A stretch of 64,000 nt of DNA. It comes from Asterella californica. Lineage: Eukaryota; Streptophyta; Marchantiopsida; Marchantiales; Aytoniaceae. The position numbers and the translations under genes were made by a program. Location: contig JAYKYS010000004.1 of NCBI GenBank assembly GCA_036924285.1, forward strand, positions 1,922,001 through 1,986,000. The letters are read 5' to 3'. Below, piece by piece: positions 1 to 64,000 of the stretch. Each line of letters opens with the position of its first letter. The first letter of the stretch is position 1. A model generated the notes under the pieces. That model had not been told where the DNA came from. It made no database searches and saw nothing but the letters and a program-made list of their open reading frames with translations.

Positions 1-1
1 G

Positions 2-229
2 ATGCGATCGACGAGTGTTACTGCGCAAACACTGAGCTCTTGTCTATCAGATTGGTGGATGCAAAGGCTTAGAGCGAGACGTGTAGAGTTCGACAATCCT
101 TGGACATCATGGGATGCATTAGGAGAGAATGTGGAGCTTGCAGCTAGGATAGCAGGAGTTTTTCACACAATGGAGGTGGAGGTTGTTGATAGTGAACAGA
201 AGGAAACTGCTCTAGAGGCTGCAAGATAG
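2..229 (+). pseudogene. Element A copy 1: linker between methyltransferase and RT
   Basis: An open frame of 75 codons homologous to the segment at 7249-7497 on the other strand; shared blocks include PWTSWD, VELAAR and ALEAAR/APEAAR. It ends in TAG at 227-229, followed by CAG TCA, exactly as in the second copy. The frame continues downstream in phase toward RT, but in this copy a TGA near 288 replaces a Trp codon. No domain is recognised in the linker itself. It most likely joins the methyltransferase to the polymerase. Confidence 0.7.
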
Positions 230-235
230 CAGTCA
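227..235 (+). promoter_or_regulatory. Candidate leaky stop (TAG CAG TCA), copy 1
   Basis: TAG is followed by CAGTCA, which fits the CARYYA context of tobamovirus-type readthrough stops. The same nine bases occur at the homologous place in the minus-strand copy (7251-7243), with the reading frame open into RT on the far side in that copy. Confidence 0.5.
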
Positions 236-1250
236 ACGACTTCGTCTTCTACCTCTAGCATGGTGACAGAAGATACTTGAGAGTCGGAGATTGGACCCAA
301 GCTTATAAGAGAAGAGAGACGAAGAGTTCAGAGATTCCTGAAGAGCTACAAGAATAATTGTACTTTTAGTATGAAAGATTTGTGTACCTCGAAAAGACCA
401 AGTATACTGATCGACTTGACTAGTGACACGTCAATCTTTCGAAGTCCCTACATGTACAATAACATGGAGAGAGCCTTGATCCAGAGTAGGACTCAAGACT
501 TGTTGGAGGTTGGGTTGGTGGAGATGTCGCATGAAGAGTATGCATCTGTCATAGTTATGCTAGCAAAGATATGTATTACAACTACAAGAATAGACGGATG
601 TGTGGAGACTATCGTCCTATCAATTGAGAGACGAAGTCTCATAAGTATGTCATGATGACATCTGAGGAAATCTTTGATTCAGTGGGGCATGTGAAGGTCT
701 TCAATACTTTGGTCCTTCGAGCAGGGTATCATTAGTTGCCGGTGAGAGGATAAATCCAAGACAACATTCTAAGGAATTGACTCTCACGGCAAGGATTGTG
801 TATATCAGTGACGGTTCTTATCATTTGGTTGAAGAACGTCTCTATCGAGTTCCAAAAAAGATGGACATGATCCTAGCAGGACTGGATTTTGTTCAATGTT
901 ATATTGATGACATCTTAGTCTATTGTGCTACAATGGAGGAGCACAAGAGACACTTACGAGATGTGTTCGAACGGTTGAGAGCTCATGGGTTGAAGTTACA
1001 CTTTGGGAACTGTAAGTTCTTCCATGAGTTGATAGAGTATCTGGGCCACACCATCTATCCAAGTGGGTTGGGTGTTCAACAGATGAAGATTGAGATTATT
1101 GCACATATCTCATGTCCCACATATACGAGTCAAGTTCGGGTTTTCTTGGTTTGGTGAACTTCTATCATCGATACGTGAAGGAGTTTAGTACAATTGCAAA
1201 GCCATTGACCAAGCTTATGAAGTGGACCAGGAGTGGCAGCGGAGAGATGT
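230..1250 (+). pseudogene. Element A copy 1: reverse transcriptase relic
   Basis: Pieces in several frames match the RT of the minus-strand copy. At 371-655 lies the fingers region, with DTSIFRSPY and MERALIQSRTQDLLE. At 850-1130 lies the palm, with the catalytic CYIDDILVY followed by HLRDVFERLRAHGLKLH. The YIDD aspartates survive, but stops and small indels separate the blocks, including several in the thumb region after 1150. RT would copy the element RNA into cDNA in the cytoplasmic particle. This copy cannot do so. Confidence 0.85.
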
Positions 1251-1279
1251 GTAGGAGCAATTTTTGTAGAGCTCAAGGA

Positions 1280-1745
1280 TAGGTTGACATCTGCTCTCAT
1301 CTTGAGGAGATCCGTTAGGGTGAGTCCCTTTCAACTGCAATTGGAGTATGTTAGGACTTGGAGCAGTGCTGACTCAACATGATGATGAGAAAAATGAGTC
1401 CGTGATGAAATATGCTAGTCGCTCCAACAATTCGACGAAGATGAGATATAGTTCGTATGAGGAAGAGTGTTTGACAGCAGTGTAGGTTGTTGCACACTTC
1501 TGATGTTATATGTTTGAGAACTCCTTTACTCTCATCATTGATCACTAGCCGCTCAAGTGGTTGATGGAGTTGATAAGCTTACAAAAAAGCTTACATGATG
1601 GGCTCTGATCTTATAAGAGTATGCTTCCAGGTAGTGCATAGACATGGAGTTGCAAACCTAGATGTCGATAGGTTGAAATACATGCACGAGTCAACATGAT
1701 CAAACTAGAGCTCGATGGCATGACGAGGACAATATTGATGACGTG
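1280..1745 (+). pseudogene. Element A copy 1: RNase H relic
   Basis: Recognisable only by alignment to 5456-6181 on the other strand. Surviving blocks encode the equivalents of the conserved RNase H segments around AETRYSSYERECL, PFTLITDHQPLKWL and QVVHRHGVANLDADRLSR, but each is broken by stops such as TAG for Trp and TGA for Arg. RNase H removes the RNA strand during reverse transcription. There is no usable open frame here. Confidence 0.75.
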
Positions 1746-1749
1746 GTAT

Positions 1750-2640
1750 GCACATCCGATGTGTAGTAGTTTGTCGCACGATGTGTGGTTTGTGATCGAG
1801 TACGAGCATCATTTAATGCTCCTACTCCACAGTTACATCCCTTCTCAGTTATGGGATCTGGTTATCATTGGAGCTTGGATTTTACGGGATCCTTATCGTT
1901 GACTATACGTCACCTCCGGTATGTGTTGGTGATGATAGAGCACTTCTCCAAGTGGATTGAGTTGATGACATTACTGGACAAGACGAGTGAAGGGACATCA
2001 TATGCGTTCTTAGATCGAGTGCTGAGTCGTTTTGGAGCACCAGCTGCAGTGGGACCAAGGTACAGAGTTTCTTGGTGAGTTTCAGATCTTGTGTGATCAG
2101 GCACTGATTGATCGTCGGATTACATCTCGAGATCATCTTGAGGCGGATGGTTTGACAGAGAAGGTTGTTCAAACGGTGAAGGGAGGATTGTGCAAGTATG
2201 GCTTGCAGAAGGACTACTTGGGAGACTGAAATATGCAGTTACCATAATTGGCTATGGACTATCAGTTTAGTTGACAAGCATCTTTGGCTTCCTTCTCATC
2301 GTATTTTCTATTTTATGACTGAGATCCAGATCTATCTTCGATCATTCGTCGTGATTCTGCTGAGGTGTTGAATCTTGATGATCCGGATATGTGGGTGAGA
2401 GCATGTTCTCAACGAGCTGAGACATTTTGGAGAGTTATGTCTTTGACTTTTGATAGCGATTGCTCAAGATAAATACAAGTTGCGATATGTGATTATTCGA
2501 GAAGGAGATTATCGACCATCGATTCGCAAGTTTCATTTTGATGATTATATCTGTCTGCAGCAGACTGCACCAATGACGTTGGATGTGATCACATGACGCA
2601 CTATTTTACGAGTGTATGAGGTGTTACCTTTTGGAGTACT
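1750..2640 (+). pseudogene. Element A copy 1: integrase relic
   Basis: Homologous to the integrase at 4382-5431. The zinc-binding Cys pair region (VCDRVRASFNAPTPQLHP, 1787-1840), the first catalytic Asp block (SLDFTG), the second block (GTEFLGEF) and the glutamate block (DHLEADGLTEKVVQT) can all be read, but in at least three frames. A small deletion near 2050 removes part of the second Asp block, so that TDQGTEF is lost as a continuous motif. The C-terminal part to about 2600 matches the YIYLQQTAPTTLDV region of the other copy. Confidence 0.85.
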
Positions 2641-2917
2641 TATGTTAGAGGACTATGATGGTGTTGTTTGGAAGGACCATGTGCGTAATTGCGTGCCATG
2701 TCATCTTTCAAACATCGATGGTACTGTTGATCCAAGCTTAGCGGTTGTAGGCGCGAGCTTGAGGTGTATGTTGTGTAGGTCTGCTAGTGGAGCAGTCCAT
2801 ATGTTGGTGTGCGATGTTGGTATTGTTCGAGAGGTTGTCTTTGATGTATATAGCATGGATAGCCGATTAGATTTTTACGTGATATGGATTGCAGACAGAC
2901 GACTAACTATGGAATGA
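2612..2917 (+). pseudogene. Element A copy 1: PHD finger remnant
   Basis: An open frame continuing from the integrase tail. It carries the paired-Cys segment RNCVPCH and the first zinc-ligand pair CMLCRSASG, then MLVCD, matching the PHD finger at 4125-4349. The rest of the finger (WHMSC, the PPL loop and the final W-C-x2-C) is missing. Relative to the other copy there is an internal deletion of roughly 50 bases between 'gaggttg' and 'gatgtatatagc'. The Trp codon in GVVWKDH is intact here but mutated to TGA in the other copy, so the domain was originally fused in frame to the integrase. Confidence 0.75.
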
Positions 2918-3016
2918 TGCAGCACTCGATCTCTTGATCCTTGCACCCACGAAGATGTATATCACGTAGTTGAGATCTGGAGTTAGATGGACCTAATCGT
3001 CAGTTAAGAGGGCGAT

Positions 3017-3425
3017 TGTGATACACTTGTGTATGTGTATGACATCGTTCATGTGTTATGTGTATATGTGGTGTATCTATGACAGTGATGTATGTTATGT
3101 AACAATGTGTATGTGCACGACAGCTGCCACTTAAGTTTAGCACCTCGGCTAGGTTGACTGAGTACGTAGTGGTTAGTCCCGGTAAGGCTGTTAGTGCCGT
3201 TAGGACGAGTTCTTGGGCTAACCTCACAAGGGATATACTTCATAAGTAGGGCTTGTAGGCTTTAGTTCTTCCAGTTGAACCTTCAAGCTCTTGGCTATGA
3301 TTGATAGTCTTGGTGAGCGTAATCTGGAAATCTGGATTCTCTTATGCACAGAGTAGATTTGGCTCGACTTTAGTGTTTGTGTAGTGCCGGTTGGTATGGT
3401 GGAGAGAGTTCAGATCATTATTATT
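3017..3425 (+). repeat. Element A copy 1: 3' LTR
   Basis: Begins with TGTGATACACTTG directly after a purine-rich tract (aagagggcgat). It is homologous to the minus-strand sequence 3953-3548. Two blocks can be separated: unit 'A' (about 108 bases, 3017-3124, rich in TGTGTATG) and unit 'B' (about 290 bases, 3125-3425). The right boundary is uncertain because TGTGATACACTTGTG recurs at about 3426-3440, just before the sequence flips orientation. Confidence 0.7.
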
Positions 3426-3440
3426 GTGATACACTTGTGT

Positions 3441-3546
3441 TTGTTGTCGTGCGCATACACATGCTACACAACATACATCGCTGTCAGAGATACACCACAC
3501 ATACACATAACACATGGACGATGTCATACACATACACAAGTGTACC
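3441..3546 (-). repeat. Extra unit A, inverted, at the junction of the two element A copies
   Basis: A further copy of the roughly 108-base unit A, in minus orientation, between the two 3' LTRs. It reads as the reverse complement of 3017-3124. The bases to its left (TGTGATACACTTGTG) are again the start of unit A in plus orientation, so the axis of the inverted arrangement lies near 3440. Confidence 0.75.
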
Positions 3547-3547
3547 A

Positions 3548-3953
3548 CAATAATCTGCATTGAGAAATTACCATCTCCAACACTACAACAAAGATTACTC
3601 ACAAACGGTCAAGCCAAACCCACTCTAAACGCGAAGAGAATCCGGGTTACACTCAACTAGACTATCCACCATAGCCTGGAGCTTGAAGGCTCAACTCGAA
3701 GAACTAAGGTCTCCAAGCCCTACCTGCGAAGTTTATCCCTAGTGGCTCTCCCACCAACTCGTCCTAACGGCACTAACGACCTTACCGGGATGCGCCACTT
3801 CGCACTCGGTCAACCTAGCCGAGGTGCCCAAACTGACGTGACAGCTGTCGTGCGCATACACATCGCTACACAACATACATCGCTGTCAGAGATACACCAG
3901 ACATACACATAACACATAGACGATGTCATACACATACACAAGTGTACCACAAT
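3548..3953 (-). repeat. Element A copy 2: 3' LTR
   Basis: On the minus strand the LTR starts at 3953 with TGTGGTACACTTG, directly after the G-rich tract AGTTAGGGGGGCGAT, which fits a polypurine tract. It consists of unit A (3953-3844) followed by unit B (3843-3548). Unit B recurs as 22320-22029 at the other end of the element with few differences, which defines these as the LTR pair. LTR ends are not perfectly delimited. Confidence 0.75.
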
Positions 3954-4124
3954 CGCCCCCCTAACTGACGGTTAGGTCCCTCTAACTCCAGATAGCTCCA
4001 TATCCTAACTACGTGATACACACCTTCATGGGTGCAAGGATCAAGAGGCCGGGTGCTACATCGCCCCATCGTTAGTCGCCTGTCTGCAATCCATACCACG
4101 CAAAGATCTAATCGACTATCTCCG

Positions 4125-4349
4125 CTATATACATCGAGGACAAACCCACCGTCCAGTAGGAACTACACTGAGAGGTGGAGTCAAACATGACATGTGCCAA
4201 CCTCTCGAACAACCATCACACACCAACATACGGGCTGCTCCACCAGCAGACCCACACAACATACACCTCAAGCCCGCGCGTACAACTTCTAAGCTTGGGT
4301 CAACGGTACCATCAATGTTGGGAAGATGACATGACGCGCAATTACGCAC
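4125..4349 (-). pseudogene. PHD finger at the C-terminus of element A integrase
   Basis: A complete C4HC3 PHD finger. It has CMLC, an 11-residue spacer, CDGC, WHMSC, a 14-residue loop containing TPPL and GRW, and a final CPRC, with the hallmark Trp two residues before the last Cys pair. PHD fingers read the state of the histone H3 tail, usually K4. It follows the integrase tail and an additional RNCASCH pair, and is closed by TAG. In this copy a TGA (Trp codon in the sibling copy) separates it from the integrase, and the integrase frame has also slipped, so it is no longer translated as a fusion. Ty3/Gypsy chromoviruses carry a chromodomain at this position; no chromodomain is seen here. Inference: the finger steers integration to, or away from, particular chromatin. 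Confidence 0.9.
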
Positions 4350-4381
4350 ATGGTCCTTTCACACAACACCATCACGGCCCT

Positions 4382-5431
4382 CTAACATGAGTACTCCAGA
4401 AGGTAACACCTCTCGCACTCTAAAATAGTGCGCCATGCGGTCACATCCAACGTCGTCGGTGCGGTCTGCTGTAGATAGATATAATCGCCAGGATGAAACC
4501 TGCGAATCGACGGTCGATAACCTCCTCCTCGGATAGTCGCATATCGCAACGTGTCTCTATGCTGAGCAATCGTTAGGTTCTCAAAAGCCATAGGCATAAC
4601 TCTCCGAAATGTCTCTGCTCGTTGAGAACATGCTCTCACCCACATATCCGGGTCATCAAGGTCCAGCACCTCAGCAGAATCACGACGAATGACCGAAGGT
4701 AGATCTGGATCTCGACCATACAATAGAAAATACGGTGAGAAGAAAGCCAAAGACGCTTGTCGGCTGAAACGGCAACCCGTAGCCAACCATGGTAACTGCA
4801 CATCCCAGTCTCCCAAGTGGCTCTTCTGCAAGCCATACTTGCACAATCCTCTCTTCACCGTCTGAACTACCCTCTCCGCCAAACCATCCGCCTCAAGATG
4901 ATCTCGAGATGTAGTCCGATGGTCAATCAACGCCTGATCACACAAGGCCTGAAACTCACCAAGGAACTCTGTACCTTGGTCTGTCAACACTTCAGCTGGT
5001 GCTCCAAAACGACTCAATACTCGGTCTAAGAACGCGTACGCCGTCTCTTCACTCGCCTTGTCTGGTAATGCCACCAACTCAATCCACTTGGAGAAGTGCT
5101 CCACCATCACCAACACATACTGGTGGTGACGTACGGTCAACGGTAAGGGTCCCGTAAAATCCAAACTCCAACGGTAACCCAACCCCATAATCGGTAAGGG
5201 GTGTAACTGTGGAGTAGGAGCATTAAACGATGCTCGTACTCGATCACAAACCACACATCGTGCGACAAACTGTTGCACATCGACATGCATACCACGCCAC
5301 CAATACTGTCCTTGGAGTAAGCTATGCGTACACTTCACTCCAAAATGTCTCAACTCTTCATGGACATGTCGTACTAACTGTGCTCTCTGGGATGGATGTG
5401 GCACTATCCGTACCCTCCCATCACCCCACAC
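4382..5431 (-). pseudogene. Element A copy 2: integrase
   Basis: Open over 349 codons. The N-terminal zinc-binding region has HVHEELRHFG and then CVVCD (about residues 22-72). The catalytic core has SLDFTGPLP, LTDQGTEFLGEF and DHLEADGLAERVVQT, giving the D, D and E residues with 34 residues between the second Asp and the Glu. The C-terminal domain runs through FHPGDYIYLQQTAP. Integrase inserts the cDNA into the host chromosome. The last 12 or so residues are out of frame relative to the sibling copy, which continues directly into the PHD finger, so this end is frameshifted. Upstream it is joined to the RNase H segment. Confidence 0.92.
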
Positions 5432-5455
5432 TCGAAGTACATGTCGTCCTTCTCG

Positions 5456-6181
5456 TCAAAATCTCTTCGTTCGTTGAAGGACACGTTCTCGCTCCTTGGC
5501 ACTTAATGTGCCTACTACCACACCAGTACGTAGATACTCCATCACGGTCACATCATCATGGATATCTCGCTGATCTGGAACACCATCTCCACCCTCAGGA
5601 TCTGGAGACTCATCATCTACTCTCTTATCAGAGAAAGATACGACTTGGCCCTCCATACTAGAGTTCATGGCCAACACACAAAGAAAGGCAGATGCATGCC
5701 ACCCTGGCACTATCTCCTCATCAACCTCGTCATGCCATCGAGCCCCAGTCTGATCATGCTGACTCGTGCACGGGTTGCGACTCAACCTATCGGCATCTAG
5801 GTTTGCAACTCCATGTCTATGTACTACTTGGAAGTCATACTCCTGTAAGATCAGAGCCCATCGTGCAAGCTTCCCTGTAAGCTTGTCGGACTCCATCAAC
5901 CACTTGAGCGGCTGGTGATCAGTGATGAGAGTAAAGGGGTTCCCAAACAGATAACATCGAAAGTGTGCAACAGCCCACACTGCCGTCAAACACTCTCTCT
6001 CATACGAACTATACCTCGTCTCCGCTGAATTGTTGGAGCGATTGGCATACGCCACCACGAACTCCTTTTTCTCATCATCATGCTGAGTCAGCACTGCTCC
6101 AAGTCCCAACATACTCCAATCGGTGTGCAGTTGGAAAGGACGCCCCCTAACGGGTCTCCTCAAGATGGGAGCAGATGTCAA
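5456..6181 (-). pseudogene. Element A copy 2: RNase H
   Basis: An open stretch of 241 codons. RNase H carboxylates are visible in order: Asp in LHTDWSMLGLGAVL, Glu in YSSYERECLTAVWAV, Asp in LITDHQPLKW and Asp in NLDADRLSR. It begins within the connection region (SAPILRRPVRGRPFQLHT) typical of Gypsy polymerases. The C-terminal 100 residues are a linker without a recognised domain, leading to the integrase zinc finger. It is in the right order between RT and integrase. The catalytic set looks intact, but the flanking RT is broken. Confidence 0.9.
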
Positions 6182-6229
6182 CGTATCCTTGAGCTCTACA
6201 AAAGCTCGCTCCTGCTCATCTCCTCACTG

Positions 6230-7218
6230 TCACTCCTGGTCCACCTTCATCAGCTTGGTCAACGGCTTCGCAATTGCACTAAACCCTTTCACGTATCGCC
6301 GATAGAAGTTCGTCAAACCAACAAATGCTCGAACTCGACTCACATCTGTGGGGCGTGGGATACGTGCAATAGCCTCAACCTTCGTCTGTTGAACACCCAA
6401 TCCACCTGGATAGATGGTGTGGCCCAGATACTCTACCAACTCTGGAAGAACTTACACTTCCCAGGGTGTAACTTCAACCCATGAGCTCTCAACCGCTCAA
6501 ACACATCCCGTAAGTGTCTCTCGTGCTCCTCCACTGTAGCACTATAGACTAAGATGTCGTCAATATAACATCTGACAAAATCCAATCTTGCTAGGATTCT
6601 GTCCATCACCCTCTGGAACTCAGCAGGGGCGTTCTTCAACCCAAATGGTAAGAACCTCCACTAATACAAACAATCCTTGCCGCGAGAGTCAATTCCTCAG
6701 AATGCTGTCTTGGACTTATCTTCTTCTCTCACTGGCAACTGATGATACCCTGCTCGAAGATCCAAAGTACTGAAGACCTTCATATGCCCCACTGCATCAA
6801 AGATCTCCTAAGGTGTCGGCACGGTATACTTATCGGACTTCGTCTGTCGATTGATAGGACGGTAGTCTCCACACATCCGCCTATCCGTGTAGTTGCCATA
6901 CATATCCTTCTTGGCTGGCATAACTGTGGCAGATGCATACTCTCCATGCGACATCTCCACCAACCCAGCCTCCAACAAGTCTTGAGTCTGACTCTGGATC
7001 AAGGCTCTCTCCATGTCACTGTACTTGTAAGGACGTCGAAAGATTGACGTGTCATTAGCCAAGTCGATCCGTATACCAAGTCTCTTCAAGGTACCCAAAT
7101 CCTTCGTACTGAAGGCAAAACAATTCCTGTAGCTCTTCAGGAATCTTTGGACTCTTCGTCTCTCCTCTCCTATAAGCTTGGGTCCAATCTCCGGCTCCCA
7201 AGTATCCTCTGTCACCAT
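6230..7218 (-). pseudogene. Element A copy 2: reverse transcriptase
   Basis: RT is spread over three open pieces. 7218-6808 encodes the fingers with IDLANDTSIFRRPYKYSD and MCGDYRPIN. 6639-6433 encodes the palm with KNAPAEFQRVMD and the catalytic CYIDDILVY. 6439-6230 encodes the thumb with VEYLGHTIYPGGLGVQQTK and FVGLTNFYRRYVKGFS. A TAG at 6810-6808 corresponds to GAG in the sibling copy, a TGA and a TAG near 6690 and 6660 replace Trp and Gln codons, and a shift occurs near 6436. The YIDD aspartates are present. RT copies element RNA into DNA. Confidence 0.92.
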
Positions 7219-7242
7219 GCTAGAGGTAGAAGACGAAGTCGT

Positions 7243-7251
7243 TGACTGCTA
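7243..7251 (-). promoter_or_regulatory. Candidate leaky stop (TAG CAG TCA), copy 2
   Basis: TAG followed by CAGTCA, matching the CARYYA consensus for readthrough of TAG known from tobamoviruses. It is the only stop I find at the same position in both element A copies. All other stops I compared in this copy are private. The frame is open into RT beyond it. This is a candidate translational switch between the upstream products (Gag, protease, DNMT) and the polymerase. Confidence 0.5.
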
Positions 7252-7497
7252 TCTTGCAGCCTCTGGAGCAGTTTTCTTCTGCTCACCACCAACAACCTCC
7301 ACCGCTACTGTGCGAAAAACTTCTGCAGTTCTAGCTGCAAGCTCCACACTCTCTCCTATGACATCCCATGATGTCCAAGGATGACGAACTCCACGTGCCT
7401 CGCCCCCAACCTTTGCCTCCACCGACCCGGTAGGCAAAGAGCTCAAGAGTGCTCGAGCAGTAACACCCGTCGATCGCATCCGACGCTGCTCAGCCAA
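7249..7497 (-). pseudogene. Element A copy 2: linker from methyltransferase to RT, ending in TAG
   Basis: Continues the methyltransferase after a one-base shift near 7498: read in this frame, the sequence following the motif X block LGQAMDLNCLTW becomes LAEQRRMRSTGV. The 82-codon linker (PWTSWD, VELAARTAEVF, GGEQKKTAPEAAR) ends in TAG at 7251-7249, and the same frame then runs into RT without another stop until 6808. The linker is homologous to 2-229 of the plus-strand copy, which stops at the same codon. Confidence 0.75.
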
Positions 7498-8460
7498 TCC
7501 ATGTCAAGCAATTCAAGTCCATTGCTTGACCCAATACTTGATGACGTGAAGTCTCTGACACCGAAGATACTGCCGTCGTACCCGTAGCGAAACCCATCGC
7601 TCGCTCTCTCTCATCGGCATTGAGCTCCACCAACTGCCGTAATTGAGCATCCCACACAAGTCCAGGTCCTCCATCTCTGTAAGCATGTGACGCTGAAAAG
7701 CTTACCAAAGTGGGTAACGCTATCATGGGCCATCCCACTAGGTTCACCACTGCCATGGGTGACCTATCGACGACTCTCATTACTTGAGATCGTCGTCCTG
7801 CATCCAAGATGCTATCAACCGTGAGATGCGCTGGTCGTCTCACTCCATCGTGTGCGCGCTTAAGCACCTCTCTCGGTAACAAGTTCGTCCACCACAACTG
7901 TGGACGATGTGCACGAGATCCTACTCTCGCTGCATCCAAAAACACTGCTGGTCCAACCCAAGACCGCACTTGGTGCACACTCGCCATCATCTGTGTACGA
8001 GCATCACCCAACAAAGGAACGTTCTCCAAGATGTACGCTGGAGAATCCACCTGATGCATCTGGAGATGTCGTAAGATCCGTAACATCTCCCAGAACATCC
8101 TAGATCGCGGGTCATGTAAACCCTGACCTTTCCCAGCACGCGTATGACCTTGACATGGCCATCCGGCTATCACCAAGTGAATGGTGCCAACAAACGTAAG
8201 ATCCTGCGCCCCCAGCAGCAAAATATCCGACGGTAATGCTTGCTGGTATCCTCTAACAGCTGATATGGGCAACAACTCAGGATATCTCTACACCAAACGT
8301 GCCACATGTCGCAATGAGATGCGTCTCACAATCTCATCTCTCTCCACATACAAGTATCGCTGTACTTGTATGCCTGCCTGCAATATCGCAGCCAAACATG
8401 TGCTGATACCTCCAAACAGCTCCAGCACACATACACCCTCCTCTGGATACTGCCACACAA
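7490..8460 (-). pseudogene. Cytosine-5 DNA methyltransferase domain inside element A
   Basis: Lies between protease and RT. Motif I (SAM binding) reads VLELFGGISTCLAA at 8428-8387, followed by YVERDE, a motif II/III-like acidic residue. Motif IV, with the catalytic Cys, is AGWPCQGHT near 8165-8140, then DPRSRMFWEMLRIL. Motif VI is AYILENVPLLGD. A motif VIII-like block is SRAHRPQLWWTNL. A motif IX/X region has ELNADERERAMGF and VLGQAMDLNCLTW. The AHR...W.NL arrangement recalls DNMT3/DRM-type enzymes more than DNMT1. It would transfer methyl groups from S-adenosylmethionine to cytosine C5. In this copy an in-frame TAG at 8290-8288 and a one-base shift near 7498 break it; the catalytic PCQ is intact. 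It shares one frame with the protease upstream. Confidence 0.9.
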
Positions 8461-9871
8461 TGGGAGTCGTATCCAACGGTGATAAGGTCACAGGACCAGT
8501 AGCAGGAACAACCCTTTGTTCCTCTACTGGTGGTACAAAAGCTTCACTCCAAGCCTGCTGCACCAACTGATCAGCATACTGCTGCAACTCTCCACTCGAA
8601 CTCCAGAGTGGACCATCCAAAGCAGATGGTACTAACGTAGACATGCTAGGCATGTCCTCCACCTCCTCAAAGACCGGAGTATCCTCCGCATGGGCATTGC
8701 CCTCCAACAACTCGCTCGGCCAAGTGATGACCAAACTGAACCCTGCAACGGATGTCATCGTCCCTGGTGTAGGCTCCGTCGTCCCAACTCTAGCACTGAA
8801 CCGCACTGGTAAGCGGCTCATTCGTCCCTCACCGGACTGCCAACCTGATCTGTAAGATGCTGTCTCCGCCCAATAGTCGATCACAAACCCCATAGGGTAC
8901 AACACAGCACCTCCCACCAATACATCATAAGACTCTGCGCCTGTAACGATGGTCTTGGCCCTCACCATAGAGCCATCCGTGGGATGATCTGACCGAACTC
9001 TCACCGGCAACATCTCACGTGTCATGTGTAGAGCCGTACCTCCTGATCCCCCTAGAGATGTCTACAACTGGAATGGACATCTCTCTATCTCGGACTTCTT
9101 CAGACCCAATCCAATACACGCCGTCTTTCCCAACATCAACGGTTGGGCTCCAGAGTCTAACAAGACCTTCTGGGATCGATACACTTTTCCTGAAGGTGCC
9201 ACCAAACAGAAGATACCACTTCTGTTGTTCAACAACACCACACCTAGTGCCAAACCAGCACGGTCAATCGCCGGCCTAGCTGGTAACTCATCTAACCTAG
9301 CAGTCGCCGCTTGCCAAGTACCACTGGTAGCTGTCCTGATCCTCGCCTCCATGGACACGTCTACCGCCTCTTGCTGAACTACTTCAGCACTAGAGGTAAC
9401 TACATCCTCGCTCTCACTGAGTGTGGCCGCCAACTGGAACATTGGAGCCAAGTTGACTCCCAATGCCCTCATATCCGTGGTTGAGAATAGTGGAGCTCGC
9501 AAAACTACTGTAGCCGTCCCCAACATCGGGTTCGACGTCGCATCCACAGACGTCGAAGGTGGACTCACATCACACCCACTCCTGGATGTCGATGCCTCCA
9601 ACTCTGCTGTACCATCGGTAGGCCGTTTAGGAACCATAGATGTGGTCCTCAATGCCTCTGATAACGTGAACGACTGGGGAAGCCTGGTCTGTCTACCAGC
9701 CTCCCCGCGTTGTGGATCCAACTCCACTGACGCACCTCGTGGCTCAGAGGCACGTACTGCACCTCTAGTCACTGCCGCAGATGTCTCAATCTGCGCCACA
9801 TCAGCCATGAAGTCGAAGTCACCTCCTTCTCCTTCATAAGACGTGGAAGCCTCTGTTCCACCTGATCTCCG
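8461..9871 (-). pseudogene. Element A copy 2: aspartic protease and linkers
   Basis: A single frame from about 9868 to 8461, broken by TAG at 9064-9062. The N-terminal 190 residues are low-complexity (Ala, Ser, Thr rich). The retropepsin active site is VLLDSGAQPLMLG at about 9166-9128, and the C-terminal part has YDVLVGGAVLYPMGFVIDYW and a YRSGWQSG segment. Retropepsins process the Gag-Pol polyprotein inside the particle. A further Ser/Glu-rich linker of about 140 residues joins it to the methyltransferase in the same frame. The Gag-side boundary is a TAG at 9874-9872 followed by CGG, which may be an acquired stop or the original end of Gag. Confidence 0.85.
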
Positions 9872-10235
9872 CTAAGCCATAGCCATACTAGCTATCCTCT
9901 GCTCCAACTGCTCAATCCGAGCAGCCATACCTGCTTCTGACGTCGTAGCAGACGGTGGACCGACCGGTCCTCTCCCAGGTGCTAGACCTCTACCTCCAGC
10001 TTGACCACCACGGCCTCCCTGAGCTCCTCCGCCTCGTCCACGATCAGCCTTCTCTTGCCGCAACTCGGGATGGAGATCAAAACAACGGTCACTACTGTGA
10101 CCAAGTCATCCGCAATGCTCACATTGCCTAGGTACTGCTTGAGACGTCCCTGATGTCCCTGACGTCTCATAACCTCTCCTCTGTGGACAGTCCCTCTGCT
10201 GATGAGGACCATCACACCTCCCTAGAGAAGGACGG
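9872..10235 (-). pseudogene. Element A copy 2: C-terminal part of Gag, zinc knuckle
   Basis: Continues Gag on the other side of the nested element. A CDGPHQQRDC segment near 10215-10186 looks like a partial knuckle. A second, canonical CCHC box (C-x2-C-x4-H-x4-C) spans roughly 10120-10079, with QCEHCG then LGHSSDRC. Its fourth spacer position is a TGA stop at 10108-10106. A Gly/Arg-rich segment follows, then a short coiled-coil-like end (MAARIEQLEQRIASMAMA). The frame here is shifted by one base relative to Gag on the far side of the insertion when one TSD copy is removed. Gag forms the particle; the knuckles bind RNA. Confidence 0.8.
10232..10235. repeat. Left target-site duplication of B1 (ACGG)
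   Basis: Four bases directly outside the TGTCG terminus of the left LTR. The same four bases follow CGACA at 19565-19568, fixing the boundaries of element B1. Confidence 0.85.
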
Positions 10236-11705
10236 TGTCGAGACGAGAGTTTCCTGGGAAGGGCGAACCTTCTAGCTGTGATACTATCGTGAAGAGGAGG
10301 ACGAAAATCACACACGAAATACGGACCACAAGAAACCACACCATCACGTTCTCGATCTGGCCAAGATAAAACACACGGCGTGCAAGTAGATCTTCAACTC
10401 CAGGTCATTCAGATTGCAAAGCTCACGTTCAGTAACTCAGAATATCAGAAAACTGCTCCTGTGAAGCACTAGCGCGTTCACCTAGAAGCTTCCCGTTTTC
10501 TATTCATAAAGATACACGTACAAGTTCTTGGTCTCTTCTCTACTCGATTCTGCTCTCTACTCTCAATCCCTCGATATCAAAACTCTGATCAGACAGAAGT
10601 TCTCTTCAGACGTAATCTCTGTAAATCTTCTCCTAGCTCTTCGATTTTCTCTACTCGATAGCTCTCGCACGGTAAACTCTACACTACTCGATGATCGGCA
10701 AACTCTGCGATAATGTGATAATGTCTGAGAATTCTCTCCCTCCGGAGTACACCCCTCTGTGTTTTCCTCCACCCTACGTAACCTTCAGTGTCACCTGGCA
10801 GGGATAAAAGACGCCCTAAACAGATGGCAGCAGAAAAATAAAGCACTGATAATAAATCTACACGTAAGAAGACTATTTCACTAAGCTTCGTAGATTCATC
10901 TGTACGGACGGTCACCGACTTGGCTGTACAGTCAGCATCTGCCACCTCCACTCAAAGTAACTCCGTCACGGCTACCTCTGGCCACCGGAATCACCTCGTT
11001 CTGACACGTGGAGTCCGAGTTATCATCATTGTCGTTTCCCGGCCCCTTTAAACTTTGAAGTACCGTAAGTATGGCCTCAAGTATCAGTTTCACCTGTACG
11101 TTTAAGGGACATCTAGTGTCCCGCCCCTAGGCAACTTGGTGCCCCTCATATTCCCCCGAAGGGGCCAGCCTACTCCAAGCCGGTTGTGAGTCTGAAGGGA
11201 TTTGATCTAGAGACCTCCTCCCTACAAGTTTCTCAGCTACACCACGGAAGCTGATCTCACAACTGGTTTTGAAGACCAGTTTCTAAGCTAATATGCTAGA
11301 AAGCTGCGGTATTTCGTCTTTCCTTTGCTAACACGAAGTGCCATAACTTTCTCTAGACATGCTCTTTTTGTACATTTCGAATTTTAATCAAATACTACAT
11401 ACTACAATCTACATGAGAAAAATCTAAAAAGTATTTTTCGAACTCACTCTGATTTATGGTAAATTTCCCGGTATCAGAAATCTTGTAGAAGAACTCCAAG
11501 TAACTTTTCGCCTGCAACTCCGTTTGCAACTTTTGAACATACCACGGTGATCAGCGCGACGAGACCTACGCCGTGGTGTTTTCAGAATTTCGAATGCTCA
11601 CTTCCTCCAGAATCGACTTCTCTGAGGTCTTAGCTTCACTCAGAGAGACTAACTTCTAACAAAGAGGTGAATTATTCACCATGTGGAATAATTCACATCA
11701 CGACA
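10236..11705 (-). repeat. B1 3' LTR (1,470 bp)
   Basis: Starts TGTCGAGACGAGAG and ends TTCACATCACGACA on the plus strand. It matches 18014-19564 except for one internal block. Between 10912 and 11081 it carries a segment (block X, about 170 bp) that the other LTR lacks, and it lacks a 251-bp segment (block Y) present there. A tRNA-like stretch with box A and box B resemblance lies at about 11200-11290 on the minus strand. Confidence 0.95.
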
Positions 11706-11722
11706 TCCACCCCCTCCAAACC
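11706..11722 (-). promoter_or_regulatory. B1 polypurine tract
   Basis: On the minus strand GGTTTGGAGGGGGTGGA directly abuts the TGTCG start of the 3' LTR. It is the expected primer for plus-strand DNA synthesis. Confidence 0.85.
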
Positions 11723-11838
11723 TGCACATCCTCTGGCATGTGCCAACCTCTTCATCCTTCTGTCGTTTCATCATCATCATTTCTCTCATCCGCCTCAACC
11801 TCTTCAGTAGCCGAGGCGTCTTCATCTCTCGTCATCCT

Positions 11839-12990
11839 CTACTCAGACTCCAGAAAGTTGAACAAATCTACTGATCCTCCACGTTGTTTGAACAACTTCA
11901 CTCGTTTGCCAGCCACATATAGGTTCAAAGGAGTATCATCCAACTCACGTAAACTATAAGTGGCATTCTCATAAACATCTAACACAACATAAGGTCCGAA
12001 CCATCTTCGCGAGAACTTACGAAGTGTAGAATGCTGGTTCTCCAGCGTGCTATCATACACTAGAACCCAATCACCAACACGTATTGGCTTTGGTCGTAGT
12101 CGGTGAGTCTTATCGAAACGCTCTTTGTTTCTAACTCGAGCCACCTTCAGCTTCTCTTGCGCTTCAGCAAGATCCCCTTCCCTTCGCTCCAACTGCCTAG
12201 TTCGTAAAGCAAGGAGTGAAGTATGATCTATACCATCTTCCCACGGTAGCGTAGCCCACGTAGGAAAGTCCTCCTCAGCAGGCATGATTGGCTTCTGCCC
12301 CGACATAAGCTCAACTGACATATACCCAGTCGTGGTACAGTGTGTAGTCCTATCAGCCCATAAAGCAAATGGAAGTAGTCTCGGCCATTCTCTAGGCCTA
12401 CCATCACATGCTTTCACTAAAGCGTGAACAATAGAAGGGTGTCTTCGTTCACTCTTACCAATCCCTTCCGGATTCATGGCAGTAGTAAGTCGAAGTTTTA
12501 CTCCATAACGAGCAAAGAACTCCTTCGCTTCTGCACCTCTCAGCTCGCCCCTATCTGCTCGTAGTCTTCCAACAGATCCATAACGACAGATGATATCTTC
12601 AAGCATGAATCTACATATGTTCTCTGTAGTCTTCGTCCGCAGTGCTCGTCCCTCCACGTAGTTGGAGAGATCTTCTCGAGCCAACACCAAATAACGCATC
12701 CCCCATAGTCTCGGCGGCATCATCACAAGATCAAGGACCCACGAAAAATGAATACTAGGTGGGTAGGTAGGTACAAGTCCATCTCTGTAGCGAACCTTGG
12801 AGTAGAACTGACAGTGCAGACACGACCCAACAAAATCCACCACGTCTTGATACAAGCCTTTCCACCAGTATCGCTCCTTCATCTTCGTGTATGTAGCCCA
12901 AACTCCACGGTGTCCAGCCCACAAGGTGTCATGAAACTCCTTCAGCAGATTCAACTTCGTCGGTTGATCATCCACTACTCTAGCCAACAT
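11839..12990 (-). CDS. B1 integrase (intact frame)
   Basis: 383 codons open from an ATG (MLARVVDD). The zinc-binding domain has FHDTLWAGHRG (two His) and CLHCQ (two Cys). The catalytic core has WVLDLVMMP, LRADRGELRG and TTAMNPEGIGKSERRH, supplying the D, D and E residues. The C-terminal domain contains FSRRWFGPYVVLDVY, a GPY/F module typical of Ty3/Gypsy. It would insert element cDNA. An in-frame TGA at 13017-13015 separates it from RNase H, and the same TGA is found in copy B2. No chromodomain follows; the product ends in an acidic tail. Confidence 0.9.
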   Translation of the reverse strand: MLARVVDDQPTKLNLLKEFHDTLWAGHRGVWATYTKMKERYWWKGLYQDVVDFVGSCLHCQFYSKVRYRDGLVPTYPPSIHFSWVLDLVMMPPRLWGMRYLVLAREDLSNYVEGRALRTKTTENICRFMLEDIICRYGSVGRLRADRGELRGAEAKEFFARYGVKLRLTTAMNPEGIGKSERRHPSIVHALVKACDGRPREWPRLLPFALWADRTTHCTTTGYMSVELMSGQKPIMPAEEDFPTWATLPWEDGIDHTSLLALRTRQLERREGDLAEAQEKLKVARVRNKERFDKTHRLRPKPIRVGDWVLVYDSTLENQHSTLRKFSRRWFGPYVVLDVYENATYSLRELDDTPLNLYVAGKRVKLFKQRGGSVDLFNFLESE

Positions 12991-13014
12991 CCCATCTCTT
13001 CTCTTCGGACGTTT

Positions 13015-13563
13015 TCACAGATAACCTTCACGTAGAAGGTAACCGTACGCTTTTCTTCTGATCTCCTTGAACTCTGCATCACTCCATCCTTCTCTTATGC
13101 ATAATAAACTCAGATAATAGCCGATATCGCGGAACTTTTCCGTGTAGAGCTCTTCGTAGAACGGCAGTGGTTCCAAGTCTGAAGTCTGCTGATCAACTTG
13201 GCACCAAACGTCTCTCTTCTCCTCATCTTCGACTTCTGTAATCATCTCTTCTTCATCTGTATAACAAGCCCTAGATAACATGTATGCAACAGGATTATCC
13301 TTTCCTGCTATATGCTTCAGCTCAGGGTTCATACTCCGGATATAAGCAATCCATCGTAGCATTGCTATGTCTGGAGTATTACAGTTTGCTATCATACCTA
13401 ACAAAGGCAAACAGTCTGTTTCTAGTATCACACGAGCTCCTATCAAGAACTCTCGATCTACCTTCATAGCAGTAACAGCTCCCCACAACTCACGCTTCAC
13501 TTGAGGATAGTTACGTTGCCTATCTGTTAAGATCCGAGCTCCAAACCTTGAAACAAACCGCAC
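13015..13563 (-). CDS. B1 RNase H domain
   Basis: Continues RT in the same polyprotein after a TGA (Trp codon in B2) at 13593-13591. Conserved segments: RNYPQVKRELWGAV with the catalytic Glu, LETDCLPLLGMI with Asp, and HIAGKDNPVAYMLSRA with the last region altered from DMLSR (B2) to YMLSR, so the terminal Asp is replaced by Tyr. The first catalytic Asp lies in TVDTSPKTIG at the end of the RT frame. It would degrade the RNA template during reverse transcription. The lost Asp should impair activity. Confidence 0.85.
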   Translation of the reverse strand: MRFVSRFGARILTDRQRNYPQVKRELWGAVTAMKVDREFLIGARVILETDCLPLLGMIANCNTPDIAMLRWIAYIRSMNPELKHIAGKDNPVAYMLSRACYTDEEEMITEVEDEEKRDVWCQVDQQTSDLEPLPFYEELYTEKFRDIGYYLSLLCIREGWSDAEFKEIRRKAYGYLLREGYL

Positions 13564-13590
13564 ACCTTCTGCATCTTCTTGACCAACTGC

Positions 13591-15351
13591 TCATCCAATC
13601 GTCTTTGGACTCGTGTCAACAGTCAGTATGATAGGTCTTCTGCTCTCGTAGCTAAGTCTCCTTAGTATAGGTGGAGACTTCAAAATCTCCTTAAGCTGCT
13701 CCATCGTCTCGTGATGTTCTCGCCGCCAAGTAAACCTCTTCCCTTTTCTCAGAAGTGCATACAGAGGCTCGGCAATGTGTGCATAATGAGGAATACTCAC
13801 ACGAAAGAACACACAAGCTCCTAAGAATCGTCGAACCTCAGTGATGTTGGTACAATCTGCTATCCTTGCTATAGCATCTACCTTCTCTGGGTTCGGCCGT
13901 CTTCCAAAAGTACCGCATAAGTGACCCACCACCACGATCTCTGACATTCCAAAACGAGATTTGGTACCTGACAGAGTGAGGTGTACCTCTTCCAAGCGCA
14001 TCAGAATCTTCTCCACATCTCGGATGTGGTCTGCAACGAACTTTCTGCAACCATCAGCAGTCATAGTCTCGTCCTTGTCCTCCACCGGACAGCCTTTCAT
14101 GGGGATATCATCAAGAAATGGGATAGTAACCTCAGGTACAAACTCTCGTAACACCTTATGCATCGCGTTTTGCATATGAGCTACTGAGTTTGTCGCACCC
14201 TGAGGAAGAGTACACATCCGCATCAACCCCAAAGGTGTACGCATGGTAGTCAAGTCTCTACTCTCCAAAGCAAGCTGAAACTGATCATAACCTGAAAACA
14301 GATCTCCAATAGAATAGATAGATCTTCCAGCAAATGCCTCGGCTACTTCATCAACCACAGGTCCTGTTCCAACGTTTCGAATCGTGATGTTGTTAGCAGG
14401 CTGTAAGTCTTGGATGAAGCGTAAAGCTCCTGTCTTCTTAGGTACTGTGAACCATCGGCTAGAATACGAAGCCATAGATGGTTCAAGAATACCCATCCGC
14501 ATCCTCTCCTTCAGTAACTCAATAACCTTCGGTAGCAAGGCACGAGGGACTGGAATCGACTTCAAGTCCCAAGGTACGTGAGGAACAGTGAAGATAACCA
14601 TCGGAGCTATCACACTAAGATCCACACAACCAATCTCTCCAGCTGAGAAAGAAAATGCCTTACCATGGCTAACTATCATCTGCTCAAAAGCTCGTTTCTC
14701 CACTTCAGTCAAGAAGCCACCCCCTCTTATCTGGAGCTGCTCGAGTGTCTCTTGAGTAAACTCGTGTCCTATTTGTTTAGGATCTCTCAGTACAGGCTCA
14801 GTGACCGCTAACTCCATCTGCTGTCGTGAATCAACAGGTAACTGAGTCGCCACTGGTTTCACTTTCTTTGCTACAGTTTTGTATTTGGTGTGAACCTCTG
14901 CTTCTTCACGAGAGCCACACCAGCAGATTGCATCCTTCCATCCACTCTCTAGTCTCGGATGAGGACGAGATTGTAAGCACGAGATAACCTCCTCATAGAC
15001 TTTACGAGAGTGGATAGGGATCACCACCCTTCCTCCCATCTGCTCCATCAACCTATCTACATCATCCAGCCAACGAACAAAAGACTGTACACCTACAAAC
15101 TCCTCGTAAACACCAGAAATCATCTCACCTTCGTTCAGAACTCCTGTACAATACAGATTTTCTGCATATTTCTCCATCTGCCTCCTACTCTTCTCAGTCA
15201 AATCCTCTACTCGCGTGAACTCACTCCAATCATCAGAACCGAAAGTCATCAAACCAGATTTCCAACTATGTACAGTGTAGCAGTTTTCAGAATCTTGAGC
15301 AACCTCTTCGTCTGTCTGCTGTGATCTCACAGGCTGCTCAAGCGGAATCAT
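13591..15351 (-). CDS. B1 reverse transcriptase (intact 586-codon frame)
   Basis: The N-terminal third has no recognised enzyme domain. The RT core includes VPKKTGALRFIQDLQPAN, SIGDLFSGYDQFQLAL, GLMRMCTLPQGATNS and the catalytic IPFLDDIPMKG, so the usual YxDD box is FLDD. The thumb and connection region has RRFLGACVFFRVSIPHYA and LRKGKRFTWR. It starts after the -1 frameshift signal at 15369-15411 and is in the -1 frame relative to the protease. The methionine at 15351 is probably internal, because the frame is open back to the shift site. Confidence 0.92.
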   Translation of the reverse strand: MIPLEQPVRSQQTDEEVAQDSENCYTVHSWKSGLMTFGSDDWSEFTRVEDLTEKSRRQMEKYAENLYCTGVLNEGEMISGVYEEFVGVQSFVRWLDDVDRLMEQMGGRVVIPIHSRKVYEEVISCLQSRPHPRLESGWKDAICWCGSREEAEVHTKYKTVAKKVKPVATQLPVDSRQQMELAVTEPVLRDPKQIGHEFTQETLEQLQIRGGGFLTEVEKRAFEQMIVSHGKAFSFSAGEIGCVDLSVIAPMVIFTVPHVPWDLKSIPVPRALLPKVIELLKERMRMGILEPSMASYSSRWFTVPKKTGALRFIQDLQPANNITIRNVGTGPVVDEVAEAFAGRSIYSIGDLFSGYDQFQLALESRDLTTMRTPLGLMRMCTLPQGATNSVAHMQNAMHKVLREFVPEVTIPFLDDIPMKGCPVEDKDETMTADGCRKFVADHIRDVEKILMRLEEVHLTLSGTKSRFGMSEIVVVGHLCGTFGRRPNPEKVDAIARIADCTNITEVRRFLGACVFFRVSIPHYAHIAEPLYALLRKGKRFTWRREHHETMEQLKEILKSPPILRRLSYESRRPIILTVDTSPKTIG

Positions 15352-15368
15352 AGTAGTAACAGATCTAT

Positions 15369-15411
15369 CACTCTTGGTATCCCGACCTACAAGAGTGGTT
15401 TCTGAAAACCC
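15369..15411 (-). promoter_or_regulatory. B1 programmed -1 frameshift signal, protease to RT
   Basis: On the minus strand the heptamer G GGT TTT (15411-15405) lies in the protease frame in X XXY YYZ register. A 7-base spacer follows, then an 8-bp perfect stem, CACTCTTG and CAAGAGTG (15397-15369), with a 13-base loop. The protease stop TAG (15389-15387) falls inside the hairpin, and the RT frame is closed by TAA (15414-15412) immediately before the heptamer, so any shift must occur in this window of about 24 bases. B2 has the same arrangement. Confidence 0.85.
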
Positions 15412-16229
15412 TTACTCCTACAGACAGGAGAATCTCTCAAAGTTTGTCTGTTTCGTTCGTGGTTCGTACGAACGGTCAGAAACTGAACAGAACGTCTGTC
15501 ATCTGGACTACGGATCCTAGCATAGTGAGATCCATCATCCATCACCTTCGTCTCCATCCTAACTGCGGTGATATAAGGCTGACCAAGAATTACAGGATAC
15601 GAAGCAGAAGACTGCACGAAGAAGTGCTGATCTACCTCCACATCACCTAGCTTCACCCTCACGTTAGGACAAGCGCCGTATAACTCACCCTTCTGGTTGT
15701 TTGCAGCTCGTAGCACCCAACCATGGTTCAGTTCGATAGGCCACTGACCTCTCTCATACACCTCCCGTGACATGATGTTGATCTCTGAACCGTGATCAAC
15801 TAACGCAGCAACAGGTTCAAGACTTCCGAGACGAACTCGTGTAGCCGTCGTAGCACGAGCCCAGTGTCTCTTCCTGAAGTCACTATCAGTAGCTGGACTC
15901 TCATCGTCAGCTTCATCATCATCGAATTCAGCAGTATTGGTATCAGCAACCAACGCTTCTTGCTGGAACTCTGTATCATCAGCCTCCTGAAAATGCACCT
16001 TGCCGAACTCTGCATCATTCATAGAAGCTCCTATCACATCAATCATCTGACTTTCTACTTGCTCGGACATCACCTGTCTCTTCCGCTTGATGATGTCGAT
16101 GATCAGCTCGTGAAACTCCCTCTTCGCAATACCAAGAACTTCCCGAAGAGAAAACTCGATTCGCGCGTCAAGTATTCTCTGCTCCAGGATGCTCTTGAGA
16201 TCAGTTGAAGTTTCGATATCAGCTGCCAA
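15387..16229 (-). CDS. B1 aspartic protease
   Basis: 280 codons in the same frame as the distal Gag piece. The active-site motif is AALVDHGSEINIMS, so the usual D-S/T-G is DHG. It is followed by HGWVLRAANNQKGELYGACP and SYPVILGQPYITAVRME, the flap and C-terminal block of a Gypsy retropepsin. Identical active-site residues in B2 suggest DHG is a family trait and not a private mutation. It would cleave Gag-Pol. The frame ends at TAG inside the frameshift hairpin. Confidence 0.88.
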   Translation of the reverse strand: MAADIETSTDLKSILEQRILDARIEFSLREVLGIAKREFHELIIDIIKRKRQVMSEQVESQMIDVIGASMNDAEFGKVHFQEADDTEFQQEALVADTNTAEFDDDEADDESPATDSDFRKRHWARATTATRVRLGSLEPVAALVDHGSEINIMSREVYERGQWPIELNHGWVLRAANNQKGELYGACPNVRVKLGDVEVDQHFFVQSSASYPVILGQPYITAVRMETKVMDDGSHYARIRSPDDRRSVQFLTVRTNHERNRQTLRDSPVCRSKGFQKPLL

Positions 16230-16397
16230 CTTGTAAGCCGGTCCCTTCTCCTTCTCTTGGGCAGTAAACCGTCTCCCAGCAGTCGTTGGCTCCTACTGGG
16301 ATCTCTGCACGTCCTCCATCGGACCTGGTGCAGGTGAAGGAGCTGCAGAAGTAGATGAGACATCTTCTGGAGGGGCTGCTCGCCTCCTTGTGACTCT

Positions 16398-17974
16398 TCA
16401 TCTGTCCCTAGTCTCCTCTGGAACTCCAGTATCAAGTTCAGAGGCTTCTCGCCGCCTCTTCTTCTCCACAGAAGCATCCTGCCAGTGAACGTGTCTATCC
16501 ACGTCCAAGAATGCTTTGATAGACGCAGCGTCAACAGGATCTCCCCACCCTGTGACCCTACGGATAGTTTCTGCTCCTCTCTTCAGTACTTCAGAAGGAA
16601 CATGAACAGGTTTCTTCTCAGTAGTCCTATCTAGCAACGTAGGACTAGAAGAAACTTCAATGTGACCGGCATATACATCAAGATTTACCGGTGGTGCCAT
16701 CAATGCATGTACAGTTGCAGCAGCTGTAATCTGAGGTAGACTCCTCATGCCTCCTTGTCCAAACTGCGTGCTTAGCGGCTCTCCAGTAGAAGAGAGGTGC
16801 AGCCTACCGTTCTGGTAGCGAACCACACCATCTCGCAGAGCAACCGTGAGCTCTTGACAGTCTCCTCGGAAATGATCTTGACTGTCACACCAGATACATC
16901 TACGAACAGGAGCACCTCCTGGACGTGCAGCAACAGGCGCCGGCGGCTGCTCTCTCTGCAATCCAGCTAGCTCCACCTTCAATTCTCTCATCTGCCGAAT
17001 CAGGTCTTCGATCTGGTTCTGCTGTCCATGGTTCTCTGCAGGTCTTTGAACCGGTGCCCTTTGTGCAGGAATTGGCACCACTGGTATCAAAGGTACTGCA
17101 GCCGGTACAACAGGCTTGGGAGCAGGAGCCGGAGGTTGCTGTACTTGAGGAGCAGTGCGAGGTTGAGCGGTCACTTCTGCAAGCGGACGTCCTCTCACAG
17201 CCACTCTTCCACGCCTTTGTCTCGTCAATACAGCAACAGCATCCTCAACTCTCCCCAATCAGTAGTAACTCCTCCTTCAGCCGATCGGTCAGCCAACATA
17301 AAGCATAACCGATCTGCCGTAGCATCATCGGTAGCTTGCAGGAAAAGCTCGATTTTCCTAGCATCTAAGGTTATCCTCTCAAGAGTTGAGAGTTGTCGGT
17401 ATCTCCGATCAAACTCTCTCAGCATCTCATTCAGGTTCATCATACGACCAGGTTGCTGCTCAACCCAGTCCAGAAACGTTCTTCTAGTGACTCTCTCTGA
17501 ATCTTCTTCGAGAAATTCCTCTCGAAGAGATCGTTCGAAACTCATCCAGACACCTAGATTTTTTCTCTGTACATCCCTAACCTGGTCCCGCAACTCAGGA
17601 ATTACAGCTAACTCAAAACATGATATCATCTCTATATCAGTAACTCTAACCAGTTCCATCTCTCCTCGGTACTCACGCAGATATCTAGAAATATCTCTTC
17701 CTTCAAACCTTCCACATCTATTAACTATCGCTTGCAAAGCTTTGGTAGATTTCAACTCACCCCCTCCAACGATCGGATGCTGTTGGACCAAGGCCGCAAG
17801 CGTTTTCAGGATCTCAGCTGTATCAAGACCAGATGCAGATGTCGCAGCAGTCGCAGGTGCAACAGCAGGTGCTGCAGCAAACGTAGATGCAGCAGTCGTA
17901 GAGGTAGCACCAGCAGCGCTTCCGCTCTTCCGATCCATCTTCCTCTTTGTCTTGGAACTCAACTTCACGGTCAA
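16398..17974 (-). pseudogene. B1 Gag
   Basis: Read as two overlapping pieces, 17974-17225 and 17258-16398, split by loss of one base in a C run (TCCCC here, TCCCCC in B2). The likely start is the conserved MDRKSG at 17938. Capsid-like blocks include GRFEGRDISRYLREYRGEME, FLDWVEQQPGRMMNLNEM and ERITLDARKIELFLQAT. A CCHC knuckle (CIWCDSQDHFRGDC, C-x2-C-x4-H-x4-C) lies near 16900-16860. A TGA near 16400 and a TAG near 16305 separate it from the protease, with which it otherwise shares a frame. Confidence 0.9.
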
Positions 17975-17990
17975 TCACCCCAAGAAGCCT

Positions 17991-18006
17991 CTCAGTGGAA
18001 GCACCA
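17991..18006 (-). promoter_or_regulatory. B1 primer-binding site
   Basis: TGGTGCTTCCACTGAG on the minus strand, 7 bases inside the 5' LTR end. It starts with TGG, as expected for pairing with a tRNA CCA end, and is conserved in B2 at 54714-54699. I cannot name the tRNA with certainty. Confidence 0.65.
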
Positions 18007-18013
18007 GATTGTA

Positions 18014-19564
18014 TGTCGAGGCGAGAGTTTCCTGGGAAGGGCGAACCTTCTAGCTGTGATACTATCGTGAAGAGGAGGACGAAAATCACACACGAAATAC
18101 GGACCGCAAGAAACCACACCACCACGTTCTCGATCTAGCCAAGATAAAACACACGGCGTGCAAGTAGATCTTCAACTCCAGGTCATTCAGATTGCAAAGC
18201 TCACGTTCAGTAACTCAAAATATCAGAAAACTGCTCTTGTGAAGCACCAGCGCGTTCACCTAGAAGCTTCCCGTTTTCTATTCAGAAAGATACACGTACA
18301 AGTTCTTGGTCTCTTCTCTACTCGATTCTGCTCTCTACTCTCAATCCCTCGATATCAAAACTCTGATCAGACAGAAGTTCTCTTCAGACGTAATCTCTGT
18401 AAATCTTCTCCTAGCTCTTCGATTTTCTCTACTCGATAGCTCTCGCACGGTAAACTCTACACTGCTCGATGATCGGCAAACTCTGCGATAATGTGATAAT
18501 GCCTGAGAATTCTCTCCTTCCGGAGTACACCCCTCTGTGTTTTCCTCCACCCTACGTAACCTTCAGTGTCACCTGGCAGGGATAAAAGACGTCCTAAACA
18601 GATGGCAGCAGAAAAATAAAGCACTGATAATAAATCTACACGTAAGTAGACTATTTCACTAAGCTTCGCAGATTCATCTGTACGGACGGTATCAGTTTCA
18701 CCTGATTTTTCGACCCAAGTGAATAATATTTCGAACTCTACATTTTTCTACAAAAGAATTGGTACCGACTTGGAGTATCTTTGATGCCATCTCGCTACCC
18801 CAGGACTTAGAGGGCCGCAACCGAATTCGTACTAATTACCCCGCCAACCCGAAGGTGAGAGGTCCATTTCGAAACCCGGTGGTAATCTCCCTCTAGCATC
18901 CACACTAGGTGACTGCACTAGTGCAGGGGTAGACGGAGGCGTCCCGCATTCACGGTACGTTTAAGGGACATCTATTGTCCCGCCCCTAGGCAACTTGGTG
19001 CCCCTCATATTCCCCCGAAGGGGCCAGCCTACTCCAAGCCGGTTGTGAGTCTGAAGGGATTTGATCTAGAGACCTCCTCCCTACAAGTTTCTCAGCTACA
19101 CCACGGAAGCTGATCTCACAACTGGTTTTGAAGACCAGTTTCTAAGCTAATATGCTAGAAAGCTGCGGTATTTCGTCTTTCCTTTGCTAACACGAAGTGC
19201 CATAACTTTCTCTAGACATGCTCTTTTTGTACATTTCGAATTTTAATCAAATACTACATACTACAATCTACATGAGAAAAATCTAAAAAGTATTTTTCGA
19301 ACTCACTCTGATTTATGGTAAATTTCCCGGTATCAGAAATCTTGTAGAAGAACTCCAAGTAACTTTTCGCCTGCAACTCCGTTTGCAACTTTTGAACATA
19401 CCACGGTGATCAGCGCGACGAGACCTACGCCGTGGTGTTTTCAGAATTTCGAATGCTCACTTCCTCCAGAATCGACTTCTCTGAGGTCTTAGCTTCACTC
19501 AGAGAGACTAACTTCTAACAAAGAGGTGAATTATTCACTATGTGGAATAATTCACATCACGACA
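18014..19564 (-). repeat. B1 5' LTR (1,551 bp)
   Basis: Starts TGTCGAGGCGAGAG and ends CACATCACGACA on the plus strand. It lacks block X of the 3' LTR but carries block Y (18705-18955, 251 bp). Adding the missing block to either LTR gives the same 1,721-bp length. Outside these blocks the two LTRs differ by few substitutions. Confidence 0.95.
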
Positions 19565-19568
19565 ACGG
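19565..19568. repeat. Right target-site duplication of B1 (ACGG)
   Basis: Same four bases as 10232-10235, directly after the CGACA terminus of the right LTR. Confidence 0.85.
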
Positions 19569-20639
19569 CATGGGTTTCTGCCCACCAGATCCTCCAACAC
19601 CTCCCTGAGATCGTGATTGCTCCGCACGATCCTTACCACCACCACCACCACGCTGTTGCGTAGCCTGTGATCCTCGAGAAGAGGTGGTCGTTCCATGTGG
19701 TGTTTCCTTGCTGAACCCAGCAACCACCACCCTCTCCTCCACCATGTTGAGCTCAATCCGCTCAGCCAGACTAAAGACAACCGTCAACGTCGGAGCGGTA
19801 TCTCTAAGGAGAGTAGCATCTCTAACTCTCCTTCGTAGCTCCCGGTCTAGTATCCCATACCAGAACTGGACTGCCTGTGCTTCCGTCACCCCTTGGGTAA
19901 CGCTGATCAACCGCCTCATGCGAGTAAACGTCTCGCGTAGGCTCTCTCCAGTCTTCCGCTGGAACTCTTGCAGACTCCTCAACTTGTCGGTCCGCACACC
20001 CTGATAGTTCTTCCTCAAACATTGGAAGAACTGAACCACAGGGTTAAACCCTGGTGGTATCCCGCTCACACTACCACCTGCTCCACTACTTGTGGACGCA
20101 CCGATAGTAGGTATTCCGCCACCTGTGGTTGTACCACTGCTACTGGCACCCGAACTCGCAGGTGCTACGCCTCCCGGAACTGCGCCAGTAGTGATAGAAA
20201 CGTAATTGGGAGACCAATGCTGTCTCCACAACTCGATCTCAACACTGTAATCTCGCCTGAACTCATGATAATCGTCCATCGGCGGTCCCTCCAAGTGCTG
20301 GAACAAACCCTTCTACGCCATGAAGGATGTAAACAGCTGTGGGTCCCGCATCTGCTGCAGATCGCACCAACTGTCGAACTCCTGGATGAAGTCATCCAGC
20401 TCAATGATACCAACTGTACCCGAGTAACGTCGAGGCCCCTTGGTGGCCTCATAGATCTCGTCCATGTCCCACAACAACGGTGTGGCGACACTAGACTCAC
20501 CACCAGAAAACGCGCTGTCTGCGTCTGACTCGTCCTCTGGAACAACCGACGGCAATGGTGTAGGTAGTCGGTACCTCACCCCACTCCGTGTATACCCACT
20601 GTCCGAGAAGTCCCTACCAGAACCTCCCGAGAACTCCAT
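19565..20639 (-). pseudogene. Element A copy 2: N-terminal and capsid part of Gag
   Basis: Starts at ATG 20639 (MEFSGGSGRDFSDSG). 109 codons run to a TAG at 20315-20313, and the same frame continues to the B1 insertion. A Ser/Asp-rich N-terminus is followed by a retrotransposon Gag region: DDYHEFRRDYSVEIELWRQHW, then FFQCLRKNYQGVRTDKLRSL, GESLRETFTRMRRLISVTQG and a LMV-like ELNMVEER segment. The C-terminal end is Gly/Gln rich. The methionine fits because the upstream leader has stops and no similarity to Gag. Insertion of B1 cuts it after GGQKPMP. Confidence 0.85.
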
Positions 20640-22028
20640 GATGAGAGAATCCCGCTAACACATTCCTCAACCGGAAGCCGCAATCTTCGTCACCACCGTA
20701 ACCACCACTTGCCTAACCCCGCTCCTACTGAGCTCACCTATCCCCTACTAGGACGGTCAAGGTAAGGGCAACCTGTACCTGCCATCATCACAAGCAGCCT
20801 CTCACGGTCTGTTGGTCGTCACTCCAACCGCACCGTGAGAGAGACAAAGGTAGTCTGACTGGTCCGCAACTCCAGCCTCACTACCGACAGCACACTGGAG
20901 TGAACTCACTCCGAAAATCAAGCGCCAACACAAGCAAACGCGGCGCACAAACAAGAAGCAGAATATGGAGGGGTTCCAACCACAAGAAGTCCAAACGATA
21001 ACCCTCCACACTCAAACATTCACATAAAGAGAAACCCAGCCCCACCCGGACTGACGTCTCCTCGTCGGTGACCACATGCACAATATATGGTCACCAACAG
21101 TCGTAACTGACACTGGAGGTCACTAACTAGATGTCTACACCTCTAGTAGCTCCAAAAACATCCACGTGGTAGCTCTACTAGCTCACCCAAGACAACTGTC
21201 ACCAATTGTCTTTATACACGTCTCTACGGTATAGACAAGCACTACCACAACTATAGCTTACCCCTGATACTATGGGGTCGCCCTACCACTCCTCTAGGAA
21301 CGTGCGAGAAGGTCTCCTACTACCTTATACAAGTCCATAAGTACTTGCACGCATCCTTGTAGGACACCAAGAGCTATTGGTCTAGTGGTAAAGCTAAAGC
21401 TAAGACTACAGAGTTAGGAGTCCAGGTCCAGGAATAGTGTTGGGATGGGTGACCAGCTGGTTTTACCCTTCCCACACAACTGAAGCTTGGATACCTCTCT
21501 CACGCACGCCAGCAAGCTGGCTTGCGGCGGGCACGGGCGCGGGCCCAGGCTCAACTCCGCTCCGCCTCCGCACTCACGCACCTCTGTTCCTCGAACCCTT
21601 TTTGCACTTGCGGGTGTCACGGCAGCGAACTTCGACATGCCATAACTTCTTCAATCCTTGGCCAAACTCCACGAAACTTAGTGCACTAGAATCGTCTCTC
21701 CAATGCGCTTCCAAAGAGCCCACTCCGGCTCGACATTGACAAGTATTTCAGCTACCACGCCCAAACGCGCAATCCGGCTCCAACAAGTCACTTCAAGAAC
21801 ATTCCGCAAAATTTCTGCAGCGCTTCCGCATGACAGAAATCTCCACTCGATCCCAACAACAGCAATCGATCTGCGACCAGCAATGTAGCAGTGCCCACAC
21901 ACCTCGATCACAGCTCCAAACAATCAACCACGAACGACAACGCCCGAAGGTAGCAGCGGACAATTTCAGATTTCAGATCAGCGAGCTCTTACTGAACTCC
22001 GTCTCGACCTGCACTCAGTTCTTCGAGT
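20640..22028 (-). other. Element A copy 2: 5' leader
   Basis: About 1.4 kb between the Gag start and the 5' LTR with no coding similarity. At 21370-21480 (plus strand) it contains TTGGTCTAGTGGTAAAGCT, resembling a tRNA box A, and 50 bases further GGGATGGGTGACC, identical over 12 bases to the box C core of 5S rRNA genes. I do not see a full tRNA or 5S gene. No convincing primer-binding site directly after the LTR end at 22029 was found. Confidence 0.55.
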
Positions 22029-22320
22029 AATCTGCATTGAGAAATTATCATCTCCAACACTACAACAAAGATTACTCACAAACGGTCAAGCCAAACCCAC
22101 TCTAAACGCGAAGAGAATCCAGGTTACACTCAAATAGACTATCCACCATAGCCTGGAGCTTGAAGGCTCAACTCGAAGAACTAAGGCCTCCAAGCCCTAC
22201 CTGCGAAGTTTACCCCTAGTGGCTCTCCCACCAACTCGCCCTAACGGCACTAACGGCCTTACCGGGATGCGTCACTTCGCACTCGGTCAACCTAGCCGAG
22301 GTGCTCAAACTGACGTGACA
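22029..22320 (-). repeat. Element A copy 2: 5' LTR (unit B portion)
   Basis: Nearly identical to 3548-3840. On the plus strand both start AATCTGCATTGAGAAATTA and end CAAACTGACGTGACA. This pairs it with the 3' LTR. The unit A that should follow is inverted (see 22321-22410). Confidence 0.8.
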
Positions 22321-22410
22321 TTGTGTATTACATCGTCCATGTGTTATGTGTGTGTGATATATCTCTGACAGTGATGTATGTTGTGTAGCGATGTGTATGC
22401 GCATGACATA
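22321..22410 (+). repeat. Unit A in opposite orientation at the outer end of element A
   Basis: TTGTGTATTACATCG...GCGCATGACA matches unit A in plus orientation, whereas at the 3' LTR of the same element unit A is in minus orientation. The outer LTR end is therefore rearranged, or unit A is an independent small repeat. Confidence 0.65.
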
Positions 22411-25400
22411 TATTTAAAAAGTGATTTTTGAGAAGATTCTTTTTTTTATAAAATAAGATTTTGAGAATTGTTATTTTTAGATACAAAATAGGGGTATTAA
22501 AATACTTGTTGTCTCACACGTGTTATCAATAAAGAGTTATCTCCGAATTGACAATTCATAGCAAGTTGGTCCAAGCTCTAGTCTCTAATTCTTGCTGCAA
22601 GGCAAACCTTGTAAAATCTACTTCTTATTGTTGTGTGAAGCTAACATATTGTATTTGATCTTATATTCCTCCACAATTTGAAGCACTCCATCAAATTCAA
22701 GGAAAACTTTTAATATAACTTGTTCGCTGGTCCCTAGAACTTCTCGTTGGCTTCTCTCTGCTAAGAAAGTTGTTGCTAGGCTTTGGCGCATTTGCTGAAG
22801 AGTCATCTAGATCACTTGTCATCATGGATGAATCAGCAAGGAGCGAGGCTGCAAACACGGTCTCTAGAATGGCAACTGTTTTTCAACTGTCATAGAGAAA
22901 ACATATGTTACTTGATGATAGTGCGTGATTAGTTCTTTGAGGCTGAAGCAACGTCATTTTCCATGTGTGTAGACTCTTGTACAGTCAAATGGAGATTCAC
23001 TTGACTGTCAAACACATTTGAATAAAAGAGGAGATCCATGTTTATTGTTTTGGAAAGAAACAATATACATGGATCTTCTCATTGCAAACGACGAAGATTC
23101 AAGTTATTGTCAACAAGAAAGTAAAGTACATGCAAAATAGTCTTGATAATGACTATCTCATTCATCTCAAAGAGAGAAAACTATTTTCATCAGTGCTCCT
23201 AAGTCGAACCTTTGAACCTTAAGGAAGCTCCATGCCATGCGAAGTCCACAACATCGTCGATAGAAATCACTTTGAGTAACTAATCTAGCGGTTACTCTCG
23301 AAAGTCAATGTGAACATCAAATAAAGATACAATCTAGACTCGAACAACTGAAGATATCAGCAGAGAGAGATTTAGACAATGGTCATTTAGAAAGACATCC
23401 ATGTCAAAATGCAAAATCATTGTAAGCTAAACCAATGTAAGCATTCTTCCTTTGAAGTAATATCATTACGATTTGCGATCAAAAGAGAAACAATACTACA
23501 CTTTGAGAGAAAAAAACTACCGCATATTCGCATTGTTGACGCATAAAATCTCCTCTAGAGAGGATAGCTCTTTGAAGAACTCTTGAAACTTAAGATAAGA
23601 AATGAGCTAGTGTGTATACAATATCAAGTTCACGGTACGGAGATTTGAAGTCATGCGATAAGAAGAAAAAAACTAAATCTAATCCCCCACATAAGAAGAA
23701 AATAATCAGCTGATTTTAGTATCAAATGTTTCTTACATCAAACTCTTATGCGCATTATAAAATAAAAAAATTAGAGTGGACACTATGAGATCAAAGATAT
23801 GCACAAGAGAGAAAAATGGAGCAATGGAACAAAACATCGAGTTCTACATCCGTCGTCTTGAACATTTATTTCTTAGAGATGACAAAAACTAAAGCATGAT
23901 AAAATGATTGACTCTCACAGAAGATTCAATGGATGTATCTCGAAATATCTTTTGCTCTGTGTCATGCAGAGCATACAATCATCAAAATGAAACAATTGTG
24001 TGAAACTCGTTTGTCCTTCTTACCGATCAATCCACAACGTATGGACAACACACATTGAAATATCTCCAACACTCGGAGCTCAAATATAGACTTCATATGA
24101 CAATCGACATCTAACAAATATAATAACGATATTTCTTGCGATTCGCATCAACAGCAAAGCCACAATCACATCTCGCATTATCAACAACTTCAGAATTCCA
24201 CATCTCTAGCATAAGGACATATGCATATAATCATATTTAAAAATCATAGTTAGAACAACTCTCTTCACATTATGCCGATGATGACATTGTTCACGCTACG
24301 AATAGTTGTTCTCCGCACTTCCACATGATCTAGCGCTATGAGAAAAGATCCTCATGAAGCACCACCACATGTTGGACTCCCACACACTCCACAAACAAGA
24401 CTCGGCCTCAAACGACATAAGGACAAAATTGAACTACCATAATGAAAGTAGAGATCATTGTGGTGTGAAGCAATGTCTTGCACTCGACTCTAGATGATCT
24501 GAATTTTTGCCCTTGACTTCTCACATTCCAAATGTGAGCGTTCTTGACCTCTTATCGTCCTGAACTCCACCTGTTCCAAATTTTGACAATAAGCGGTATA
24601 CACTTACTACACTTGAAGCGCAAAAGCTATAGACACTACGCATTTGAAAATATCTGAACTTGGCAAGTTGAAATTTACACTTAATGCTTTCCACAAATTA
24701 TGTTCCGTCAGTGGACATGCTGATTCTACCTCCATGTAGAGGACATAGGGCACTTGAGTCAGACGTAATCAGAGAATTCAGAAAGGATCCTCTTGGAATA
24801 CCTCCAACAGAAATGAGTAGAGAATTAATATTGACATGAATATCCTAGTCACTGTAGAAAACCTCAGAAGTAGGAAGCAACAGTTTATTACTGGAACCAA
24901 CTACAAAGCTGATTAGCTTCTTAAGATGCTAGTGGATAGACACTCTTTGTGGTGTAAGAGTTATTGTATCTACTGTATCCATTTCTAGATGTGAAGTAAT
25001 CATAATCACTCTTTTTTGTACCGGTTTTGCTAGTGCTTTCTGTAATGTTATATTAATCTTTTGCTGATAGCTAACAGCAAACCTTGGACTTGTATAGTTG
25101 GAGGTGTGTGTAGAGGTGTGTTTTCCTTATGGATTCTTTCTTGAATTCTCCGCAACTCTCAGATTGGATAACATATAACAGTTATAAAAAAATTTATATT
25201 ATTTTATTATAGAATTTATAAGTAATATATATATAACACAAAGCAAAAACTATTTAAGGTTGATGGAGCATGCGTATATTTAATCATCATTTCTATAACC
25301 AAATCCCGTCTTTGTCCTAGCCAATGATGATCTAAAATTTCCTGTAAGTGTCATGCGTTTGTACTCTTCCTTCTCTCTACAAAAAGCTCGTGTTACATGT

Positions 25401-27199
25401 ATAACATGGGCTTTCTATATAGAGAAAGAATACTCATATTGTTATACTAATGAAGATTCTGCAGCACTAAACTGAGTCAAAAACTCTAGACTGCAATGAC
25501 ATGAGTTGAAAACTCCAAATGACACCAAGGAAACTCCAAGTTGCAAACTTAATAGCCACAAATCTTTCATTCTTCTTGAATCGCTGAATGTGTTTCATTA
25601 CTTTGAAACGAAACTTTTGTTTGCGGAGTCTGAACCTCCTTAGGGAACAGAATTTTTCATTCAGTTTACTAAAAAATTTATTATACTCTTGAGGTTTCTA
25701 TTGCATTCGTTAAATTTATAAGTACAAACTGATATACAAGACACTCCTTTGACATGGTTTTTTAAAGTTGGCTGTAACAGTTGAATGATGGAAGTAAAAC
25801 CGTTTTGCTTGGATTAAAAGATTGAGTTGTTCCATGAACATGAGATCGCTCTTTGAGTGAAATTTCCAGGATTGGTGTGTGCCTTATCAGCTTACTACAT
25901 GTGAAATTAGCTCATTTGGTTAAGAAAAAGTGTTGAGGTCGTGCATTTTAGCCACTGGGATCTGTAAAGCTCATAAGTTAGCACAGACGAAAGAATTGGT
26001 CCATTTCGGACAATTGGTTCGAGATCTTAAGCTGAAATTTCAGATAGTAGCAGTGAAGGGTCAGAGAGAATTTCTTGTGAAATGTGAGCCTAGTTGGATG
26101 TTCGAGTTGGAAGCAAGAGGTTATCAAAGTTCAGATTATAACGTTACGGGATCTGAAGGAGAAGAGTGCATATATCTACATCTCTTGGTCGACCTTGATC
26201 AAACGACTTGGGGTTTCAAGACGGAACTTCATGAAGGTACTCTTGTGAGCTATAGCTTATGTTCATCACGAATAGACACTTCTTGTACTCAAGATAAGAT
26301 TGAACGTCCAGTTGTGTTGTGTGGTGCACGTGTGTCGCATCTAAGATCAGGTTAGGTCAGTAGAAGTCGAGACAAACCTGATAAGTTGAGTAGTGATGAC
26401 ACTAAGATTTCATCGTGTTGGTCCAAGGTCTTGCTCTATCTCTCCACCAGCCAGATACCTCGCGTATTCTCATATCAAACTTCACGCCCTACGATACCAT
26501 ATTAGTAGGGCATGTAACCACACGTGAGAAAACTAAATCTTGACATAACACGAGCTGAGTTATTTGGCATTTCGTGAGTCCAATATAGAGAGATTATATC
26601 AAAACAAAAAATAAAAGACTTACACAAAAATAACATAATCGAATAAAAGGTAGAAATCCATAAGTTAAAAAATGATCCATTGTTTTTCGTTCTCTTTGCT
26701 TGCTCTTTTTGCTAACTCATAATTTAGATATTGTCTTCAAGTGTTATTTCATATGATGGACATTCTTTCTAGTGAAACAACAGAACTGAAATCTTTGCGT
26801 TTGGCCGTTGTAATGTCTCGAATGGATTCAGAAAATGATTTTAGAATTGATATATTTTCAAGCCATAATTTAATTTGTTGGAAGATCAACGAATGAACTT
26901 TTCCTCTCAAACCACGACTTTCTATAATTTCGAAAGAATTTTAGGTTGATGAGTTTATCGTACATTTATTCTGATTCGTATTAGCCGTTTGTTTCCTTAC
27001 CTAAATACATATCTATCAAGAATTTTTAAACTGTATTCAATATACACTCAGTAGATTTCACAATTACTCCCGTTAGATGCTATCGATAGAGGAAAAAGGT
27101 CATACATGGGCAATAGTGGAATTCTAGAGTAGCAAAATAATGGCACTATGATTATGCAATAAAATAGAGTTGACCGAAAGAATATAGTAAAATACTTAT
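22411..27199. other. AT-rich intergenic stretch, no gene recognised
   Basis: About 4.8 kb, AT-rich, with short frames only. The longest, 25930-26355 (+, 141 codons), has no domain I recognise, no supporting splice or codon evidence, and is not annotated as a gene. No LTR pair, inverted repeat or RNA gene was identified. Old, unrecognisable repeat remnants are possible. Confidence 0.5.
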
Positions 27200-29868
27200 A
27201 AAGGATAATTCGTTTGGATACGAACAAGAAAGTACGGGATTAAACGTACGGGATACGTATGGAAGGGAGCCGAGATTCTGGTGCGTGCGTGCGTCAGAAA
27301 AGAGAAAAAAGAACGCCGCGTTCGCTGCGGTGCTGAGAGGGCTACCGCAATGCCGTCAGGGGCCCCTCCTCTAGAGTCTAGCCCTGGTCTGGTCTCTGAA
27401 TCCTCTGGGGCGTAGGCAGGCGGGCAGGGATGGGGTCGATGGGCAGGCACGGAGGGGAGGAAAGGGCAGGGCACTCAAGTCTCCCTCTCTCTCTGATGAG
27501 GAAGGGAGAGAGAGACTTGACTCGAGGAGCCTTGCAGTGCCGAGGCGCTGACCATTTCAACAAGCGCGGTGCAGTTTAGCGAACCGGGATTTAGTGGAAG
27601 TGTTTGTGCCGGGGACGGACAAGATGCACATCTACCGTCCAAATTTGGATTCGGTTTGGCTTGGCGTGCCTCGAGCATTCGCTTGACTTGGCGGAGGTTG
27701 GATCTTGATGGTTGGACTAGACAAAGGCAGAGAAGGGAAGGAGGGAAGAGCTCCGAGCCTCCGAAGTAGGGGAGCTGGAACAGTGAGCCTGGCGAACGAG
27801 TGGTTCCCAGGAGGTTCTGACTCCCGAGAGAACAGCGAGAGATTTAGCGAGAAAATGAGGGAGTCTGTATGTGTGTGACAGCACGAGAAGCTCTGAATAT
27901 TATCGCAAGATCAAAGGAGAGCGACCTGAAAGTGCATGTGCGGCAGTGAGTGAAGGTCCACGGCTAGAAGAGTTCCGGCTTTGTAGGAAACGGGGTGGCG
28001 TCCGGGAAAGTACCTTTGCGCTCCTCATTTGCCAGAACGACCGCCATGACAACTATGTCAGATCTCCTGTGCGCAGCACAACATTTGAAGCTGAAAGTCG
28101 TTTCCCTCTCTCTGCTGCTCTTAGCGTCTGTCCATTGACGCCCTCCTTCTCTCAAGGCTTTAGGTTATTCTTGTCAGGCGTCGTATACCGACTTGGAGCT
28201 TCGGATTCGGACTCCCCTCTCAGTTTTCCGGGTAAGCTTTACTGCAGGATTAGCAAATTCTCCGTCCCTTTCTTATGTCCCGGGGACCTGAGTCAGAATG
28301 CTAATTAGATCTCTATCGACTGCCTGCTCCATCCGCGAAGCTGAACTTGTCGCCTGCCTCCCCTTGCTGCGCTTTCCTTCATTCCTGCTCTGAGACTAAG
28401 AAATAGAGAACTAAGCGTGTTACTTTGACCGGCGCATTACTTTGAATGGCGTGAAGTTGAGGTCACTTACATAATGCAGATGGATCTTCGACTGTAGGTG
28501 TGACGCAATGGCTGGAACCGCAGCCCAGCCTATCAAGTTTTAACTTGATCCCGATCCAACTGAAGCGGTCGGGTTGAAGGTTGCAGGTGCAGCAAGCATA
28601 TCTTACAATTAGGATCTGGATAAATCTAGTGATGTTGTCGCCGGCGCTTCTCGCTTCTATCTATTCTAGATTACTTGACGGACTTGTGGTACCCACTGTT
28701 AGTACACAGTTCATGACTCGTGTCTCCGCACTGAAGCGAGGAATGGTTGAGTTAAGAGCAGCGCTTGAGAAAACCTGTGCGATCTTATAATGACACCCTT
28801 CATGTTGTAGGACTTCCAAATGGTGAGAAATGTCACCACAGTGTTGAGAGTTTTCTCTGTTGCGATGTCAGGACGGTTAATATGGACGATGCTATTTTAC
28901 TCGATTCGAAGAATTTACGATAATATGTTGCAGGCGAGCTAGCGGAGAGAGATAGCATCGGAGTCCAAGTTTTGTGGATGTAACTTTGAGCCTGCCATGA
29001 AACTGGAGTTAACTTGGCAGAAGTACATTGAAGATTGGAGGACATGAATATCCTTTAAATGGCGGATTTGAAGGCCAAATGTGTTAAGCAGTTACCGCAT
29101 AATAGGCACCAAAGCGCGGGGCGCACTTTTGATCTCAATTCGATTGCCCAAGGGGCAAACGGCTTGCATGTAAGTTACATACTAGTCCTTTAGACTTATG
29201 TTCGCTGCCAGCAGGTTGAATGTCGCAAACTCGGCAACTGAACTTAGCCGGCGAATATCGCGTAGTGAATTACGTCATTAGTACTACAGAAGCGCGTGAC
29301 TGAGCCCGTATCCGGTGCGGTCCGTTTCGGCGGTCTACAATATCGAATCTTGGATCTGTGGATGTTGATACGGTGGTAGTGGAATTAAGAATTAAGGCCA
29401 AGTCTGACTTCGACACAAGAAATGTTGTGGGTTTTGCAGTCGAATCCAAACGCTAGTCCCGCATTTTCCAGACGTCTCGCCATTTCTGTATTCGGTTCTC
29501 GGTCACATTATAATCTACGGGTTACCTTGAGTCTTTTTCCTTTAGATCACGTTATCTTGCTAGAACACTGCAGGATTTATGATTAAAGGTCTCGGCCAGG
29601 AATGGTTCAACTGTATCTACATTAATCTATTAGATATGAAGCAATTCAGTTTTGTTCAGTTTGCAATTTACGTTTCTCAGGTGGATTCATTGAGTCCAGA
29701 ATCTAGTGACTATGAGGCTGTGAATTTCAGCTGCCTTTGTATATATGGTGTCCTGCGGGCCTTGTCGTCCGCGGTCCGGAGCGAGTGTGGAGTTTTGCCC
29801 CTGATGAATCGGGGCCCTCCACAAGATAGCCGGTGTGACTGGTTCCATGTTCTACGGGAGTTGATTGC
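27200..29868 (+). promoter_or_regulatory. GC-richer upstream region of the 5-phosphatase gene
   Basis: Base composition rises sharply from about 27240, with a CpG-containing, C/T- and G/A-rich stretch to about 28400, then falls again toward the first coding exon. Position and composition fit a promoter and 5' untranslated region, possibly with untranslated exons. No TATA box is claimed. Frames such as 27871-28308 (+) have no recognisable product. Confidence 0.4.
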
Positions 29869-32800
29869 ATGTTTCCATGGATGCAGGTCACGAACACGGA
29901 AAGAGCTTGCCGTGTAACTGTGAACATATTCGACGTGAGGAACCTGAGAAGAAAAGAAACAGGACCCGACGCGAAGGATCCAGTATTCAAAGTGAAGTTG
30001 GAGAAAGTCACCCAACGATCCCGTGAGGTTTTATTTTCTGACTTTCCTCACTGATGGCAAATCGCTAACAAAGTTAACTCGCTAGCCAGCAGACATTTCC
30101 GCTGGTCGTATACTCTCTGAGGTCCTTTAGGCAACTACTGTCCCTTAGAGAAGGACTCACGAGTCTTCCGCCTTTTGCAGATCAAGACAGTTTTGGATGA
30201 GCATGGAAATGTCCGGGTAAATCAGAGCTTCACATTTGATGTGAAAGATGTCAAGGTATTGGTCGTACTTCCGTCTCCTTTAGCTATAACTTTTTTATGT
30301 GGGGCGGTTTTGTGTTTACTGGATGAGATTGTTTATTACGGATTCTTCGCACTTGAAGTTTCTCACTGTCGAGTGAGCTCTTAATGCCACTAATTAACGG
30401 CACTATTTCTTTCGTGGTCTCAGTTACCAGCATCCGTGTGGAGTAACCTTAATTTTAACTTGGCAATGCTTGCTTAACTCTCAACAGGCTGCTGTACTCG
30501 CTGTACATGTCGTGGCAAGAGGCTTGCTGGGTATCGAGGAGTCACTGGGAAACACTCGGGATACCAGGATAATTGACCTGCTTGATGACGATGCCGGTAA
30601 CTCTTCACCACCATAACTGGTGTTTTTCCTGTTCCCAGAACAACTAGACTGTTGGGACTTTTACTTTAGAAAACGACCATTCTATTGGAAATGGTTGGAA
30701 CATTGAGTGATTAACGACTGAAACATTATGCTTTTTGCTTTGGTTTCAGGTCAAAAGAATGTGGCTGCTGTCTGGTATGATTTGACATCTAAGGATGGAG
30801 CTAAGATGCCTGGGAGGGTAAATTACATACCTTTTGTCTATTGGCATTGAGCTCGGTCACAATCGTAGTCATGAACTCGTTGTTGGGTAACTTCATTTTG
30901 TCAAGTTATGTTTTCTGTCTTGTCTTGACCTCCTCCATAAGATCTAGCTGATGTGTCTTATCTTATTGTGGGAGTAGTCTGAGCAAACCTGTAAGCAATC
31001 GTGAATAGAAAAATTAGAACAGGTCGACAGAATTCTGATAGGATATTATTTGTAGGGGTTGGGAAGTTTACAAGTGGTGCAGCACAACGTCTGACTCTCG
31101 GCCTTATTCGGAGATCACGTACTTTTACAATTGTACAGGTTTTGATGCATATAGTAGCCGGCATCGCCGAACCCGAGCAGAAGGTTTCCTTGTTTGTGGG
31201 GACGTGGAACGTCGGGAATTCTCGCCCGGTATGTTCATGTTGTTTTCTCAAAACACGTTGTCCGTGTATAGCGTATGTTAGTGTGCACATTCTCAGCATC
31301 TTATCCCTGGCTAAAGGACCATCACTAAGAAGGTAGGCAATCTTTGGGAAAAATCACCCATCTTTCTCCTTGCTATGTACTTTTACGGGTTTCAAATTCA
31401 CGGGGTATGTGGGTAGTTCTTGCATCGCGTTGCTAGCAACATATATTGTGACTGCGATTACAGCGTTACGCTAACTTGACGCTCCAAAATAGCACACATG
31501 CTACCTTTCTTTTCTGTAACTTTCTGTTCTACTGGGTGTTACCTCTGTCTTTGAGCGTGGTTCTTGCTCCTTAGCTGAAGAAGAAATTTTTGATGAGAAG
31601 AGCCATTCTCTGGGACGAACCATATATTGTGAGTGCGGTGCGGTGTAAAGTACATTAGAGTTGACTTTCTAGGTTTTGAAAAGGTGTAATCGTGAATTCT
31701 CATGGTCTCTTGAACTAATGCAGCCGAAGGATTTGTCCCCTTGGATTCCGTCCAACCCAGACTATGAACTGGTTGCAATCGGTTCGCAGGTGTGTTCTTT
31801 GTTCATCGCAGTTGGCTCATTACTGATCATAATGTATCTAAAACTTCAAAATCTCATCTTATGGGCTTAGTTTCCTTTCACGCACTTTTCCTTTTTGAAA
31901 GAGTCTCGTTCGTTCAGTCAGAGTGCATCAGCTGAACTTCGTGTTAGCAGTGGAGATTGACATGTCTTCGGAGGAATATGGTGAGTGAATGCTCACCCAA
32001 TTCATTGGTTATCAGCGACATCCTCAGTGTATGGCATCCTCATTGTTCTTCAATTGTTGTACTTAGGAATGTGATTATCCAGCTCGGCAACCCTTCACCG
32101 AGTGTGCTAAGGACTGGGTGCATACTCTAAGGTGAATAATTGTAAAGCTTCTAAGTGAGACATCTCAAGAGGGCAAAGGTCGACCCGTGTTTGAATGTTG
32201 TATCTATGATCTCACCTTTAAGGTGTCGAGTGCCCTAGTAAGGACTACTCTTTCCATTTGGGAGCGGATGAAGAGACTTTTGGTTTAGTAGTGGACCCAG
32301 AACGGTCTAGAGATGATAATATCTTTACAAACTATAGCTCTTGGCATTCTGCTTGCACTTGGCGACAACTTGGGGATTTGACCCTTCTAGGCATGTGTCC
32401 CGGAAAGGACATCTAACAAGGAGCTCTTTTACTGCAGTTCACATCTGGGTGGCCGGTATAAATTGGTGCACTCGACATCCAGAGGTCAAATGCGCCTCGT
32501 TATATTCGTTCGTTCTGATTCTGAGGTTAGTGATTTGTCTTATGGATTGTACTATATTTTCGGGTTACCTCAGGTGTGTGTGGGTAGTTCTTGCATTGGG
32601 CTGCTATCCTCATTGACCGACGTGTGTCAGTGTGATGTAGTTTGAATGTTTACCGTGCTGCCACCCTGTATTTCTACCTGGAAAGAAGACATTCTCAAGT
32701 TGTCTTCTGGAGTTGGGTGGGTTGAACCCTTGATTCACTGCTCAGGGTTGGAGAATTGCAGAAGGCCATCTCTGACGTGGACAGCGGAAGTGAAGCTACT

Positions 32801-35800
32801 GGTGTCGGACATGTCATGGCTAATAAAGGGGGCGTTTGCATTGGATTCAAGGTAAATCATAAGCCAGGTATCATTATCTACTGATGCTTATGTTTTCTTA
32901 GAGCGTTCGCATATCATGAACCCTTCCACTCGATTCCATTTTAAGTAACTCACACGTGTGATCTTTCTTGGTAAAGTGATCAAAGTCACCAATTGTGCGT
33001 CGAATAACGTCTTCACTTGAGGTTAGGTTTTCAGTTTTCAGTTGTTACCATGGTGGTTTCATCGGAGTCCCTAGAATACAAACTGTCAACGAAGCTGAAC
33101 CTCATTCTGCTATGGAATACGGATCGCGCGTATGTACTTCCTTTTCAAACTGACGTGCGCTTGTGGATGGCTGAACAGTTCTGGGACACTAGTTTGTGCT
33201 TCGTGAACTCTCACTTCGCTGCGCATTCTGGGCAATGTGAGGCCCGCAATGGCAATTATCGAGGTCGGTGAATTGCTGATTTCTTTATTTCATATATGTT
33301 TTTACAAATTCTGTTCATTTTTATACGTTTATCGATTGTTCCGGTGGCAAAGCCGTACTTGGAATGTGTTCGAACGATTGTTACTAGCTTAGTGCTAGAG
33401 GAAGTAGTCAAACAAACGCCGTCAAAGAACTGGGCTTTGGGTAGGTTGGAAGTGTTTAAAGGCTTCCTTGTGGGAATTAGTAAGTGGGATCTTTAAAGTT
33501 ACACAGCCTAATGGCTATCGACTTCAAGTATATCGACTTCAAGTTTCCACGTTCCCTATGGCTCACTAACTTTCTCAAGATTTGTTCTTGCAGAGATAGC
33601 TGGTCAAATGCGAGTTGGCATTCCGACCATGGACATCCTTAATCAGTATCATCATGTCTTTTGGTTTGGCGACCTTAACTACCGCTTGGATTTTTCTCCA
33701 ATCACTGATAAGGCATTGACTGCGGAGTACGTGACCGTCCTTTTCATGTCTAACCTTAATAATGCTCTGATATCTTGTTGATGAGCTTACAAGGTTACAT
33801 TGTAACTAGCCGTTTAATCATAGTCAACTAGTGTTTTCCATCATAACTGGGTAGTTTTAGGTTCCATCTAAATTACCTTTTCCATTTGTAGGAGGAGTTT
33901 CTGGAAGGAAGTGGTTAAAAAGATTCATGCTGGGGAGCACAGTGATCTACTGAAGTACGACGAGGTATGTATTTCCACTAGAAATGTATTTAGCTGATAT
34001 AAGCTAATCCCTGTTTATGGCGCATGAAATCTATGATACATATTGAATCGTTCAATCCATTACAAACATTCCATCAGCAGACCTTGAGTTTTTGGTTCGT
34101 CAAACCTCCTTTCTGAGATTTGCGTTGAGGTGTAGCAAGGGTATTTATCTTCATCTCTGGGACTACCCTGTTCTGAACAGCTCCAGAACGAAATCCAAGC
34201 ATGTCGGGTCCTACATGGGTTCAAAGAAGGAGAAATAACATTCCCGCCAACATTCAAGGTTTCTTATGCTCCTTCTCTGTCTCCTTCATTATCTTTGAAG
34301 ATATTATGAAGCCTGTATTCAGTAATCAGCGTAAGAAGAATCTAGTCTTTCTCATGATATGCATGCTTCCAACTACTTTGTGCCAAATGTAAGTAGATAG
34401 ACTTCGTAGCGTTCTCAGTCTTCTATGACGTTTCTTTGAAGATGCAAAAGGAGACCGAGGACGTCTATGACCAGAAGCGCATGCCAGCATGGTGTGATCG
34501 TGTGCTTTGGAAAAATCTCCCTGGCTGCACTGTGAAGCTCAAAAGTTACTTCTCGGCACCCGACCTCATTACCAGGTCTGTTTTCAAGTTCGACCAGATT
34601 GATATTGAGTATGCGGCAGCGTTGTAGACCTGAGATTTCCTTCGAGCCCATGCTCAATATGGGGCAGAAGGGGTGGCTCCACACAATATGTTAGTGACCA
34701 TCTTCCAGTTGGCAACAAGATACACTACTATCTCCCAGTGTAGTTGCATCTTAAGGTTTATAAGTTCAGTTGCCGTTTATTCGCTAAATATATAGTGCTA
34801 CCGGGGATGCTGCGCATGTCATGATTCACCTCGTTTCTGATCGTTCTGATGCCTTTCTCCTGCTTTTCCTCCAATACGACAGTGACCACAAACCAGTCGC
34901 TGCCACGTTTTCAACGACCGCTTATGCCCTTCCTGCTGCTTTCGTTTCGTCCGGTAATATGGAGGAAGACGATAAGAGATGGCATATACAGGTATTGTGG
35001 TTACTGAGATTAGAATTAACACAAACTGTTTCGGTCCGGAATTATTTGTTTCCATGCATCAACTATTCGCTGCTCTCTACTATACTGTTTTTCGCGAGTT
35101 CAGTACACGATAATGAGGCACGTGTTTCGTTTCCGTATTGCAGTTCACTTCGTTACGAGCGAAAAAGCTTCGGGCATCGGATATCAACGGATTTTCTGAT
35201 CCGTGAGCCACCCCGTAACCAAGAAAGTGCAGAGCTTCCGGGCTAGTTGTGGTCGTTGTTACTGTTATACCGAAATCAGTGTATTCTTGAATCTGTTTCA
35301 GATTACATGGACGGGAAACTGATCTATTGCTGTATCTGATTTTGCCGGTCGTTATAGGTACGTTTCTTTTGTTGGCCCCAACCTCATCCACGAATTTCAC
35401 TCCAAAGTCAAACACCAGACGCTGAATCCAGTTTGGAATCCTATGCAGGTTTGTTGATCTCTGTAGAACCGTGATTCACGTGCCAACTCACGGGTTTTCT
35501 TTTGTGATTAATGGGTTGTTTTGCTTATTTCTACGTCTTTTTCTTTGCTCTCTGGTGTTTCCATATCCCAACCCTCTTCAGAGTTTATATTTGTCCGGCC
35601 GAACCTGCAGGAACTTCCAGTACTGGTGCTGAACGTGTTTCCACTTCAAAGACTGGAGAGGGAATATGTGTTTGTTAGGGTGCTTGATCGGGACTACACA
35701 TCTAGCGACGATACACTTGGTACCAACACAGACCCACTCTGCTCTAATAATATATGTTCTTATCATGCATCGCTTTCAGAGTACGTACTGTTGCGATAGC

Positions 35801-36489
35801 TATCATTTCTTGGGTACTTACGGTTGAGAAAATTATCATCTTGACCTGCTGGTTGCTAATTTCAGTTAGCTAGCCCGTCTCTGCTACACATCTTCATTCT
35901 ACAGTATCATTATATCTATTTCCAGGGATTCCTCGCAAACCAAGTTAGCATACATGTTACCACTCTTTGTTACTCACTTTGTACTTGCATGGGTTCAAAA
36001 CTATTTGGGGGTTACCTAAGTGCGCGGGCGAAGTTACTGTTTTCTCAGAAAGCTGCTTTACCCGTGTTCCAATATATATCTATTTCCAGGGATTTTTGTT
36101 GAGACTTCTTACTCTGTATGATCGCCGGCCACCACGGCTTCATAGAAGCTAACTTTGTTTTTCAGTTACGCTTGTATACAAGGAGTTTTTATCTCAACTA
36201 GGTTTATGACGAATCATCGTACCTTGTGCGTCGTTCGTGTCCAGGTTACGCAGTCATCTCTTTGGCGAATACAGTGCAAGCGTTCAAGAGAGGACCACTG
36301 GAGACAGCCCACTTCAAGGTTCCTCTAACGCACCGTGGTTTACCAGCGGGAACATTAGAAGGTGGTATGAAGCTGACGTGGGAGCGAAACGCTGAGCGGC
36401 GAGGGACATCAATCACTAGTTCGCTGATCGGGAAAACGCTGAGCTTCAAAGAGACTATTAAAAAGCGAGTGCTTCTAGTGAAGACGTGA
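29869..36489 (+). CDS. C2-5-phosphatase-C2 protein (inositol polyphosphate 5-phosphatase), 19 exons
   Basis: Exons (all AG/GT, phases consistent, 1,926 nt, 641 residues): 29869-30027, 30181-30255, 30488-30596, 30750-30817, 31139-31228, 31724-31789, 32067-32131, 32438-32525, 32762-32851, 33179-33263, 33594-33726, 33892-33964, 34181-34258, 34442-34575, 34883-34991, 35144-35202, 35358-35448, 35611-35719, 36245-36489. Residues about 10-105 form a C2 domain (CRVTVNIFDVRNLRRKE). Residues about 150-455 form the Mg-dependent phosphatase: FVGTWNVGN, LVAIGSQEC, HVMANKGGVCIGF, FVNSHFAAH, FWFGDLNYRLD, PAWCDRVLW, SDHKPVAATF. Residues about 475-600 form a second C2 (LRAKKLRASDINGFSDPY, LNPVWNPMQ, VRVLDRDYTSSDDTLG). 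It should remove the 5-phosphate from phosphoinositides or inositol phosphates at membranes. All key motifs are present. The first exon is uncertain: ATGCAG at 29881-29886 could be an acceptor, implying an upstream exon. Confidence 0.92.
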
Positions 36490-39398
36490 AGCTCGATAAA
36501 AGAGCAGACTTCCGTGTCTGTTTTCATTCAACTAAGCGACGAAGTGCGGGGAGTCAGTAGGTACAAGATTCTGCGGTTCTTGGAACCTCTTGCACAAAAT
36601 TTTATCCCGTCTGCATCTCAGAATCTGTTGAGGTGGATGTTAGCAGGTCTAGGATCACAGTTTCGTCTGATGTGCTGTGAAGTTTGACATCCCTGGACAT
36701 CACATAGAGGGGTACATTTGTATGATAGTTTGTGGATTGTAATGATTCCAGTTTAGTTGAGCTTCACTTTGGTGAACAATTCTAGGATAGAAAATGGTGA
36801 TTGTTCTACTCATACTCGTCCCTCGATCTCTAACGAGTGGATACTACAAGCAGAAAGATCTCTTCGCAAAATGGGTTCGGAACATTTGTGCTGTGGACTC
36901 AGATGGGAATTGTGTCGCTGAAGCACCTTCCCTTATTGGTAGTGCAGCTCGAAGGATGTTTCTCCGGTACACTAAACTCTCAGTATCTTTAGCTTTCCAA
37001 ATGTAAACTAGTTGATGATATAGTCCACAAAATACAGTCAATTGACATTTAGTCAGGTTGTGAGTAAATATTCGTTTCTGCTGAGAGTGAACCAACGTTC
37101 AGGTGCTTGGGAATTCTTGTTCCCTGCCATGCTTGTATTCTGGTCCGAGAATCTGCAGCGCTTCATGACTATCAACTTGGTAGTGACAGAAGTGATAGAG
37201 TTCCTGTACATTGTGATGAACCAGGTACTTACGTGAATACTGTCAGATACCGATGACAGAACCATCGAGCTGGACCTCTGTCAAGTATTGACCTTGATGG
37301 AAGCATCGAGTTTTTCTTCATAAGATGAAGAGCGTGTGAGGAAGCGGTATAAGAATGGAGGTGATTAAATCCTGCATGGTATTACTGCCAACATGGAGAG
37401 TATATTCCTCTATACAGCATTTAGATTCAGTGATAAATGGGCCACGGTAAGACACTGATACACTGCTATTGCAGAAAGTTCGATAACGCAGATTGTGACA
37501 TTGACAAGCCCTCTTATCCAGGGTTTTTGAGAGCTTTAACAGAATGTTCCGCGCTCCGAAGTTAGTTGACCATGCCCTTGCTTTCTTTTGGACAAATTCT
37601 TCCAATTTTGTCCTTCGACTTGAGATAGAATATTCCCCCTCCTACATTTGATTCGCAGCTCCATTTGGACCGATATTTTGAGTTAAGATGTTGCATCGAA
37701 GTATCTAGCTACTGTACTTAGCTGTTTCCACTTCTGCACGAGTTCAGTGTAAGCAACTTAAGCAACCTCACATCCATCATACTTTTCCAAATCTGGACTA
37801 CGTACTTGTAGGATCCACAATTTACATGACACTATTCAAGTTTTATCTTCAGCCCAAGCCCCTAATAAGATACACTTAACTTTGCTCTAATATTAAGTTT
37901 AGTCCCCAGTCTCAAGGCTGCACAAACTCTGAGTAGCGGAAATATTTACGCCAACTTTATTACTTACGCTAGGCTTTACTGCAGTTACGACGGGCCTCCA
38001 CGTTTTATAATCTTGTAGTTTAGTACGTGTCACGTCTCTCTAGTTCAGTACACGCCTTCTTTCTTCAAGCTTGGAACATTTCTGAAGGACAGCAGTTCAG
38101 GCAAGCGTCACACCGGTTCGAAGCATGTCGGATGAGTTCACTTTAGCACTTCCTCTGTCTTTCCTCTGAAATATGCAGAAAATATTGCACGTCATCGGAT
38201 GAAACTAGTAGCAAAACCCTAAGGTACCGTGACAATAGTTTAAATTAATAGATTTGAAATTGATAAATTAATTTGAAATATTTCCGTGCAGGGAAATGTA
38301 GTTTGAATCATTTCCCTGTGCTGAGTTTTTGAATCCAGAACGAACTTTAAACGTATAGACGAGCCTATATAGTGGCATGAAGTTTTAATTTAATTATTTA
38401 CTTGGTCAGCTCATTGTGCCGACATGACCCGAACTTTTTATTTGGTCAGATCCATGCGCCAAATTTTTTAATTGACAAGGTCCTTCAACTTTAGTTGTTA
38501 TTTGGTCGAGTTCATTACCGGATGTGGTAGTGAATGATTGACACGATGACAAATAAATGACGTGGATACGGTGAAGGAAGCCGAAGTACGTGCAGTTCAG
38601 AGGCAGACAGACAATACAACAGGAGTCAAATTAAAGAAAGCGAATCCACTTTTTATGTGGTCTTTTGTTGCAAGAAATTGCACACCAGCGGGAGGTCTCG
38701 TTGAATAACCGAAAAATCACAAAGAATTCAGCTGATCGAAAATGACGTTCTCTCACATGCCATTGCAGCTAAAGGAACAAGAGCATTACGAAGCAGATAC
38801 TCTGTCCCTGGTGCTCACCATACCACTACTTACTTGGAGACAGATTATTTCGTTTCTCAGCAAACACTCTGGCGGAGATCGTGAACGATAAGAAAGCCAT
38901 CATGAAAGCCAAGCGTACACCTATGATACTGAGATTTTCTCTGAGAGATTTCTTCACTAGATCTGCAGCAGGAGGTGGGAGTATCGTTAGTCCCCTATGT
39001 GTTGGTTAGGCGATTACGATTTTTGATGAGTTTGTCGAAGAATTCTCCGGAACAGATTTCATCCAGCCTGAGGTTTAAACTAGACTCTGAGTCATTATTG
39101 CGGAGCGCTGTCACCGGGTAGACCGGACCTCTTATGTACGATGGAAGGAATAGCAGTTCCGTCAGTTTGAGATTGATGAAGCATACAAGGACATGAAGAC
39201 AATTCCTCAATTATATGTATAGCCAATTCCAATGAACTTGCAGCAATTCACGGTTGTACTGTGTCACAGTGTAATAACAAATTTCATCATAAGGAATACA
39301 GATCATTCTCCGATTATCCTACGAGCCCTAGCTGGTACTACCCCGTTACTCATCAACTTAGATTACCACCTAACATTAGTTGACCATGGCCAGTACTC
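36490..39398. other. Downstream intergenic stretch, no gene recognised
   Basis: About 2.9 kb after the phosphatase stop. The first few hundred bases should hold its 3' untranslated region. The remainder is AT-rich, with only short frames lacking recognisable domains. It ends where repeat D begins. Confidence 0.5.
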
Positions 39399-40750
39399 CT
39401 CAGTCGGATCAGTAACTCTAACAAAACCTCCACCTCACCATTTGGTTCTCAGCGAGTTCTCGACCTCCAACTTTTCTGCGCTTCGTACTTCAAAGGTCTC
39501 TCTGATCATAGCTTCTGCACGAGGAGTAACAATATATCTCATTTTCCTTGAATCTCTGAAAGTTATAGTAAACGGAACCTACGGCTGAGCCATACATGCA
39601 CATGTCAGAATGTAGACGTACAACTAGTGTACCATATCCAGGTAAATATAGAATGCTAGTGTGGCGCTATATACAATATAATCCATACTATGCGTTAGAC
39701 TATCATGGTGGTAGTCTAATCCGGGGAGACAAGATATCTGCTAATGTGTTATTACAGTGTGAAGTCTTGTTGTTAAACAGCGTATATTAAATAAAGAAAT
39801 ACATCCAATGCGACCACATGCTATGTACTAGGGTAACATCTGTCCTCCTCGAAAGCAAAGCGATTCTACACACGTTTACTTAGGTTCAACTAAGATCGTA
39901 GGATGGAATTTTACCCACCTGTTACAAAAAGTTTGTTGGCTGCATCATTGGGTAGCCCTTGTTGAGACGATCAAAATTGATTTTTTTTCGTCGTGAACAA
40001 AGCTAAAATATGAAGTTACGAGCAGTTGCAACTTTTAGAGTTTCACATCTCACGATGTTGACGGGGCATCTGACAGACAGATGTGACATCCAAGATGCTG
40101 ACATGGTGAGTGCTGATTAGAAGGAGATGCTGATGAGACGGCTGAGGTGACATTTTAAGGTGATGTGTCATCGGACATGTGTGTCACTTGGCGGTCTGAC
40201 ACGCTTGACACTTGGCAAGCATGCATGGAGTACACTTGGCACGCACACAGAGTGACACCTGAAATTTTACCCCTCAGCTTCCAAACACTATAAAAGTAAG
40301 GGGTTCTAGGATTTAGTCTAGAGATTCTGTAAAAGCGACGAGAGGTTGTCCAATTATTTTGCCTGGACTTTTGGAACTTGGGAGGTTAGGTTGGGATCAT
40401 TTTGATCACTTTTGGGTCTAGGCACCAAAACTACGTGATCCCTTGCACAATTTTTCACCTAGGGAGGTAACGAATAACTTAAAAGATTCAAAGAAGTTGC
40501 TACAGAGGTCAAAATCGAGAGTTTTGGTACCGTTGGATAAGTTTTCTTGAACCTGTTCTACACGTGCCACGAACGTGAAGTTTGGACTTAAGCAGACGAA
40601 GAAACAACCATTTGAAGTTATCAGTTATCTTTGTAAGTTTTCACGTAAAACTACGTGAGCCCTCGCATAGTTTCATCACAGGAAGGAGTTGAGAAGGTCT
40701 AGGCCCCAAAGATGTACGAGCCCTCGCACAGTTAAGGTCTAAAAGGTAGT
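39399..40750 (+). repeat. Repeat D, copy 1 (LTR-like)
   Basis: Starts CCTCAGTCGGATCAGTAACT and matches 61988-63222 in the same orientation for about 1.3 kb. It contains CACTATAAAAGTAAGGGG at about 40287, a TATA-box-like element, followed by tracts such as AACTACGTGAGCCCTCGCA repeated with variation. This fits an LTR with promoter, but I see no coding region attached to it. The right boundary is approximate. Confidence 0.65.
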
Positions 40751-40925
40751 CAAGGATAACTATTTCTGCAAGGATCAGATCCGTGCTTGACTGGAAAGGT
40801 CTCTTCAAGAGCTTTCCGGTGACATTAAAAACACCAGATTTGGAGCAGCGAGTAGGCTTTTATGGCAAGTTGAATGTTTTGCATGATATTGTAGTTTTCT
40901 GATAAAACTATGCGAGTTTTGCGCA

Positions 40926-43058
40926 CCTACCGCCTTGTTGCGTCAGCGGAACCTCTTGCTCAGTAGGTAATAAAACTCACAACGCTAACCTGCAAACCAC
41001 AATCACACGTTAACGTTCATGCATCACTTACTCGTTTGATCCGGACCAGAGCCGAATTGTCTCCTTAACTCTCAAGCTCAACATTCTCCAAGTCCTGACC
41101 TAGACTCGACTAGGTCAGTCTCAAAACATGAGCAAGTCAAAATATGACTTCGGACGGACTTCTTATAAATTCCAAGGTCCTAAACTGTACCTCCAGCACA
41201 CCAAGTGGTCCAACCGTCCGTGATGTCTGTCTGGATCAAGACTCCCGAATTGTGATCTAACCGGGAGTCTTGTTCCCTAGTCTTGCTCCATCCCTTGGGT
41301 CGTTCTTAAGTCCAGACGTCCAAGTCCAAACCGGAACGGGCCTTGGTACTGACCCAACCATCCCTTCATGTCCCTAGAGTCTGTCCGCCGAACTCTGGAG
41401 CCGGGTTACTTGTCTTGGCCCACCCATGCATCAAACCCCCTCATATATACTTATGGGGATCGGCAGCCCAGTCCTCTTCTTTGGTCCCTGAAAATTATAT
41501 CACAACCCAATCACAAGATCGGTCATAATTCTTAGCTCCAAGGTCAGTTTGAAGAGTTCTGCATATCAATAGAAAACTCTTGCCGAGATCTTTCAATGAT
41601 ATCTTACTTGTCTCGAGATCTTACATATAGCTCTATCTATGATCTGAAATGTCGTTGGAGCTCCAACATTTAGTAATTTTTCGAGAAACTGTGGTCCAAT
41701 CTCAGATTGGGACCATGTGGTTTAGAACAACATTCCTATCCACGTCTCGGTCTCACGTCTCGGACTTATGTTTCGGACTCACGTCTCACACCTATGTCTT
41801 AAACTTGCATGACGGTCCGTTTTTAGACTTGCCTCCTTAGGTCAGCATTTGTCTAGGTTCTCCTTGGGATATGCCCCTATGTCCTAATCCAACATTCCAA
41901 CCTTGGTTCAAAGAACCAGTTAGGGTTCTTCTGTTCCCGACTTCTTGGCTGTCGCGATCCTCAATCTCAAGGTCGGGTCCAGACGCGAACAATAGAACCC
42001 TAGTGGACTTGCGCTAGGTTGTGAACGCTGCGAGTAGGATTGAACGGTTTGGCCAGGAAGTCGAGATCAGATAAACTCTAAGTGGTTCTCTGAACCAAGG
42101 TTGGAACATTGGGTTAAGACATAAAGACCTACCCCCGAACGATCCGAGACGAACATTGATCTAAAGAGGTAAGTATGAAAACGGACCGAAATATAAGTTT
42201 GAGACGTGGACTGAGACACGAGACCGAGACGTGGGTTCAGACGCTGGTCTGAACCACAGGATTCGTGTCTGGGTCTGGATAACAAGTTTTTGAAAAACTA
42301 CTAAATGTTGGAGCTCCAGTGACGTTTTCGGTTGTGGATGGAGCTCCACGTAAGATCTCGAGGCGAGTAAAGTATCATTAGAAAAGTCTCGGCGGGTGCT
42401 TCTAGTGATATGCAGAACTCCTCAAACTGATATCAGAGCTAAGAATTATGACCGATCCCATGATCGAATTGTGGTATAATTTTCAAGGACCAAAGAGGAG
42501 GGCGGGGCCGCCGATCCTCAGAAATAGATGAGAGGAGGCTCGATGCATGGGTGGACCGAGACGAGTCACCCGACCCCAGGGCTCAGCGGACGGACTCTGG
42601 TGACATGAGGTGATGGTTGGACCGGTTCCAAGACACGTTCCGATCCAGACTTGAACATCTGGACTTAGGAATGATCTAAGGACTGGAGCAAGACTAGGGA
42701 ACCAGACGGTGGGTTAGATCACTGTTCGGGAGCCTAGACCCAGACGGACATCACAGACGGTTGGACCGCTAGGTGTGTTGGAGGTACCGTTTAGGACCAT
42801 GGACTTTATGGAAAGTCCGCCCCAAGTCATCTTGTGACTTGCTCATGTTTCGGGACCGAGCTAGACGGGTCTAGGTCGAGACTTAAGGAATGCTGAGCTT
42901 GATCTATTAGAGAGACGGTCTTGCTCCGGTCAGAACCAAACAGAGCTAAGGTAAGTGGTGCATGGACGCTAACTTGTGATTGTGGTTTGCAGGTTAGGGT
43001 TGTGAGTTTCGTGACTTACTGAGCAAGAGTTTCCGCTGGCGCAACAAGGCGGTAGGTG
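40926..43058. repeat. 2.1 kb palindrome of two LTR-like arms
   Basis: The left arm (about 40926-41950) is the reverse complement of the right arm (about 42050-43058), with a spacer of about 100 bases centred near 42000. Anchor pairs: GCGCACCTACCGCCTTGTTG at the left edge against CAACAAGGCGGTAGGTGCG at the right edge; GGAGCTCCAACATTTAGTA at 41656 against its complement near 42320; CCAACCTTGGTTC near 41908 against GAACCAAGGTTGG near 42100. The right arm ends just before a primer-binding-like site, so it is probably the 5' LTR of element C. Confidence 0.8.
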
Positions 43059-43067
43059 CGTGAAAAG

Positions 43068-43079
43068 TGATATCAGAGC
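43068..43079 (+). promoter_or_regulatory. Element C primer-binding site (one mismatch)
   Basis: TGATATCAGAGC differs by a single G-to-A change from TGGTATCAGAGC, the site complementary to initiator Met tRNA, and lies right after the right arm of the palindrome. Confidence 0.65.
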
Positions 43080-43184
43080 CGACGCTTTGATGAGCGAGAA
43101 CCTGAGGTAACGGTAGAGGCTGGACCTTGAGGAGGGACGCAAGACACGGAACGGATCAACGTTTCTAGGTGAACACTTGGAGCA

Positions 43185-43322
43185 ATGGCTGACGTAAGAT
43201 AGAGTTCCAAGAAGAAGACCAAGAGACGAGTGACGGCTGACACCAAGATCAGATTGACTCGAGCTAGCTCTGAGACACAATCAGGGGACGATAATAGACA
43301 ACCTTCGCCCCAACGTCAAAAG
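43185..43322 (+). pseudogene. Element C Gag, N-terminal piece
   Basis: ATGGCTGACGTAAGA begins a frame with an early TAG, then a basic and polar stretch (KKKTKRRVTADTKIRLTRAS) that continues in frame across the Copia insertion into PVATPVQQDGVLPTVSNN at 58548. It is short because the Copia element landed within the first 50 codons. Confidence 0.65.
43318..43322. repeat. Left target-site duplication of the Copia element (AAAAG)
   Basis: AAAAG directly before the TGGTGATATAG start of the left LTR. The same five bases follow the right LTR at 58543-58547. Confidence 0.85.
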
Positions 43323-43551
43323 TGGTGATATAGTCCCAAGCTCTAGTAGATCGACGGCTATCATTAGCCGGAGTGGTTAGGGTTGTTAGAGTTAGTTAGA
43401 GGGCTAACCCACCATTAGGGTTTCTCTTGTACTCATCTCCACTATATATACGGAGAGAGACAAAGCCTCTCCTATCTCATTCCTATTTTACTTCCTTGTC
43501 TACTAGCTCTCTCTCTTCTTGGAGTGTCCTTGAAGTATCGATCTTTCTACA
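43323..43551 (+). repeat. Copia 5' LTR
   Basis: TGGTGATATAGTCCC to CGATCTTTCTACA. It includes CTATATATACGG at about 43443, a TATA-like promoter element. It pairs with 58315-58542. Confidence 0.92.
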
Positions 43552-43563
43552 TGGTATCAGAGC
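43552..43563 (+). promoter_or_regulatory. Copia primer-binding site
   Basis: TGGTATCAGAGC directly after the LTR, a perfect match to the usual plant initiator Met tRNA primer site. Confidence 0.95.
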
Positions 43564-44210
43564 TGGTGAGAGCGTGTGTCCCTTGCTGATGAGCAAGATG
43601 GAGATTGGAGTACAGGAGAGAGCAGCCGCAGTTGTGCCTGATGTCGAGCACTATCCTACTGATGCGTTCGAGTGAAGCGAAACCGTTTCTTTCACCACCA
43701 GAAACTTTGAACGCGATTTCGGAGGCCTAGACGATTTTTTTTCTCTGAAATCTGTCGACCAACCTTTTGAGGCTGTCTTGTTCAGAAGGTGCGAATTGTG
43801 TACTAGGTCAAGTTTCAGTCGATTTGGAGATTTCCAGCGGCAGATTTTCAATCGGATCTTTTTCGACCAAACCGAAAGTTTTAGGACTTGACCCTAAAAC
43901 AAATCCGGTTCCGAAAAAAATCAGCGATTTGAAAAATTTGGAAAATTTTGAGGGATCGCACATCCATTTCTGACCTTGTTTGGTCTAGTTTTGACCTTTC
44001 TTGGTGTGTTCTTTCGACGTTTCCGTCATGTTTTGTACACCTATAGTTCACGGACAGTTTCTTTCTTCATTCTCGCTGCAGGAGGAGTTTGTGGAGTCCA
44101 CTTCTTGTGACTTGTGACAACTCTTGATCGCGCGGTGTGGAGAGACGAGTTTCGTGAAAGATCTGTGAGGTTTTCCGCGTACAGAACAGCGCAATTTCGA
44201 CATTGCAGCT

Positions 44211-45130
44211 ATGGCGGAGTCCGTGTCTTTGATCATTGGAGAGAAGCTCGACAAGAACAACTATCAAGTGTGGAAGTTCCGGATGAAGACTTTCTTACAG
44301 GGACAAGATCTATGAGATCTTATCACTAAGGAGGAGAAAGCGCCTGAAGTGTCAATTTCTGATCCGAAATTCAAAGAGTGGAAGAAGCGCTCATATCAGA
44401 CTATCCACTACATCACGCTGACAGTCTCAGCATTGATGATCGATCACATTCAAGATTGCGATATTCCCAAGAAAGCTTGGGATGCACTCGCGCGTCTGTT
44501 TCAATCTAGAACAGAGACGCGGAAGCTGTAATTGCTGCAGCAGTTCAACACTTGAAGAAGGGATCGATGTGCATCAACGACTATGTGAACCATGTCAAGC
44601 AGCTCGCGGATCAACTGTCAAAGTCGAGATTGATCCCACTGTCTTGATCGGAGTCACATTGCAGGGACTGCCTGCAGAGTACAAACAGTTCATAACATCG
44701 ATTTCGACTAGAGAACTCCTTCTGCGGTTTGATGAGCTTGTTCCTATGATGTTAGGAGAGGAGGTGCACCTACTGGGGAGTTTTACTTCGACTGGTCAGC
44801 AAGAATCTGTCTATTTTGCAGGTTCTGGAGGATCTCGAGGTAGGGGTCGTGGCAAAGGTGCTGGACGTGGACGGGGTCGTGGACAGCAATAGCAATTACA
44901 GCAGAATCAGCAGCAGCAGAACCAGCAACAATCTGGTTCCAACAACAACCAGAGAAGAGCGCCTAGTTCCTGCAACTACTGCAAGAAGTAAGGTCACAAT
45001 ACGAATCAGTGCTACAAGAAGTAGAACGATCCAAGACAACAACATGACAACAATCCCTAACAAGGTAACAGCAACCAGCAAGGCTATGCAGTCACTGAGC
45101 ATGTCTATTTGGAGCAGTTGCTGATTACTA
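44211..45130 (+). pseudogene. Copia Gag
   Basis: Starts MAESVSLIIGEKLDKNNYQV followed by WKFRMKTFLQGQ, the classic Copia Gag entry. A TGA at 44313-44315 replaces a Trp codon, and the frame shifts near 44525. Later blocks include DPTVLIGVTLQGLPAEYKQF and a Gly/Arg-rich tail (GRGRGKGAGRGRGRGQQ). A CCHC knuckle lies at 44971-45012 with TAA in its spacer. Gag forms the particle. Confidence 0.88.
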
Positions 45131-45570
45131 CACATCAGAGTTATGCGGCTTTCGAGCCACAGACTGACTGGGTGATCGACTCCGGCGCCACCAGTCACAT
45201 GACTCCTCATCGGGAGTGGTTTAGTTCACTCGAGCCTGTGGAAACTCCATAGTTTATGGTGACAAGAGATGACACCAAGCACAAGATCCAGCACAAGGGT
45301 AACATTCCACTTGACATTCCTGCTTCAACGTTTACTGGTATACGGAATGTCTTACATGTACCCACGTTGACTAGAAACCTGCTATATGTAGGACAGTTGA
45401 TAGAGCAGGGTCTGCAAGTGTGCTTCAATAAAGATGGATGCTTTATTGAAGATTCGAATAGCACTGTCATAGCTCGAGGTATCAAGAGTGGTAGACTGTT
45501 TAAACTAGATGCATCTGCGTCTAAGTTACAGGCTGCCATGTATGGACAGAGTGGTCCAGTAGTCTGACAT
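45131..45570 (+). pseudogene. Copia protease
   Basis: The active site is WVIDSGATSHMTPH near 45170-45212. An in-frame TAG follows at about 45251, then DIPASTFTGIRNVLHVPTLT and LLYVGQLIEQGLQVCF, the characteristic Copia protease C-terminal block. It would process Gag-Pol. Confidence 0.88.
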
Positions 45571-46806
45571 TGACATCTGGCACAAGCGAATTGGGCACAT
45601 GAACTTTCAGAGGCTAAAAAGTCATCCGAATTCTGACCTGGTTATTCGATCAAATTCGAATCCAGTGAGCCCATTGGAGTTTGTGCAACATGTCAATTCG
45701 GCAAGCAAGCTAGACAGCCCTTTAAGGGATCAGGTAGTAGAGCGAACAAGCTTCTGGAGCTTTTTCACACTGATGTATGGACTGCTTCTCAGCCAAGTAT
45801 GACCAGTTTCCAGTACTTCGTGTCGTTCATTGATGATCATTTTCGTTATACTTGGATCTATTTGTTGAGAAACAAGTCCTCTGTCGAAGTACTGTCAGCA
45901 TTTCAGACTTTTCGCAAGTTGGTGGAGAAACAGTCTGGAGCATCTATGCGTTGTCTGAGATCTGATGGAGGAGGCGAGTTTCTTTCTAGAGAGTTCGATG
46001 CATATCTGCATGAGCATGGCATTCGACGTCAGAAGACCTGCAGTTACAGTCCGCAGCAGAACGAGGTTGCGGAGCGCAAGAATCGACACATAGCAGAAGC
46101 TGCTCGTGCGATGTTGAACGAGAAGACCATGCCTAGACCTTACTGGGCAGAAGCTGCTTCATGTACTGTGTATCTGATGAACCGGACGTCTACAGCGGCA
46201 GTCCACAACAAGACACCGATGGAGGTCTTCACAGGCAGTAAGTCTGATTACTCTTTCCTTAAAGTTTTCGGATGTATCTGCTATGTGCACATACCTGATG
46301 AAAGACGTAAGAAATTAGATCAGAAAGTAGGTAGATGTATCTTCCTTGGTTATGCTTCTGATACGAAAGGATATAGGTGCTACAATCCTTCGTCCAAGCA
46401 GTTCTATATCAGTAGAGATGTCGTTTTTGATGAGCTACAGTCTTGGTTTGCATCTGCACATGTCGTAGCCATCCCTGTACCTACTGTAGAACCAAGGAGT
46501 CAGTCCACTGTAGTACCTCAGAGTAGTACGTTGAGTGGAGGATCTGGAGAAGTCACTGATTCCAGATCAGAAGCTGTTGCACATAGAGCTGTTGTTAACG
46601 CTGGAGTCCACGTAACACAACCTAGTGGAACTAGTGTAGTTTCTACACAGGATGAGCGCGTGCTATTGCAGCGTATGTTTGACTCATCCAGATATGTGGA
46701 TCTTCCACATCCACTGGATACTTTGTCTCAGACCTTGACGTCTACGTCAGATCAGTTGCAAGGGGAGGTGACTAGTGCACCGATTACCTCTCGCAGATCT
46801 GAGCGG
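45570..46806 (+). pseudogene. Copia integrase, cut by B2
   Basis: The zinc domain (HKRIGHMNFQRL, then VCATCQFGKQARQPF) is split over two frames near 45600-45720. The core is open from 45799: the first Asp is in LFHTDVW, then FVSFIDDHFRYTWIYLL, LRSDGGGEFLS with the second Asp, and NEVAERKNRHIAEAARAML with the Glu. The C-terminal KLDQKVGRCIFLGYASDTKG block is typical of Copia. The protein runs into the B2 LTR at 46807 and continues at 56688. Confidence 0.92.
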
Positions 46807-48132
46807 TGTAGAGTTGAGAGTTTTCCTCGGGAAGGGCGGAACCTTCTGGCTGCGATATGATCGTGAAGGTTGTGGGAAGACTACTAGGGAAGGTGCTGGG
46901 CTTCAGGTTCTGGTTGTTTACTATCCAAAGGTAGGCTTCAGGTCATAAGGGCACTATAAGTCTTCACACAGGTCGAATAGATCCTCCAGTATGCTCAAGA
47001 AGTGAAAATCAGATCAAACTAACAGTAATAAGGTTCACCAGCAAACTTTAACAGTCAAGAATCAGAAACATAAGATGGGTTAGGCTTCAGAACTTCTCCT
47101 ATATGTCAATGAGGCCCTACTGACCATACAGACGAAGTTTCAGCTTGAGTTCAGTTCAGAGCACCGAGATATGGGTAGAAACTTTCTGAACAGAGAAATT
47201 ATGGCAATTTCTGGTACCTAGACAGCTATTCTGACCTAGAACAGAGAATTGGCTCGATGAATTTCAAAGTTTCTCACAGTATTTGAAGTCTACAGGATGC
47301 TGAACATCCCAGTGAAGTTGGGCCTCCTGAATGTACACAGAACTCCAGATCTCCTCCTCTGAAGTCGCTGCTCTAGATTAAGAGCTTTTCAGACCCCCTC
47401 TGCTTCAGCGGCCGCCCTGAATTACTCAGTTACTCAATCGATATGAAACTTTTTGGGAAATCGTAGCCCTGCTGGCAGTGAACACAGCCACGAAGTTTTG
47501 AAGCGATTTCCTCGATTCTGCTGCAAATGACACTCAAAACCCCAAATTGAACAGAAGTGCTTCAATTCTGACACAAATCGAACTTCAATCAACCATAACT
47601 CCTTGTTTATTGCTCCAAATCGATCAAACTTTTCGCTGACAGTGCTTGGCTCGACGAGCTCTATCTCCCTGTGCTCTCAGATTTTGAAGATCTTCTCTCC
47701 AAAATGCTCGAACTCCTCTTAAGACCCCTACTATTAAGTTTAGCAGTACACAAAGACAAAATTGGACCAATGGGAGTTCATAGCTCCACTCCCCTGTCCT
47801 TTTGCGTCCCAAACCACGTGGTGACTTGAATTTTGCACATAGGCTACCACGTCAAGCCCCTAAAGTGCCAGCGTAGACCCTAAACTACATGCGAAGACAT
47901 GTAAAACGGCACGTAATCTGAAAAGAGAACCTAACCGTGCTAGGAAGCATGCATGGGCGACATGTAATTACAACCCATGACCTTAACTCCATCTACATGA
48001 TAATCAACCTACTAAGTATCAAAATATGTATCATTCTCTATAATCGACTTCTCTGAGGTCCTAATTTTAGAGAGACTAACGCTTGACAGAGAGGTGAATT
48101 ATTTACACTGTAAAATGATTCACATCACGACA
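46807..48132 (-). repeat. B2 3' LTR (1,326 bp)
   Basis: TGTAGAGTTGAGAG to CACATCACGACA on the plus strand. It has the same length as 55358-56683 and differs from it in only a few bases (for example CAGCAAAC near 47040 against CAGTGAAC). Confidence 0.95.
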
Positions 48133-48150
48133 TCCACCCCCTCCAAACCT
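48133..48150 (-). promoter_or_regulatory. B2 polypurine tract
   Basis: The same purine-rich sequence as in B1 (GGTTTGGAGGGGGTGGA), abutting the LTR start on the minus strand. Confidence 0.85.
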
Positions 48151-48178
48151 GCACATCCTCCGGCATGTGCCAACCTCT

Positions 48179-49400
48179 TCAGTCTTCGATTTGTACATCA
48201 TCATCATCACTCTCCTCCGCCTCAGGCACTTCAGTAGCCGAGTCGTCTTCATCTCTTGGCATCCTCTGCTCACACTTTAGAAAGTTGAACAAATCTACTG
48301 ACCCTCCACGTCGTTTGAACAACTTCACTCGCTTGCCAGCCACAGATAGTTTCAAAGGAGTACCATCTAACTCACGTAAACTATAAGTAGCATTCTCGTA
48401 TACATCTAACACAACATAAGACCCGAACCATCTTCGCGAGAACTTACGAAGTGTAGAATGCTGGTTCTCCAGCGTGCTATCATACACCAGAACCCAATCA
48501 CCAACACGTATTGGCTTTGGTCGTAGTCGGTGAGTCTTGTCGAAACGCTCTTTGTTTCTGACTCGAGCCACCTTCAGCTTCTCTTGCGCCTCAGCAAGAT
48601 CTTCCTCCCTTCGCTCCAACTGCCTAGTTCGTAAAGCAAGGAGTGAAGTATGATCTATACCATCTTCCCACGGTAGCGTAGCCCACGTAGGAAAGTCCTC
48701 CTCAGCAGACATGATCGGTTTTTGCCCCAGCATAAGCTCAACTGGCATATAGCCAGTCGTGGTACAGTGTGTAGTTCTATCAGCCCATAAAGCAAATGAA
48801 AGCAGTCTCGGTCACTCTCTAGGCCTACCATCACATGCTTTCACTAAAGCGTGAACGATAGAAGGGTGTCCTCGTTCACTCTTACCAATCCCTTCTGGAT
48901 TCATGGCAGTAGTAAGTCGAAGCTTTACTCCAAACGAGCAAAGAACTCCTTCGCTTCTGCACCTCTCAGCTCACCCCTATCTGCTCGTAGTCTTCCAACA
49001 GATCCATAACGACAGATGATATCTTCCAACACGAATCTACATATGTTCTCTGTAGTCTTCGTTCGCAGTGCTCGTCCCTCCACGTAGTTGGAGAGATCTT
49101 CCCGAGCTAACACCAAGTAGCGCATCCCCCACAGTCCCGGCGGCATCATCACAAGATCAAGGACCCACGAAAAATGAATACTAGGCGGGTAGGTAGGTAC
49201 AAGTCCATCTCTGTAACGGACTTTAGAGTAGAACTGGCAGTGCAGACACGACCCAACAAAATCCACTACGTCTTGATACAAACCCTTCCACCAGTATCGC
49301 TCCTTCATCTTCGTGTACTGCCCACAAGGTGTCATGAAACTCCTTAAGCAGATTCAGCTTTGTCGGTTGATCATCCACCACTCTAGCAAGCATCCCATCT
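48179..49400 (-). pseudogene. B2 integrase
   Basis: Two open pieces, 49335-48925 and 48748-48179. Compared with B1, about 27 bases are missing near 49315, removing the GHRGVWAT part of the zinc-binding domain and its second His. One base is lost near 48933, shifting the frame in the core before the Glu. LRADRGELRG remains. The GPY module of B1 is GSY here (FSRRWFGSYVVLDVY). Non-functional. Confidence 0.9.
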
Positions 49401-49417
49401 CTTCTCTTCGGACGTTT

Positions 49418-50107
49418 TCACAGATAACCTTCACGTAGAAGATAACCGTACGCCTTTCGTCTGATCTCCTTGAACTCTGCATCACTCCATCCTTCTCTTC
49501 TGCATAATAAACTCAGATAGTATCCGATATCGCGGAACTTTTCCGTATAGAACTCCTCGTAGAACGGCAGAGGTTCCAAGTCTGAAGTCTGCTGACCAAC
49601 TTGGCACCAAACGTCTCTCTTCTCTTCATCTTCGACTTCTGCAAACATCTCTTCTTCATCTGTATAACGAGCCCTAGATAACATGTCTGCAACAGGATTA
49701 TCCTTTCCTGCTATATGCTTCAGCTCAGGGTTCATACTCCGGATATAAGCAATCCATCGTAGCATTGCTATGTCTGGAGTATTACAGTTTGCTATCATAC
49801 CTAGCAAAGGCAAACAGTCTGTTTCTAGTATCACACGTGCACCTATCAAGAACTCTCGGTCTACCTTCATAGCAGTAACAGCTCCCCACAACTCACGCTT
49901 CACTTGAGGATAGTTACGTTGTCTATCTGTTAAGATCCGAGTTCCAAACCTTGAAACAAACCGCACGTCTTCTGCATCTTCTTGACCGACTGCCCATCCA
50001 ATCGCCTTTGGACTCGTGTCAACAGTTAGTATGATAGGTCTCCCGCTCTCGTAGCTAAGTCTCCTTAGTATAGGTGGAGACTTCAGAATCTCTTTCAGCT
50101 GCTCCAT
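49418..50107 (-). pseudogene. B2 RNase H
   Basis: 229 codons. TVDTSPKAIGWAVGQEDA carries the first Asp, QVKRELWGAVTAMK the Glu, LETDCLPLLGM an Asp and NPVADMLSRARY the last Asp. The complete catalytic set contrasts with B1, where the last position is Tyr. A TGA near 50125-50123 (Arg codon CGA in B1) separates it from RT. It ends at the same TGA after YLLREGYL as in B1. Confidence 0.88.
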
Positions 50108-50122
50108 CGTCTCGTGATGTTC

Positions 50123-52062
50123 TCACCGCCAAGTAAACCTCTCCCCTTTTCTCAGAAGTGCATACAGAGGCTCGGCAATGTGTGCATAATGAGGAATACT
50201 CACACGAAAGAACACACAAGCTCCTAAGAATCGTCGAACCTCAGTGATGTTGGTACAGTCTGCTATCCTTGCTATAGCATCTACCTTCTCTGGGTTCGGT
50301 CGTCTTCCAAAAGTACCGCATAAGTGACCCACCACCACAACCTCTGACATTCCAAAACGAGATTTGGTACCTGACAGAGTGAGGTGTACCTCTTCCAAGC
50401 GCATCAGAATCTTTTCCACATCTCGGATGTGGTCTGCAACGAACTTTCTGCAACCATCAGCAGTCATAGTTTCGTCCTTGTCTTCCACCGGACAGCCTTT
50501 CATGGGGATATCATCAAGAAATGGGATAGTACCTCAGGTACAAACTCTCGTAACACCTTATGCATCGTGTTTTGCATATGAGCTACTGAGTTTGTCGCAC
50601 CCTGAGGAAGAGTACACATCCGCATCAACCCCAAAGGTGTACGCATGGTAGTCAAGTCTCTACTCTCCAAAGCAAGCTGAAACTGATCGTAACCTGAAAA
50701 TAGATCTCCAATAGAATAGATAGATCTTCCAGCAAATGCCTCGGCTACTTCATCAACCATAGGTCCTGTTCCAACGTTTCGTATCGTGATGTTGTTGGCA
50801 GACTGCAAGTCTTGGATGAAGCGTAAGGCTCCTGTCTTCTTAGGTACTGTGAACCATCGGCTAGAATACGGAGCCATAGATGGTTCAAGAATACCCATCC
50901 GCATCCTCTCTTTCAGTAACTCAATAACCTTCGGTAGCAAGGCACGAGGGACTGGAATCGGCTTCAAGTCCCAAGGTACGTGAGGAACAGTGAAGATAAC
51001 CATCGGAGCTATCACACTAGGATCCACACAACCAATCTCTCCAGCTGAAAAAGAAAATGCCTTACCATGGCTAACTATCATCTGCTCAAAAGCTCGTTTC
51101 TCCACTTCAGTCAAGAAGCCACCCCCTCCTATCTGGAGTTGCTCGAGTGTCTCTTGAGTAAACTTGTGTCCTATCTGTTTAGGATCTCTCAGTACAGGCT
51201 CAGTGGCCGCTAACTCCATCTGCTGCTGTGAATCAACAGGTAACTGGGTCGCCACTGGTTTCACCTTCTTTGCTACAGTTTTGTATTTGGTGTGAACCTC
51301 TGCTTCTTCACGAGAGCCACACCAGTAGATTACATCCTTCCATCCACTCTCTAGTCTCGGATGAGGACGAGATTGCAAGCACGAGGCAATCTCCTCATAG
51401 ACCTTACGAGAGTGGATAGGGATCACCACCCTTCCTCCCATCCGGAGTTGCTCGAGTGTCTCTTGAGTAAACTTGTGTCCTATCTGTTTAAGATCTCTCA
51501 GTACAGGCTCAGTGGCCGCTAACTCCATCTGCTGCTGTGAATCAACAAGTAACTGGGTCGCCACTGGTTTCACCTTCTTTGCTACAGTTTTGTATTTGGT
51601 GTGAACCTCTGCTTCTTCACGAGAGCCACACCAGCAGATTGCATCCTTCCATCCACTCTCTAGTCTCGGATGAGGACGAGATTGTAAGCACGAGACAACC
51701 TCCTCATAGACTTTACGAGAGTGGATAGGGATCACCACCCTTCCTCCCATCTGCTCCATCAACCTATCTACATCATCCAGCCAACGAACAAAAGACTGTA
51801 CACCTACAAACTCCTCGTAAACACCAGAAATTATCTCACCTTCTTCTAGAACTCCTGTACAGCGCAGATTTTCTGCATACTTCTCCATCTGCCTTCTACT
51901 CCTCTCAGTCAGATCCTCTACTCGCGTGAATTCACTCCAATCATCAGAACTGAAAGTCATCAAACCAGATTTCCAACTATGTACAGTGTAGCAGTTTTCA
52001 GAATCTTGAGCAATCTCTTCGTCAGCCTGCTGTGGTCCCACAGGCTGCTCAAGCGGGATCAT
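50123..52062 (-). pseudogene. B2 reverse transcriptase with 103-residue tandem duplication
   Basis: Homologous to the B1 RT, in two pieces (52062-50500 and 50503-50123). One base is lost near 50531, so the frame shifts immediately before the FLDD catalytic box, whose sequence IPMKG resumes in the second piece. Upstream of the RT core a 309-bp in-frame tandem duplication (51135-51752) repeats the segment from MGGRVVIPIHSRKVYEE to TQETLEQLR. The RT core blocks VPKKTGALRFIQDLQ and SIGDLFSGYDQFQL are intact. Confidence 0.9.
51135..51752 (-). repeat. 309-bp in-frame tandem duplication in B2 pol
   Basis: Units 51135-51443 and 51444-51752. GGAGTT anchors lie 309 bases apart. The two units differ at several residues (for example EEVVSCLQ against EEIASCLQ). 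B1 has a single unit. Confidence 0.88.
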
Positions 52063-52079
52063 AGTAATAGCAGATCCTT

Positions 52080-52122
52080 CACTCTTGGTATCCCGGCCTA
52101 CAAGAGTGGTTTCAGAAAACCC
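52080..52122 (-). promoter_or_regulatory. B2 programmed -1 frameshift signal, protease to RT
   Basis: Heptamer GGGTTTT at 52122-52116, 7-base spacer, stem CACTCTTG/CAAGAGTG (52108-52080) with a 13-base loop. The protease TAG (52100-52098) lies inside the hairpin. The RT-frame TAA (52125-52123) directly precedes the heptamer. Loop and spacer differ slightly from B1 while the stem and heptamer are identical. Confidence 0.85.
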
Positions 52123-53212
52123 TTACTCCTACAGATAGGAGAATCTCTCAAAGTCTGTCTGTTTCGTTCGTGGTTCGAACGAACGGTCAAAAACTGCACA
52201 GAACGTCTATCATCTGGATTACGGATCCTAGCATAGTGAGATCCGTCATCCATCACCTTCGTCTCCATTCTAACTGTGGTGATATAAGGCTGACCAAGAA
52301 TCACAGGATATGAAGCAAAAGACTGCACGAAGAAGTGCTGATCTACCTCCACATCACCTAGCTTCACTCTCACGTTAGGACAAGCACCGTATAACTCACC
52401 CTTCTGGTTGTTTGCAGCTCGTAACACCCAACCATGTTCAGTTCGATAGGCCATTGACCTCTCTCGTACACCTCCCGTGACATGATGTTGATCTCAGATC
52501 CGTGATCAACTAAAGCAGCAACAGGTTCAAGACTTCCAAGGCGAACTCGTGTAGCAGTCGTAGCACGAGCCCAGTGTCTCTTCTTGAAGTCACTATCAGT
52601 AGCTGGACTCTCATCGTCAGCTTCATCATCATCGATCTCAACAGTGTTGGTACCAGCAACTAACGCTTCTTGTTGGTACTCTGTATCATCAGCCTCCTGA
52701 AAATGCACCTTGCCAAATTCTGCATCATTAACAGAAGCTCCTACTATATCAATCATCTGACTTTCTACCTGCTCGGACATCACCTGTCTCTTCCGCTTGA
52801 TGATGTCGATGATCAGGTCGTGAAACTCCCTCTTCGCAATACCAAGAACTTCCCGAAGAGAAAACTCAATTCGTGCGTCAAGTATTCTCTGCTCCAAGAT
52901 GCTCTTGAGATCAGTTGAAGTCTCGATATCTGCTGCCAACTTGTAAGCCGGTCCCTTCCCCTTCTCTTGGGCAGTAAACCGTCTACCAGCAGTTGTTGGC
53001 TCCTGCTGGGATCTCTCCACGTCCTCCATCGGACCTGGTGCAGGTGGAGGAGCTGCAGAAGTAGAAGGGATGTCTTCAGGAGGAGCCGCTCGTCTCCTCA
53101 TGATCCTCCGTCTGTCCCCAGTCTCCTCTAGAACTCCAGTATCAAGCTCAGAGGCTTCTCGCCGCCTCTTCTCCTCTACAGAAGCATCCTGCCAATGAAC
53201 GTGTCTATCCAC
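52098..53212 (-). pseudogene. B2 aspartic protease
   Basis: Two pieces, 53212-52370 and 52454-52098, separated by loss of one G near 52436 (CCATGTTCAG here, CCATGGTTCAG in B1). The active site is AALVDHGSEINIMS as in B1. The C-terminal block SYPVILGQPYITTVRME is in the second piece. A one-base loss near 53213 also separates it from Gag, with which it originally shared a frame. Confidence 0.88.
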
Positions 53213-54684
53213 GTCAAGAATGCTTTGATAGACGCAGCATCAACAGGATCTCTCCACCCTGTGACCCTACGGATAGTTTCTGCTCCTCTCTTCATTACTT
53301 CAGAAGGAACTTGAGCAGGTTTCTTCTCAGTAGTCCTATCTAGCAACGTAGGACTAGAAGAAACTTCAATGTGACCGGCATATACATCAGGATTTACCAG
53401 TGGTGCCATCAATGCATGTACAGTTGCAGCAGCTGTAATCTGAGGTAGACTCCTCATGCCTCCTCGTCCAAACTGCGTGCTTAGCGGCTCTCCAGTAGAA
53501 GAAAGGTGCAGCCTACCGTTCTGGTAGCGAACCACACCATCTCGCAGGGCAGCCGTAAGCTCTTGACAGTCTCCACGAAAATGATCAGGACTGTCACACC
53601 AGATACATCTACGAACAGGAGCACCTCCTGGACGTGCAGCAGCAAGCGTCGGCGGCTGCTCTCTCTGCAATCCAGCTAGCTCCACCTTCAGTTCTCTCAT
53701 CTGCCGAATCAGATCTTCGATCTGGTTCTGCTGTCCATGGTTCTCTGCAGGTCTCTGAACCGGTGCCCTTTGTGCAGGAACTGGCACCACTGGTATCAAA
53801 GGTACTACAGCCGGTACAACAGGTCTGGGAGCAGGAGCCGGAGGTTGCTGTACTTGAGGAGCAGTGCGAGGTTGAGCGGTCACTTCAGCAAGCGAACGTC
53901 CTCCCACAGCCACTCTTCCACGCCTTTGTCTCGTCAATACAACAACAGCATCCTCAACTCTCCCCCAATCAGTAGTAACTCCTCCTTCAGCCGATCGGTC
54001 AGCCAACATAAAGCATAACCGATCTGCCGTAGCATCATCGGTAGCTTGCAGGAAAAGCTCGGTTTTCCTAGCATCTAAGGTTATCCTCTCAAGAGTTGAG
54101 AGTTGTCGGTATCTCCGATCAAACTCTCTCAGCATCTCATTCAGGTTCATCAGACGACCAGGTTGTTGCTCAACCCAGTCCAGAAACGTTCTTCTTGTGA
54201 CTCTCTCTGAATCTTCTTCGAGAAACTCCTCTCGAAAAGATCGCTCAAAACTCATCCAGATTCCAAGATTTCTTCTCTGTACATCCCTAACTTGGTCCCG
54301 CAACTCAGGAATGACAGCTAACTCAAAGCTTGCTATCATCTCAGCATCTGTAACCCTAATCAGCTCCATCTCTCCTCTATACTCACGCAGATATCTAGAA
54401 ATATCTCTACCTTCAAACCTTCCACACCTATTCACTATCGCTTGCAAAGCCTTGGTGGATTTTAACTCACCCCCTCCAACGATCGGATGTTGTTGGACCA
54501 GGGCCGCAAGCGTCTTCAAGATCTCAGCCGTGTCCAGACCAGATGCAGATGTCGCTGTAGAAGACGCAGGTGCAGTTGACGGTGCAGCAGTAGACGTTGA
54601 TGCTCCAACTCCAGAGGCAGCAGCAGCAGCTCCGCTCTTGCGATCCATCTCTTCTCCTTGTAGCAACTCAACCTTCTCAATCAA
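53176..54684 (-). pseudogene. B2 Gag (502-codon frame)
   Basis: The best copy of the family's Gag. MDRKSGAAAAASGVG at 54648 is the likely start, with a possible upstream start MIEKVELLQGEE at 54684. Capsid blocks are as in B1, a Pro/Ala-rich linker (VPLIPVVPVPAQRAPVQ) follows, and an intact CCHC knuckle is CIWCDSPDHFRGDC near 53600-53560. The end (AFLTWIDTFIGRMLL) is out of frame because one base is missing near 53213. Confidence 0.9.
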
Positions 54685-54698
54685 TCACCCCAAGAGCT

Positions 54699-54714
54699 CT
54701 CAGTGGAAGCACCA
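54699..54714 (-). promoter_or_regulatory. B2 primer-binding site
   Basis: TGGTGCTTCCACTGAG, identical to the site in B1, two bases inside the LTR terminus at 54717. Confidence 0.65.
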
Positions 54715-54739
54715 GATGTAGAGTTGAGAGTTTTCCTCG

Positions 54740-55357
54740 TCTACAGCGGCAGTCCACAACAAGACACCGATGGAGGTCTTCACAGGCAGTAAGTCTGATT
54801 ACTCTTTCCTTAAAGTTTTCGGATGTATCTGCTATGTGCACATACCTGATGAAAGACGTAAGAAATTAGATCAGAAAGTAGGTAGATGTATCTTCCTTGG
54901 TTATGCTTCTGATACGAAAGGATATAGGTGCTACAATCCTTCGTCCAAGCAGTTCTATATCAGTAGAGATGTCGTTTTTGATGAGCTACAGTCTTGGTTT
55001 GCATCTGCACATGTCGTAGCCATCCCTGTACCTACTGTAGAACCAAGGAGTCAGTCCACTGTAGTACCTCAGAGTAGTACGTTGAGTGGAGGATCTGGAG
55101 AAGTCACTGATTCCAGATCAGAAGCTGTTGCACATAGAGCTGTTGTTAACGCTGGAGTCCACGTAACACAGCCTAGTGGAACTAGTGTAGTTTCTACACA
55201 GGATGAGCGCGTGCTATTGCAGCGTATGTTTGACTCATCCAGATATGTGGATCTTCCACATCCACTGGATACTTTGTCTCAGACCTTGGCGTCTACGTCA
55301 GATCAGTTGCAAGGGGAGGTGACTAGTGCACCGATTACCTCTCGCAGATCTGAGCGG
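54740..55357 (+). repeat. 618-bp duplicate of the Copia integrase end
   Basis: Matches 46189-46806 over the same length, with at least two substitutions (for example ACACAGCC against ACACAACC). It encodes the same Copia segment from TAAVHNKTPMEVF-like sequence to the B2 LTR. It follows a 23-base LTR stub (54717-54739), with a 2-base overlap (CG) at the joint. Confidence 0.9.
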
Positions 55358-56683
55358 TGTAGAGTTGAGAGTTTTCCTCGGGAAGGGCGGAACCTTCTGG
55401 CTGCGATATGATCGTGAAGGTTGTGGGAAGACTACTAGGGAAGGTGCTGGGCTTCAGGTTCTGGTTGTTTACTATCCAAAGGTAGGCTTCAGGTCATAAG
55501 GGCACTATAAGTCTTCACACAGGTCGAATAGATCCTCCAGTATGCTCAAGAAGTGAAAATCAGATCAAACTAACAGTAATAAGGTTCACCAGTGAACTTT
55601 AACAGTCAAGAATCAGAAACATAAGATGGGTTAGGCTTCAGAACTTCTCCTATATGTCAATGAGGCCCTACTGACCATACAGACGAAGTTTCAGCTTGAG
55701 TTCAGTTCAGAGCACCGAGATATGGGTAGAAACTTTCTGAACAGAGAAATTATGGCAATTTCTGGTACCTAGACAGCTATTCTGACCTAGAACAGAGAAT
55801 TGGCTCGATGAATTTCAAAGTTTCTCACAGTATTTGAAGTCTACAGGATGCTGAACATCCCAGTGAAGTTGGGCCTCCTGAATGTACACAGAACTCCAGA
55901 TCTCCTCCTCTGAAGTCGCTGCTCTAGATTAAGAGCTTTTCAGACCCCCTCTGCTTCAGCGGCCGCCCTGAATTACTCAGTTACTCAATCGATATGAAAC
56001 TTTTTGGGAAATCGTAGCCCTGCTGGCAGTGAACACAGCCACGAAGTTTTGAAGCGATTTCCTCGATTCTGCTGCAAATGACACTCAAAACCCCAAATTG
56101 AACAGAAGTGCTTCAATTCTGACACAAATCGAACTTCAATCAACCATAACTCCTTGTTTATTGCTCCAAATCGATCAAACTTTTCGCTGACAGTGCTTGG
56201 CTCGACGAGCTCTATCTCCCTGTGCTCTCAGATTTTGAAGATCTTCTCTCCAAAATGCTCGAACTCCTCTTAAGACCCCTACTATTAAGTTTAGCAGTAC
56301 ACAAAGACAAAATTGGACCAATGGGAGTTCATAGCTCCACTCCCCTGTCCTTTTGCGTCCCAAACCACGTGGTGACTTGAATTTTGCACATAGGCTACCA
56401 CGTCAAGCCCCTAAAGTGCCAGCGTAGACCCTAAACTACATGCGAAGACATGTAAAACGGCACGTAATCTGAAAAGAGAACCTAACCGTGCTAGGAAGCA
56501 TGCATGGGCGACATGTAATTACAACCCATGACCTTAACTCCATCTACATGATAATCAACCTACTAAGTATCAAAATATGTATCATTCTCTATAATCGACT
56601 TCTCTGAGGTCCTAATTTCAGAGAGACTAACGCTTGACAGAGAGGTGAATTATTTACACTGTAAAATGATTCACATCACGACA
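55358..56683 (-). repeat. B2 5' LTR (1,326 bp)
   Basis: Same length and nearly the same sequence as 46807-48132. It is followed by GCGG and the rest of Copia. It is separated from the B2 internal region by the 618-bp Copia duplicate. Confidence 0.93.
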
Positions 56684-56687
56684 GCGG

Positions 56688-57503
56688 GCAAAACATCCAG
56701 TGAGTAGGTATATGTATGAAGGTTTTCTTGCTACGCACCATGCATATATGGCCAATGTTCTTCAGGAACAAGAACCGAGTTCGCTTGAGAAGACGATGCA
56801 CAAGGCCCAATGGGTAAGTGCTATGGAAGCTGAACTTGCTGCGCTTCATCACCAACAGACTTGGGAGTTGGTAGACTTACCTCAAGATAAGAAAGCGAAT
56901 GGTTGCAGGTGGGTCTTCAAGGTGAAGCGCAACTTGGATGGTACCGTGTGTCGGTACAAGGTCAGATTGGTAGCTAAGGGCTACGCACAGCAACATGGAG
57001 TGGATTTTGAGGAGACCTTTGCTCATGTTGCGAAGATGGTGACTATTCGAACAGCAGTTGCAGTTGCAACTCAGAAAGGTTGGAAGATGCACCAGATGAA
57101 CTTCAAGAACGTCTTCCTCAACGGCGATCTTGAGGAGGAGGTCTACATGCAACAACCTCCTGGTTATGAGGATCCTATGTTTCTTTTCAGTGTATGTAAG
57201 TTACGGAAGGCTCTCTATGGTCTGAAACAGACACCAAGAGCATGGTATGCAAAGATCATTTCTTACTTGCAGTCTCTTGGTTTCCATCTTTGTAGTTCAG
57301 ACTCTACCTTGTATTCATTGAGAATACGAGACCGGATTGTTGTGATCACCATCTATGTTGATGACTTGATCATTACCGGTAACTTTGAGGAGCTTATTTC
57401 CCAGATCAAAGATCACTTGAAATCCGAGTTCGAGATGATGAACTTAGGAGAACTCAAGTACTTCCTTGCTGTGGAGATCATTAGAGATGGGAAGGATGTT
57501 TGA
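56688..57503 (+). pseudogene. Copia reverse transcriptase
   Basis: Resumes after B2 with WVSAMEAELAALHHQQTWEL, CRWVFKVKRNLDGTVCRYK, VRLVAKGYAQQHGVDFEETF and GYEDP. The catalytic box is IYVDDLIITG (about 57350-57379), intact, with the loop LKSEFEMMNLGELKYFLAVE. It stops at TGA 57501-57503, and the frame continues with LERFGMLDCKPIATPLEQG. RT here lies downstream of integrase, the Copia order. Confidence 0.92.
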
Positions 57504-57530
57504 CTTGTACAGCGACAGTATGCTCTCAGT

Positions 57531-58310
57531 ATGCTTGAGAGATTTGGTATGCTTGATTGCAAACCCATTGCTACACCATTAGAGCAAGGGGTAAAGCTAG
57601 GAGCAGAGGATGGTGAGTTGCTGGATGATCCACGCATGTACAGACAGATGGTTGGGAGTTTTATCTACTTGCCTATCACCAGGCCAGACTTGAGCTATGC
57701 TGTGTCGGTCTGATTAGTCAATTCATGCAGTCACCACGGAGATCACATTTTGAGGCTGTCAAGCGGATCCTCCGCTACGTAAAGTTCTCGATGTAGTACG
57801 GACTTCACTATCGATACGGTGGACCATTATTGTTACATGGCTACATAGATGCTGATTGGACAGGAAGTGCCGACAGGAGATCCTCGTCAGGTTACGCTTT
57901 TGGACTTGAAAGTGCTGCTATAAGCTGGACTTCTAAGAAGCAACCCACGGTTGCTTTGTCGTCCACGGAAGCATAGTACCGAGGAGCAACGAACGCAACA
58001 TGCGAATCGATTTGACTTCGATGTTTGCTATCTGATATTGGTGTGGAATGTACAGATCTTGTTGTTGTATATACAGACAACATTAGCAGCATGAAGTTAG
58101 CTAGTAATCCTGTTTTCCATGCTAGGACGAAGCACATTGAGGTGCACTATCACTTTATTAGAGAGAAGGTCCTTGCAGGAGAGATTGAGCTCAGTTATGT
58201 GAGCACAGGAGATAAGGTTGCCGATATCTTCACTAAGGCATTGCCTAGAGATAAGTGTGATGCTTTCAGACATTGTCTAGGAGAACAGGATGTAGAGATG
58301 AGCTTGAAGG
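57531..58310 (+). pseudogene. Copia RNase H and polyprotein end
   Basis: YRQMVGSFIYLPITRPDLSY, HFEAVKRILRYVKFS, GYIDADWTGSADRRSSSGYA (first Asp), TVALSSTEA (Glu) and VVVYTDNISSMKLASNPVFH (Asp) are in order, with KHIEVHYHFIREKV and VADIFTKALPRDK at the end. It is interrupted by TAG codons near 57795 and 57975 and by a shift near 57712. Confidence 0.88.
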
Positions 58311-58314
58311 GGAG
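58300..58314 (+). promoter_or_regulatory. Copia polypurine tract
   Basis: GAGCTTGAAGGGGAG abuts the TGTTG start of the 3' LTR. Confidence 0.8.
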
Positions 58315-58542
58315 TGTTGATATAGTCCCAAGCTCTAGTAGATCGACGGCTATCACTAGCCAGAGTGGTTAGGGTTGTTAGAGTTAGTTAGAGGGCTAAC
58401 CCACCATTAAGGTTTCCCTTGTACTCACCTCCACTATATATACAGAGAGAGGCAAAGCCTCTCCTATCTCATTCCTATTTTACTTCCTTGTCTACTCGCT
58501 CTCTCTCTTCTTGGAGTGTCCTCGAAGTATCGATTTTCTACA
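58315..58542 (+). repeat. Copia 3' LTR
   Basis: TGTTGATATAGTCCC to ATCGATTTTCTACA, followed by the AAAAG duplication at 58543-58547. It pairs with 43323-43551. Confidence 0.92.
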
Positions 58543-58547
58543 AAAAG

Positions 58548-59533
58548 AGCCTTGTACCTGTTGCGACACCGGTGCAGCAAGATGGAGTTTTGCCAACGGT
58601 GTCCAACAATCAGACGCGGGAAGTAAAGGAGCTTTGATGCAGAGCTCATCAACATGATGAAGACCATGCAGGAGGGTCTGATCTCTAAGGATAAACGTAT
58701 CGCTGAGCTTGAGGCAGGCCAAGGGAGTTCTTCGTCACCAGAAAACTTTGTAAGATGAATTTGTTGACCCTGTTTTCAGGTATAAGACGGGCTTGCAAGA
58801 TTAAAGATTTCTTAACTGAGTTGGACTTATACTTTGAGCCGCAACAGGCTAAGGAGTCAGACAAGATGAGAGCGGCCGTTACGTTCCTGAAGGATCATAC
58901 GCTTCTTTGGTGGACTGCATAAGCGAGAATATCTTGATCGTCTCGACGTTTGGTTGGGAAAAGTTCAAAGAGTTACTCGCGAGACGATTCACTCCAGAGT
59001 ATCAAAAGATTCGAGACGGTGTTGAGTTGGTAAGACTAAAGCAGACGGGATCTTAAGTGCACGAGTTGAGTTCTAAGCTGGATTCGTTCTCCAAGTGGAC
59101 TGAGAAGACCAAGATATGTATATTTATTGAGGGACTCAAGTCCAGCTTGGAGAAGGCTCTCTTTCGAATGCCGAAGCTACCTGAGACATGTGCCGAACTT
59201 TTGAAGCTAGCAGAACGGATTGGGGACGACGAAGTCTAGCAACAAAAATCCTTTGAACCACGCAGTATGGACAAGATTCATAAGAAGAACAAAGACTTTA
59301 AGCGACAATGGGATGGGGGTGAGAAGGATCGGAACGATTCTTCTGCCCTCGTAACAAAGCGGCAGCAAACATGATCGAAACCTAAGGGGCAAACACCTCA
59401 GAAGGACAATGGTGCTAAGTTTACTTGCTACAATTATGGCGAGGCGGGTCATATTGCTAAGAGGTGCACGAAACCTAAGGTTAGTAACTATAGCATGAAT
59501 GCGTTTGTTGCAAAGGACTTGTTGGAGGGTTAG
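58548..59533 (+). pseudogene. Element C Gag, main piece with mutated zinc knuckle
   Basis: Stops and shifts occur throughout. Recognisable capsid blocks are FGWEKFKELLARRFTPEYQK and VHELSSKLDSFSKWTEK, followed by IFIEGLKSSLEKALFRM and CAELLKLAERIGDDEV (59057-59239), typical of plant Gypsy Gag. The zinc knuckle at 59426-59467 reads C-Y-N-Y...GHIAKRC, so the second Cys of the CCHC box is Tyr, a G-to-A change. It would have packaged RNA. Confidence 0.85.
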
Positions 59534-59900
59534 ATGACCGTGACCTTGAGAACCACGAAGAAGACTCCAGGACTGATGTTTCTACAAGCCAAAATTGCTA
59601 ACCGTGATTTTCTTGTGGACATAGGAGCGACCCATTCCTTCATAAGTCTGAAGTTGACCTTGTCTACCTCCAAGGCATATAAGCCTATTCACCGTTTTGT
59701 AAGAGCAAGACGTACCAAACTTCTGAAGTGGTCTTGGACGTACGATTTGCATGTGGGAAGTTGGAGTTCACAGAGAACTTCACGGTGTGCGAGATGGACG
59801 ACATCCATATGGTTTTGGAAAACACTTTCTTACACAGGTTTGAAGTGGAACGTAGGCAGAAACCTTTAAGGTTGAACGTCAGAGTAAAAGGACAAAAGCT
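59534..59900 (+). pseudogene. Element C aspartic protease
   Basis: The frame opens with MTVTLRTTKKTPGLMFLQAK and the active site region FLVDIGATHSFIS, where the usual DSG is DIG. A frameshift near 59720 moves the remainder to the next frame (VLDVRFACGKLEFTENFTV, then DDIHMVLENTFL at about 59795). The altered active site and the shift make it inactive. Confidence 0.8.
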
Positions 59901-60960
59901 GAAACGAGGTTGATCCGAAAGACGCGGAAAATTGATGACTTTGTGGTGAATTTGATCAAAGATAAACGAATGAATTTCAACGATGGAGTCATGTGTTTGA
60001 TGCGGGTTGTAGATTTGATGGCGGGTGACGGACAAGATGAAACATCAAGAGACTCAACTAAACTTCCGGAGCTGCTTCGCAAAGTGATTAAGGAGTTTGA
60101 GGAGGTCTTGGCGGATGAGTTACTTGCTGAGTTATCTCCAAGACGGGTGGTGGATCACAAGATCAAGGTCTTGCCATGATCAGAATCGTCTTCCAAAGCT
60201 CCTTACCAACTCAATCAGGTAGAACTCCTTGAGTTGAAAAGACAACTCGACGAACCATTAGCGCGAGATATATTTGAACCAGCAAGTCACCTTACGGAGC
60301 CTCAGTTCTTTTTGCAAAGAAGAAGGATGAGAAGTTACGCCTCTACGTAGATTGTCGTGCGCTCAATAAGATGACGGTGAAGAATAATTATCCCTTGCCG
60401 AGGATAGATAACATGTTTGATAGGTTGGTGGGCGCAAAGTACTTCAGCAGGATAGACTTGAAGTCAGGATATTACAAGATCCGGATAACTGATCTAGATG
60501 TTGAAAAGACCGCTTGTCGAACCAGATACAGACCGTGGTTCGTGGTGGAATGTCATTTGGACTCTGCAACACTTCTTCGACGTTCACTACAGTGATGAAC
60601 ACAATTTTTCATGAGAAGATGGACGAGTTTGTCATCGTTTACATCGACAACATCTTGATCTACTCCAAATCTTAGATTCGCACGCAGAGCAACTAAGGGT
60701 AATGTTGACGAAGCTGTGGGAGCATAAGCTGTTTGCCAACGTTGATAAGAGTGAGTTTGGTTTGGAACGCATTAACTTCTTGGGACATGTCATTAGTGCA
60801 AAAAGAGTCGGTCCGGATATGCAGAAGATGGATGCGATTGTGACTTGGGAGTCTTCGACTACAGTGAAGGAGATGCGACGATTCTTAAGATTGGCACAGT
60901 TCTATCGCAAGTATGTGAAAGGGTTTTCAAAGATCACGAAGCCGCTGACGGATTTGATGA
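59900..60960 (+). pseudogene. Element C reverse transcriptase
   Basis: Blocks in order: [20 protein letters not shown] (with a Tyr/Cys context typical of Gypsy RT), [20 protein letters not shown], and a frame change near 60545. The catalytic box then reads VYIDNILIYS at 60637-60666, where the second Asp of YIDD is Asn. FLGHVISAKRVGPDMQKM and MRRFLRLAQFYRKYVKGFSK form the thumb. The loss of a catalytic Asp abolishes polymerisation. Confidence 0.88.
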
Positions 60961-61540
60961 GACAGGTAAGTTGGACCAAGGAGGTGGATTATGCGTTCTA
61001 GACAATCAAATCCATTTTGTCAAAGGCATCAGTTCTGAAGCTGCTGGAGTTTGACAAACCATTCAAGGTGCACATAGACGCGAGCGACTATGCGATTGAC
61101 GGAATGTTGGTGTAGGATGGAAAACATGTAGCGTACGAAAATAAGAAGTTATCTGAGACGGAAAGTCGATGATCGACTCACAAGAAGGAACTGTTTGTGG
61201 TGGTTCATTGCTTGAGGAAATGACAGCATTACTTGAGACCACAAAACCCAAGTGTATACTAACAATATTTCGCTCAAGTACTTTGAGACACAAGATCGGG
61301 TGACGCCAAAGCAACTACGATGGCATGATACCTTGACGCTCATGAATGTGAAATTAATCCACAAAGTGGAAAAAGACAATGTGGTTCATGACACCTTGAG
61401 TCGCAAGGAGGAATATCTTTCATTGTCAACACAGATTTTACGAGCTATGTATCGTAAGGAGTCAGAATTGGAGAGAGGAATACGTGAAATTACATGGGCA
61501 ATGACCAAGCGAAGGAGTACTTGGAACAGATCAAGCGAAG
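60960..61540 (+). pseudogene. Element C RNase H
   Basis: FDKPFKVHIDASDYAIDGML carries the first Asp. The Glu segment is HKKELFVVVHCLRK. It is broken by TGA and TAG codons, and the LTHKVEKDNVVHDTLSRKEE-like end (61350-61410) carries the last Asp. It lies in the expected place between RT and integrase. Confidence 0.78.
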
Positions 61541-61544
61541 AGTG

Positions 61545-61984
61545 AAGTTGCAGCATGCAGCTGAGACATGACTTACTCATGTTCAAGCAAAGTCGGATTT
61601 ATGTGAGACAAGGAAAACTTAGGACTAAGTTGCTCAAAGAATGTCATGATGCGCCCTTATCAGGTCATAAAGGAGAAAAGTCCACTTTAGCAGTGATAGC
61701 TAAAAAGTTTTATTGACCTTACATGAAAGACGATGTTGCCCACTTTGTGAAAACATGCGTAACCTGTCAAACGAATTGCGTTTCTTATGAGAAGAAACAT
61801 GTGTTGCTTCATCCTTTGCCGATTCCAGCCAGACCTTGGGAAAGCATTAGCATGGACTTCATTACCTCTCTGCCTGACTCAACCGGATATAATGCAATCT
61901 TTGTGATAGTTGACCGGTTTAGCAAACTAGCAAAGTTTGTCCTGACCTTGGATATCGCAACAATGTTCACGACTTCTTGGATTA
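61545..61984 (+). pseudogene. Element C integrase, truncated
   Basis: The zinc domain has ECHDAPLSGHKGEKST and CVTCQTN, followed by the core start WESISMDFITSLP and FVIVDRFSKLAKFV with the first catalytic Asp. The domain ends abruptly after about 25 further residues, where repeat D begins at 61985-61988, so the second Asp, Glu and C-terminal domain are missing. A TGA near 61713 replaces a Trp codon before PYMKDDV. Confidence 0.85.
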
Positions 61985-61987
61985 GTT

Positions 61988-63222
61988 CCTCAGTCAGATC
62001 AGTAACTCTGACAAAACCTCCATCTCACCATTTGGTTCTCGACGAGTTTTCGACCTCCAACTCTTCCACACTTCGTACTTCAAAGGTCTCTCTGATCACC
62101 GCTTATGCACGAAGAGTAACAATATATCACATTTCTCTTGAATTTCTGGAATTTATAGTAAACGGAACTTACTATTGAGACATACATGCACATGTCAGAA
62201 TGTAGACGTATAACTAGTGTACCTTATCTATGTAAATATGGAATGCTAGTGTGGTGCTATATACGATATAATCCATACTATGCGTCAAAGTATCATGGTG
62301 ATAGTCTAATCCGAGGAGATAAGATATCTGCTAATGTGTTATTACAATGTGAAGTCTTGGTGTTAAACAACGTATATTCAATAAAGAAATACATCCAATG
62401 CAACCACATGCTATGTAATAGGATAACATCTGTCCTCCTCGAAAGCAAAGCGATTCCACACACGTAGGTTCAACTAAGATCATAGGATGGAATTTTATCC
62501 ACCTATTACAAAAATGTTTTTTACTGCACCATTGGATAATCCTTGTCGAGGTGATCAAAATTGTTCTTTTTATCATCATGAATGGAGGTAAGAGCTAAGA
62601 CTACGGAGTTATGAGCAATTGCAACTTTTAGAGTTTCACACCTCACGATGTTGACGGGGTGTTTGACAGGCTGATGTGGCATCCGAGATGCTGATGGAGC
62701 AAGATGCTGATATGGCGGGTATTGACTGGATAGAGATGCTGACGGGACATTATGACTGAGGTGATAGTTTAAGATGATGTGTCATCGTGCATGTGTGTCA
62801 CTTGGTGACCTGACACACTTGACACTTGAGAAGCATGCATGGAGTACACTTGGCATGCACACAGAGTGAAACTTGACCTTTTATCCCTTAGCTTCCAAAC
62901 ACTATTAAAGTCAGGGGTTCTAGGATTTAGTCTAGAGATTTTGTAAAAGTGACGAGAGGTTGTCCAATTATTTTGCTTAGATTTTTGGAACTTGGGAGAT
63001 TAGGTTGGAGTCATTTTGATCACTTTTGGATCTAAGCACCAAAACTACGATGCCTCGCACAATGTTTTGTCTTGGGAGGATAGATTTTCTCGAGTCCATA
63101 TTACATGTGTCACGAATGTAAAGTTTGGACTTAAGGAGACGAAGAAACAACCATTTGAAGTTTTCAAGTAAAACTACGCGAGCCCTCGTATAGTTTCACC
63201 ACAAGAAGGAGTTGAGAAGGTC
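61988..63222 (+). repeat. Repeat D, copy 2 (LTR-like)
   Basis: CCTCAGTCAGATCAGTAACT onward matches 39399-40750 in the same orientation. The TATA-like stretch is CACTATTAAAGTCAGGGG here. It has an internal deletion relative to copy 1 around 63075, lacking the segment with AGTTGCTACAGAGGTC. It truncates the element C integrase. Confidence 0.65.
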
Positions 63223-64000
63223 TGGGTCACTTTAATCATAGGAGGTCTTGGGTGCGACTACAAGAAAAGTCCGTGATGTCATCGTTGACATCGAAGACGA
63301 GCGACATGTTGAGGATGAAGGAGAGTGGACGGACGCTCTCGAGGCTATAGGTATAAGATGATGGATGGGGATGTAAGAGAAAAAAGTCATTGCTGAAGAT
63401 GATTAAGGTTAGGAGGATGATGCTTGGAAGGTTGTAAAGGTTTTCAGAAGAGAAGACAAGGAAGGATGATGTTTGAGAAAGATACCATTGTACAACGAGA
63501 CAATAATTGTTGCGGTTTAGGATTTTGGTTGTGGATGTGGATTTTTTCAGAAAACAAAAAAGAAGAGATGGATACAAAAGATGACATGTACATGTTTGAG
63601 GTTGAAGGTGACAATCAGAATGTAAGGTGATGACTAGGATGATGGGTGATGTCTACTATGACACTAAGGTCATAAACCTCGATGACACTAAGGTCATAAA
63701 CGTTTCTAGAATATGATGGTTTACTCCTCCTATGTCTTCAAACGCATATTGAAAGATGTGTGATTTAGAGAGAGTGACTAAAGACAAACGGATGGATGAA
63801 GGCTGAAGAAGAGGATCGATGAGCATAGATCTAGGGAAAATCATGACAAGGTTGCAACTTCAAGATGATGATCATGTTTCAAACTTGAAGATGAGGTTGA
63901 CTAAAATTGAGAAGTAGGATGACAAGACGCGTGTGCGTGCCGATCCATTCTTTGGTTGGCATCTTTGGTGCATACCGGAGGATGCATAAGTTTAGAGGGG
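63223..64000. other. Window end, nothing recognised
   Basis: About 780 bases rich in GATGA and AAGG words, with only short frames. No domain, repeat pair or RNA gene was identified. Confidence 0.4.

What the first reader, a model, noticed from the sequence alone, without database searches (positions are those of the whole stretch)
7490..8460. Cytosine-5 DNA methyltransferase encoded inside an LTR retrotransposon
Motifs I, IV (PCQ), VI (ENV), VIII and X are visible in order between the retropepsin and RT, in the same frame as the protease. A retroelement that brings its own DNMT could methylate its cDNA or its host sites. From established knowledge, methyltransferase capture by retrotransposons has been reported in charophyte algae and dinoflagellates, so this may be a relative of the charophyte type; the arrangement with a PHD finger is not one I know.
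Basis: partly seen in the sequence, partly recalled or inferred. Interest (0 to 1): 0.92.

Follow-up and report, generated by a model that had tools for sequence, protein, structure and literature searches.

The report
Retrotransposon carrying its own DNA methyltransferase
The window holds a worn-out copy of a plant/algal jumping gene that carries a DNMT3-type DNA-methylating enzyme and a histone-reading type of zinc finger (PHD); relatives in liverworts, peat moss and green algae show that this is a widespread, maintained kind of mobile element rather than a one-off.

Summary
Confirmed. On the minus strand a Ty3/Gypsy element carries a C5 DNA methyltransferase between retropepsin and RT (PF00145, E 7.8e-10), DNMT3-like by sequence and predicted fold. 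This copy is dead: in-frame stops, frameshifts, a nested Gypsy insertion. The family is not: homologues occur in Marchantia, Calypogeia, Sphagnum, Riccia, Closterium, Haematococcus and many metagenomes. Two arrangements exist. Type I, the window's: Gag-PR-DNMT, then RT-RH-INT-PHD. Type II: RT-RH-DNMT-INT-PHD in one predicted protein (77 show all five domains); there DNMT is as conserved as RT (44.7 vs 43.1% median identity; adjoining linkers 26-29%). The PHD finger is a family trait. New here: the DNMT lies on the Gag side of a UAG in the tobamovirus readthrough context (UAG CAR YYA), seen in both window copies and in a distant relative with open ORFs (L068). Sister elements with PHD but no DNMT exist (L066, L067; L065 in part). 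The kind is known (KnitGypsy-Dnmt3, PMC5890265); PHD finger, leaky stop, second arrangement and bryophyte or chlorophyte hosts were not found in nine literature searches. Likely mechanism, inferred: DNMT packaged at Gag level methylates the cDNA; INT-PHD targets unmodified-H3 chromatin.

The parts
22029..22320 (-). 5' terminal repeat, part B (direct repeat of 3552-3843)
   Evidence: 96.9% identical over 292 bp
22322..22408 (-). left terminus: most of the 107-bp unit A in inverted orientation, beginning TGTCATGCGC
   Evidence: 91% over 89 columns, inverted; DIRS-like, seen in this one copy only
19565..20465 (-). Gag, N-terminal part (start M at 20465), continued at 10235 beyond a nested insertion; one in-frame stop early in it
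   Evidence: translation; start resembles that of Marchantia P0122; no Pfam hit for 19560-20306
10236..19564 (-). nested unrelated Gypsy element (not part of the system) that splits Gag
   Evidence: 97.9% and 99.7% identical terminal repeat pieces, ACGG on both sides
9875..10235 (-). Gag, C-terminal part with a zinc knuckle near 10123 (broken by a stop)
   Evidence: translation; approximate
8789..9208 (-). retropepsin (DSGA 9157-9146; DVLVG from 8926), TAG at 9064
   Evidence: family match PR, residues 231-370 of the piece 7493-9898; no Pfam hit
7493..8450 (-). DNMT3-like C5 DNA methyltransferase, motifs I-X; TAG at 8290
   Evidence: PF00145 E 7.8e-10 on 7493-8275; homologues; homologue profile and model match DNMT3
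7249..7251 (-). stop codon UAG followed by CAG UCA: tobamovirus-type readthrough context, in frame with the RT; end of ORF1
   Evidence: same motif at 227 in copy B and at 3489 of L068
6300..7218 (-). reverse transcriptase (decayed; YIDDIL near 6567); ends approximate
   Evidence: translation; family match for its 5' piece
5459..6181 (-). RNase H
   Evidence: PF17917 E 5.7e-36
4385..5431 (-). integrase (H2C2 and DDE core)
   Evidence: PF00665 E 4.4e-16, PF17921 E 3.8e-15
4131..4265 (-). PHD finger at the C-terminus of the integrase (frame broken in this copy, fused in relatives such as P0168)
   Evidence: PF00628 E 2.1e-12
3552..3951 (-). 3' LTR-like repeat A-B, preceded by a purine-rich tract (AGGGGGGCGA)
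   Evidence: sequence
3445..3551 (-). further copy of unit A at the right terminus (ends GCGCACGACA)
   Evidence: 97% to the unit at 3846-3953
1..3440 (+). second, more decayed copy B: end of ORF1, leaky stop at 227, RT, RH, INT, PHD remnant, LTR; its DNMT would lie left of the window
   Evidence: 85% identity of 1-1728 to 7480-5725 and about 80% further on; ORFs

Best explanation
It is a dead copy of a Ty3/Gypsy-type retroelement from a lineage whose integrase ends in a PHD finger and which has taken up a DNMT3-type C5 methyltransferase. Shown: DNMT between protease and RT; ORF1 = Gag-PR-DNMT, ended by UAG in the context CAR YYA; ORF2 = RT-RH-INT-PHD in the same frame; relatives with open ORFs and conserved catalytic residues. 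Inferred: most ribosomes stop at the UAG, so the DNMT is made at Gag level and packaged in the particle; a minority reads through and makes Pol. The DNMT then methylates the double-stranded cDNA de novo, so that the copy reaches the nucleus already marked. The integrase's PHD finger, whose closest solved relatives are largely histone H3 readers, steers insertion to chromatin with unmodified H3K4, where methylated DNA belongs. The element thus carries a DNMT3 catalytic domain and an H3-tail reader, as DNMT3A does with its ADD domain, but on two products. Premethylated insertion into silent chromatin would hide new copies from defences against unmarked DNA and lower the cost to the host.
Against: No activity, packaging, readthrough or targeting was measured for this family; the KnitGypsy-Dnmt3 DNMT gave no methylation in yeast, called inconclusive by its authors. 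In type II 71 of 102 rows have Glu, and only 17 Pro, before the catalytic Cys, so catalysis there may be altered. Type II keeps the DNMT in Pol, so a Gag-level dose is no family rule. Sister elements without DNMT exist (L066, L067), so the lineage can do without it. CARYYA also follows other stops: once elsewhere in L068 (minus strand) and at sites in L065-L067 that have nothing to do with a DNMT. The H3K4me0 assignment is by resemblance; fold matches also include UHRF1 with H3K4me3, EHD3 with H3K4me1 and readers of acylated H3K14. My motif I patterns matched only 108 of 185, 106 of 213 and 90 of 149 rows; strict patterns or cut ends may be the cause, but a lost motif I in some members is not excluded.
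Confidence: 0.6

Rival explanations
1. The DNMT acts in trans on the host genome (anti-silencing or counter-defence): it methylates host control loci or saturates the methylation machinery, and the cDNA is not its main target.
For: DNMT dose on the Gag side of a leaky stop would be high (inference); the authors of PMC5890265 discuss host-wide effects in Symbiodinium.
Against: Both arrangements keep the DNMT in a polyprotein with PR or Pol domains, which favours action inside the particle; no host methylome was examined here.
Confidence: 0.2
2. Self-restraint: the DNMT methylates new copies so that host silencing takes over at once, which limits damage and keeps the element tolerated.
For: Both window copies show C-to-T differences most often at CHG and CG (T in B where A has C: 25.5% CHG, 22.3% CG, 14.2% CHH; the reverse: 13.4, 8.2, 4.4%), as expected of heavily methylated plant copies; the idea is raised in the discussion of PMC5890265.
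Against: Host enzymes would explain the same decay; selection for self-restraint is weak while other elements share the genome.
Confidence: 0.25
3. A passenger or structural domain: the DNMT fold binds SAM or DNA or helps particle assembly, and catalysis is dispensable.
For: Glu for Pro before the catalytic Cys in 71 of 102 type II rows; DNMT-less sisters.
Against: Catalytic Cys in 201 of 204 rows and conservation equal to RT.
Confidence: 0.12
4. Not a capture: a host DNMT gene next to or broken by a retroelement, or an assembly chimera.
For: The window copy is broken and holds a nested insertion.
Against: The same fusion recurs in predicted proteins from many genomes and contigs and in L068.
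Confidence: 0.01

Closest known systems
KnitGypsy-Dnmt3 of Klebsormidium nitens (PMC5890265)
   Same: Gypsy element with an unrearranged, intronless Dnmt3-type domain in its polyprotein; its repeats are described there as DIRS-like, and the window copy shows inverted outer termini
   Different: PHD finger, Gag-side position before a leaky UAG and the RH-DNMT-INT arrangement are not mentioned in the parts that I read (abstract, passages, sections 9-11; the word search for PHD gave 0); no Klebsormidium sequence was at hand, so homology is untested
SymbioDIRS-Dnmt3 and SymbioLINE-Dnmt of Symbiodinium (PMC5890265)
   Same: retrotransposon-borne DNMT; the DIRS type has a Dnmt3 domain that methylates CG in yeast
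   Different: DIRS (tyrosine recombinase) and LINE carriers, not Gypsy with a DDE integrase
Chromoviruses (chromodomain Gypsy elements)
   Same: histone reader fused to the integrase C-terminus, thought to guide insertion (recalled)
Animal DNMT3A/DNMT3B
   Same: nearest solved sequence and fold of the catalytic domain; DNMT3A and DNMT3L carry an ADD domain that reads H3K4me0 (PMC11021467, start of abstract in the listing)
   Different: reader and catalytic domain lie on separate products in type I; no PWWP or ADD turned up in the Pfam scans made
Tobamovirus-type readthrough (UAG CAR YYA; PMC3542737)
   Same: same stop context in both window copies and L068
   Different: lies between a DNMT and RT; readthrough not measured

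Membership tests
DNMT3-type C5 DNA methyltransferase | PF00145 domain with motifs I, IV, VI, VIII, X in unrearranged order | tested here: met
   for the window; the DRM order is excluded by the order itself
DNMT3-type C5 DNA methyltransferase | closest to DNMT3 by profile and fold | tested here: met
   (solved structures only; model of homologue P0001)
DNMT3-type C5 DNA methyltransferase | groups with DNMT3 in a tree of all DNMT classes | not tested
   only one reference row (a human DNMT3A fragment) was used, on a very long branch
DNMT3-type C5 DNA methyltransferase | de novo methylation activity | not testable with these tools
   needs an assay
Ty3/Gypsy LTR retrotransposon | PR, RT, RH, INT in that order with a DDE integrase | tested here: met
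Ty3/Gypsy LTR retrotransposon | two direct LTRs, primer site, target duplication | tested here: inconclusive
   part B is repeated directly at 96.9%, but the outer ends are inverted units; no usual primer site or target duplication was evident by eye
KnitGypsy-Dnmt3 | Dnmt3 domain in a Gypsy polyprotein | tested here: met
KnitGypsy-Dnmt3 | sequence homology to the Klebsormidium elements | tested here: inconclusive
KnitGypsy-Dnmt3 | DIRS-like terminal repeats | tested here: inconclusive
   inverted outer units in one copy; the paper's figure was not seen, only its legend
PHD finger, H3-tail reader | C4HC3 zinc ligands | tested here: met
   PF00628 E 2.1e-12 in the window; 101 of 102 family rows fit the pattern
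PHD finger, H3-tail reader | binds unmodified H3K4 | not testable with these tools
   resemblance only
Tobamovirus-type readthrough site | UAG followed by CAR YYA, open frame beyond | tested here: met
   (beyond the stop the frame is open for 1047 codons in L068; in the window copies it is open at first and then broken by later stops)
Tobamovirus-type readthrough site | measured readthrough | not testable with these tools
   needs a reporter

The most novel reading that the evidence does not exclude
There is an old green-lineage clade of PHD-Gypsy retroelements, spread over chlorophytes, charophytes and bryophytes, that carries a write-and-read epigenetic pair (DNMT3-type writer, H3-tail reader on the integrase), with the writer in one of two slots: in Pol, or on the Gag side of a plant-virus-type leaky stop that sets its dose. 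The elements premethylate their cDNA and insert it into matching chromatin.
Probability: 0.4. Interest if true: 0.85.

Novelty: new variant of a known kind. Interest (0 to 1): 0.74.

Why it matters
Methylation is a main host weapon against transposons, so elements that carry the enzyme themselves, keep it as well as their own RT, and pair it with a histone-reader type of domain offer a direct test of what methylation does for a transposon. Marchantia, a genetic model, holds an open ORF1 of the window's type (for example P0122; its ORF2 was not examined), so the question could be asked by gene removal. The spread of the family also warns that DNMT counts in algal and bryophyte genomes, and some methyltransferases named in bacterial MAGs, may in part be retroelement genes.

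Tried and rejected
Chance or host gene: rejected. DNMT1/CMT origin: neither is among the 57 PDB sequences matched by the family profile up to E 10; a family missing from the fold list (50 entries shown) is not thereby excluded. Viral contigs: none with P0001; profile searches with A1 and A3 gave 20 and 44 loci with weak partial methyltransferase matches, which I take for ordinary phage or bacterial enzymes and did not analyse. Genome contigs: none with P0001; A3 gave 31 loci, of which four (L065-L068) span the Pol domains and were analysed; the other 27 were not. One capture then a move, or two captures: not settled. DNMT tree (68 rows, the window entered twice, 213 rows thinned): 39 type II rows plus 4 of unknown order form one group, 100/99, but the root rests on one long branch and the bootstrap had not settled. 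RT-RH-INT tree (77 type II reduced to 11): type I one group 100/100, DNMT-less sisters one group 100/100, type II unresolved. INT tree with other Gypsy integrases from the window: holding I and II together was neither shown nor rejected, p-AU 0.507, with one very long row. dN/dS was not attempted, as the relatives were at hand as protein only, apart from L065-L068. CpG ratio was uninformative: 0.74 in copy A, 0.73 window-wide. No Rfam match in the window. Literature: nine searches on this subject and one on readthrough, in a library of openly licensed PMC papers only. PMC5890265: abstract, passages and sections 9-11 read; PMC12344493, PMC9998398, PMC6453930, PMC3542737: passages; PMC11021467: start of abstract in a listing; others: listings only. 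PMC12344493 says that some DNMT3 members sit in LTR Copia and DIRS elements, as reported in streptophytes and dinoflagellates; its supplement was not seen and may already include some of these elements.

Full report
WHAT IS IN THE SEQUENCE. The methyltransferase is real and on the minus strand. ORF 7493-8275 matches PF00145 at E 7.8e-10; motif I lies just upstream in ORF 8288-9025, cut off by TAG at 8290. Read with X at the stops, PR and DNMT are in one frame. Around it lie Gag, retropepsin, RT, RNase H (E 5.7e-36), integrase (E 4.4e-16) and, at the end of the integrase, a PHD finger (E 2.1e-12). Gag is split by another Gypsy element at 10236-19564, flanked by the same four bases, ACGG. The copy is dead: in-frame TAGs at 9874, 9064 and 8290, a frame change near 7495 and more damage in Gag, RT and before the PHD finger. 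A second, more decayed copy lies on the plus strand from 1 to about 3440.

THE FAMILY. The DNMT piece finds 244 proteins at E <= 1e-3 (120 listed), among them Sphagnum troendelagicum (74% identity), Riccia sorocarpa (72% over part), Calypogeia fissa and Marchantia (up to 70%). A search allowing longer proteins found 72, of which 21 rows are named Marchantia polymorpha (several annotation series, so not 21 loci), plus Calypogeia, two Sphagnum species and Closterium sp. NIES-53 (28%). A third search with a distant member found 212 (120 listed), including two Haematococcus lacustris polyproteins. Most other rows come from metagenomes without an organism name. By matching family segments to the 303 proteins, those that show neighbours of the DNMT fall into two orders. 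Type I: (Gag-)PR-DNMT(-RT). Type II: RT-RH-DNMT-INT-PHD; 77 predicted proteins have all five domains. 128 of 303 are DNMT pieces without a neighbour. P0135, P0168 and P0205 lack a domain within the order and may be faulty gene models or decayed copies. In the tree the window sits in a supported group (100/99) with Calypogeia and Marchantia rows and three unnamed ones, so its host is probably a bryophyte or near kin; this is inference.

THE LEAKY STOP. L068, a 9.3-kb contig filed under a cyanobacterial MAG and taken here for eukaryotic contamination, is a type I element with open ORFs: the part of ORF1 on the contig (3-3488, with PR and DNMT) ends at TAG (3489-3491), and ORF2 (RT-RH-INT-PHD, 1047 codons) follows in the same frame. 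The six bases after that stop are CAATCA. In the window the stop that ends the frame after the DNMT (7251-7249) is followed by CAGTCA, as is its counterpart in copy B at 227; the 75 columns around it are 96% identical between A and B against a median of 86.7%, a level reached by 1.2% of the 671 overlapping stretches. UAG CAR YYA is the tobamovirus consensus for efficient readthrough (PMC3542737, passage). 13 of 6111 stop triplets on the two strands of the window carry CARYYA, this pair included. In L068 the only plus-strand case, among 299 stop triplets, is the junction; there is one on the minus strand. L065 has one at 5966, outside its Pol ORF, and L066 and L067 one each on the minus strand. 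Other type I ORF1 proteins also end shortly after the DNMT: of 32 type I rows other than the window's, those without RT or INT after the DNMT have tails of 0 to 168 residues. Their stop contexts are unknown, and some may be cut by contig ends. So the enzyme is placed on the Gag side of a probable readthrough stop.

CONSERVATION. In the 77 full type II proteins the DNMT is as conserved as RT (44.7 and 43.1% median pairwise identity), RH 52.9, INT 50.6, PHD 45.0, while the linkers on either side of the DNMT score 29.4 and 25.8; the INT-PHD linker scores 44.3. In an alignment of 213 DNMT stretches of 230 to 449 residues, ungapped rows keep the catalytic Cys in 201 of 204, the motif VI Glu in 209 of 213 and a motif VIII Trp in 213 of 213. 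Against a plain reading: the Pro before the Cys is kept in 99 of 205 rows; in type II it is Glu in 71, Pro in 17, Ser in 10 of 102. My motif I patterns matched 108 of 185, 106 of 213 and 90 of 149 rows; an alignment of 20 full type II proteins shows its GG invariant (G814, G815), so pattern strictness is the likelier cause, but loss in some members is open.

SISTERS WITHOUT DNMT. L066 and L067, again in contigs filed under bacterial MAGs, carry PR, RT, RH, INT and PHD in one ORF with no DNMT match in either slot; L065 lacks it between RH and INT, but starts at RT, so its first slot is not covered. RT-RH-INT data put these three in one group and the six type I rows in another (100/100 each), with type II unresolved. 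The PHD-integrase may therefore be the older trait and the DNMT an addition, but loss in L065-L067 is not excluded; the number of captures is open.

TERMINI. Left end: unit A inverted (22408-22322), then B (22320-22029). Right end: A-B (3951-3552) and a further A (3551-3445). So the outer ends are inverted repeats, TGTC...GACA, although the integrase is of DDE type. The paper on KnitGypsy-Dnmt3 states that its repeats are arranged as in DIRS elements (figure legend). With one left end at hand this remains a lead.

DECAY. Between copies A and B, 392 transitions stand against 103 transversions. Where A has C, B has T at 25.5% of CHG, 22.3% of CG and 14.2% of CHH sites; the reverse comparison gives 13.4, 8.2 and 4.4%. 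This fits plant-like CG and CHG methylation of the copies, by whichever enzyme. The CpG ratio of the copies does not differ from the rest of the window.

HOW IT PROBABLY WORKS. See Best explanation. Shown are parts, order, frame, stop context and conservation; inferred are dose, packaging, cDNA methylation and H3K4me0-guided insertion. A DNMT of another retrotransposon class is active in yeast; the Klebsormidium one gave an inconclusive result.

COMPARISON AND NOVELTY. DNMT-bearing retrotransposons, including a charophyte Gypsy, have been known since 2018. Not found in the nine searches listed under Tried and rejected: such elements in bryophytes or chlorophytes, the PHD finger, the leaky stop, the second arrangement and the DNMT-less sisters. 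The library is partial, and supplements were not open to me. I file it as a new variant of a known kind.

Noticed in passing
window 3015-3953: Copies A and B lie tail to tail: two LTR-like ends in opposite orientation meet at about 3442, with only the first 17-20 bp of B's last A unit left, giving a near-palindromic joint.
   Followed up: partly
window 46187-48132 and 54738-56683: A second copy of the nested Gypsy element (48036-54733) is flanked by 1.9-kb direct repeats 99.7% identical that contain Copia-like integrase coding sequence; whether the LTRs took up Copia DNA or a Copia element was duplicated is open.
   Followed up: no
window 51119-51751: A 326-bp tandem duplication (96%) inside the coding region of that second Gypsy copy.
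   Followed up: no
window 40922-43060: A 2.1-kb stretch matches its own reverse complement at 75%: a large palindrome.
   Followed up: no
protein P0182, residues about 1081-1222: Beyond the PHD finger a segment with LDPFAGNG looks like a second SAM-dependent methyltransferase (by eye; no Pfam hit there); a weak match occurs in P0222.
   Followed up: partly
proteins P0171, P0190, P0188, P0193, P0294, P0302: A PTM/DIR17-like Tudor domain (Pfam in P0171; segment match in the others) follows the PHD finger or integrase in some type II elements; other members carry a G-patch (PF01585 in the listings).
   Followed up: partly
loci L065-L068; proteins P0044, P0228: Retroelement contigs or proteins of apparently eukaryotic origin are filed in bacterial MAGs (Mollicutes, Halanaerobiaceae, Synechococcales, Obscuribacterales, Minisyncoccia).
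   Followed up: partly
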